From positions 1 through 38,743 of IMG/VR virus record IMGVR_UViG_3300034062_004969: DNA of 38,743 nucleotides; one strand, given 5' to 3'. The position numbers and the translations under genes are program-made. Positions 1-38,743 of the stretch are shown here, one piece after another. Source of the DNA: a virus. A model generated the notes under the pieces. The model saw nothing but the letters and a program-made list of their open reading frames with translations, searched no databases and was not told where the DNA came from. The first letter of the stretch is position 1. Every line of letters begins with the position of its first letter.

Positions 1-381
1 ATTAGTTCTGAGTCAAATGACGAAGGACACAAAAGAAATAAAGAACTTCAAGACTCCGAAGAAATTACATACCAACAATTAAAAAGAATTAAAAATTACT
101 TCGATAACTTCAAAGGGGACGTTCAAGAAAAGACTTACATATTAAATGGTGGAGATTATATGAAAAATTGGGTTAACGAAACTCTAAGATTTCTACGAGA
201 TGATATTTATAATGTAAAGAAGAATAAACAAGAGGCGGGTTTACAAAATCAGTTCAACGCACCACATCAAAAAAATGATATGAGTTCTTTGAATAGACCT
301 AGTAAATCTCATAACAAAATAAATAACGAGTTAAAAGAAGACCTGAAAAGGATAAACGACTTAATTAAAAAAATAATTTAA
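1..381 (+). CDS. Hypothetical phage protein, 3' part of a gene cut by the window edge
   Basis: Frame 1 is open from the first base to the stop at 381, so the ATG at 160 is probably internal and the gene starts before the window. The visible 126 residues are hydrophilic and rich in Lys, Asn, Glu and Gln. The protein ends in an amphipathic helix (LKRINDLIKKII) that resembles the C-terminal tail of the scaffold protein encoded at 36143-37714. It is followed after 1 base by the next gene, in a block of small genes that looks virion-related. I do not recognise the family. A head or neck component is possible but is only inferred from context. Confidence 0.7.
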   Translation: MSSESNDEGHKRNKELQDSEEITYQQLKRIKNYFDNFKGDVQEKTYILNGGDYMKNWVNETLRFLRDDIYNVKKNKQEAGLQNQFNAPHQKNDMSSLNRPSKSHNKINNELKEDLKRINDLIKKII

Positions 382-382
382 C

Positions 383-673
383 ATGGCAGCATTATTTCCA
401 ATTGATTTCTCCCAACCACTAAATACATTGGGACAAATCGGTCAAACAGAAAGAACAAACGGAATAAAAATTAACGACTACAAACAATCCGCAAACGAAT
501 ATTCTTCAGTAAATAGAGATGCGATGTCGGATGGTGACTTGTTTGGTAAAGGAACTGGAATTTTCTTGGACATTTCTAATGGTGGTTCATCAGAAGATAT
601 TAGTGAAAGAAAAAACCAAATCAAAATTAATTTTTATCAATCCAACAAACCATACACAACTCCAAGTGTTTAA
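383..673 (+). CDS. Hypothetical small phage protein (96 aa)
   Basis: A 96-residue soluble protein with no signal peptide or membrane segment. It is rich in Asn, Ser and Gly and ends in a short beta-like stretch (QIKINFYQSNKPY). The start is the only ATG that fits the tight spacing: it lies 1 base after the previous stop, and its own stop overlaps the next start by one base (TAATG). It sits in a four-gene run ended by the terminator at 1685-1720. I do not recognise it. A structural or head-completion role is possible from context only. Confidence 0.7.
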   Translation: MAALFPIDFSQPLNTLGQIGQTERTNGIKINDYKQSANEYSSVNRDAMSDGDLFGKGTGIFLDISNGGSSEDISERKNQIKINFYQSNKPYTTPSV

Positions 674-1065
674 TGAAACTTTACAACTCCCTTAAAACTC
701 TTATTTTAGAAGTGGCGTCTTTGGGCGCCGTTAGGGATGCTATTTCCAAAAAAAATAAATGTATAATTTACTATATCGGAGATGAACCAGGAGGAAAAGG
801 ATTGAGGGAGATTGAACCTGTTTGTTTAGGGTATAGTAAAGCGGGTAACTTGGTATTAAGGGCATGGGATTATGAAGGTGCGTCACACACAGCATATAAA
901 GGAAAACAACCTTTACCTGGATGGCGTCTTTTTAGGTTAGATAAAATTACTATGTTCAGACCAACTGAAGAAAAGTTTGAGGAACCAAGACTCAATTACA
1001 ATTTTAATGGAGATAGAAGTATGACCAAAGTTTTAATAAACGCACAATTTGACCAAACAGTATGA
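673..1065 (+). CDS. Stand-alone WYL-like domain protein with a possible head-targeting N-terminus
   Basis: A 130-residue protein. Residues about 18-100 read like a compact WYL-type domain: AVRDAISKK, an IYYIG strand, then REIEPVCLGYSKAGNLVLRA and a GWRLFRLDKI strand. In bacteria WYL domains bind ligands or nucleic acid and often sit in transcription regulators or defence switches; here no DNA-binding helix-turn-helix is attached. The first 13 residues (MKLYNSLKTLILE) form an amphipathic helix ending in Leu-x-Glu. They resemble the helix found in the 31181-31687 protein and the MK-x-Y opening of T4 internal-protein targeting peptides. The gene overlaps the next by 4 bases. The WYL call is from pattern recognition of the fold, with moderate certainty. 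Confidence 0.6.
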   Translation: MKLYNSLKTLILEVASLGAVRDAISKKNKCIIYYIGDEPGGKGLREIEPVCLGYSKAGNLVLRAWDYEGASHTAYKGKQPLPGWRLFRLDKITMFRPTEEKFEEPRLNYNFNGDRSMTKVLINAQFDQTV

Positions 1066-1664
1066 GAACCGAAAATGATTTAATACAAAAATTAATGATT
1101 TCAAAAAAAATCATGGATAAACATAAAGAAATGCCAAGAGGTAATGCAAGTGAAACAAGTATATCGACTTTATCAACACCTGAATTACAAAGTTTTGATA
1201 CACCTGCAGCATCTTACAATATACCCTCTGAATTTCTTAGTGAGCAACAAGTAACTAGACCTGTTAATACAAATCCAGGCCCTATTACTGAAGAAAAAAT
1301 TAAAAATTCAAAATTACCTGAAGAAATCAAAAGATTGATGTTAGAGCACCCAATCAATCAACCACAACAAACAGGGCCTACTTTATCTAATGAATTAATT
1401 GCTAAGGCCTCGAGATTGATGGGTACCGAAAAACAAAAGGTAACTGAAGGAAAAAAAACAACGGGGCCACTCCCGAAACATAGTGAAACACCATCAATTG
1501 ACAAAAATGAAATTGCATCAATCGTTAGAGAAACTGTAGAGGAAGTACTCAGAGAAAATGGATTATTAATAGAATCAACTCAACGAACCAAAGATAACTT
1601 TACTTTTAAAGTAGGTAATCATATTTTTGAAGGGAAGTTAACTAAGATAAAAAAGGTTAGTTAA
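1062..1664 (+). CDS. Hypothetical phage protein (200 aa), Pro/Thr-rich with a conserved-looking C-terminus
   Basis: Residues 1-150 are low complexity and polar, with many Pro, Thr, Ser and Lys and several short helices, so probably mostly disordered. Residues about 150-200 look folded: a helix (IASIVRETVEEVLRENG) followed by two beta strands (FTFKVGNHIFEGKLTKIKK). This suggests a small oligomerisation or docking domain at the end of a flexible arm. It starts by a 4-base ATGA overlap with the WYL-like gene and is the last gene before the terminator at 1685-1720. Function not recognised; a neck, tail or head-vertex protein is plausible from its neighbours. Confidence 0.65.
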   Translation: MRTENDLIQKLMISKKIMDKHKEMPRGNASETSISTLSTPELQSFDTPAASYNIPSEFLSEQQVTRPVNTNPGPITEEKIKNSKLPEEIKRLMLEHPINQPQQTGPTLSNELIAKASRLMGTEKQKVTEGKKTTGPLPKHSETPSIDKNEIASIVRETVEEVLRENGLLIESTQRTKDNFTFKVGNHIFEGKLTKIKKVS

Positions 1665-1684
1665 GTTTTAGTATTATTTTTAGG

Positions 1685-1720
1685 AAAAAACCCTGACACA
1701 TTAGTTGGGGTTTTTTGTTT
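1685..1720 (+). terminator. Rho-independent terminator after the first gene block
   Basis: The sequence shows AAAAAACCC, a 13-base loop, then GGGGTTTTTT followed by GTTTT. The stem pairs three C with G and six A with the T run. It lies 20 bases after the stop at 1664 and ahead of the promoter-like site of the glycan block, so it separates the two transcription units. Confidence 0.85.
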
Positions 1721-1728
1721 TAAGTGTG

Positions 1729-1759
1729 TTGATATTCTGATATAAAATCTTTATATTTC
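1729..1759 (+). promoter_or_regulatory. Probable Bacteroidota-type promoter for the glycan operon
   Basis: TTG at 1729-1731, a 20-base spacer and TATATTTC at 1752-1759 match the Bacteroidota housekeeping pattern (TTG, about 17-23 bases, TAnnTTTG) except for the last base. It lies just after a strong terminator and about 18 bases before the ATG at 1778, as expected for the head of an operon. One mismatch in the -7 box keeps confidence moderate. Confidence 0.5.
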
Positions 1760-1777
1760 TGACAAATCAATTCATAT

Positions 1778-3040
1778 ATGAGCGAAAAAATCAAAGTATT
1801 AGTGCTCCCCTCAGATAAAACTGGCGTGGGTAAATTCAGGTCTGTTGACCCCCACATAATGTTACAAAATATGTATCCTAATGATTTTCATGTGGATATT
1901 GACTATGAACCACGAATTAATGATATAAATTATTGGAAACAGTATCAGATTGTTCATATTCACCGTAATATCGGTAATGTGTATGAACATACTCCCAATA
2001 TTGTTAGAATGTTAAAATCTTTGGGTATCATAACAATTATAGATATTGACGATTATTGGATGCCAGGTAAAGAACACCCAATTCACGATATTATTCGTCA
2101 AAATAAAATCAACGAAAAAATCGTAGAGAACTTAAAACATCCTGACTACGTAACCACAACGACGACAATTTTTGCAAATGAATTGAAAAAACTTAACAAA
2201 AATGTTGAGATTTTTCCAAACGCTATTGACCCATCTGAACCTCAGTTTAATGAACCAACAGAAAAGTCTGACAAGATAAGAATTGGTTGGTTAGGAGGTT
2301 CTTCTCACTTACACGACTTGATGTTGTTAGAAGGGATGGTATCTAAATTATCACCAATACAAGATAAAATTCAATATGTTGTATGTGGGTTTGACACAAG
2401 AGGGACTATCACCGAGATTAACAAACAAACAGGAGAACAAAAACAACGTCCAATACAACCACACGAAACGGTATGGGCTAAATACGAAGAAATTTTTACA
2501 AACAAGTATCAAATTATTACTCCTGAGTATAAAATCTTCTTGGATAAATTCGTGGAAGAACCTTTTGAAAATGAGGTAAATGAAAACTACCGAAGAGTGT
2601 GGACCAAACATATTACACAATATGCAAGAAATTATTCTAAATTTGATATTTCAATTGCACCAATAAAAAGCCACACCTTCAATATTGTTAAATCTCAACT
2701 CAAAGTCATAGAAGCAGGGTTTTACAAAAAAGCTTTAATCGCTTCTGAGGTTGGTCCATACACAATAGATTTGAAACACGCACTTAAAAATGGTCAATTT
2801 ACAGATGGAAACGCACTATTGGTTCCTGAATCAAGAAATCATAGCGATTGGGCGAAAAACATTAAAAAATTGATTGATAATCCAAATATGATTGTAGATT
2901 TGGGCGAACGATTGTATGAAACTGTAAAAGATACTTACGACTTAAGAAATGTCACAAAGGCAAGAGCCGAGTGGTACAAATTAATTGTAGATAAAAAAAA
3001 TAATGCTCAACATACCCTTAACGAAAATTTTGTTTCTTGA
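1778..3040 (+). CDS. Glycosyltransferase, GT-B fold, family 4-like
   Basis: A 420-residue cytoplasmic protein. The N-terminal half starts with a strand (IKVLVLPSD) and has an IVHIHRN strand and an IDIDDYW segment near residues 90-96. The second Rossmann half starts at about residue 165 (IRIGWLGGSSHLHDL). Residues about 300-330 carry a donor-binding segment (KVIEAGFYKKALIASEVGPY) like the Glu-containing region of GT4 enzymes. It probably transfers a sugar from a nucleotide donor; the acceptor is unknown. It is the first gene after the terminator and promoter and overlaps the next gene by 38 bases, which suggests translational coupling. Confidence 0.8.
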   Translation: MSEKIKVLVLPSDKTGVGKFRSVDPHIMLQNMYPNDFHVDIDYEPRINDINYWKQYQIVHIHRNIGNVYEHTPNIVRMLKSLGIITIIDIDDYWMPGKEHPIHDIIRQNKINEKIVENLKHPDYVTTTTTIFANELKKLNKNVEIFPNAIDPSEPQFNEPTEKSDKIRIGWLGGSSHLHDLMLLEGMVSKLSPIQDKIQYVVCGFDTRGTITEINKQTGEQKQRPIQPHETVWAKYEEIFTNKYQIITPEYKIFLDKFVEEPFENEVNENYRRVWTKHITQYARNYSKFDISIAPIKSHTFNIVKSQLKVIEAGFYKKALIASEVGPYTIDLKHALKNGQFTDGNALLVPESRNHSDWAKNIKKLIDNPNMIVDLGERLYETVKDTYDLRNVTKARAEWYKLIVDKKNNAQHTLNENFVS

Positions 3041-3704
3041 TATTGAAACGGTAGGAGTATCAAAAGACTACCAAAGTTGTAAGGAAAACTACCCTTTATT
3101 GGCTGAACAGTTTTCAAACTACTTTGATTGGTTCCAAAAAAGGTTTCCTGAAGACGATGGAAAGTCTTTTGATTATGTTTTTCAAAAAAGAACTGCACTT
3201 GTTCCTGAGTTTGCAAAAGTTGTTTGTGTAAGTGTTTCATTTGTTACTGACAAAGGTGATATAAAGGCTCAAACATTTTCATCAGATAACGAACATGATG
3301 TTTTGAAAGAAACTCAAAAGTTACTAGATAGATGTGGTAAATTAGGATTCTACCTATGTGGACACAATCTAAAAAACTTTGATATTCCGATGTTGTCAAA
3401 ACGAATGGTAATTAATGGAATTTTACCCCCATCTATTTTACCAAGTTATGATACAAAGCCTTGGGAAATCAAGGCGATTGACACAAAAGAACTTTGGCAG
3501 TTTGGTTCATATACATCAATAGGTTCACTTGATTTGATGTGTGTTTCTATGGATGTACCGACTTCTAAGGACGGAGAAATCACTGGTGAAAAAGTTCACA
3601 ACGCATATTGGGAAGAAGGTAAATTGAAACAAATTGCAGAGTACTGCGAAAAAGATGTTAAAGTATTAATTGACGTAATAAAAAAATTTAAAGAATTAAA
3701 ATGA
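3003..3704 (+). CDS. DnaQ-like 3'-5' exonuclease (DEDDy type)
   Basis: A 233-residue protein with the three exonuclease motifs in order: ExoI DIET at 13-16, ExoII in HNLKNFD with Asp127, and ExoIII YCEKD with Tyr214 and Asp218, which makes it DEDDy. These acidic residues bind two metals and remove 3' nucleotides from DNA. It resembles the stand-alone exonuclease domain of family B polymerases, so a proofreading or repair role is likely. The ATG overlaps the end of the upstream glycosyltransferase by 38 bases, and no later ATG precedes ExoI. A DNA-metabolism gene inside a glycan operon is odd, but dUTPase follows directly, so the two form a nucleotide pair. Confidence 0.85.
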   Translation: MLNIPLTKILFLDIETVGVSKDYQSCKENYPLLAEQFSNYFDWFQKRFPEDDGKSFDYVFQKRTALVPEFAKVVCVSVSFVTDKGDIKAQTFSSDNEHDVLKETQKLLDRCGKLGFYLCGHNLKNFDIPMLSKRMVINGILPPSILPSYDTKPWEIKAIDTKELWQFGSYTSIGSLDLMCVSMDVPTSKDGEITGEKVHNAYWEEGKLKQIAEYCEKDVKVLIDVIKKFKELK

Positions 3705-4324
3705 TAACAAACCCTGAAGATATTAAAAAAATTCAAGAAACTCTTGACGAACTACAAAAAAGTTTGGGTATTGAGGATGACCCTTCATTCGACTCATCTG
3801 AATATGATTTTTCTTTTTTAAAAGACAAATACGGTTTGGACATGGAGGAATTAGAAAAAAATCTTATGAAACCCACTGAAACTAAAATTGGTTTTAGTGT
3901 GCAGAAAATCCATGAAGACGCCGTGTTACCAAAATACAATTATCAAACAGATTCGGGTTTTGATTTTTATTCAGTTGAGGATGTCATTATCGGACCTTTT
4001 GGTAGGGCATTAGTACCTACAGGACTTAAGTTTGATTTACCTACTAATGTAGAATTACAAGTTAGAAGTAAAAGTGGTTTGGCGATAAAAGATGGTATTA
4101 TGGTATTAAATTCACCTGGAACGGTAGATAACGGATATACAGGTGAAGTACAGGTAATAATATTCAACACAAACTCTGAACCGTACACAATAAAAAAAGG
4201 TATGAAAATCGCTCAAGGAGTGTTATCGTATGTTATAAATGGTGGAGTAGTGTCAATGACAGAAGTAAATAAAATTCAAGAAAAAGATAGAAATGCAAAC
4301 GGTTTTGGTTCAACGGGACGCTAA
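3701..4324 (+). CDS. dut: dUTP diphosphatase with an N-terminal extension
   Basis: Hydrolyses dUTP to dUMP and pyrophosphate, which keeps uracil out of phage DNA and feeds dTMP synthesis. All five motifs of the trimeric family are present: DSGFDFYS (84-91), RSKSG (122-126), PGTVDNGYTGEV (139-150), KKGMKIAQ (165-172) and the C-terminal RNANGFGSTG (197-206) that closes over the active site. At 207 residues it is about 60 longer than typical enzymes. The extra residues 1-62 are an acidic helical segment, possibly a partner-binding arm. It overlaps the exonuclease gene by 4 bases and the following HAD gene by 32 bases. Confidence 0.93.
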   Translation: MITNPEDIKKIQETLDELQKSLGIEDDPSFDSSEYDFSFLKDKYGLDMEELEKNLMKPTETKIGFSVQKIHEDAVLPKYNYQTDSGFDFYSVEDVIIGPFGRALVPTGLKFDLPTNVELQVRSKSGLAIKDGIMVLNSPGTVDNGYTGEVQVIIFNTNSEPYTIKKGMKIAQGVLSYVINGGVVSMTEVNKIQEKDRNANGFGSTGR

Positions 4325-4703
4325 TATAAGTCCTGAATTAACATTCGGATTAAAAAATTACTTAATTGATATTGATGGAACAATTACTGAAGATGTTCCA
4401 AACGAACAACCTGAACGAATGTCAGTGGTTGAACCTTTCGAGGGTTCGGTAGATATGATTAATTCTTGGTATAAAGAAGGTCACGTAATAACATTTTTTA
4501 CATCAAGAACTGATGAGCATGAAGTTGTCACAAAACAATGGTTAGAGAAGTGGGGTTTCAAATATCACAACATTGTTTTTAACAAACCAAGAGGTGGTAA
4601 TTATCATTGGATAGACAACCATATTGTAAGAGCAACTCGTTATAACGGTAAGTGGTCCAAATTAGTTAATAAAACACACAACATAGAGGTATTTGAAGAA
4701 TGA
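4293..4703 (+). CDS. HAD-superfamily phosphatase-like protein
   Basis: A 136-residue small HAD protein. Motif I is LIDIDGTITED (nucleophile Asp27 and Asp29 region). Motif II is TFFTSRTDE, a Thr/Ser followed by Arg. A later NKPRGGNYHWIDNH segment supplies the Lys and an acidic residue in place of the classical motif IV. Small HADs of this kind remove phosphate from sugar phosphates or nucleotides. It resembles the 97-residue HAD encoded at 16494-16787. It starts inside the dUTPase gene in another frame; no downstream ATG precedes motif I. Substrate unknown, either a nucleotide (from dut) or a sugar phosphate (from the glycan genes). Confidence 0.75.
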   Translation: MQTVLVQRDANISPELTFGLKNYLIDIDGTITEDVPNEQPERMSVVEPFEGSVDMINSWYKEGHVITFFTSRTDEHEVVTKQWLEKWGFKYHNIVFNKPRGGNYHWIDNHIVRATRYNGKWSKLVNKTHNIEVFEE

Positions 4704-6088
4704 TTACAATCGGATATAGCACCAGACAATCCAATACAAAATTCCAAAATTATTTAAAAGAAACTTGTGGTTTAAAAAACGTAGAAGTAATCGAAAAGGT
4801 TAATAACGGAGAGAAATCACTATCTCAAGTTTACAATGAGATTATTGAAGAATCAACCAACGATATTCTTGTTTTGTGTCACGATGACATTTATTTTGAA
4901 AAAAAATATTGGGGTAAACGACTTACGGAACATTTTGAAAAGAAAACCGAATTTGGTATTTTAGGTGTCGCTGGCACAACATATTATCCGTCATCTGGTA
5001 GATGGTGGGATATTCCCGCAGAAATGGTTGGTCAAGTTTATCACCAACACAATGGAAAAAAATGGTTATCTGAATACAGTAAATCAACGGGTTCAAAAGT
5101 TGTGGAAACCATAATAGTTGACGGTCTTTTTATTTGTTTACATAAACAAAGAATAAAAGAAACTTTTGACACTAATGTAGAAGGATTTCACTTTTATGAC
5201 ACAACGTTCTGTATTAAAAATTATCTAAGTGGGGTTAAAATTGGTGTTATGTCCAATATTCCAATTTGTCATTTATCAATAGGTATGACAAACGAACAGT
5301 GGGAAAAAAATAGACAGATGTTCGCCGATACCTTCAAAGACAACCTACCGTTAAAACATAAGGACGACTATCCTGTTCTTACCGAAAATAAAACTCAGCC
5401 TTTAGTTTCTGTCGTTGTTCCAATTTTTAATTATGGTCAACAATTTGAGAATACGTTACAATCTGTTTTTAATTCTACATACAAAAATATAGAAATAGTT
5501 GTAGTCAATGACGGCTCAACAGATGAGTATGTATTACAAAAATTGGATTCAATTAAAAACCATCCTAACATAAAAGTTATTAATCAAGTAAATTCAGGTC
5601 CATCTGAAGCAAGAAATAATGGTATAAGAAACTCTAATGGAGAATTTATACTTCCATTAGATGCTGACGATAAAATAGAACCTGAATACATTCAATCCTG
5701 CGTTAATATACTTAAACGAGATAAAAATATCAGTCCGGTATATTGTGACACTATTCACATAGGTCAATCACAGGGTATCGAAAAAAGACCTGAATGGTCT
5801 ATGGATAGATTAATCCAAGGTCCGTTTATTGTCAATTGTTCTATGTTTCATAAAGAAGCGTTTGATAAATGTGATGGATACGACACTTCACTATTTGGTT
5901 GGGAAGATTATGATTTATGGATAAGAATGGGTAAGAATGGATATAAGGGTCATAGAATTCCCAAACCTTTATTCACCTACTTTCATCATGAAAAAGATGG
6001 TACTGTATCAACTACAGCGAATCAAAATCAAGGTGAATTATATAAAAAAATAATGGATAAAAATTTTAAAAATGAGATTGCTAATTAA
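4700..6088 (+). CDS. Two-domain glycosyltransferase (GT2-type)
   Basis: A 462-residue protein with two GT-A-like parts. Residues 1-225 are a divergent glycosyltransferase-like domain with ILVLCHDDIYFE (His-Asp-Asp as the DxD-like site) and IVDGLFICLHK. Residues about 233-460 are a canonical GT2 domain: LVSVVVPIFNYGQQFE, VVNDGSTDE, the DADD metal site and GWEDYDLWIRMG near the acceptor base. Such tandem enzymes can add two sugars in turn, though the first domain may only assist. It overlaps the previous and following genes (4 and 17 bases). Acceptor and donor are not evident. Confidence 0.85.
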   Translation: MITIGYSTRQSNTKFQNYLKETCGLKNVEVIEKVNNGEKSLSQVYNEIIEESTNDILVLCHDDIYFEKKYWGKRLTEHFEKKTEFGILGVAGTTYYPSSGRWWDIPAEMVGQVYHQHNGKKWLSEYSKSTGSKVVETIIVDGLFICLHKQRIKETFDTNVEGFHFYDTTFCIKNYLSGVKIGVMSNIPICHLSIGMTNEQWEKNRQMFADTFKDNLPLKHKDDYPVLTENKTQPLVSVVVPIFNYGQQFENTLQSVFNSTYKNIEIVVVNDGSTDEYVLQKLDSIKNHPNIKVINQVNSGPSEARNNGIRNSNGEFILPLDADDKIEPEYIQSCVNILKRDKNISPVYCDTIHIGQSQGIEKRPEWSMDRLIQGPFIVNCSMFHKEAFDKCDGYDTSLFGWEDYDLWIRMGKNGYKGHRIPKPLFTYFHHEKDGTVSTTANQNQGELYKKIMDKNFKNEIAN

Positions 6089-6734
6089 GTTCCCAACCAG
6101 AGGAAGAAAAGAAAAGTTTTTTTCAGTGTTAGACGAATATTATAGTCACTTATCGGATTTGGATAATACAACATTTCTAATCTCATTAGACAAGGATGAC
6201 ACTCAAATGAACAACACAGAAGTGGTTAATAAGTTAAAAAGTTACAAAAATTTGAAGTATTTTTACGGTAGTAGTAAAAATAAAGTGGATGCGGTAAACC
6301 GAGACATAAATAAAGTCAACGACTGGGATATAGTTTTATTAGCGTCAGATGATATGATACCACAAGTGGAGGGTTACGACCAACTAATAAGAGAAGAAAT
6401 GTCTAATACATACTCAGACACTGACGGTATTTTGTGGTTTAACGATGGTAATAGAAAAGATTTAAATACTCTCTGTATTTTAGGAAAAAAATATTACAAA
6501 AGGTTCAATTATATATATAATCCTGAATATAAATCAACTTGGTGTGACAACGAATTTACTGAGGTAGGAAATATTCTAAAAAAACAAAAGTTTATTGACC
6601 AAATTATTATCAAACATGAACATCCCGATTGGGGATTTGGCAGTAGAGATGAGATACACAGACTAAATTTGGAAAACGAAAATTACGATAAATCAGTGTA
6701 TTTTAAAAATAAGGTAATGAATTTTGGTCTATGA
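6072..6734 (+). CDS. Glycosyltransferase-like protein, GT-A fold
   Basis: A 220-residue protein starting with a strand and basic loop (LLIKFPTRGRKEKF), followed by LISLDKDDTQ and LLASDDMIP, where the Ser-Asp-Asp fits the DxD-like metal site of GT-A enzymes. A DWGFGSRDEIHRLN segment near residue 185 resembles the ED/GxD catalytic region. The usual VVNDGS signature of GT2 is not clear, so it is a divergent member. Its start lies 17 bases inside the preceding two-domain glycosyltransferase and its stop overlaps the next gene by 4 bases. It probably works on the same glycan as its neighbours. Confidence 0.65.
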   Translation: MRLLIKFPTRGRKEKFFSVLDEYYSHLSDLDNTTFLISLDKDDTQMNNTEVVNKLKSYKNLKYFYGSSKNKVDAVNRDINKVNDWDIVLLASDDMIPQVEGYDQLIREEMSNTYSDTDGILWFNDGNRKDLNTLCILGKKYYKRFNYIYNPEYKSTWCDNEFTEVGNILKKQKFIDQIIIKHEHPDWGFGSRDEIHRLNLENENYDKSVYFKNKVMNFGL

Positions 6735-7381
6735 AAAAGGTAATCAGTTTTTCCCTTTGGGGAGATAATCCCAAATACACGATAGGTGCCTTAAGAAACG
6801 CTGAATTGTCTTTGGCAATTTATCCTGATTGGGTTTGTAGATTTTATTGTGGTAAATCCGTACCTAAAAATATTATAACACAGCTTGAAACTTACAAAAA
6901 TGCCGAGGTTGTAGAAATGAATGAAGATGGTGATTGGACCGGTATGTTTTGGAGATTTTACGCATGTGAAGATTCCGATGTTATGATATCAAGAGATACG
7001 GATAGTAGACTAAGTTTTAGAGAGAAAAGTGCCGTTGACGAATGGTTAGAATCTAATAAAGATTTTCATATCATGAGAGACCACCCATATCATACTACAG
7101 AAATATTAGGAGGAATGTGGGGGTGTAGGAATGGAATATTATCTAATATAAAAAGTATTATCGACGATTATAATAAAGGAGATTTTTGGCAAGTCGACCA
7201 AAATTTCCTTAAAGAAAAAATATATCCAATTATTAAAAATAACTCTTTTGTTCATGACTCTTTTTTCAAAGTCGAGCAAAATACAAAAAACTTTCCATCA
7301 GAAAGAATAAATAAAGAATTTGTTGGGGATGTTTTTGATGAAAATAATAATAGGCATCCCGAATATTATAGATACTTATGA
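6731..7381 (+). CDS. Glycosyltransferase-like protein with an RDTDSR motif
   Basis: A 216-residue soluble protein. It opens with VISFSLWGDNPKY and carries WTGMFWRFYACEDSD and then SRDTDSRLSFREKSAV. The Asp-x-Asp in the second motif is likely the nucleotide-sugar metal site. HIMRDHPYHTTEILGGMWG follows near residues 112-131 and has the look of a conserved active-site loop. I have seen this arrangement in proteins of unknown function in surface polysaccharide loci, but cannot name a family. It overlaps both neighbours by 4 bases. It is the last gene before the marked drop in GC content. Confidence 0.6.
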   Translation: MKKVISFSLWGDNPKYTIGALRNAELSLAIYPDWVCRFYCGKSVPKNIITQLETYKNAEVVEMNEDGDWTGMFWRFYACEDSDVMISRDTDSRLSFREKSAVDEWLESNKDFHIMRDHPYHTTEILGGMWGCRNGILSNIKSIIDDYNKGDFWQVDQNFLKEKIYPIIKNNSFVHDSFFKVEQNTKNFPSERINKEFVGDVFDENNNRHPEYYRYL

Positions 7382-8232
7382 AATTATTAATAATACAAGA
7401 AGCGGGAAGACACGAAAAAAATAAAAATTTTAGAGAGTCTTTAAATTTAAGTAGGTCTCTAATTAAATTAGACCAAGAAACTAAAATATGGGGTATTGGT
7501 TACCCTGAATTTACAACTAAATTTTCAGAATTAGAAAAATGGTGTGATGTTATAATTTTAGTTGAAAATTATAACTTTGACTGGATACCTTTTTCAGAAA
7601 TAAGAGATAGTAAAAAATTAAAAATTTTTTGGAGTATTGACAGTCACTGTGTTTTAAATTTACATCAAAACATTTGTAGAGAATTAAAAATTAATATTTT
7701 ACTTAATTCGACTAAAACATATTTAAAAGATTTTGAAAAAATTTCAGATAAATCAATATGGTTCCCAAACTCATACCCCGATGATTTAATACGACCATTA
7801 AATATTCAAAAAACTATAGATATTGGATTTTGCGGAAGTTATAGACCTGAAATAGAATTGTTAAATCGATTTAATATTAAAAAAGATATTTTTGTTATTG
7901 GTGACGATATGGTAAATACCATAAATTCTTATAAAATTCATTTTAATAAAAATATATCAATTGATATTAATTATAGAACATTTGAGACATTAGGTTGTCA
8001 AACTTTTTTATTGACAAACAAAAGTCCTGATTTAGAAGAATTATTTGATATTGGAAATGAAATTATTGTCTATAACGATTATAATGATTTGTTTGAAAAG
8101 GTTGGTTATTATTTAAGTAATGAAAAAGAAAGAAATTTAATTGAAAAAAATGGTTTTAATAAAGTTAAAAAAAACCATACATATCTAACAAGGTCAAATC
8201 AATTAATTAACATTATTAATGATATTATATGA
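7378..8232 (+). CDS. Glycosyltransferase, CgeB/GT-B-like
   Basis: A 284-residue protein. The N-terminal Rossmann half starts LLIIQEAGRHEK and includes KIFWSIDSH. The C-terminal half starts with DIGFCGSYRPEIELLN (about residue 140). It ends with a segment of the CgeB/glycosyl transferase group 1 type: INYRTFETLGCQTFLLT, then ELFDIGNEIIVYND. Such enzymes transfer a sugar from a nucleotide donor; the acceptor is unknown. This gene marks the start of the very AT-rich stretch, where coding bases are far richer in A and T than in the upstream genes. ATGA overlaps on both sides show tight coupling. Confidence 0.72.
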   Translation: MKLLIIQEAGRHEKNKNFRESLNLSRSLIKLDQETKIWGIGYPEFTTKFSELEKWCDVIILVENYNFDWIPFSEIRDSKKLKIFWSIDSHCVLNLHQNICRELKINILLNSTKTYLKDFEKISDKSIWFPNSYPDDLIRPLNIQKTIDIGFCGSYRPEIELLNRFNIKKDIFVIGDDMVNTINSYKIHFNKNISIDINYRTFETLGCQTFLLTNKSPDLEELFDIGNEIIVYNDYNDLFEKVGYYLSNEKERNLIEKNGFNKVKKNHTYLTRSNQLINIINDII

Positions 8233-8849
8233 GTAATAAAGAAACGATTTCTATTTTAATAACTTGTTTAAATGGTGAGAGATACATTAAAAGATGTATT
8301 GACAGTATTCTTAACCAAACATACCAAAATTTTATTATAATTTTCTTAAACGATGGTTCGGTTGATAACACTAAAAAAATAGTTAGTGAATATAATAATG
8401 AAAAAATAAAATATTTTGAAAATGAAAAAAATATGGGTAGAGGATATTCAAGAAATAAATTATTAAGTTTATCAGAAACTGAATATTCCTGTTGGTGTGA
8501 TATTGATGATTTTATGGATGAAAACAAATTAGATATACAAATATCATATATGACATCTAATGATGTCAATTTTTTAGCAACAGAAATGTTTGACTGTGAT
8601 AATGATGGTAATGTTTTAGGACTTGGGTGCAATAAAAAAGAAAATATAGAATCATTAACTTATGAGATGTTATTACAAAATAACTCAATAAACCACCCAA
8701 CGGTTATGTTTAAAACCAATATTGCAAAATTAGTAGGATTTAACGAAAATTTTTATTTTAATGAAGATTGGGATTTTTATAAGAGAGCTTATAAATTGGG
8801 ATACAGTGTTAAATGTATTGACAAACCATTATATTTTTATAAATTATAA
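8229..8849 (+). CDS. Glycosyltransferase family 2
   Basis: A 206-residue single-domain GT-A enzyme. It begins ISILITCLNGERYIKRCIDSIL and has IFLNDGSVDNTKK (nucleotide-binding Asp), the DIDD metal site near residues 94-97 and NEDWDFYKRAYKLGY (catalytic acidic pair) near 178-192. It lacks membrane segments, so it probably acts in the cytoplasm on a soluble or membrane-edge acceptor. At about 200 residues it is close to the minimum for the family but all key motifs are present. It is part of the coupled AT-rich cluster. Confidence 0.88.
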   Translation: MSNKETISILITCLNGERYIKRCIDSILNQTYQNFIIIFLNDGSVDNTKKIVSEYNNEKIKYFENEKNMGRGYSRNKLLSLSETEYSCWCDIDDFMDENKLDIQISYMTSNDVNFLATEMFDCDNDGNVLGLGCNKKENIESLTYEMLLQNNSINHPTVMFKTNIAKLVGFNENFYFNEDWDFYKRAYKLGYSVKCIDKPLYFYKL

Positions 8850-8855
8850 CATTAT

Positions 8856-9482
8856 ATGCTAATAAATTTTAATTATCTAGTCGAAAAATATGGAAAACCT
8901 AAAGGTATTATCCATATTGGAGCCCATTTATTAGAGGAAAGAAACTACTATTTAAGTAATGGGATTGAAAATATTATATGGATTGAAGCAAATCCAAAAA
9001 TTTTTGAGTCAGGTCAACAAATTATAAACAATTCTAGTACTGAAAAAATTTTTAATTTTGCAGTTTCTAATATTGATGATGAAATTGTCGAATTAAATGT
9101 TACAAATAATGGTCAGTCATCTTCAATATTAGAATTAGATTTACATAAACATTATTACCCACATATTGTAAAATCAGAATCTGCTTATGTAAAAACTAAA
9201 AAAATAATTTCTTTATTCTCTGAAAATTCTTTAGATATTGAAAAATATGATTTTTTGAATATTGATATACAGGGGGCGGAATTATTAGCTCTTAAAGGTT
9301 TTGAAGATTTACTCAAAAAAGTAAATTTTATCTATACGGAAGTTAACACAAATTTTTTATATAAAAACTGTGCGTTACTTAGCGAAATTGATGAATACTT
9401 ATTATCATTTGGATTTCACAGAGTTGAGATTCATATGACTGAATACGAATGGGGAGACGCTTTTTATATTAAAAATGTATGA
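8856..9482 (+). CDS. FkbM-family methyltransferase
   Basis: A 208-residue protein with a SAM-binding Rossmann fold. Residues about 15-25 read GIIHIGAHLLEE (motif I), followed by IIWIEANPKIF (acidic end of strand 2) and YDFLNIDIQGAELLALKGF, the typical FkbM segment, then IYTEVNTNFLY. FkbM enzymes O-methylate sugars and other small acceptors. It probably caps or decorates the glycan made by the neighbouring transferases. A second FkbM gene lies at 18867-19466. It starts 6 bases after the previous stop and overlaps the next gene by 4 bases. Confidence 0.85.
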   Translation: MLINFNYLVEKYGKPKGIIHIGAHLLEERNYYLSNGIENIIWIEANPKIFESGQQIINNSSTEKIFNFAVSNIDDEIVELNVTNNGQSSSILELDLHKHYYPHIVKSESAYVKTKKIISLFSENSLDIEKYDFLNIDIQGAELLALKGFEDLLKKVNFIYTEVNTNFLYKNCALLSEIDEYLLSFGFHRVEIHMTEYEWGDAFYIKNV

Positions 9483-10300
9483 AAATAGGAATATACCATA
9501 TACATGAATCTAATGGTCCAGGTAAAGTAGTTTTAAACTTAAAAAAAGGACTTGAACAAATAGGTATTGATTATTTAAACAATGAAGATGGAGATGTTAA
9601 TATCATACTACAAGAATGTGACCGTTTATATCATGATGTTTCAAATTGTTTTGTAGGACCAAACGTTTGTGTTATACCATCACAAAATACAGTTATTATG
9701 GGTGCTAATTATAAAAAAACGATTGTACCATCAGAATGGGTTAAAAATTTATATCTAAAATGGCTACCATCGAGTTTAATTGAAATTTGGCCAGCAGGTA
9801 TTGATACTGATTTTTTTTCAGATAAATCAAATGACAATAAAGAATATGATTTTTTAATTTATTTTAAAAGAAGAAATCAAGATGAGTTAAATTTTATAAC
9901 CACATTTTTAAATAACTCTAATTTAAATTATGTTATTATAAATTATGGAGATTATTCTGAGGAAATTTTTTTAGATTCAATATCAAAGTCTAAAAGAGGG
10001 ATAGTGATTGATAGTTCTGAAAGTCAAGGAATTGCAATTGAAGAGATGATGAGTTGTAATTTACCTTTATTGGTTTGGGATGTGAAAAAATGGGAGGATA
10101 TGGGGGTTAATAACTCGTGTGAATCAACATCAATTCCGTATTGGGATGAAACGTGTGGAGAATATTTTTTTAACAAAGATGAGTTTTTAGAAAAATTTAA
10201 AAAATTTATGTCCTGTGACACATATAGACCTAGAAATTATATATTAGAAAATTTATCTCTATCTAAAAGTGCTGAAATTTTAAGTAAAATAATTAATTAA
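9479..10300 (+). CDS. Glycosyltransferase family 4-like
   Basis: A 273-residue GT-B type protein. The opening KIGIYHIHESNGPGKVVLNLKKGLE is the usual acceptor-side start, with a Gly-rich loop and a helix of basic residues. VPSEWVKNLY and IWPAGIDTDFF follow, the latter matching the N-G-[IV]-D-x-x-x-F pattern of GT4 enzymes with Ala for Asn. Residues about 180-205 carry SESQGIAIEEMMSCNLPLLVWD, the donor-binding E-x7-E-like region. It is shorter than most GT4 enzymes (350-400), so the N-terminal domain is compact. ATGA overlap with the FkbM gene. Confidence 0.82.
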   Translation: MKIGIYHIHESNGPGKVVLNLKKGLEQIGIDYLNNEDGDVNIILQECDRLYHDVSNCFVGPNVCVIPSQNTVIMGANYKKTIVPSEWVKNLYLKWLPSSLIEIWPAGIDTDFFSDKSNDNKEYDFLIYFKRRNQDELNFITTFLNNSNLNYVIINYGDYSEEIFLDSISKSKRGIVIDSSESQGIAIEEMMSCNLPLLVWDVKKWEDMGVNNSCESTSIPYWDETCGEYFFNKDEFLEKFKKFMSCDTYRPRNYILENLSLSKSAEILSKIIN

Positions 10301-10301
10301 C

Positions 10302-11003
10302 ATGTTCATTATTCCCACATATTATGATGGCCAAAAATCTAAAATAGGTGAGACAATAGAATCTATTAAATTTTTTAATCCAAACGAAAAAATAGTAATA
10401 TGTGATTCAGATTCCCCCGTAAAAGGATATGAAAAAAATTATCTAACTGATAATGTAGAATTTTTTAACGCTAAAAATAATAGAAGACCATTTGGGGCTT
10501 TACTTGAGACGTATAAAAAATACCCAAATGAAGACAACTATATTCTAATACATGATACAACTTCATTACTATCAAATATTGATAATTTTATAAAAAATGA
10601 TAGTTTGATTACATCATTTTTATTTGCACATAAACCAATACAGTATTTAGTCCCTCAAATTAGAAATGAGTATTTTGTATGGATGGAAAATTTAATGAAC
10701 AATACTAAATATGATTTTATATCAGATATAAGAACAGATGAAAATTATCTGATATGTGTAGGTTCAATGGGAATTTACAAGAATAAAATTATTGATAAAT
10801 TTTTTAAAATGGGTTTATATGAAAATTTTAATTCATTTTCTTTTAATGAAGGTCAATTTTCTGAAAGAGCTATAGGGTATCTTTGTAAAATTGAGGGTAT
10901 TGATATTGAGAAAAATACAATTGAAGGTAATGTACATGAAAAATGGGATGGACTTGTTAATGGGAATCTACAGTATTTAAAGAAAACATTTAATGGTAGA
11001 TAA
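10302..11003 (+). CDS. Probable glycosyltransferase-like protein, GT-A type, divergent
   Basis: A 233-residue protein. FIIPTYYDGQKSKIGETIESI and KIVICDSDSPVKGY near residues 2-46 resemble the first strands of a GT-A fold. YILIHDTTSLLSNID near residues 82-96 may hold the metal site in altered form. The C-terminal part has SFNEGQFSERAIGYLC, which could be the acidic catalytic helix. I cannot assign a CAZy family. It starts 1 base after the previous stop and its end overlaps the next gene by 11 bases. Function is inferred from fold-like pattern and context. Confidence 0.55.
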   Translation: MFIIPTYYDGQKSKIGETIESIKFFNPNEKIVICDSDSPVKGYEKNYLTDNVEFFNAKNNRRPFGALLETYKKYPNEDNYILIHDTTSLLSNIDNFIKNDSLITSFLFAHKPIQYLVPQIRNEYFVWMENLMNNTKYDFISDIRTDENYLICVGSMGIYKNKIIDKFFKMGLYENFNSFSFNEGQFSERAIGYLCKIEGIDIEKNTIEGNVHEKWDGLVNGNLQYLKKTFNGR

Positions 11004-11604
11004 TCAAATTATATTATATACTTCAGCGTTAATTAATAATCAGTTTGAGTCTAGAAAAAACGATTACATTCAATCGTATAATATTTTATTAGATATAATT
11101 GATTATAAAAATATTTTTATTGTGGAGTGTTATTCAAATAACGAAAATTTTTTTTCCGAATTTAAAAGTCCTAAATTTTTAACTAATACTCATATATCTG
11201 AAATTAAAAATAAAGGAGTTTTAGAAGTTATGGGTATGAAAAAATTCATAGAAAATACTGAAATTTCTGATGAAACTTTAATTATTAAAATTACAGGTAG
11301 GTATAAATTTATTAACGATGATTTTTTTAAATTAATAAATACTAATAAAAATTTTGATTTTTATGGTAAATTAATCGATAATAATACTCAAATTTTTACA
11401 GGATGTTTTGCGTTAAGAAAAAAACACTTTAAAAATTTTTTTAATTTTTGTAATTTGGATAACATGGAAAAAAACATGATTAATTTTGAAAAAAAAATGT
11501 TTAATTTTTTAAATGAAAATAATATTAATTCTTTTTTTACCGATAATATTAATATAGAATGTCCTATATTTGGTTACGGGAACATACAAACACATAATAT
11601 ATGA
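10993..11604 (+). CDS. Hypothetical glycan-locus protein, possible glycosyltransferase
   Basis: A 203-residue protein, very rich in Asn, Lys, Phe and Ile. ILYTSALINNQFESRKNDYIQSYNIL and a LIIKITGRYKFINDDFF segment (about residues 96-112) resemble WavE-like and related LPS transferases, in which a K-[IL]-[TS]-G-R-Y motif precedes the active site. FDFYGKLID and FTGCFALRKKHF follow. There is no clear DxD. It overlaps the previous gene by 11 bases and the fucosyltransferase gene by 4. The tie to the fucosyltransferase suggests work on the same glycan, but this is inference. Confidence 0.5.
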   Translation: MVDNQIILYTSALINNQFESRKNDYIQSYNILLDIIDYKNIFIVECYSNNENFFSEFKSPKFLTNTHISEIKNKGVLEVMGMKKFIENTEISDETLIIKITGRYKFINDDFFKLINTNKNFDFYGKLIDNNTQIFTGCFALRKKHFKNFFNFCNLDNMEKNMINFEKKMFNFLNENNINSFFTDNINIECPIFGYGNIQTHNI

Positions 11605-12371
11605 TAATTTCTAAAATACAAGGGGGAATAGGTAATCAGTTGTTTCAATGGGCATTTGCTAAAAATTTATCAATATTAAATAACAATGATTTTTTTTTAG
11701 ATGTTTCTTTTTATGAAAATCAGACAAATGTTACCAAAAGAAAATTTTCATTGGGTTCTTTTCCAAAGATTAATTTTAGTATTTTAAATCCAAATGATTT
11801 AAAATCTTTTAACGTACTTGAAGACAATTTTTCAATTCGAAAAATTGAAATCAACAAAGATGAAAATTTTTATTTAGATGGGTATTGGCAATCTGAAAAA
11901 AATTTTATAGAATCGTCAAAAATAATTAAAGAAGAATTATCTCCTACTAATGAAATTAAAAAAAAATTAGAACTGTTACTACCTAAAGGAATAAATGTTT
12001 CATTACACATACGTAGAACTGATTATTTATCATCTAATGGATTTCATCCTGTATTATCAATAGACTATTATATTAAATCTTTAAATCTAATTAAAGATTA
12101 TGATAATATTATAATTTTTTCAGATGATATTGAGTGGTGTGAAAAAAATTTGACGTTTAATAATTCATTCTTTATTAAGAATTTATCAGATGTTGAAAAT
12201 CTATGGTTAATGTCAATGTGTAATCATAACATAATTGCTAACTCATCTTTTAGTTGGTGGGGAGCTTGGTTAAATGACAATCCAAATAAAATAATTACCG
12301 CACCTAAAAAATGGTTTGGTTCTAACATAAATACTGAAAATATTATACCAAATGAATGGTATAAATTATAA
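11601..12371 (+). CDS. Alpha-1,2-fucosyltransferase (GT11)
   Basis: Transfers L-fucose from GDP-fucose to a galactose-type acceptor. The 256-residue protein has the family opening ISKIQGGIGNQLFQWAFA (3-20), DGYWQSEKNF (93-102), the GDP-binding motif HIRRTDY (136-142), IIFSDDIEWC, and the closing ANSSFSWWGAWL. Length is a little under the usual 280-300. This is the clearest functional link in the cluster, because the two enzymes that make GDP-fucose from GDP-mannose are encoded at 19463-21338. A soluble enzyme of this type would act in the host cytoplasm. It overlaps the upstream gene by 4 bases. Confidence 0.92.
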   Translation: MIISKIQGGIGNQLFQWAFAKNLSILNNNDFFLDVSFYENQTNVTKRKFSLGSFPKINFSILNPNDLKSFNVLEDNFSIRKIEINKDENFYLDGYWQSEKNFIESSKIIKEELSPTNEIKKKLELLLPKGINVSLHIRRTDYLSSNGFHPVLSIDYYIKSLNLIKDYDNIIIFSDDIEWCEKNLTFNNSFFIKNLSDVENLWLMSMCNHNIIANSSFSWWGAWLNDNPNKIITAPKKWFGSNINTENIIPNEWYKL

Positions 12372-12374
12372 AAA

Positions 12375-13610
12375 ATGAAAAATATAACTAAAATATGTGA
12401 TTTCAATATTAAAGAATTATTTTTACAAAAAGATAAAAATAATCGAGAAATATACATATATAATTTAGAAAATTTTAAATTTGTAAAAGGATATAATTTT
12501 TACCCAAACGTATTGTTAACAAATAATGAAATAGTTATTAATCCAATTGAAGAAATAACTATGTCATTAAAAGAAATTTCCGATAATAATCAAATTTATT
12601 TTGATGAGATTAAATCGACTAATAGAGTCAGTAACCCTGTTTTTTATTTTATTTATAATACTGACAATTATTTTCACTTCATTTATGATAGTTTACCATA
12701 TTTAATTTCTTTTTTTGAAATTAAAAAAAAATATCCGGATTTAAAATTATTGATGAATTACCCAAATTATCAAAAAACAGAATTTTATCAATTCACTATT
12801 GAATTTTTAGAATTAATCGGTATTTCTCAAAAAGAAATTATCTTATTAGATGAAACATCGACATATGATAAAATTTTTGTGTCTTCATCTTTCACACATG
12901 GTATTGACTCAAATTTATCACCTAGAGAAGAAATATATTTGTTTTATAATGAAATAATAAAAAAAACTAAAAAAAATACAAATAAAAAATTTCCTGAAAA
13001 AATTTATATATCTAGACGAACATGGATAAATAAAGATTTTAAAAATATTGGTACAAATTACACAACTAAAAGAAAATGTGAGAATGAAGATGAGTTAGTT
13101 GAATTTTTAAATTTAGAAGGATATACTGAAGTATTCACAGAATCACTCAGTACTGTTGAAAAAATCCTACTTTTTAACAATGCAAAATCAATTATTGGTA
13201 CAATAGGTGGAGGACTATGTAACACTCTTTTTTGTAATGAAAATACTGAATTAATTTGCATAGTATCACCTACTTTTTTTGATGTAAATGAGAGATTTAA
13301 ATTTTCTTTTAAAAAAATAAAAGTTGATTACTTTAATAAGTGTAATCATTCCGAATTAAATGAATGGAAAAAATTCATGAGGGTCTCAACTGACTCAGGA
13401 ATAATTGGTGAAATTACAAACGTTGACAATGATGAATTAACTGTATCATATGTTGATAAAAAAGTTAGTGGGTGGAATAATGAATTTAATTTAAAAAGTG
13501 AAAATTTTAATAAAAAAAATTGTAAAAAATTAGATAATGGATTAAACTCTTCTTGGATTATTTTAATGGACTCATTTATTAGTTTTTATAATAATTTAAA
13601 AAAAAAATAA
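12375..13610 (+). CDS. Glycosyltransferase family 61-like protein
   Basis: A 411-residue protein. The centre (about 90-310) matches the GT61 layout: NYFHFIYDSLPYLISFFE, DKIFVSSSFTHG, KIYISRRTW, then a TEVFTESLSTVEKILLFNNA helix and IIGTIGGGLCNTLFC. GT61 enzymes transfer xylose, GlcNAc or related sugars. The last 80 residues (after about 330) are an added segment of beta-rich, Asn/Lys-rich sequence with no family I know. No membrane segment is seen. It starts 3 bases after the fucosyltransferase stop. Confidence 0.8.
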   Translation: MKNITKICDFNIKELFLQKDKNNREIYIYNLENFKFVKGYNFYPNVLLTNNEIVINPIEEITMSLKEISDNNQIYFDEIKSTNRVSNPVFYFIYNTDNYFHFIYDSLPYLISFFEIKKKYPDLKLLMNYPNYQKTEFYQFTIEFLELIGISQKEIILLDETSTYDKIFVSSSFTHGIDSNLSPREEIYLFYNEIIKKTKKNTNKKFPEKIYISRRTWINKDFKNIGTNYTTKRKCENEDELVEFLNLEGYTEVFTESLSTVEKILLFNNAKSIIGTIGGGLCNTLFCNENTELICIVSPTFFDVNERFKFSFKKIKVDYFNKCNHSELNEWKKFMRVSTDSGIIGEITNVDNDELTVSYVDKKVSGWNNEFNLKSENFNKKNCKKLDNGLNSSWIILMDSFISFYNNLKKK

Positions 13611-13619
13611 TTAAAAATA

Positions 13620-15068
13620 ATGAAAGTTGCATTAATCATATCAGGATACCTTAGAAGTTTTTATGTTAATATTCCGACAATAAAAAATAAAATTTTAAAT
13701 AATTTTGAACAAGTTGATGTATATCTTCATATTACAAAAAATGAAGATGAAGATGACAAATATTTAAATATTAATTTTAACGATGAGTTAAGTTATGTGA
13801 AAAATATGTTAAATCCAATTTGTGTTATAACTGAGCCTAATTTTGTATTTTCTAAAAACAATAAAGAAAATAATTTATTAAACACATGGTTTAAATACTA
13901 TAAATTAAATTTAGTAAAAAAAGAAAATGAAAAAATTTTAGGAAAATATGATTTAGTAATAAAATATCGTCCTGATTTAAATTTAAATTCTGATAAAATT
14001 TTCCCGAATAAAATAGATGAAAATTGTGTTTATATACCTGAATTAAGTGTTGTTGACGTTGGAAAATTGACTAACAAAACTGACAAGTACATATGTGATA
14101 TATTTGCATATGGAGATTCAGACGTTATGGACAATTATTTTAATTTTTTTATAAATTTAAAAAAATTGTCTTTGAATTACGGATTTATTTCTGAAACTTT
14201 ATTATATGAATTTTTAATTCAAAATGAAATTAACTACAAACTAATTGATGTCGATTATAGTGTAATATTATCATCCTGTAATGTTTTTGCAATTTGTGGT
14301 GATTCTGGTTCGGGTAAAACCACTTTAGGTAACGCTCTTAAAAAATATTTTTCAAATTCATTTATGCTAGAATGTGACAGATATCATAAATGGGAAAGAG
14401 GTGATGAAAATTGGAAAAAATTAACTCATTTAAACCCTGAGGCAAATTATATAACAAAAATGTCTAATGATATTTTTGATTTAAAAATAGGAAAATCAAT
14501 TTATCAAGTAGATTATGACCATAAGACAGGTAAGTTTACTGACAAAGAAAAAATTGATAGTTCAGATAACTTAATTGTATGTGGGTTACATAGTTTATAT
14601 ACTGATAATAATTCAATATATAATTTAAAGATTTTTATAGACACTGATGTTAAATTAAAAACTAAATGGAAAATTAAAAGAGATATTAAAAAAAGAGGAT
14701 ATAATTTATCAGAAGTTTTGACTCAAATTGAAAAAAGAAATAAAGATTACACCGAATACATATACCCTCAAAAAGAATTATCAGACATTGTAATTAATTT
14801 TTATAGTGAAGAAGAAATTAATTATGATTTGGATAGTGAAAATAAATTATCGCTAATTATACTTGTAAATAAAAGGTATAATATAATTAATATGTTAAAC
14901 ACATTATCCAAATATAAAATACCTTTTGAATTAAATTCAAGTAATTTAATTTTTAATGAGATAAAATTTAAAGAATATACAAATTGTAACTTAACTAATA
15001 GTAACGAACCATTTAATAATTTCTATGACTACATTATATTTTTCATATTAAATTTAAAAAAACTATGA
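13620..15068 (+). CDS. Fusion of a glycosyltransferase-like domain and a uridine-kinase-like P-loop kinase
   Basis: A 482-residue protein of three parts. Residues 1-215 start KVALIISGYLRSFYVNI and include YDLVIKYRPDLNLNSDKI, like the glycosyltransferase-type domains of LPS loci. Residues about 222-400 are a kinase of the uridine kinase/phosphoribulokinase type: AICGDSGSGKTTLGNAL (Walker A 227-235), ECDRYHKWERGD (the acidic residue and Tyr-His after strand 2), VDYDHKTGKF, LIVCGLHSLY and an arginine-rich lid (KIKRDIKKRGYN). Residues 400-482 are unassigned. It probably phosphorylates a sugar or polyol on a hydroxyl using ATP. The neighbouring aldolase and nucleotidyltransferase fit a pathway for an activated small sugar. 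Confidence 0.78.
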   Translation: MKVALIISGYLRSFYVNIPTIKNKILNNFEQVDVYLHITKNEDEDDKYLNINFNDELSYVKNMLNPICVITEPNFVFSKNNKENNLLNTWFKYYKLNLVKKENEKILGKYDLVIKYRPDLNLNSDKIFPNKIDENCVYIPELSVVDVGKLTNKTDKYICDIFAYGDSDVMDNYFNFFINLKKLSLNYGFISETLLYEFLIQNEINYKLIDVDYSVILSSCNVFAICGDSGSGKTTLGNALKKYFSNSFMLECDRYHKWERGDENWKKLTHLNPEANYITKMSNDIFDLKIGKSIYQVDYDHKTGKFTDKEKIDSSDNLIVCGLHSLYTDNNSIYNLKIFIDTDVKLKTKWKIKRDIKKRGYNLSEVLTQIEKRNKDYTEYIYPQKELSDIVINFYSEEEINYDLDSENKLSLIILVNKRYNIINMLNTLSKYKIPFELNSSNLIFNEIKFKEYTNCNLTNSNEPFNNFYDYIIFFILNLKKL

Positions 15069-15823
15069 TAAGACATGTCATTTATTCACATACGGATTAT
15101 TTAGAAATTTTAAAAATACAAACAGACTATGTTAGTCCGATTGAAAATAAAACATTATTAATTAATAAAAATAATTTTGATTTATCTGAAATTTATGAAA
15201 AATATCAAAATGTTATTTTTTATGACGATAGTTTACCTTACGCAAGTCGCCTTCTTTCATTATCATCTTTAAATGATGATTTTATATTATTCATACATGA
15301 TATTGACATTTTAATTAATGAAAATACTGAAATTATAAAAAATTTATACGAATACGCAAAATCTAATAACATTGATAGGGTAGATTTACAATATTTTGAT
15401 AGGTCTTGGAATCCAAATTCAAAATTCATTCCATTTGAAATACACGAAAATAATTTTGGATTAATTCAACAAGATAACCCAAGTGGATACATTTATAATG
15501 TTAACCCATCAATTTGGAAATTATCAGTTTTATTAGAAATAATGAATACGTTTAAAGATAGAAATTATAGAAACATTGAGGATTTTAGTACTCAAATCTA
15601 TTGTCAAAAATTTAAAATTTTTAAATTATTTTCAGAAAATTATATTAATTGTGGTTATTTTAAATGTTTACCATTTTTTACATTTTTACACATAACTCAT
15701 GGAGGTGGTTTTATGCCGACATTAAATAACGGACTTCCTAATGACATACAAATATTATATAATAATATAATTGAAAAATATTTGAAAAATTCTAACAGAC
15801 ATTTTAGGGTGTCAATGCATTAA
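15065..15823 (+). CDS. Hypothetical glycan-locus protein, possible GT-A glycosyltransferase
   Basis: A 252-residue protein. It starts RHVIYSHTDYLEILKIQ and has NDDFILFIHDIDILINE near residues 74-90, where His-Asp-Ile-Asp fits a DxD metal site after a hydrophobic strand. It then has VDLQYFDRSW and a PSGYIYNVNPSIWKLSVLLEIM segment. THGGGFMPTLNNG near the C-terminus is a conserved-looking loop. I do not recognise a named family. The ATGA overlap with the kinase fusion suggests joint expression. Function is inferred from fold-like pattern only. Confidence 0.55.
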   Translation: MIRHVIYSHTDYLEILKIQTDYVSPIENKTLLINKNNFDLSEIYEKYQNVIFYDDSLPYASRLLSLSSLNDDFILFIHDIDILINENTEIIKNLYEYAKSNNIDRVDLQYFDRSWNPNSKFIPFEIHENNFGLIQQDNPSGYIYNVNPSIWKLSVLLEIMNTFKDRNYRNIEDFSTQIYCQKFKIFKLFSENYINCGYFKCLPFFTFLHITHGGGFMPTLNNGLPNDIQILYNNIIEKYLKNSNRHFRVSMH

Positions 15824-15837
15824 TAAATAATAAATAA

Positions 15838-16497
15838 ATGGTTAAGGATTTAATTTTACTAGGGAAAGAAATTTCAAAATTTGTTGTTGGATTTGAAGGT
15901 AACATATCAAAAAAAATTAAAAACAAAATAATAATAAAATCTTCAGGTTCTAAATTAGACTCATTAACTATAGAAGATTTTGTAACGTTTGATTTTAATT
16001 TAACTCAACTTGATAATTTCCCTAAAAAGGGAAGTATGGAATTAGGATTTCACAAATATTTTTTATCACATGATGATATAAATTTTGTAGTTCATACTCA
16101 CCCTGTCAATTGTTTAAAAATTTTATGTACTAAATTATCAAAAAAATTTAGTAATAAAAGATTATTTCCTGACCAAGTAATTTTTAATGGTGAAAAATCT
16201 TTACTGATACCTTACGTAACTCCAGGAGTTGAATTAGAAGAAAAGATAATAGAATTAGTTGAGGAGTGGAAAATAAAATTTAATAAATTACCTGATATTA
16301 TTTTATTACAAAATCATGGTATAATAACTTTTGGTAAGACATTAAATGAATGTATAGTTAAAACAGAAATTTGTGAAAAATCCGCAGAAATATTTTTATG
16401 GTCGATAAAATCAAGTCAACCAACCTTTTTGGAGGAAAAAGAAATTTTAAAATTAATAAACGATGAAAAAGAAAAATATAGGTTATCAAAATTATGA
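15838..16497 (+). CDS. Class II aldolase/adducin-family protein
   Basis: A 219-residue zinc-dependent aldolase-like enzyme. It has the phosphate loops GNIS (21-24) and SSGSKL (35-40), the acid SMELGFHKY with Glu68, the metal pair VHTHP (His86, His88) and the third ligand LQNHG (His160). All match the FucA/AraD/RhaD family, which cleaves or joins sugar phosphates, or epimerises or decarboxylates them. The substrate cannot be read from sequence. L-fuculose-phosphate is tempting given the fucose genes, but the small-sugar kinase and nucleotidyltransferase nearby fit equally well. It follows a 14-base gap and overlaps the HAD gene by 4 bases. Confidence 0.88.
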   Translation: MVKDLILLGKEISKFVVGFEGNISKKIKNKIIIKSSGSKLDSLTIEDFVTFDFNLTQLDNFPKKGSMELGFHKYFLSHDDINFVVHTHPVNCLKILCTKLSKKFSNKRLFPDQVIFNGEKSLLIPYVTPGVELEEKIIELVEEWKIKFNKLPDIILLQNHGIITFGKTLNECIVKTEICEKSAEIFLWSIKSSQPTFLEEKEILKLINDEKEKYRLSKL

Positions 16498-16787
16498 AAG
16501 TGATTTATGTAGATATTGATGAAACAATATGTTTAACACCTAAAAGTAGAAAATACGAGGACTCTACCCCAATTATTGAAAATATAAAAAAAATAAATAA
16601 ATTATATGATGAGGGTAATACTATAGTTTATTGGACATCAAGGGGTAGTCGAAAACAAATTGATTGGTATGAATTAACATATAAACAGTTAAATGAATGG
16701 GGTGTTAAATTTCATGAACTTAGAGTTGATAAACCATATTATGATTTATTTATTGATGATAAAACATTAAGAATTGAAGAACAATGA
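16494..16787 (+). CDS. Small HAD-superfamily phosphatase-like protein (97 aa)
   Basis: A short HAD of the capsule-biosynthesis type. Motif I is VIYVDIDETIC (Asp7 and Asp9), motif II IVYWTSRGSRKQ, then KPYYDLFIDDKTLR with the Lys and the paired Asp of motifs III and IV. All four catalytic elements are present in under 100 residues. It would remove phosphate from a small sugar phosphate. It lies between the aldolase and the phosphodiesterase-like gene with 4-base overlaps on both sides, so the three are likely one pathway. It resembles the HAD encoded at 4293-4703. Confidence 0.82.
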   Translation: MKVIYVDIDETICLTPKSRKYEDSTPIIENIKKINKLYDEGNTIVYWTSRGSRKQIDWYELTYKQLNEWGVKFHELRVDKPYYDLFIDDKTLRIEEQ

Positions 16788-17233
16788 TTATAATTTCACA
16801 CAGAGGTAACATTAATGGTCCTAATCCTGATAAAGAAAACAGACCTAGTTATATTGATTGTGCTATCCAATTAGGATACGATGTTGAGGTTGATTTAAGA
16901 TATATAAATGGTGAATTTTGGTTAGGCCACGATGAGCCTCAATATAAAATTGAGCTTTCATGGATGTTACTTAGAAAAAATAAAATATGGTTTCATTGTA
17001 AAGATGAAAATTCAGTGTTAGAACTTTTAAATTTAGATTTAAATTTTAATTTTTTTTGTCATTTTAATGATGATTTTGTATTAACAAGTTCTGGACATTT
17101 ATGGGTACATAATTTAAGTTTAAAACTTACTAAAAAATGTATAATTCCATTATTAAGTTATAAAGAAATACAAAATTTTAATAAAAAAGAAATTTACGGG
17201 ATATGTACTGATTTTGTAAATGAATTAAAATAA
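16784..17233 (+). CDS. Glycerophosphodiester phosphodiesterase-like protein, short
   Basis: A 149-residue protein resembling the first part of a GDPD TIM barrel: IISHRGNINGP (catalytic His-Arg), KENRPSYIDCAIQLGYDVEVDLRY (Glu and Asp metal ligands) and FWLGHDEPQY (second His). The usual family length is 230-260, so the later strands are missing or shortened; it ends with YGICTDFVNELK. GDPD enzymes split glycerophosphodiesters into an alcohol and glycerol-3-phosphate. In glycan loci, short versions appear beside nucleotidyltransferases. It could release or trim a phosphodiester substituent. ATGA overlap with the HAD gene. Confidence 0.75.
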   Translation: MIIISHRGNINGPNPDKENRPSYIDCAIQLGYDVEVDLRYINGEFWLGHDEPQYKIELSWMLLRKNKIWFHCKDENSVLELLNLDLNFNFFCHFNDDFVLTSSGHLWVHNLSLKLTKKCIIPLLSYKEIQNFNKKEIYGICTDFVNELK

Positions 17234-17295
17234 TTAGATTATAATGATAAAACATATAATAAAATCAAAACTAATAATTAAAATTGAATTACTAT

Positions 17296-18867
17296 ATGAA
17301 AAATAATATAAAATTAATAATTCCTATGTCAGGAATTGGCAAAAGATTTATATTGGAAGGATACTCAATACCTAAACCATTAATACTTGTTGATGGTTTA
17401 CCAATAATACAACACGTTGTTAATTTATTTCCAGGAATTAATGAAATTCATTTCATTTGTAATGAAATACATATTCAAAATACTGATTTAGTATCTATAT
17501 TAAATTCAGTAACCAAAAATCCCATAATTCATACGGTACCTAATGAAAATAGAAAAGGTCCTGTTGATGCGGTGTTAAAAATAATTAACAAATTTAATAA
17601 TAATGATGAAATTATTGTCAGTTATTGTGATTATGGAACAGTATGGGATTTTGGTAAATTTTTAGAATTTAAAGAAAAAACAAATTTAGACGGTATCATT
17701 CCTTGTTACACTGGATTTCATCCACATATGTTAGGTAATGATAATTACGCATATTGTAAAATAGATAACAATTTAGTTCAACAAGTTAAAGAAAAAGAAC
17801 CTTTTACTAATAATAAAATGAACGAGTATGCATCAAATGGTACTTATTATTTTAAAAAAGCAGAATACATTAAAAAATATTTTAAAAAATTAATTGATTT
17901 AAACATTAATATTAATGATGAATTTTACGTTAGTTTAGTTTATAATCTTTTAATTGAGGATGGATTAAACGTAGGGATTTATGAGATTGATAAAATGTTA
18001 CAGTGGGGTACCCCACATGATTTAGAAAATTATTTGTGGTGGTCAAATTATTTTAAAAAAATAAAAAATCAATCTTCTCAAATTAAAAATCCAAAAAACA
18101 CAACATTAATTTTACCTATGGCTGGAAAAGGTAGTAGATTTTCTGAAGAAAATTTTAATTTACCAAAACCTTTATTACCTATAAATGATAATCCTATGGT
18201 TATTGAAGCAGTTAAATGTTTACCATACTCAGATAAAAATATTTTTATATGTTTAGATGAACACATTAATGAGTTTAATATTAATAATGTTTTAAAAAGT
18301 TATTTTAAAAATTCTGAAGTAATTGGTATTTCAAAAACAACAGAAGGACAAGCGTGTACATGTGAAATTGGTATTAATGAATTTAATTTAAACTTAGAAA
18401 ACCCAATTATGATTTCAGCATGTGATAATGGTGTTTTTTACAATAAAGAAAAATATGAAAATTTATTAAATGATGAAAATATTGATGTAATTGTATGGTC
18501 ATTTAGAAATAATCAATCAAGTAAATTAAACCCTAATTCATACGCTTGGATGGATGTGGATAATAATGATAATATTAAATTTGTTTCTTGTAAAAAATTC
18601 ATATATGAGGACCCTTTAAAAACACATGCTATTATTGGTACCATGTTTTTTAGGAAAGGAAAATATTTTATAGATGGACTTAATCAAAATTATAAATTAA
18701 ATTTTAGGACCAACGGTGAGTTTTATGTTGATGATGTCATTAACAGATGTATTGAAAACGGATTAACAGTTAAAGTTTTTGAATGTGACAATTATATATG
18801 TTGGGGCACTCCACAAGATTATTTAACCTACAAATATTGGAATGAACATTTTTTAAAATATAACTAA
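17296..18867 (+). CDS. Tandem nucleotidyltransferase (two sugar-nucleotide-type domains)
   Basis: A 523-residue protein made of two homologous halves. Each has a pyrophosphorylase signature: LIIPMSGIGKRFI then IPKPLILVDG in the first, and LILPMAGKGSRFS then LPKPLLPIND in the second (starting about residue 270). Each half also has its own acid site (SYCDYGTVWDFGKF; ISACDNGVFYNKE) and ends in a matching WGTPHDL / WGTPQDY motif. They would couple a sugar or polyol phosphate to a nucleotide. I use the ATG at 17296 rather than the TTG at 17284. A 62-base gap precedes it. Its stop overlaps the next start by one base (TAATG). The last gene of the very AT-rich block. Confidence 0.85.
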   Translation: MKNNIKLIIPMSGIGKRFILEGYSIPKPLILVDGLPIIQHVVNLFPGINEIHFICNEIHIQNTDLVSILNSVTKNPIIHTVPNENRKGPVDAVLKIINKFNNNDEIIVSYCDYGTVWDFGKFLEFKEKTNLDGIIPCYTGFHPHMLGNDNYAYCKIDNNLVQQVKEKEPFTNNKMNEYASNGTYYFKKAEYIKKYFKKLIDLNININDEFYVSLVYNLLIEDGLNVGIYEIDKMLQWGTPHDLENYLWWSNYFKKIKNQSSQIKNPKNTTLILPMAGKGSRFSEENFNLPKPLLPINDNPMVIEAVKCLPYSDKNIFICLDEHINEFNINNVLKSYFKNSEVIGISKTTEGQACTCEIGINEFNLNLENPIMISACDNGVFYNKEKYENLLNDENIDVIVWSFRNNQSSKLNPNSYAWMDVDNNDNIKFVSCKKFIYEDPLKTHAIIGTMFFRKGKYFIDGLNQNYKLNFRTNGEFYVDDVINRCIENGLTVKVFECDNYICWGTPQDYLTYKYWNEHFLKYN

Positions 18868-19466
18868 TGAAAAAATATGCACAACACGATGAGGAGGATT
18901 TTTTAAAATCTTATTTTAATGAAAAAGGGTTTGTTGTTGAGATTGGAGCCGCAGATGGTATCACGAATTCTAATTCAAGGATGTTAATTGAAAGTGGGTG
19001 GGGTGGCTTATTGATAGAGCCAAACATTATCAACTTCAAAAAACTAGAATCGCTTTATAATCAAAACAACACAGTTAATTGTTTAAATTGTGGTTGTTCT
19101 GATGAAGAAGGCGAACTAACTTTATTTGTTGACCATAATGATGAGTACCATCAAATTTCAACCTTTTCCGAACAACAAAAAATTAATTGTATAAGTTTGT
19201 ATAATTGTACTTTTTCAGAACAAAAAATATCAGTAAGAAAGGCTATGAATTTGTTCGAAGAATTCAACATAAACAAAATAGACTTTTTGAGTATTGATAC
19301 TGAAACATATGATACAAAAGTTATTAAAGGTATCGATTTTGAAAAAGTAGATATTGATTTAATTTGTGTAGAAACCTTGACATCAGAACTATTGAATTAT
19401 TTAGAAAAATTCGGTTACACAATAATCAAAAGAGGTAATAATACTTTTTTATCCAAGAAAAAATGA
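18867..19466 (+). CDS. FkbM-family methyltransferase (second copy)
   Basis: A 199-residue SAM-dependent methyltransferase-like protein. GFVVEIGAADGITNSNSRML near residues 18-37 is motif I. GLLIEPNIINFKKL follows (end of strand 2), then IDFLSIDTETYDTKVIKGI, the FkbM region with Asp and Glu, and ICVETLTSELLNYL. The AADG-N-S-N signature is the subtype usual in phage and LPS loci. Compared with the FkbM at 8856-9482 it is divergent and less AT-rich, so it is not a recent copy. It overlaps the nucleotidyltransferase by 1 base and the GDP-mannose dehydratase by 4. Confidence 0.87.
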   Translation: MKKYAQHDEEDFLKSYFNEKGFVVEIGAADGITNSNSRMLIESGWGGLLIEPNIINFKKLESLYNQNNTVNCLNCGCSDEEGELTLFVDHNDEYHQISTFSEQQKINCISLYNCTFSEQKISVRKAMNLFEEFNINKIDFLSIDTETYDTKVIKGIDFEKVDIDLICVETLTSELLNYLEKFGYTIIKRGNNTFLSKKK

Positions 19467-20434
19467 AAAAAGCGTTAATAACGGGTATCAACGGTCAGGA
19501 TGGTTCATATCTCGCTGAGTTTCTAATATCTAAGAGTTATGAGGTTCATGGTACTTTGAAAAGAAATTCAGTTTCAGAAAATCAAACTTTCAGATTAGAT
19601 AATGTTTATAATTTAGTGAATTTACATTATGCGGATATGAGTGATTTGTCGTCTCTAATTTCTGTAATACAAAAAGTGATGCCTGATGAAATATACAATT
19701 TAGCGGCACAATCTCACGTCAGAATTTCTTTCGACCAACCGATATATACCGCTAACGTAACCGGTATCGGAACACTAAATCTTTTGGAGGCGGTCAAATT
19801 AATAAAACCAAATACAAAAATTTACCAAGCTTCATCATCGGAAATGTTTGGTAATTCAATAGATTTAGATGGTTACCAAAGGGAAAAAACGCCACTTAAT
19901 CCAGTATCACCTTACGGTTGTGCAAAGGTATTTTCTTATAATGTTTGCAGAAACTACCGTAACTCTTACGGTATGAAAATTTGGAATGGAATCCTATTCA
20001 ATCACGAGTCCCCGAGAAGAGGAACAAATTTCGTAACAAATAAAGTAGTTAAAGAGGCTGTAAAAATAAAACTCGGATTATCCGAAGAATTAAGATTAGG
20101 CAACTTGGAGGCGACGAGAGATTGGGGACATGCTAAGGATTATGTGGAGGCTATGTGGTTAATGTTACAAGATGAGACACCAGATGATTATGTATGTGCA
20201 ACTGGTATTTCCAACTCCGTAAGAGAATTGTGCGACTATACTTTTTCTAAATTAGGATTAGATTATACAAAATATGTTATACAAGACGAAAAACATTTTA
20301 GACCTGAAGAATTAAATGATTTGAAGGGTGATTCGTCAAAATTAAGAAATAAATTAGGTTGGCAACCGAAATATACTTTTGAGTCGATGATTGATGAAAT
20401 GATAGAGTATTGGTTAAATTACTATGGGAAGTAA
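19463..20434 (+). CDS. gmd: GDP-mannose 4,6-dehydratase
   Basis: Converts GDP-D-mannose to GDP-4-keto-6-deoxymannose with NADP, the first step to GDP-L-fucose. An extended SDR: GINGQDG at 8-14 binds the cofactor, SSSEMFG (124-130) holds the Ser and Glu of the catalytic set, and YGCAK (Tyr151, Lys155) follows. The GMD-specific FNHESPRRGTNFVTNK substrate segment is intact. At 323 residues it is slightly shorter than the usual 340-370. It overlaps the next gene, GDP-fucose synthase, by 11 bases, as expected for consecutive pathway steps. Base composition is back to the level of the flanking phage genes. Confidence 0.95.
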   Translation: MKKALITGINGQDGSYLAEFLISKSYEVHGTLKRNSVSENQTFRLDNVYNLVNLHYADMSDLSSLISVIQKVMPDEIYNLAAQSHVRISFDQPIYTANVTGIGTLNLLEAVKLIKPNTKIYQASSSEMFGNSIDLDGYQREKTPLNPVSPYGCAKVFSYNVCRNYRNSYGMKIWNGILFNHESPRRGTNFVTNKVVKEAVKIKLGLSEELRLGNLEATRDWGHAKDYVEAMWLMLQDETPDDYVCATGISNSVRELCDYTFSKLGLDYTKYVIQDEKHFRPEELNDLKGDSSKLRNKLGWQPKYTFESMIDEMIEYWLNYYGK

Positions 20435-21338
20435 GATATTAGTCACTGGTGGGTACGGTTTGGTCGGTTCCGAATTCAATAGTTCGAATTATATACCACT
20501 GTCGTCAAGTGATGCCGACCTAAGAGTTAGGTCTGAAGTCGATAATGTTTTAAAAAAAATTAATTTTGATGGTATAATTCATTGCGCCGCAAAGGTCGGC
20601 GGTGTAGGCGGTAATATGTCATATAAGGGTGATTTTTTCTATGACAATATAATGATTAATACTAATGTTATAGAATCAGCAAGGACTCATAAAATTAAAA
20701 ATTTAGTTGCTTTTTTATCAACTTGTGTTTTTCCCGATAAAGTAGAATACCCCCTCACAGAAAAAAAAATTCATTTAGGACCACCTCATTTTTCTAATGA
20801 TGCATATGCATATGCAAAAAGAATGGCGGACATCCAAATAAGGGCATATAGAGAACAATACGGATTAAATTATAAGTCAGTAATACCAACAAACATTTAC
20901 GGACCTAACGATAATTACAACATCGAAAATGGTCATGTCATACCATCTTTAATTCATAAGTGTTACTTAGCCAGGGAAAATAAAACACCATTTACAATAT
21001 GGGGAACAGGAAAACCATTAAGAGAGTTTATTTTTAGTAAAGATGTTGCAATACTAACTGAATGGGTTCTTCACAATTATGATGAACCTGAACCAATTAT
21101 ATTATCGACATCAGAAGAAATCTCAATAAAAAATGTGGTTGATATCATTACAGAATTGATGAACTTTAAAGGTAGTGTTATTTGGGATGAGTCAAAACCT
21201 GATGGTCAATTTAGAAAACCGAGTGATAACAGTAAAATAAAAAGTTATTTACCTAACTTTGAATTCATCAATTTATATGATGGATTAAAACAAACAATTG
21301 AATATTTTGAAAAAAATTATAGTATTATAAGAAAATGA
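20424..21338 (+). CDS. fcl: GDP-L-fucose synthase (3,5-epimerase/4-reductase)
   Basis: Converts GDP-4-keto-6-deoxymannose to GDP-L-fucose with NADPH. The 304-residue SDR has TGGYGLVGSEF (8-18), HCAAKVGGVGGN (53-64, the family-specific loop), FLSTCVFP (Ser99 and Cys101, the epimerisation cysteine), YAYAK (Tyr128, Lys132) and NGHVIPSLIHK with the catalytic His. Length matches the usual 300-320. It is directly downstream of gmd with an 11-base overlap. Together they supply the donor for the alpha-1,2-fucosyltransferase at 11601-12371. PhoH follows after one base. Confidence 0.95.
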   Translation: MGSKILVTGGYGLVGSEFNSSNYIPLSSSDADLRVRSEVDNVLKKINFDGIIHCAAKVGGVGGNMSYKGDFFYDNIMINTNVIESARTHKIKNLVAFLSTCVFPDKVEYPLTEKKIHLGPPHFSNDAYAYAKRMADIQIRAYREQYGLNYKSVIPTNIYGPNDNYNIENGHVIPSLIHKCYLARENKTPFTIWGTGKPLREFIFSKDVAILTEWVLHNYDEPEPIILSTSEEISIKNVVDIITELMNFKGSVIWDESKPDGQFRKPSDNSKIKSYLPNFEFINLYDGLKQTIEYFEKNYSIIRK

Positions 21339-21339
21339 A

Positions 21340-22068
21340 ATGACGCAAAGAAAAAAACAGAATACTCCGAAAACTGAACCTGTTGAAAGGAAAATGTCAA
21401 AAAAGGATTATATTAATTCTTTGGTGACAAAAAAAATTAGAAATAAATTTCTTACAGAAAGTCAAAAAACATATTACGAGTTATTAACAAATAACCAAAT
21501 AGTATTATGTTCTGGTCCGGCAGGTGTTGGCAAAAGTTACATCTCCATGAAAGCAGCGGTTGACCTACTTTTGGACCCCACCAATTCATATGAAAAATTA
21601 GTGATTGTTCGTCCTGCAGTTGAAGCCGAAGAAAAATTAGGTTCATTACCAGGAAACGTTGAGGAGAAATTGGACCCCTATATTTTCCCTTCTTATTATT
21701 TACTAAATAAAATTGTTGGTAAAGAGGCAAGAGAAAAACTTAAAGAGGCGGAAATCATCGAAGTATTCGCTTTAGCGTATATGAGAGGTATGAATATCGA
21801 TAATACCATTTTGATTTTTGAAGAAGCGCAAAATGCAACTCCAAATCAAATGAAATTATTATTGACAAGAATTGGATACAACTCTAAATTTTTCATATCA
21901 GGGGATTTAGAACAAACTGACAGATATAAAGATAAACGTCAATCAGGATTGTACGACGCACTTCAAAGATTCAAAAGTATTGATGATGTCGGAGTATTTG
22001 AATTTTCAGATAAAGATGTTGTTAGAAATCCATTAATTAGTAAACTACTAAAAAGATACGAAGAATGA
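21340..22068 (+). CDS. phoH: PhoH-like ATPase
   Basis: A 242-residue P-loop protein with CSGPAGVGKSYISM (Walker A, 59-66), VIVRPAVEAEEKLGSLPG, a Walker B-like TILIFEEAQNATPNQMK and the FISGDLEQTDR sensor region. All are signatures of the PhoH family, which is common in marine and freshwater phages. PhoH couples ATP hydrolysis to nucleic-acid work, probably RNA related; the exact phage role is not settled. The N-terminal 45 residues are basic and polar. A 4-base overlap links it to the degenerate-HAD gene. It sits at the boundary between glycan and general phage genes. Confidence 0.94.
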   Translation: MTQRKKQNTPKTEPVERKMSKKDYINSLVTKKIRNKFLTESQKTYYELLTNNQIVLCSGPAGVGKSYISMKAAVDLLLDPTNSYEKLVIVRPAVEAEEKLGSLPGNVEEKLDPYIFPSYYLLNKIVGKEAREKLKEAEIIEVFALAYMRGMNIDNTILIFEEAQNATPNQMKLLLTRIGYNSKFFISGDLEQTDRYKDKRQSGLYDALQRFKSIDDVGVFEFSDKDVVRNPLISKLLKRYEE

Positions 22069-22730
22069 AAATCGGTATTGAATTAAATGGTGTTTTAAGA
22101 GACACAATTGAGAAGTTTAAACAGACTTACGAGAGATATCTAATTGACGAAGAATACGATGAGAAACTCAAGACCTACGAAGCAATTGATAATAACGAAG
22201 ATTATAAAGAAATTCTAAATCAGGTAGAAACCCCATTTAAATACGAGGTTTTGTCTGAAGTAGATTCGATGGACTTGTCAAAACATTTTGCATTTCCAAA
22301 CAACGACGAACTCTATAATTTTATGTACCAAGAATTTCCAATGCAAATTTTTGGTCATGCCCCATCCGCCGAGATGACATCGTTCAATGATTTAAATGAT
22401 TTATATGTTAAATTAAGAGATGAACATGATTTGTTAATTGTTTCAGACGAGATTGGTAAATCCAAACCAGCATCACTTTTTTTCATTTCAAAATTTGGAT
22501 GTTTATTAGAAAAAGTAAAATTTTATTCCAATCAGACAATTAAATCTATGTGGGATGAAGTAGATGTTTTACTTACGGCAAATCCTGACTTATTATTAAA
22601 TCATCCACAAAATAAAATTTTGGTAAAATACGAAACAAAATATAATAAACACGTTTCTTCACCATACACAATTTCTTCAATAAAAGAATTTGAAACTATG
22701 TTGGAAAACATTTTAAAACAATATGCATAA
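22065..22730 (+). CDS. HAD-fold protein with altered catalytic residues
   Basis: A 221-residue protein with the outline of a HAD nucleotidase. The start is MKIGIELNGVLRDTIEKF, where the family motif I D-x-D is replaced by E-x-N. LLIVSDEIGKSKPASLFFISKFG follows (motifs II and III), then DVLLTANPDLL, where motif IV Asp-Asp is replaced by Thr-Ala. Without the nucleophile Asp it is unlikely to be a normal phosphatase. It may have become a binding or regulatory protein. The gene overlaps phoH by 4 bases and the next small gene by 1, so it is expressed with them. The fold call is confident, the function unknown. Confidence 0.7.
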   Translation: MKIGIELNGVLRDTIEKFKQTYERYLIDEEYDEKLKTYEAIDNNEDYKEILNQVETPFKYEVLSEVDSMDLSKHFAFPNNDELYNFMYQEFPMQIFGHAPSAEMTSFNDLNDLYVKLRDEHDLLIVSDEIGKSKPASLFFISKFGCLLEKVKFYSNQTIKSMWDEVDVLLTANPDLLLNHPQNKILVKYETKYNKHVSSPYTISSIKEFETMLENILKQYA

Positions 22731-22993
22731 TGTTCAAAATCTTTAATGACACATATTACGTTGATATCGACGAAATTGAAAAATACATAAACATCCCTTC
22801 ATCAAGTGGTGGTAGTGAAATGCACATTAATGTCGTAAAATACGAAGCGGTTAAAATGATGATGGAAGTTATCATGACCGAAGATGAAGAAATAGACGAA
22901 ACATTAGGGTTGAAAAGTGGTGGGGGTCTGACTATCCCATTCAAAATCGCATTTAATTCGCTTTTAAATAAAAAATTAATTAACAAATATTAA
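22730..22993 (+). CDS. Hypothetical small phage protein (87 aa)
   Basis: An 87-residue protein starting FKIFNDTYYVDIDEIEKYINIP. A Ser/Gly-rich SSSGGSE follows, then an amphipathic helix (VVKYEAVKMMMEVIMTEDEEID) and a C-terminal helix (IPFKIAFNSLLNKKLI). No signal peptide, no membrane segment. It looks like a compact, well-folded phage protein, but I do not recognise it. It lies between the degenerate HAD and a glycosyltransferase with near-zero spacing. It may be a T4-type accessory protein. Confidence 0.7.
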   Translation: MFKIFNDTYYVDIDEIEKYINIPSSSGGSEMHINVVKYEAVKMMMEVIMTEDEEIDETLGLKSGGGLTIPFKIAFNSLLNKKLINKY

Positions 22994-22994
22994 T

Positions 22995-24059
22995 ATGACT
23001 CCTGAACAAATCAAAAACTTAGAAAAATCAGTAGAGAATTTAAAAAATAAATCATCAAGGGTTTATTTTATGGTGCAAGACACCAAAGGAAACGCAAGAG
23101 CGTCAATTGCTCATTCATACAGGATGGCAATGACATTAAAGAAAAACGGATTTAATCCAATAATTCTACATGAAAAACCTGATTATGCCGGTGTAGCAAA
23201 TTGGTTAGGACAAGAATATATGGACGAGTTACCTCATAGAGCAATTGAAGGGCAAAATTTAGAGGTTTCACCTGAAGATTTTATAATCGTCCCTGAACTT
23301 TATGGTTTTGTAATGCCACAATTAACAAACCTTCCTTGTGCCAAAATTGTAAGTTGTCAAGCATATGACCATGTGTTGGAAACATTACAACCTGGTCAAA
23401 CATGGACTCAATTTGGATTTACAAAATGTATCATTACATCTGAAGAACAAAAGCAATATGTTTCTTCATTTATGAAAGGTATATCATATGATGTCCTACC
23501 ACCTGTGATTAGTGATGTTTTCGAAAAACAAGAGTTACCTCCTAAACCGATTATTGCAATTAACACAAGAGACCAAAGAGACACTATGACTCTTATTAAA
23601 ACTTTCTATTTAAAATACCCTCAGTATCGTTGGGTCACATTTAGAGATATGAGAGGATTGTCTCAAAAAGAATTTGCTAATGGACTTAAAGATTGTTTCT
23701 TGTCAGTATGGATTGACCCCACAAGTGGATTTGGTACATTCCCATTAGAATCAATGAAAGTTGGCGTCCCTGTCATCGGTAAAATTCCAAATTTATTCCC
23801 TGAATGGATGAACGAGGACAATGGTGTATGGATTAGAGAAAACAATCAAATTGTCGATTTTGTTTCTGACTTTTTACACAATTGGTTAGAAGATAATATC
23901 AACGAAGAACTTTACCAAAATATAGAAAAGACATCAAAAAAATATTCAGATATTGAGAAGTTTGAAAAAGATGTTATCGAATTGTTTTCAGGATATATGG
24001 AAACAAGATTGGAACCATTCCAAGAACAACTAAATAAATTAGAAACAACAGAAAAATAA
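22995..24059 (+). CDS. Glycosyltransferase family 4-like protein
   Basis: A 354-residue GT-B-type protein. The N-terminal half begins RVYFMVQDTKGNARASIAHSYRMAM (sugar-acceptor side, Gly-Asn loop) and has FIIVPELYGFVMP. The second half begins near residue 190 with PIIAINTRDQRDTMTLIK and ends in SVWIDPTSGFGTFPLESMKVGVPVIGK, where the Gly-Thr-Phe-Pro-Leu-Glu-Ser-Met segment is the GT4-like donor site. Its base composition matches the 1-7 kb genes, not the AT-rich block. With the following GT-A protein it forms a second small glycosylation pair just before the sigma factor. Confidence 0.8.
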   Translation: MTPEQIKNLEKSVENLKNKSSRVYFMVQDTKGNARASIAHSYRMAMTLKKNGFNPIILHEKPDYAGVANWLGQEYMDELPHRAIEGQNLEVSPEDFIIVPELYGFVMPQLTNLPCAKIVSCQAYDHVLETLQPGQTWTQFGFTKCIITSEEQKQYVSSFMKGISYDVLPPVISDVFEKQELPPKPIIAINTRDQRDTMTLIKTFYLKYPQYRWVTFRDMRGLSQKEFANGLKDCFLSVWIDPTSGFGTFPLESMKVGVPVIGKIPNLFPEWMNEDNGVWIRENNQIVDFVSDFLHNWLEDNINEELYQNIEKTSKKYSDIEKFEKDVIELFSGYMETRLEPFQEQLNKLETTEK

Positions 24060-24060
24060 T

Positions 24061-24867
24061 ATGAGCGAGACATTAGACCTATCAGTAATTTTACCAATTA
24101 AATCAGCAAAAGTTAAAGATTTCGATGAATTTTTTGAAAAAGCAATAACATCACTAAAAACACAAAGAATACCATTTAATGAGTTAGTTATTGTTCATAC
24201 AGATGAGGACCATTTGGTAAACATAATTAATGGTTATGATTTTGGTGATTTAAACGTAACAAAGTTAGTTTGGAAAGACGAGCCTAACTATCAATCACAA
24301 ATAAATTATGGAGTTGAGAATTGCAAATCTAATTGGATTTCATTTTTTGAGTTTGACGATGAATATTCTTCAATATGGTTTAAGAACGTAAACCTTTATA
24401 TTAATTCATATGAAGATGTGGATGCTTTTCTACCGATTGTTGTTGATATTGATGAAAAAGGAACATTTGCAGGATTCACAAATGAAGCAACTTTTGCTGC
24501 CAATTTTTCTCCCGACATGGGAATCCTAACTAATGATACCTTACAAAGTTATCAAAACTTTCAATCGGCAGGTATGGTTATCAAAAAGACAGTATTTGAC
24601 CAATACGGTAAATTCAAAACATCTTTTAAGTTAACATTTGTTTATGAATTTATGTTACGATTAACACATAACTCAGTTAAAATTATGACCATACCTAGAA
24701 TTGGTTATAAACATATTAATTTGAGAGAAGGTTCAATTTTTTGGAATTACAAAAATGGTTCGGAAGTTATGGTACCTGATGAAATTAAATTTTGGATTGA
24801 TTCCGCAAAAAAAGAATATTTCTTCACTGTTGATAGACAGATAAAATATGAACCGCAAACCGTTTAA
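24061..24867 (+). CDS. Glycosyltransferase family 2-like protein
   Basis: A 268-residue protein starting LDLSVILPIKSAKVKDFDEFFEKAI, with a VIVHTDEDH strand and an SFFEFDDEYS segment, where Glu-Phe-Asp-Asp fits the metal site of GT-A enzymes. A long central part carries VDIDEKGTFAGF and ending motifs VYEFMLRLTHNSVKI. The match to GT2 is partial because the usual NDGS is replaced by HTDE. It starts 1 base after the GT4-like stop and shares one base with the sigma factor start. It probably acts with the GT4-like enzyme on the same acceptor. Confidence 0.7.
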   Translation: MSETLDLSVILPIKSAKVKDFDEFFEKAITSLKTQRIPFNELVIVHTDEDHLVNIINGYDFGDLNVTKLVWKDEPNYQSQINYGVENCKSNWISFFEFDDEYSSIWFKNVNLYINSYEDVDAFLPIVVDIDEKGTFAGFTNEATFAANFSPDMGILTNDTLQSYQNFQSAGMVIKKTVFDQYGKFKTSFKLTFVYEFMLRLTHNSVKIMTIPRIGYKHINLREGSIFWNYKNGSEVMVPDEIKFWIDSAKKEYFFTVDRQIKYEPQTV

Positions 24868-25610
24868 TGACATTAAGTGGAGACACGATTGATGAGTTAA
24901 AGAAGAAGGGAAGAAAACCAAAATCCGATAATTATTTTGACGAAAGAGAAGAGTTTGCAGTTAGACAATTTTTATCAGCAACAACGTTTGAAGATAAAAA
25001 CAAAATTTATAACCAAGCTCTTAGAAAACCGTTAGATAAAATGATATCGTCAATAATACGACGATACAAATTATATAGAAAGGATATGGATTTCGAGGAA
25101 ATTCACGCTGACACCCATTCTTTCTTGATGACCAAAATTGATAAGTTTAAGCCTTCAAAAGAAAAGAAGGCTTACTCTTACTTTGGTACAATATGTAAAA
25201 ACTATCTTATGGGTCAAATAATCAAAGACCAAAAAGATATGAATAGAAAAATATCATATGAGGATATTTCAAGCGATTTGGAAAACACAGACAGAGAAGA
25301 TTTAATTTATTATATTGAAGACGAAACATTATCAAGCGAACAAATAATAGATAAATTTCTAGAAAATCTTATTGGAGTCCTCCAAGATAAAAATCTAAGT
25401 GACAATGAACGTAGATTAGGTGAGTCACTATATGAAGTTTTTCTTAATTACGATACAATTTTCATCAGTACAGATAACAACAAATTTAATAAAAATATTA
25501 TTTTACTTTCTTTAAGGGATATGACTAATTTGTCAACCAAAGAAATAAGGGCTAGCATGAAAAAATTCAAAAAACTGTATTTTGAGTTGATACAAAATAT
25601 GGTCAGGTAA
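24867..25610 (+). CDS. gp55-like late sigma factor
   Basis: A 247-residue protein with a sigma-70 region 2-like helical core at about residues 48-125: PLDKMISSIIRRYKLYRKDMDFEEIHADTHSFL, then IDKFKPSKEKKAYSYFGTICKNYLMGQI, then a short arginine/lysine region. The DKFKP...AYSYFGTI...NYLMGQI pattern is the gp55 type of T4-like phages, which directs host RNA polymerase to late promoters. No region 4 is present. T4 gp55 is 185 residues, so this one has about 60 more, mostly C-terminal. It is the last gene of the long coupled run, and the virion genes come next. Confidence 0.82.
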   Translation: MTLSGDTIDELKKKGRKPKSDNYFDEREEFAVRQFLSATTFEDKNKIYNQALRKPLDKMISSIIRRYKLYRKDMDFEEIHADTHSFLMTKIDKFKPSKEKKAYSYFGTICKNYLMGQIIKDQKDMNRKISYEDISSDLENTDREDLIYYIEDETLSSEQIIDKFLENLIGVLQDKNLSDNERRLGESLYEVFLNYDTIFISTDNNKFNKNIILLSLRDMTNLSTKEIRASMKKFKKLYFELIQNMVR

Positions 25611-25622
25611 ATATTTATAAAT

Positions 25623-25985
25623 ATGTCTAGACCACAAAAAAAGAAAATTGAGTTAACAAAGGAATCTATGTTATCTCTTATGCAAGAAATTTACAACGAA
25701 CTTGTAGAACAGAGAAGTACCGCTCTAAGAATCCAAAACAAAATGTTATCAATGATGAAAGACCCAGAGGATATGACTCTTATTGGTCCTGTAATTGAAA
25801 AGCAACAAAAAATAATAAATGATTGCGTAGAAAAAAAACTACAACTCTCTAAACTACAATCATCTATTTGGGAAAAAACACAAAACAGTGAAGAAAGTTT
25901 TTCCATTTCAGATATGGATGATGATTTGATTGAGGATTTAATTAAGAAGGATGTCGAACAAAATAAGACATTCAAATTGAAGTAA
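25623..25985 (+). CDS. Small coiled-coil phage protein (120 aa), possible late-transcription partner
   Basis: A 120-residue, highly charged helical protein. Residues 10-100 form probable coiled coils (MLSLMQEIYNELVEQRSTALRIQ; VIEKQQKIINDCVEKKLQL). It ends in an acidic DMDDDLIEDLIKKDVEQ segment and a hydrophobic-basic tail. Length is similar to T4 gp33 (112 aa), the co-activator that acts with gp55, and it directly follows the gp55-like gene. No sequence identity can be claimed, so this is only a guess. Alternatively a scaffold or tail chaperone. AT-rich ATATTTATA lies just 3 bases before its ATG. Confidence 0.72.
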   Translation: MSRPQKKKIELTKESMLSLMQEIYNELVEQRSTALRIQNKMLSMMKDPEDMTLIGPVIEKQQKIINDCVEKKLQLSKLQSSIWEKTQNSEESFSISDMDDDLIEDLIKKDVEQNKTFKLK

Positions 25986-25986
25986 T

Positions 25987-27891
25987 ATGGCGGATTTAAA
26001 TGAGGGTTACAAAAGTGCGAAAGGAAAAATTAAAGGGTTTAAAACCTTTAAGGATATCAAATCAGGTATAAGTAACATCACCGATAAAAACGGAGATTCG
26101 GAATCACCTGCCGATTTTGCAATTGCCAACCCTCTGAACAAACTTGAGGAACAAAAAAATAGAGCACAAAAAGAAATATCAAATCAACTAAATCAAATTA
26201 TTGACCTCATAAAGGCTAATTCAGGTAACGGTCCTGAAACTGCTCAGAATTTGAAAACATTTATGATTAAAATCATAAAGAAGATAAGACCTGAGGTAGA
26301 AGAAATCGTTAATGATGAGGTTATAAAATTGTTGGGATGTTCTCAACAACAAACTTTTGAGGGCGACCAAGTATTCTACATAAGAGTTACCACTACTGAT
26401 TTCAGAGGACAATTATTAATTGACCCACTTTCAAAAGTTGGAAAAATTTCATACGAAAAAAATAAAGATTTAGAGTACACAGGACTCAAATACCCACTCA
26501 ATAGACAACTATATGAAAGAATACAAAACGAGGGTGTAGAATACACATTCAAAGGAGCGTCAGGTAGAGAATTATTCGATATCAGTTTTGTTCAACAAGA
26601 TGGAAATGGTGCACCGGGTAACTTCTTTAAAGTCAGAGTTAAAGATAGGATAGGAACCCCAAATAAAGTTGCGGATTTTGTAAGAGATTATTACAGAAGA
26701 ATGAACTTTGTCGAATTCCAAAAAATAATAGGGGAATTAATGAACTCAATTACGGGGGCGGTTAGTATACAAGCAAATGTTGGCATAAACCAAAAACAGG
26801 ACAGCTCTAAATTTTCAAAAATATTAGCAAGGGTGTTGGGTTTATGTTTTGATAACAGAGGTGAAATAGATGTGAGTGGAACTGCGAAAATCGGAGAATT
26901 AGATAATTTGGACGACGATTTCTTTGAATTTACCGATTTAGATTTAATGAAAATTTATCAGGAAATTGCAAACATTCAAAGCAGTGCGGTAGAGTTAGAA
27001 GGATGTGATAACATAAAATTTCCCGTAAATTCTTTCGAGATTGTAGATTCACTTGATGAATTAAATTTTATAGATGAAGAAGACGACGAAGGATTAATAA
27101 ACGCTTTAAACAACGCAAGAAATACTTTTTTGGGTAACCCTAACGGGGCGGGTCTACAAATTGGTATTAATTTTTCTCTTAATTTTGATTTTTCCGCAAT
27201 TGCTAATTTTCCACAGTCATTCATCAGTTCCATTATATCACCCAAAATTTTTTTAGGGATTTTAATTATGTTAAAAGCAATGGGTAAATTTTCACAGTCA
27301 TTAGAAGTCGAATCAATGATGGACTTTACAAAAAAATATAAAAGTTTCTTCATTGGTATGGTATCAAGAATTGGTGCTTTATTTGTAAGGGAATTGTTCA
27401 AAATACTTAAAAAAGAAATAATCAACTTATTAAAGAGTATTGCCAAAGATTTGGTTAAGGAGGATATATTAAAAAAATACACCGCAATTTTAACTTTAGT
27501 TGCTTCACTGATAAAAATAGTACAATTGGTACGAGATTGGAGACAATGTAAGTCAGTACTTGACCAATTATTGGGCCTGTTAAAAATACCAAGTTTGGGA
27601 TTGTCTAACCAAAAAGTACCAATCCCATTATTGTTTTTTGCACCAACATTAGATGGATATTCCGTAGAACGAGGATACATTAACTACATTAATGAACTTC
27701 AGAAAATAGGATACCCAACAGGACCTTTACCTGACGGGAGAACCAACATAAGTTTGATTAAGGATTACTGTCTTTTGAAAGGGCAAGGGAATGAATTATG
27801 GCAAAATGCAAAAACCGAATTTGTGATACCTCCACTAGCACACCCATTCGGCCCAACATCGCCACTTTCATGGTCAGGTAAATTTATTTAA
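25987..27891 (+). CDS. Large virion structural protein, probable baseplate component (634 aa)
   Basis: A 634-residue protein. Residues 1-110 are basic and helical with KLEEQKNRAQKEISNQLNQII as coiled coil. Residues about 110-290 look beta-rich (VFYIRVTTTDFRGQLLIDPL, ISFVQQDGNGAPGNFFKVRV). Residues about 400-540 contain hydrophobic amphipathic helices (FLGILIMLKAMGKF; YTAILTLVASLIKIVQLVRDW), not clearly transmembrane. It ends with VPIPLLFFAPTLDGYS and a Gly/Pro-rich tail. It lies between the sigma-related genes and the gp5-like hub gene, so a baseplate or tail-tip part is likely. I cannot name a T4 equivalent. Confidence 0.65.
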   Translation: MADLNEGYKSAKGKIKGFKTFKDIKSGISNITDKNGDSESPADFAIANPLNKLEEQKNRAQKEISNQLNQIIDLIKANSGNGPETAQNLKTFMIKIIKKIRPEVEEIVNDEVIKLLGCSQQQTFEGDQVFYIRVTTTDFRGQLLIDPLSKVGKISYEKNKDLEYTGLKYPLNRQLYERIQNEGVEYTFKGASGRELFDISFVQQDGNGAPGNFFKVRVKDRIGTPNKVADFVRDYYRRMNFVEFQKIIGELMNSITGAVSIQANVGINQKQDSSKFSKILARVLGLCFDNRGEIDVSGTAKIGELDNLDDDFFEFTDLDLMKIYQEIANIQSSAVELEGCDNIKFPVNSFEIVDSLDELNFIDEEDDEGLINALNNARNTFLGNPNGAGLQIGINFSLNFDFSAIANFPQSFISSIISPKIFLGILIMLKAMGKFSQSLEVESMMDFTKKYKSFFIGMVSRIGALFVRELFKILKKEIINLLKSIAKDLVKEDILKKYTAILTLVASLIKIVQLVRDWRQCKSVLDQLLGLLKIPSLGLSNQKVPIPLLFFAPTLDGYSVERGYINYINELQKIGYPTGPLPDGRTNISLIKDYCLLKGQGNELWQNAKTEFVIPPLAHPFGPTSPLSWSGKFI

Positions 27892-27893
27892 AT

Positions 27894-28100
27894 ATGGACA
27901 CAGAAGTTTTAAAAAAAATCATAGAGGAATATGAATCAAGACCTAACAAGGATTTGATTAAAGTTATGGACCACATAAATGATGAATTTGAAAAAACTAA
28001 AAAAAGTTTAATCACTTTGACATATTATTTAGATAATTTGGAAAATACCTATAATAAAATTTTGAAAGAATACCAAAAAAGACAAAATGGAGGAAATTAA
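27894..28100 (+). CDS. Small coiled-coil protein (68 aa) upstream of the hub gene
   Basis: A 68-residue, mostly helical, charged protein: VLKKIIEEYESRPNKDLIKVMDHINDEFEKTKKSLITL followed by YYLDNLENTYNKILKEYQKRQ. It starts 2 bases after the 634-residue gene and its last 14 bases overlap the hub gene start, so translation is coupled. A small partner or chaperone of the baseplate hub is plausible, but nothing in the sequence shows it. Family not recognised. Confidence 0.65.
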   Translation: MDTEVLKKIIEEYESRPNKDLIKVMDHINDEFEKTKKSLITLTYYLDNLENTYNKILKEYQKRQNGGN

Positions 28101-29655
28101 CAAAATTTTATATCAAGGGTATGTTGTTGATTCTGACGACCCTTTGAGATTGGGTAGATTACGGGTTATTCCTGATTCTGAAAATGTGGAAGACATTAAA
28201 TCTGCCGTTATACAGGGATGCAAAGATGAAACAGATGTTGTAACGGGAGTAAAAAGAAAATGTAAATGGACTAAAGATGACCCTTTTACCATCATTCCTT
28301 TACTACCGTATTCTTTGAATATAACACCAAAAGAAAACGAATTAGTTCATATAATTTATCCCGTAGTTCAAAACGCTAAGTCACAATCCAGAAAATACAG
28401 TGACAGAAACCGTTTTTATATTCCGGCAATTCCGTCAACTCCACTATCTTTTGCTTACGAAGACAACACCGCATCAAAAGTACATTTACCTTTTGGTGAC
28501 AATATTAAAACGGCAAAAAATTTGAAGGAAGTAGGAGGTAGAATACAATCTAAATCATATGGTATTTTTCCCGAACCTGAAGATAATGCGGTATTAGGTA
28601 GGGGTACGGCTGATATTATTTTGAAAAATGATACCGCACTTATAAGAGCTGGTAAATCAAAAGATATGGTTGGACCAACGACTTCACTACCAACGGAAAA
28701 TGAAAAGAGGGCTTTTTTACAGTTAACTGATTTTACTACAAATCAACAAAAAGGACCTAACAAAACAACCACAACATTTGATAGTGAATTTAAACAACTC
28801 GTTTTACTAATCGAATGGCATATATCAAATCCTGAAAACGAAGTCGATATTTTTTCTGGTTACATAAACTTATATAACGTTCAAACAAAAAAGGACGAAA
28901 AATTAAACACAAAAAACTTTAAAGTAGACAGTGATGTTGAAAATCTAAAGGGTGCTCAATTGCCAATCAGTATAAATTTCTTCGGTAAACAATATGAGGA
29001 GGTGTTGAAAATTTTTAATTCATTCATTGATGGATTAAATAATGGTGAAATTTTTGTTGAGGGGTATAGTTTAGTTCCATTCAGACCTGAAAGAGGGAAG
29101 CAGTTTCCTTTTGCATTTAGACCTTCTCCGCCGACTTATAAAAAAATGGTGTCAAATCAGAATCCAATTGAGATTAATAATTTGACAAAATTTTTTCTTA
29201 ACATCGGATTATCTAAAGGTAACCCAAAAAAAGGGTTTGGTATTGTAACTTCAAAAGGTTCTACCGATACGCCAACAATTGTAAAAACACAAACCTATGA
29301 AACTAAAACATCAGGACAAGAAGGTATTTCATATGGTATTGTTGGTGCTCAAAAAATATATTTATTTTCTCACGACTCCCAAATTGGTGTGAGAAAACCA
29401 TCATTACAAAATACAATTTATGGTTTAGACCAAAATAAATTCTTGGAATTAGATTCCGCAACTAACTCTATGGTTAGAGGAGAAAAACTTATGGATTTGT
29501 TGAGTCTAATTGTTCGTTTTTTGACTGCTCACTGTCACGATAGTGGAATACCTGCAATACCTGTTGCAGTCGATGGAACTACATCTGCACAGATTTTACA
29601 AAAACTACAAGAGGCTCCAAATACAATACTGAATACCAAGATTAGAATAAACTAA
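28087..29655 (+). CDS. Baseplate hub protein with gp5-like OB domain
   Basis: A 522-residue virion protein. Residues about 8-98 match the OB-fold start of T4 gp5 and related hub proteins: YQGYVVDSDDPLRLGRLRV (Asp-x-x-Pro-x-x-x-Gly-Arg), then FTIIPLLPYSLNITPKENELVHIIYP. A Gly-Arg-Gly-rich RGTADIILKNDTALIRAGK follows near residue 175. The rest is extended, with HISNPENEVDIFSGYINLY and a QEGISYGIVGAQKIYLFSHD segment near residue 420. No lysozyme domain is present. It probably forms the central trimer that caps the tail tube. It follows two likely baseplate genes. Confidence 0.75.
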   Translation: MEEINKILYQGYVVDSDDPLRLGRLRVIPDSENVEDIKSAVIQGCKDETDVVTGVKRKCKWTKDDPFTIIPLLPYSLNITPKENELVHIIYPVVQNAKSQSRKYSDRNRFYIPAIPSTPLSFAYEDNTASKVHLPFGDNIKTAKNLKEVGGRIQSKSYGIFPEPEDNAVLGRGTADIILKNDTALIRAGKSKDMVGPTTSLPTENEKRAFLQLTDFTTNQQKGPNKTTTTFDSEFKQLVLLIEWHISNPENEVDIFSGYINLYNVQTKKDEKLNTKNFKVDSDVENLKGAQLPISINFFGKQYEEVLKIFNSFIDGLNNGEIFVEGYSLVPFRPERGKQFPFAFRPSPPTYKKMVSNQNPIEINNLTKFFLNIGLSKGNPKKGFGIVTSKGSTDTPTIVKTQTYETKTSGQEGISYGIVGAQKIYLFSHDSQIGVRKPSLQNTIYGLDQNKFLELDSATNSMVRGEKLMDLLSLIVRFLTAHCHDSGIPAIPVAVDGTTSAQILQKLQEAPNTILNTKIRIN

Positions 29656-29668
29656 TTTAAGTTTATTG

Positions 29669-29677
29669 ATATTTATA
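29669..29677 (+). promoter_or_regulatory. Candidate late promoter element (ATATTTATA)
   Basis: ATATTTATA lies 13 bases before the ATG of the 497-residue virion gene, in the short gap after the hub gene. The same 9-mer occurs in sense orientation before several other late-type genes. It is the reverse complement of the T4 late box core TATAAATA (with one flanking base), so its reading as a promoter is uncertain. Confidence 0.35.
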
Positions 29678-29690
29678 GAAAAACCTTAAA

Positions 29691-31184
29691 ATGTCTATAA
29701 ATAATTCATATTTCAGTAGGAATAATACGATATTATCTAATGTCTATACAAACACAGGAAAGGCTCCTGTGACACAATTATATTTCGGAAACTATAACCC
29801 TGAAAATCCAACACCTGTATACTCACGTTTCATATTCGATATTGATTTATCATTATTACAACAAAAAATTTCGGACGGAATAATCCAAACAGGGTGTACG
29901 TCGTCAATGACACATACCCTTATAATGACAAATACTGTATTTTCATCTCCTGATTTATTGAAGTCAACAAGATTTGGTGGTGAAATTACAAGAGGTTCAG
30001 GTTTTGATTTGATATTATTTAGAATACCTTTGACATCAGGAACTACAGGTACTGAACAAACTTGGGACGAAGGATTGGCGTCTGTTTATGATTTGGGTAT
30101 TCAGATAAATGATACCGAATCAATATTTGCTAGAGAAAATTATTCTACTGAACCATCAAATTGGTTCAAAAGAATGTTAACCAATGATTGGACAACGCCA
30201 GGTCTATACAATAATCAGAATTCTTTAACAGGAAATACAGGTTTAAATTATTCAGCACTTACAATTATAGACGAACAACATTTTGAATTTGGTAACGAAA
30301 ACATTTCATTTGATATGACAAATGAAATAAATGGAATATTAAATGGTACAATTTCAGGAGTTACAGGGTGGGGTGTGGCGTTTAAACCGAATATCGAATT
30401 ATTAACAGGACTAACATCTTACTATTCTGTAGGGTTTTTTACTCGTCACACACAAACATTTTACGAACCTTATTTACAAACAAATTACGATGATTTAATT
30501 CAAGACGATAGAGATTTATTTTCATTAGGAAAAGCGAATAAATTATATTTGTATTTGTATGAAGACGGAAGTCCTATTAATTTGGATTCAAACCCAACCG
30601 TTTCAATTTACGATAGTACTGGTGACCCAATAGAAGGACTGACCGCACTTACTACATGTAGAAAAACTCAAGGTGTTTATGAAGTCACCATACCCGCACT
30701 TTTAGGGTATAAAACACCTTGTACATTTACTGATGTATGGAGTAATTTATCTCTAAATGGTGTTGAGTTACCTGATGTTGAAAACGAGTTGATTGTGCGA
30801 CCTTATTCGTCCTCAATTTCAATAGGTACATCAACTAACGAACCATCAGTTTATGGTTTTGATTATTATGGTATAAAACAAGATGAAAAGATATTAAATA
30901 CAGACATCAGAAAAGTTGGTGTTATCATCAAAAAAGAATATACATCAAATCAACCACTTAACAAAATCAAAGCGTATTATAGGGTTTATGTTAAAGAAGG
31001 ACAAACAGAAGTACAAGTCCAAGATTGGACACTAGTCAACAAGACACCAAATGAATATTATTTTATATTCGATACAAGAGACAAAATTCCAAACGAATAT
31101 TTTATAGATTTAAAGTTAAATATCAATAGTGAAGTAACAACATATAAAAAACAAATAAAATTTCAAATTGTAAATAAAAAATGA
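29691..31184 (+). CDS. Virion structural protein, probable tail/baseplate protein (497 aa)
   Basis: A 497-residue protein dominated by beta strands, rich in Ser, Thr, Gly, Asn and Tyr, with few helices. Residues about 20-130 begin LYFGNYNPENPTPVYSRFIF. Residues about 300-380 (KANKLYLYLYEDGSPINLDSNP; GVYEVTIPALLGYKTPC) look like an Ig-like sandwich, and residues about 400-495 (IRKVGVIIKKEYT; IKAYYRVYVKEGQTEVQVQ) another. This domain style suits a tail fibre-connector or baseplate wedge. The gene is separated from the hub gene by 35 bases with the ATATTTATA element and ends with a 4-base overlap into the next gene. Family not identified. Confidence 0.7.
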   Translation: MSINNSYFSRNNTILSNVYTNTGKAPVTQLYFGNYNPENPTPVYSRFIFDIDLSLLQQKISDGIIQTGCTSSMTHTLIMTNTVFSSPDLLKSTRFGGEITRGSGFDLILFRIPLTSGTTGTEQTWDEGLASVYDLGIQINDTESIFARENYSTEPSNWFKRMLTNDWTTPGLYNNQNSLTGNTGLNYSALTIIDEQHFEFGNENISFDMTNEINGILNGTISGVTGWGVAFKPNIELLTGLTSYYSVGFFTRHTQTFYEPYLQTNYDDLIQDDRDLFSLGKANKLYLYLYEDGSPINLDSNPTVSIYDSTGDPIEGLTALTTCRKTQGVYEVTIPALLGYKTPCTFTDVWSNLSLNGVELPDVENELIVRPYSSSISIGTSTNEPSVYGFDYYGIKQDEKILNTDIRKVGVIIKKEYTSNQPLNKIKAYYRVYVKEGQTEVQVQDWTLVNKTPNEYYFIFDTRDKIPNEYFIDLKLNINSEVTTYKKQIKFQIVNKK

Positions 31185-31687
31185 AAAAAGTAGTTAAGTT
31201 AACAGAATCCGATTTAAGTCGTATTGTTAAAAGAGTATTAAATGAATCTCACGAAGATTATTCAGATAGATATATGTTCTTTTCAAATTTAGAACAAATG
31301 AGAAGACAATGTGATATGTTATTAGAGTTAGACCAAGATATGGTAACTGAGATATTAGATGACGGTCACGATTGGGCTCAGGACCATATCGCTGAGGCCA
31401 AAAATAATATGGACCAAGTTTTTGATTTTATGATGAATCATATTAAAGGTGATGGTGTACAAGATATTGAGGACGCATCTTTCACAGGTATGATGGAAGA
31501 AGGAAGAAAAAAAACAGGAACAAAATTATGCTCTAGGGGATATGCCGCAGCAAAATCCAAATTCAAAGTCTTTCCTAGTGCATATTCGAACGGCTACGGT
31601 GTACAAGTATGTAAAGGTACAATGCCAGGTTTAGATGGGAAAAAAAGATGTAGCCCACCTTATTGCGGGTCAAAAAAGAAAAAATAA
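31181..31687 (+). CDS. Putative internal head protein with capsid-targeting-like N-terminus
   Basis: A 168-residue protein. Residues 1-22 form an amphipathic helix (KLTESDLSRIVKRVLNE) ending in Leu-Asn-Glu, followed by Ser23, exactly a gp21-type cleavage site ([IL]xE|[ASG]). The middle is acidic and helical (residues 30-100). The C-terminal 60 residues are basic with four Cys: KLCSRGYAAAKSKFKVFPSAYSNGYG and VCKGTMPGL, then KRCSPPYCGSKKKK. The LTESDL..IVKRV.NE start is a pattern I have seen in environmental phage proteins. A packaged, DNA-binding, injected protein fits. It overlaps the structural gene by 4 bases. Confidence 0.7.
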   Translation: MKKVVKLTESDLSRIVKRVLNESHEDYSDRYMFFSNLEQMRRQCDMLLELDQDMVTEILDDGHDWAQDHIAEAKNNMDQVFDFMMNHIKGDGVQDIEDASFTGMMEEGRKKTGTKLCSRGYAAAKSKFKVFPSAYSNGYGVQVCKGTMPGLDGKKRCSPPYCGSKKKK

Positions 31688-31722
31688 TTAATTTTTTTTT
31701 GTATTCCCGTATATTTATATGT

Positions 31723-32214
31723 ATGGATAAACAAAAAATATGTAAAATTTGTGGCGAAACTAAATCGCCTGATGAGTTTTATCAGAGTCAAAGGGGGATG
31801 ACGTGCAAAATTTGTACATTGAGTATTACAAGAAATTACAAAAGAGAAAAAAGAAAAAATTCTGAATTTAAAAAATTAGAGGGTATAAAACAAAAAGAAA
31901 GAAGAATACGTTTATGGCAAAACACATTAATACACGACTCTAAACATAGAAACTATGAACATACATTAACAGTTCAAGATATCAATGAAATTTACGACAA
32001 ACAAAATGGACTTTGTTTTTGGTTTGGTGTACCTTTGATACCCTCCGATAAAACTAAACACCCTCAGCAACCATCATTAGATAGATTAGATAGAAATAAA
32101 GGATATACCAAAGATAACGTAGTTCTATGTTGTTATTCGGCTAATATTGGTAGAAATGAAAATGATTTAGAAACATGGAAAACTTTTTTAGAAACACTTA
32201 AGAAAAACTTATAA
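31723..32214 (+). CDS. HNH-endonuclease-like protein with an N-terminal zinc ribbon
   Basis: A 163-residue protein. I use the ATG at 31723; a start at 31663 would add an unlikely 20-residue hydrophobic lead overlapping the previous gene. Residues 7-31 hold CxxC...CxxC (Cys7, Cys10, Cys28, Cys31), a zinc ribbon. Residues about 95-150 match an HNH nuclease: QNGLCFWFGVPL, then PSLDRLDRNKGYTKDNVVLCC and ANIGRN. The Asp-Arg-Leu-Asp segment replaces the more usual His-Asp-His. This type is often mobile in phage genomes. It is the only nuclease-like gene in the virion block. Confidence 0.78.
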   Translation: MDKQKICKICGETKSPDEFYQSQRGMTCKICTLSITRNYKREKRKNSEFKKLEGIKQKERRIRLWQNTLIHDSKHRNYEHTLTVQDINEIYDKQNGLCFWFGVPLIPSDKTKHPQQPSLDRLDRNKGYTKDNVVLCCYSANIGRNENDLETWKTFLETLKKNL

Positions 32215-32222
32215 AACTTTTA

Positions 32223-32230
32223 TATCTTTG
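32223..32230 (+). promoter_or_regulatory. Bacteroidota-type -7 element (TATCTTTG)
   Basis: TATCTTTG matches the host-type TAnnTTTG consensus perfectly and lies 19 bases before the ATG at 32250, giving a leader of about 10-15 bases. No clear TTG -33 element is seen at the expected spacing. It suggests that the next gene is transcribed early by the unmodified host enzyme. Confidence 0.55.
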
Positions 32231-32249
32231 TAATCACAAAACATCCCCT

Positions 32250-32669
32250 ATGACACTTTATCAATTTGTTAAAAGAAAAATCAAAAGAGTATTTCTTAAA
32301 TATTATCTTTGGATACACAGGAGGCCTCTTGACGAGAAAATTGATGCTGCAATGAGTAGGTATCAACAAACCTGTTTTCATATCGCAAGAAAACTTTTAA
32401 AGCAAAGTGATACGGAATTAATATATGCCCCCGTATCTGAGAAGAAAATTATTATAAACGATAGATTGGGTATTGTTTTGACATTACAACATCAACAAAC
32501 CTTCGTGACAAATCACGTATATCATTATTCTATTTTGATGGAACCAAGAACTTGGGAAAGAGTTAATTATCTATTTAATAATGAGATTGAAAAGCGCAGA
32601 AAGTCCTACGAAACTGTAATTCACTCTCAAATTAATTGTTCTTTAACTGATATTCTTAAGAAGATTTGA
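32250..32669 (+). CDS. Hypothetical protein under a host-type promoter (139 aa)
   Basis: A 139-residue protein with a very basic N-terminus (FVKRKIKRVFLKYYLWIHRRP), then helices (DAAMSRYQQTCFHIARKLLKQ), then beta strands (KKIIINDRLGIVLTLQHQQTF; VYHYSILMEPRTWERV) and a C-terminal helix. The first 25 residues could be a membrane-binding amphipathic helix, but no long hydrophobic span is present. The perfect -7 box upstream suggests early expression, unlike the surrounding virion genes. It converges with the minus-strand gene, overlapping 14 bases. I do not recognise the family; a host-takeover protein is a guess. Confidence 0.65.
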   Translation: MTLYQFVKRKIKRVFLKYYLWIHRRPLDEKIDAAMSRYQQTCFHIARKLLKQSDTELIYAPVSEKKIIINDRLGIVLTLQHQQTFVTNHVYHYSILMEPRTWERVNYLFNNEIEKRRKSYETVIHSQINCSLTDILKKI

Positions 32670-33369
32670 TTTCATTAAGAATATTCTTGATTAAACTTCT
32701 TAAATTTTCGTTTGTTTTTTTCTTTTTTGGTTTATAAGAAACCATAGTTGGTTTGTTACCTGTACCTGATTTTGGTTCAGATTTTTCGGCTCTTCTTTTT
32801 TGTTGACATGCTGACCTTTTTTGGGCATCGGTCATTTTTGAAGCCACACCCGCAGCACGACATTTTGGATAACCTTTAGAAGATGCTTCAGGTCTACCAC
32901 AAGGGGGGTGACCACCACCCTCTTTTTTACGACAAATATTTACCCAAGGACCTTTAGGTTGTTTTGAACCTTTAGGTTTCTTTTTGGTTCCGAACCAAAC
33001 GGCTAAGTCTTCAGTTAATAAATCGACATCAGTGTTTTGAGTTATTTCTACCCACCCTTCATTTACATCCAGTGGACCTGTTAAAACATTTCCATCATCA
33101 TCACTTTGTATAGGGTGATTTTTTATATATTTTGATATTTTTCTTGCCATCTTTTCTTTTTTTTGTATATCTTTTTTTGGTGTACTCATTTTACCATCAT
33201 AACTGTCATACGCTAATTCCGCACTATCATATTCAGAAGTGGGTATGTGAAATGGTTGCATTTGTTGTTTATTGAACAATCTTTCACCAGGTACCAAAGG
33301 TATATTAGAGTATTTTCCCGAAGATGATGAAACCGTAGCCTCATTTATTTTTTTATCTCTATTTGTCAT
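32656..33369 (-). CDS. DUF5872-like protein, putative packaged head protein
   Basis: A 237-residue basic protein. Residues about 125-200 match the DUF5872 pattern I recall: AVWFGTKKKPKGSKQPKGPW, CRKKEGGGHPPCGRPEAS, KGYPKCRAAGVASKMTDAQKRSACQQKRRAEK, with conserved Cys and many Lys/Arg. The N-terminus MTNRDKKINE is followed by Ala11, an [IL]xE|A site at residue 10, the same length as T4 internal-protein targeting peptides. The C-terminus LRSLIKNILNEIKSS has the same helix as the N-terminus of the 31181-31687 protein. It probably binds DNA and travels in the head. It is the last gene of the minus-strand block. Confidence 0.72.
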   Translation of the reverse strand: MTNRDKKINEATVSSSSGKYSNIPLVPGERLFNKQQMQPFHIPTSEYDSAELAYDSYDGKMSTPKKDIQKKEKMARKISKYIKNHPIQSDDDGNVLTGPLDVNEGWVEITQNTDVDLLTEDLAVWFGTKKKPKGSKQPKGPWVNICRKKEGGGHPPCGRPEASSKGYPKCRAAGVASKMTDAQKRSACQQKRRAEKSEPKSGTGNKPTMVSYKPKKKKTNENLRSLIKNILNEIKSS

Positions 33370-33391
33370 AAAGAGTTTTTTTATTTATTAT

Positions 33392-33400
33392 TATAAATAT
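33392..33400 (-). promoter_or_regulatory. Candidate late promoter element (ATATTTATA on the minus strand)
   Basis: Read on the minus strand, ATATTTATA lies 22 bases before the ATG of the DUF5872-like gene, the same spacing as before the scaffold gene. On the plus strand it reads TATAAATAT, 19 bases before the ATG at 33420, so it could also serve that gene as a T4-type late box. One or both uses are possible. Confidence 0.35.
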
Positions 33401-33419
33401 CTTTTTAATTGAGTTTTAT

Positions 33420-33611
33420 ATGATTTACGAAAACTTTGTTTGGACACCTGAATTAAGAAAAGAATTCTTTCAGATTGTTTTAGACAATTACCACTGTATT
33501 GACAATATTGAAGAAGCAACTATTAACTTTGTCAAAGAAAAAATTATTAAAAGTAATGGAACAAAACGAACCGCTAGCGATATTATTTGGGAGATTGGAA
33601 ATCTCAACTGA
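33420..33611 (+). CDS. Small hypothetical phage protein (63 aa)
   Basis: A 63-residue acidic-amphipathic protein: FVWTPELRKEFFQIVLDNYH, IEEATINFVKEKI, then TASDIIWEIGNLN. The start at 33420 lies in the gap between two divergent units, with TATAAATA (33392-33399) and TATCTTTT (33398-33405) upstream. It overlaps the next small gene by 56 bases in another frame. Both are on the plus strand, in contrast to the surrounding minus-strand head genes. Family not recognised. Confidence 0.55.
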   Translation: MIYENFVWTPELRKEFFQIVLDNYHCIDNIEEATINFVKEKIIKSNGTKRTASDIIWEIGNLN

Positions 33612-33762
33612 GGAACAGTTAGAGACTATCTTAAACACTATGAATAGTGATGTTGCAACAGTATTTTTAATACATGCAGTTAAACACGCATATGAGAGGG
33701 GTGTCTATAATATCGGGGAAACCGAAGTGTTATCCAAATGTATTAGGATACTTTCTAAATGA
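33556..33762 (+). CDS. Small hypothetical phage protein (68 aa)
   Basis: I use the ATG at 33556; the open frame goes back to an ATG at 33499, but the added 19 residues are low-complexity Leu/Lys and overlap the upstream gene deeply. The protein reads PLAILFGRLEISTEEQLETIL, then VATVFLIHAVKHAYERGVYNIGETEVLSKCIRIL, a helical pattern that looks conserved. The stop is 1 base before the stop of the convergent minus-strand gene. I do not recognise it. Confidence 0.6.
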   Translation: MEQNEPLAILFGRLEISTEEQLETILNTMNSDVATVFLIHAVKHAYERGVYNIGETEVLSKCIRILSK

Positions 33763-33763
33763 T

Positions 33764-34147
33764 TTAATTATTTAAACCATTAAATCCACCCAATGCCACG
33801 GTGTTGTTTTGTCTAATAGCTCTATTTTGTTCATTTGTGTATATTGCCTGTGTAAAAGTACTTGAAGAAAAACTACCTGAGCCACAGTCTTTACAATTTG
33901 TTGATGTCACACCACCTGAATTGAGGGGTGCTAAGCATAATGTGCATGCGGTATAAGGACCATAGGCAATTATTGCGGTAACATTATCTGTTGATGTTGT
34001 TCCTGATGCGGTCAAAGTAAAACAAACACCGGTGTTTAATTGATAAATTCTATTTAATGGATTTGCCGCAATAGTGGTGTCGTCAGCAATGAATGTTATT
34101 GTGGAAAAACCACCGCAAGTGGTTCCTGTGAATAGTCTTATAGCCAT
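33764..34147 (-). CDS. Cys-rich small virion-type protein (127 aa)
   Basis: A 127-residue Thr/Ser/Gly-rich, beta-type protein with cysteines in CGGF, VCFTL, a CTLC pair, TNCKDCGSG. The N-terminus IRLFTGTTCGGFSTITFIADD has no signal peptide. The sequence style is that of head decoration or fibre proteins. It lies immediately downstream of the major capsid gene on the same strand, after a terminator, with its own ATATTTATTTATA element upstream, so it is probably made late and separately. The Cys pairs could bind metal or make disulfides once outside the cell. Function not known. Confidence 0.6.
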   Translation of the reverse strand: MAIRLFTGTTCGGFSTITFIADDTTIAANPLNRIYQLNTGVCFTLTASGTTSTDNVTAIIAYGPYTACTLCLAPLNSGGVTSTNCKDCGSGSFSSSTFTQAIYTNEQNRAIRQNNTVALGGFNGLNN

Positions 34148-34158
34148 GATGTTTACTT

Positions 34159-34171
34159 TATAAATAAATAT
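34159..34171 (-). promoter_or_regulatory. Candidate late promoter element (ATATTTATTTATA)
   Basis: On the minus strand ATATTTATTTATA ends 11 bases before the ATG of the Cys-rich gene, right after the capsid gene terminator. This placement suggests a promoter that restarts transcription. The core TATTTATA is shared with other late-type upstream regions. Confidence 0.4.
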
Positions 34172-34189
34172 CTTAATAACCTAAAAAAA

Positions 34190-34219
34190 CAAAAAAAGGG
34201 ACAATTTCTTGTCCCTTTT
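34190..34219 (-). terminator. Rho-independent terminator after the major capsid gene
   Basis: An 11-bp perfect stem, AAAAGGGACAA (34194-34204) with TTGTCCCTTTT (34209-34219), and a 4-base loop. On the minus strand it is followed by a run of seven T. It lies 21 bases beyond the capsid stop, so it ends the head operon transcript. It may also work weakly in the other direction. Confidence 0.9.
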
Positions 34220-34239
34220 CGTTAATATTAATTAATTGA

Positions 34240-36114
34240 TTATCTCAATTCATTCAAATCAAATGTACGAACTCCATCAACGGTAATGCGGCCATAGAAG
34301 CGGTTATTTACCATTTTTTTCGCGTATCTTGTCATAATCCCTTTAATTGGTGTGAAGTTAAACGGATTGTACATAGTTGGAGTCAACTGTAGAGGTACAT
34401 ACGGTGCGTAAATGTAACCTGTGTCAAGTAACGATGTACCTTTGTGACCAATCAACACCTGATTAGCAGGGAAGTAAGGGTCACGGTATACTTGGTAACG
34501 ACCTGATAGAGTACCCACTCTTTCAATACCCATGTTATATTGGTCTTGTTCAGGAGACGCATTTGATACGTGGAAGTATTCCAAGTCATCAAAAATCGCA
34601 GAAATCTCAGAAGAAACAATAATCCAATTAGCACCACCACGAAGTGTTGATTTGTGGATTTGTGCAGAAATTTGGTTAATCGCAGTAATCAAAGTTTGAT
34701 TCCAGTCTTTTTGAGTATATGGAGTAGTTCCTGATGAAGACAGACGCTTCCATCCGTTGTAATCCCAACGAAGATTCCAAGCCGCACCTTTACGTAAATC
34801 ACGTAAAATTTCACGGTCAATTTCTGCCGCAACTTGTTCTGACAATAAAGCCGTTAATTCAGCCTCAGCGTCAATATTATGGAAAGCCGCAACGTCTTGA
34901 GCAAGTTCAGGTGACCATTGTGCTCTTAGTTTTCTTTCAGTTACAGAAACTGTTACTGACTCAAGGTCAAAAGAAACCTCACCGATTTTATCTTCAAATT
35001 CAAGTTCTTCGTAACGTCTCCATGCCGCGGAAATGTTTGTAGTTCCAGACCAAGTACTGTTAGTTAAAGAAGCCCCTGAATATCCGTCAGGTGTTGACTG
35101 ACCACAAGATACGCATACAGGAACTTGAGCATCAATTTCTAAATAAATGACACCATTAACATCACAAACGTTATCATAATAACCACCATTTCCACCTGAA
35201 GCCGCTCTACTAAATGCTGCTTGAGCCACATTATATGAAGGACCTACAATTCCTTGACCGTATTTTTGAGTAACAACTCTGAAAAGAAGTGGAGAATATG
35301 TAGAAACCCCAAGATTTGTTGCTGCTGTTGAATTTGCTGTATAAAGTACTAAATTTGATAGGAATGATTCAGTGTCAATTTCCTGGCCGTCAGGACCAAT
35401 TAATTTACCAACACCTGAAGTTGAGAATCCTGAAAGACCTACAATAATTTTTCTAAATTCTTTGGTACTTGCAGCGGCCTCTCCGAATACAGTGTAACCT
35501 GATACAATCAAAGCTCCGTTTGACCATGCAACTGTATTAGTTCCACCGGTCATAACAATAAATCTACCTTTTGAATAGTCAAAAAGACCTGCTGGATTCA
35601 AACCTGGTTCTGTACCTTCGTAAAACAAATCATAAAGATTCTTAGCATATGGTGTTCCTGAGTTGTAACCAGCGTTAGGGTCTCCAGGATAATTACCCGG
35701 TGAACCAACAGGTCCATAATGTTGACCTGAATCTGAAAAACCACCAGGTACTAAAGCATCTGCAGTTGCACCTGTATATCCCTGAATTTTAGGTACGAAA
35801 TAGAACAATTTACCGATTGGTAAATTCATCGCCTGAACTGATACGATTTCGTTAGCTAACAATTTAGAGAATACGCGTCTAACGATTGGAAATACAACAG
35901 TTTCGAATGAACCTGAAGATGAGTCAGATGTTGCTTCGTTAATCAAATGTGACGCTTGGTTTTCGTACAACTGCGCAACATTTTCTTTTAGGTGGCCTTT
36001 AAGACCTTCTAGGAACCCTAATCTGTCCCATTTGTTTATTGTGTCTTCTTTGATAACTTTAAGGTGCTTAAGACCGATGTTACCAACAAGACCTGATTCT
36101 AATAATGCTCCCAT
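34240..36114 (-). CDS. Major capsid protein, T4 gp23-like
   Basis: A 624-residue capsid subunit (T4 gp23 is 521). It forms the hexamers of the head. The HK97-fold core signatures are clear: FETVVFPIVRRVFSKLLANE (about 70-90), AMNLPIGKLFYFVPKI (95-110), VTERKLRAQWSPELAQDVAAFH (391-412), AEAELTALLSEQVAAEIDREIL and a C-terminal TPIKGIMTRYAKKMVNNRFYG. Residues 1-60 are a helical pro-region ending HLINE, then Ala61 (bases 35932-35937), an ideal prohead-protease site. Residues about 120-360 hold most of the extra length, including Cys317, Cys334 and Cys337. It lies 28 bases after the scaffold gene and ends before a strong terminator. Confidence 0.95.
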   Translation of the reverse strand: MGALLESGLVGNIGLKHLKVIKEDTINKWDRLGFLEGLKGHLKENVAQLYENQASHLINEATSDSSSGSFETVVFPIVRRVFSKLLANEIVSVQAMNLPIGKLFYFVPKIQGYTGATADALVPGGFSDSGQHYGPVGSPGNYPGDPNAGYNSGTPYAKNLYDLFYEGTEPGLNPAGLFDYSKGRFIVMTGGTNTVAWSNGALIVSGYTVFGEAAASTKEFRKIIVGLSGFSTSGVGKLIGPDGQEIDTESFLSNLVLYTANSTAATNLGVSTYSPLLFRVVTQKYGQGIVGPSYNVAQAAFSRAASGGNGGYYDNVCDVNGVIYLEIDAQVPVCVSCGQSTPDGYSGASLTNSTWSGTTNISAAWRRYEELEFEDKIGEVSFDLESVTVSVTERKLRAQWSPELAQDVAAFHNIDAEAELTALLSEQVAAEIDREILRDLRKGAAWNLRWDYNGWKRLSSSGTTPYTQKDWNQTLITAINQISAQIHKSTLRGGANWIIVSSEISAIFDDLEYFHVSNASPEQDQYNMGIERVGTLSGRYQVYRDPYFPANQVLIGHKGTSLLDTGYIYAPYVPLQLTPTMYNPFNFTPIKGIMTRYAKKMVNNRFYGRITVDGVRTFDLNELR

Positions 36115-36142
36115 TTTGGAAATATTTTTTTAAGTTTATTTT

Positions 36143-37714
36143 TTATTTTATAATCTTACTCATGATATCTTTCATTCTTAAGAATTGAGGATTCTCATAA
36201 GTTTTAGATTCGATTAATGTCGACGCTGAACCAGATGATGGAGAATTTTCAATTTTTCTCTCTATTGATTCATTAATCGACGGTTTATTTGTTGATGTTA
36301 ATTCACTTTTGATTGTACGATATAGATTTTTGGATTCTTTAAGAGATTCCACACCATCAAATCTTCTCAGGATATTGATTTTTTCTTGTTTAGATGTTGA
36401 GTGTTCAGTAAATAATCTTGTTGCGTATGCTAAGTTTGAATTAAAAACTGCAACTTCATTAAGTTTATCTCTGAACACATTTAGTGCTTTACGATATTCT
36501 TCGTTTTTCTCTCTAAGAATTTGTATTTGTTCTAGATTTCTTTCGCTACCTTCAAAAGTAAGGTTTCTGTTTGGAGTAATTCCTTTTCTTAAACCGCGTC
36601 CGCTTTTTGAGCCCATACCATAAGTACGTGCCGCTTCTTTAGTTTCTTTCTTTTTGAAAGGAGCCATTTCCTTTTTAACTGCATTAGAAATGTCTTTTTT
36701 CTCCTCTTTGAATTCAAACTTTTTAGGTCCTTTACCCATACCGACACCTCTTGTACCTTGTTTCATGTTTTCTTTAAATCCTCCTGATGTTTTCTTGTAT
36801 GAGAATTTAGGTTTACCAATTTTAGCACCTTTACCAATTTTTGGTTTAGTTGATTCCATTTGGATATCATCCTGTTCATACATTTCGTCGTCCTGTTCAT
36901 CCATTTCGATTTCATACATAGATTCTTCTTCACTTTCATCCATGTCCATTTCATACATTTCATCATCCTCTCCTTCAGCACTTTCGTCCATCTCAATTTC
37001 ATAAACAACTTCTTCGTCATTTTCATCCATTGGTTCTACGTCATTACTGAAAACTTGGTCAATTATTGCATCTATGTCCATATCTTCTTCGTCAGAATCC
37101 ATGTCTTCTTCATACATTTCATCTTGCTCCAACCCTAAATCAGCCAAACTTACGTTGTCCTCATCCATTTCCATGTCGTCTTCGTACATTTCCATGTCGT
37201 CTTCGTACATTTCCATGTCGTCTTCGTACATTTCATCATCAGACTCGGTTTGAATCATGTACTCTTTATCTATGTTGTCGTCTTTTAGATTAATCATGTT
37301 ATTGTCTCTTTTTACTGTAATACCGTCTTCATCGTCCATCGCCAAGAAAACCTTTAATAGGTCATCATCAGAAATATCAGAACCTGATAAATCAATAACA
37401 TCATCATCAGACATTTCGGTGTCACTTATATCAGAATCCATGTCCATATCCATTTCATCAGAATCCATGTCCATTTCATCTTCATCAGAATCCATGTCCA
37501 TTTCATCAGAATCCATGTCCATGTCCATTTCATCATCTGCTCCAATCTCCTCGTCATCATCACCTTGTTCTGACACGATAGATTCTTTTACTAATTCTTT
37601 GATTTCTTGCTTCATTGTAGATGCAAGTATTCCTTTTGCATTCTCGGCTACCGCTTCTTCTAAATTCTTCATTTGAATAAGAGCGTCCTCAACCAAATTT
37701 TTTTCTTTTGCCAT
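36143..37714 (-). CDS. Prohead core scaffold protein, gp22-like, with a long acidic repeat region
   Basis: A 523-residue internal scaffold (T4 gp22 is 269). The C-terminal part (about 385-523) is helical and gp22-like: REKNEEYRKALNVFRDKLNE, VAVFNSNLAYATRLFTEHS, then YENPQFLRMKDIMSKIIK. Residues 51-290 are an extreme Asp/Glu/Met-rich region with repeats DMDSDEMDM and YEDDMEM. Residues 290-380 are Lys/Gly-rich. Sites of the prohead protease type occur at LEE20|A, LKE460|S, INE482|S and LIE502|S, as expected for a scaffold that is cut up on maturation. It lies between the DUF4494-like gene and the capsid gene. Confidence 0.85.
   Translation of the reverse strand: MAKEKNLVEDALIQMKNLEEAVAENAKGILASTMKQEIKELVKESIVSEQGDDDEEIGADDEMDMDMDSDEMDMDSDEDEMDMDSDEMDMDMDSDISDTEMSDDDVIDLSGSDISDDDLLKVFLAMDDEDGITVKRDNNMINLKDDNIDKEYMIQTESDDEMYEDDMEMYEDDMEMYEDDMEMDEDNVSLADLGLEQDEMYEEDMDSDEEDMDIDAIIDQVFSNDVEPMDENDEEVVYEIEMDESAEGEDDEMYEMDMDESEEESMYEIEMDEQDDEMYEQDDIQMESTKPKIGKGAKIGKPKFSYKKTSGGFKENMKQGTRGVGMGKGPKKFEFKEEKKDISNAVKKEMAPFKKKETKEAARTYGMGSKSGRGLRKGITPNRNLTFEGSERNLEQIQILREKNEEYRKALNVFRDKLNEVAVFNSNLAYATRLFTEHSTSKQEKINILRRFDGVESLKESKNLYRTIKSELTSTNKPSINESIERKIENSPSSGSASTLIESKTYENPQFLRMKDIMSKIIK
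37160..37232 (-). repeat. Tandem 21-base coding repeat in the scaffold gene
   Basis: About three copies of a 21-base unit (tcgtcttcgtacatttccatg on the plus strand) encode YEDDMEM repeats in the scaffold protein. They are in frame, so copy number can change without breaking the gene. Confidence 0.85.
37432..37532 (-). repeat. Short Asp/Met/Ser coding repeats in the scaffold gene
   Basis: Imperfect tandem units built on tcagaatccatgtccat (plus strand) encode the DMDSDEMDM run near residues 62-95 of the scaffold. Unit lengths vary in multiples of three, which suggests slippage growth under a constraint to keep the acidic charge. Confidence 0.8.
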
Positions 37715-37736
37715 TTTTTAAATGTATATTTTTTCA

Positions 37737-37745
37737 TATAAATAT
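37737..37745 (-). promoter_or_regulatory. Candidate late promoter element before the scaffold gene
   Basis: ATATTTATA on the minus strand, 22 bases before the scaffold ATG, the same spacing as before the DUF5872-like gene. It lies just after the terminator-like hairpin at 37805-37837, so it could start a scaffold-capsid transcript. Confidence 0.4.
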
Positions 37746-37804
37746 TGTCACATACGTAAAAAATTCATTTTCTGTGATTTTGATTTAAAAAAAATTAAAT
37801 AAAT

Positions 37805-37837
37805 AAAAAAAGGGAACCCGATTGGATTCCCCTTTTT
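37805..37837 (-). terminator. Rho-independent terminator after the DUF4494-like gene
   Basis: Plus strand AAAAAGGGAA (37808-37817) pairs with TTCCCcTTTTT (37827-37837), with one unpaired C and a loop of about nine bases. On the minus strand it is followed by a T run. It lies about 25 bases after the stop at 37862 and separates the protease/DUF4494 transcript from scaffold-capsid. Confidence 0.8.
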
Positions 37838-37861
37838 ATTAAGTTTTTTAAGAAAAAAAAT

Positions 37862-38077
37862 TTACAATACTTCTATAACTTCATCAATTTTACTTTCCGC
37901 AATTGACGTGATTCTCCAATCCCAAGTTAATTCACTATACCTTTTTGTAATTTTAGCCTCAACGTCTGTAGGGCTATAACCTTTTACAAGTTTTTCTTCT
38001 TTTACTTTTTTTACTTTACCAGTTTCTTCATCAGGAAATTCGTAGTAGAGTTTTGCGATAAAATATTTTTCGTCCAT
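37862..38077 (-). CDS. DUF4494-like small protein (71 aa)
   Basis: A 71-residue protein matching the DUF4494 pattern as I recall it: YFIAKLYYEFPDEETGKVKKVKEEKLVKGYSPTDVEAKITKRYSEL. That is a strand, a Gly-Lys turn, a K-V-x-E strand, then a helix with a T/S-x-x-E-A start, and a final strand. DUF4494 is known to me mainly from Bacteroidota genomes and their phages and has no assigned function. It lies between the prohead protease and scaffold genes, where T4 has no such gene. An ATATTTTATA element lies 12 bases upstream of the ATG. Confidence 0.72.
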   Translation of the reverse strand: MDEKYFIAKLYYEFPDEETGKVKKVKEEKLVKGYSPTDVEAKITKRYSELTWDWRITSIAESKIDEVIEVL

Positions 38078-38126
38078 GATTTTAATTTTTATAAAATATG
38101 ATTATAATATTTTATAAAATCAATGA

Positions 38127-38743
38127 TTACTTATTTAAGTAAGTATTTAATCGATTCATCAAGTTTAAAGACTTGTTTGCTTCAGGACCAACATGACGTT
38201 CTCTCTGAGTTTGTTTTTCTTCTTCTAAATTCTCCTCGAAATTACCTCTATCTTCAGGGTTAGAAAATAGATACGCTCCTGGAGTAGAAGGAGATGATAC
38301 CAAGTCAAAACAAATTAATTCGAAATCATCTTGAACTTCATTTTGTTCACCTATTTTCTTTAATGAACCAACACCTCTTGATGATATACCTAAAGTTACA
38401 CCTTGTCTTAAATAGTTTGCCGCCAAATCTCCTTTTGTTGAGCAAATACCTCTTTCGTGAAAACCTGGTGAAGTTAACAATCTTAATTTACCCATCAATA
38501 TTATTCCATCCCACCATATATCAGTTATAATGTGAGAAACTCTATCTAAGTCAATTAAAGATGATTCAGGGTGATTCAACTCAGAGAGCGAAACACCCTT
38601 ATTAATCATTTTCTTGTAATTTTCTGATTCTCTTTTTAATATTTTTTCAGGATAAATCCTACCATTACGATTTGGTGTATTATATTTTTGTAGAACCGCA
38701 TAAAACTCAAATGGTTTACTGTGGTCCATAAAACTTTTGGATT
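38127..38743 (-). CDS. Prohead core protease, gp21-like, start probably beyond the window edge
   Basis: A serine protease that cuts scaffold and capsid pro-regions during head maturation. Counting from the ATG at 38729, His53 is in SLSELNHPESS and the nucleophile Ser in TLGISSRGVGSL (116-117). ICFDLVSSPSTPGAYLF gives the acidic and substrate strand. The frame stays open from that ATG to the window edge, so the true start may lie outside. Visible length is 200 residues, near T4 gp21 (212). It leads the head block in T4 order (21, 22, 23). Confidence 0.9.
   Translation of the reverse strand, partial: SKSFMDHSKPFEFYAVLQKYNTPNRNGRIYPEKILKRESENYKKMINKGVSLSELNHPESSLIDLDRVSHIITDIWWDGIILMGKLRLLTSPGFHERGICSTKGDLAANYLRQGVTLGISSRGVGSLKKIGEQNEVQDDFELICFDLVSSPSTPGAYLFSNPEDRGNFEENLEEEKQTQRERHVGPEANKSLNLMNRLNTYLNK

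Follow-up and report, generated by a model that had tools for sequence, protein, structure and literature searches.

The window, by which we mean the whole stretch of DNA analysed here, comprises positions 1–38,743 (38,743 nt) of the IMG/VR virus record IMGVR_UViG_3300034062_004969. It carries a T4-type head locus, consisting of genes for a gp21-type prohead protease, a gp23-type major capsid protein and, between them, an acidic putative scaffold (Table 1). The gp21-type protease, encoded alongside gp23, matches PF03420 with 80.5 bits, passing the curated cut-off of 27. The predicted site in the capsid protein is, as we assume from an alignment by eye, the place where T4 gp23 gets processed, and the same form of the site (E followed by A or S) was present in all 31 of the 31 capsid proteins read. 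For the putative scaffold, no family match was found in Pfam and PHROG profile searches. Its relatives begin with an N-terminal helix of the form EI..LVKESL.E and have Q as the next residue in 27 of 46 cases, so that an E/Q junction is common to the scaffold and to the tags described below. Since the hhalign profile comparison of tag and scaffold helix gave a non-significant score (probability 0.6%, E 0.089), we make no claim that the two share an origin. Elsewhere in this phage genome, positions 1778–21338 hold, as judged by eye, a long series of glycosyltransferase-like, nucleotide-sugar and epimerase-like ORFs.

Table 1 Features of the window discussed in the text (a slash marks a predicted or candidate cut)
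Feature	Position	Strand	Remarks
168-aa protein	31181..31687	+	Tag, acidic helical domain (about residues 23-107), basic Cys-rich C-terminal domain (108-168) including phrog_27331
Leader, capsid-targeting-like tag	31181..31246	+	Residues 1-22, MKKVVKLTESDLSRIVKRVLNE, then SHEDY
Predicted cleavage site L20-N21-E22/S23	31238..31249	+	E22 invariant in 39/39; P3 always I or L
Candidate second site E106-E107/G108	31496..31504	+	Ahead of the C-terminal domain; E107 and G108 invariant in 39/39
Second candidate cargo protein, 237 aa	32656..33369	-	Leader MTNRDKKINE/ATVSSSSG; C-terminal helix NENLRSLIKNILNE/IKSS
gp23-type major capsid protein	34240..36114	-	PF07068, E 4.3e-73; predicted site LINE/ATSDSSSG
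Acidic putative scaffold, gp22 position	36143..37714	-	Between gp21 and gp23; relatives aligned; N-terminal helix ends LVKESIVSE/Q
gp21-type prohead protease	38127..38729	-	PF03420, E 1.5e-22; phrog_207 head maturation protease, E 3.7e-42

The ORF for the 168-aa protein was confirmed as previously described, with a leader followed by Ser23 (codon 31247–31249); the N-terminus of the product reads MKKVVKLTESDLSRIVKRVLNESHEDY. The leader holds two matches to [IL]xE/[ASG], LNE22/S23 and LTE9/S10, and the latter is a possible second candidate cleavage site. A structure model predicts a helix for residues 9–24, but with a mean pLDDT of 60 this prediction is weak, and a fold comparison with the low-confidence model returned no match. 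What follows the leader had been called basic and Cys-rich. This description fits the C-terminal 61 residues (108–168; net charge +15, four Cys) but not residues 23–107, which have a net charge of −17 and a single Cys. The basic part includes a profile match to phrog_27331 at residues 113–156 (E 4.4e-11, 43.9 bits), a domain that forms a standalone protein in the T7-like Prochlorococcus phage P-SCSP2 and stands at the protein start in Pelagibacter phage HTVC023P, in both cases without the tag. A second cut at E107/G108 is possible, if weakly supported: P3 is mostly Met in the orthologs, and the site therefore matches L/I-x-E poorly.

Within a single window, a match to [IL]xE/[ASG] proves nothing by itself, as it occurs at chance frequency: [IL]xE with P1 at residues 7–32 is present in 23 of the 48 window genes, and in 7 of the 48 it is followed by A, S or G. 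The WYL-domain protein at 673–1065 (PF13280, E 8.7e-5), which starts with MKLYNSLKTLILE/VAS, has another such [IL]xE leader, at chance level when taken alone. For comparison, we retrieved 80 related loci and aligned 39 proteins. In these orthologs the leader up to the conserved E measures 11, 13, 14, 16, 21 or 22 aa, with sequences that range from MEKLIKKILKE/E to MKKVVKLTESDLSRIVKRVLNE/S. E22 is the sole leader residue that is invariant, and position 20 (P3) is L in 27 proteins and I in 12, which bears out the earlier reading that the leader ends at [IL]xE. The retention of E22 despite such variation in length, together with the occurrence of the tag at the start of about 110 unrelated proteins (see below), lifts the leader above chance. 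The proposed restriction of P1′ to A, S or G had to be abandoned, since this position is S in only 13 of the 39 orthologs (Q in 9, T in 9 and E in 8), and most tags have Q or N there.

The tag is found on many other proteins. As a DNA pattern, LTESDLxxIV occurred in at least 119 stretches of viral contigs, versus 7 for the reversed pattern. Among the matches listed, the tag stood 4–12 codons after an ATG in 142 of 148 instances (exactly six in 109), and proteins of 60 aa or more bore 121 distinct tags, of which 120 end in [ILMV]xE and one does not. Within the same set, E is at position 16 in 109 of the 121, and in 11 the [ILMV]xE comes exactly four residues later, an offset of about one helical turn; [IL]xE at the main register is present in 104, and the residues counted at P1′ of [IL]xE tags include Q (46), N (19), E (11), S (10) and D (5). 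The explanation by chance, that is, a common N-terminal helix meeting a common short motif, could draw on the frequency of the motif in the single window, but it is refuted by the pattern counts, the N-terminal placement among the matches listed and the ortholog alignment, and we regard it as exceedingly improbable. The mature parts of the tagged proteins listed divide into 110 groups with similarities below 70%, and the conservation common to all of them is the tag alone. Few of these groups match Pfam; 13 families were found, including LysM and PG_binding_1. The first-pass annotation had suggested that this start is common to a whole class of proteins, and uncultured phages do encode about 110 unrelated proteins that carry it. 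Such reuse of one tag on many unrelated proteins suggests a portable signal for sorting, comparable to the leader that the T4 internal proteins share.

In a tag profile search, the highest number of matches was 24, in a 335-kb record; a 108-kb record had 17. Some tagged genes form tandem arrays (loci L160 and L097), and in the protein at L180:100-912 two tag copies flank a different domain, an arrangement that looks like the insertion of a cargo module at the tag. In a tblastn search of annotated phages with the window tag and the consensus tag we found no match, although a query of 23 aa may be below the sensitivity of this method. Among the nearest named relatives, Microcystis phage Mel-JY01 and LR756502 gave no match in the tag search, and LR756508 gave one weak match. 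The huge phages LR756508.1 and LR756502.1 have other recurrent protein starts, e.g. M[RK][LF]K.[LI]L.E and M[KQ]Y[IL]K.F, which are possibly lineage-specific tags of a like kind. In an open-access literature search, the motif string of the tag appeared in no paper, and neither a paper linking a capsid targeting sequence with metagenomes nor virion proteomics for the tag-bearing lineage was found.

We compared 50 tag-bearing records with 30 control records, which were mostly shorter. PF03420 (gp21) was detected in 31 and gp23 in 33 of the 50, and gp21 was present in 31 of the 33 tag-bearing records that hold gp23; in the two others, gp23 lies at the contig end. The 17 records without gp23 also have no HK97-type capsid and no T4 portal, and are thus probably fragments without a head module. 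Tag-bearing viral records without gp21 were therefore dropped as counterexamples. Every head module found in tag records was T4-type with gp21, save the two cut near gp23. The controls contained PF03420 in 2 of 30 cases and tags in none. This concordance may stem from the common descent of one phage lineage. The proposed tie between the motif and gp21 phages stands for the viral records holding gp23, but it does not extend to the Prevotellaceae genomes considered next.

Long-form tags also occur in bacterial assemblies, and PF03420 was present in 4 of 17 such genomes. The Prochlorococcus single-cell assembly AG-409-L21 has two tagged genes (L350, L355) and PF03420 on a 64-kb contig, which is a phage contig within the assembly. 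Prevotellaceae genomes, in turn, hold chromosomal tagged genes without gp21, and from these bacterial copies it is clear that the tag can be present where the protease is not; [IL]xE is mostly retained in them. In Prevotellaceae and related genomes the tagged genes mostly adjoin an IS1595-type transposase (PF12762), usually in a tail-to-tail arrangement (L311, L366, L387, L389, L408, L409 and L415, with a remnant in L381), and viral contig L175 has a similar pair of tagged gene and transposase. The tagged chromosomal genes may therefore be passengers of a mobile element, possibly a transposon that ferries them between phage and host genomes. Four genomes (L308, L311, L346 and L389) have a small conserved gene (MEYLKEDGSLDIERINKLP...) close to the tagged one; where the layout was seen, the two genes are divergent. 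The association with the transposase, the tandem arrays and the tag-bounded insertion in L180 would all fit a shared start that is a mere recombination seam for swapping cargo genes, with little sorting function. However, a seam does not need an invariant E at a moving position, and within one orthologous family the amino-acid pattern is retained as length and wording vary, so we consider this explanation very unlikely.

Further evidence on the end of the leader comes from the neighbouring 237-aa protein, whose predicted site resembles that of the capsid protein. The motif [ILVM]xE/[ASTGVIN][TSN] is present in 58 of 60 relatives, where the leader is 7–41 residues long, with Ala at P1′ in 49. 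Its C-terminal helix NENLRSLIKNILNE is of the short-tag kind, and some relatives have a full tag inside the protein or at its end. C-terminal processing is also described for T4 Alt and gp21 (PMC9026906). An uncut docking helix, which would fix accessory proteins to the core, portal vertex or tail and in which the E would belong to the docking surface or the helix end, could account for a P1′ that is mostly Q, N, E or S instead of the A or S of capsid proteins, for the [IL]xE retained in chromosomal copies without gp21 and for an LTESDL half conserved beyond the needs of cleavage. It does not explain why ortholog leaders are shortened and reworded with [IL]xE alone kept, why the end of the long form moves by four residues but retains [ILMV]xE, or why, over such a range of leader lengths, [IL]xE persists in the neighbouring protein, with A as the usual next residue. 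We therefore view an uncut helix as unlikely.

The tag could also be an intracellular address, directing proteins to a membrane, a replication compartment or a host target during infection, unrelated to the virion. Basic amphipathic N-terminal helices can bind membranes, tag copies exist outside phages, and some tagged proteins include LysM or peptidoglycan-binding modules. Such modules would serve no purpose in the cytoplasm of the host and for this reason count against injection. On the other hand, the head modules in tag records are all T4-type with gp21, and the [IL]xE end resembles the sites in the capsid protein and in the neighbouring head-locus protein, which makes an intracellular address unlikely as well.

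Despite the unusual P1′ residues and the LysM or peptidoglycan-binding modules, which both speak against it, we conclude that the tag is probably a lineage-specific capsid-targeting sequence of a large group of uncultured T4-like phages, cut by gp21, whose cargo would be ejected with the DNA. The tag itself, its reuse, the invariant E and the concordance with gp21 and gp23 can be read directly from the sequences; from these we infer docking, cleavage, packaging and ejection of the tagged proteins. The amphipathic tag helix would dock the protein into the prohead core as the head assembles, the gp21-type protease would cut after the terminal [IL]xE (E22 in the 168-aa protein), and the mature protein, freed in the head, would leave with the DNA at ejection. 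The original reading, a T4-like leader on a packaged cargo, is thus partly supported: the tag, its [IL]xE end and the link to gp21 stand, whereas the details on P1′ and charge do not. As to the wider proposal, that in one lineage of uncultured T4-like phages a single portable tag brings more than 100 unrelated families into the head, in part as polyproteins that are joined by tags and cut by the prohead protease, so that the tag alone would list the injected proteins, we see the chances as evenly balanced.

The proposed mechanism would be that of the T4 internal-protein leader with a different leader sequence. In T4, gp21 cleaves after L/I-x-E with few further requirements, the targeting of IPIII needs no more than its first 10 residues, and a review has proposed that T4-like phages can package a variety of proteins by means of the leader (PMC9026906). 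As far as this source describes them, T4 IPI–IPIII and Alt are like the tagged proteins in having a short N-terminal leader ending in L/I-x-E on unrelated, variable mature proteins, and T4 and the tag phages are alike in having gp21, gp23 and a scaffold, with leader-bearing genes that vary between relatives. The tag differs from the T4 leader, as compared by eye, in its sequence, only the final [IL]xE agreeing; in its number, with up to 24 matches per genome versus a handful of leader-bearing proteins in T4; in its P1′, mostly Q, N, E or S; and in its internal or C-terminal position in some proteins. In the giant phages phiKZ and SPN3US, many head proteins have propeptides, which a gp21-like protease cleaves after Glu (PMC9026906, PMC10052503). 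The tagged proteins would resemble the ejection proteins of these phages in being many different head proteins, but the tag phages add one common leader, which these accounts do not describe for phiKZ or SPN3US, and the phiKZ/SPN3US protease is, according to them, only a diverged relative of gp21.

Injected phage head proteins are hard to find, since they vary fast and mostly have no known domains. A recognisable packaging label would turn this task into a sequence search. The tag would predict many candidate anti-defence and host-takeover proteins in uncultured phages, and would give laboratory phage systems a new peptide for loading cargo.
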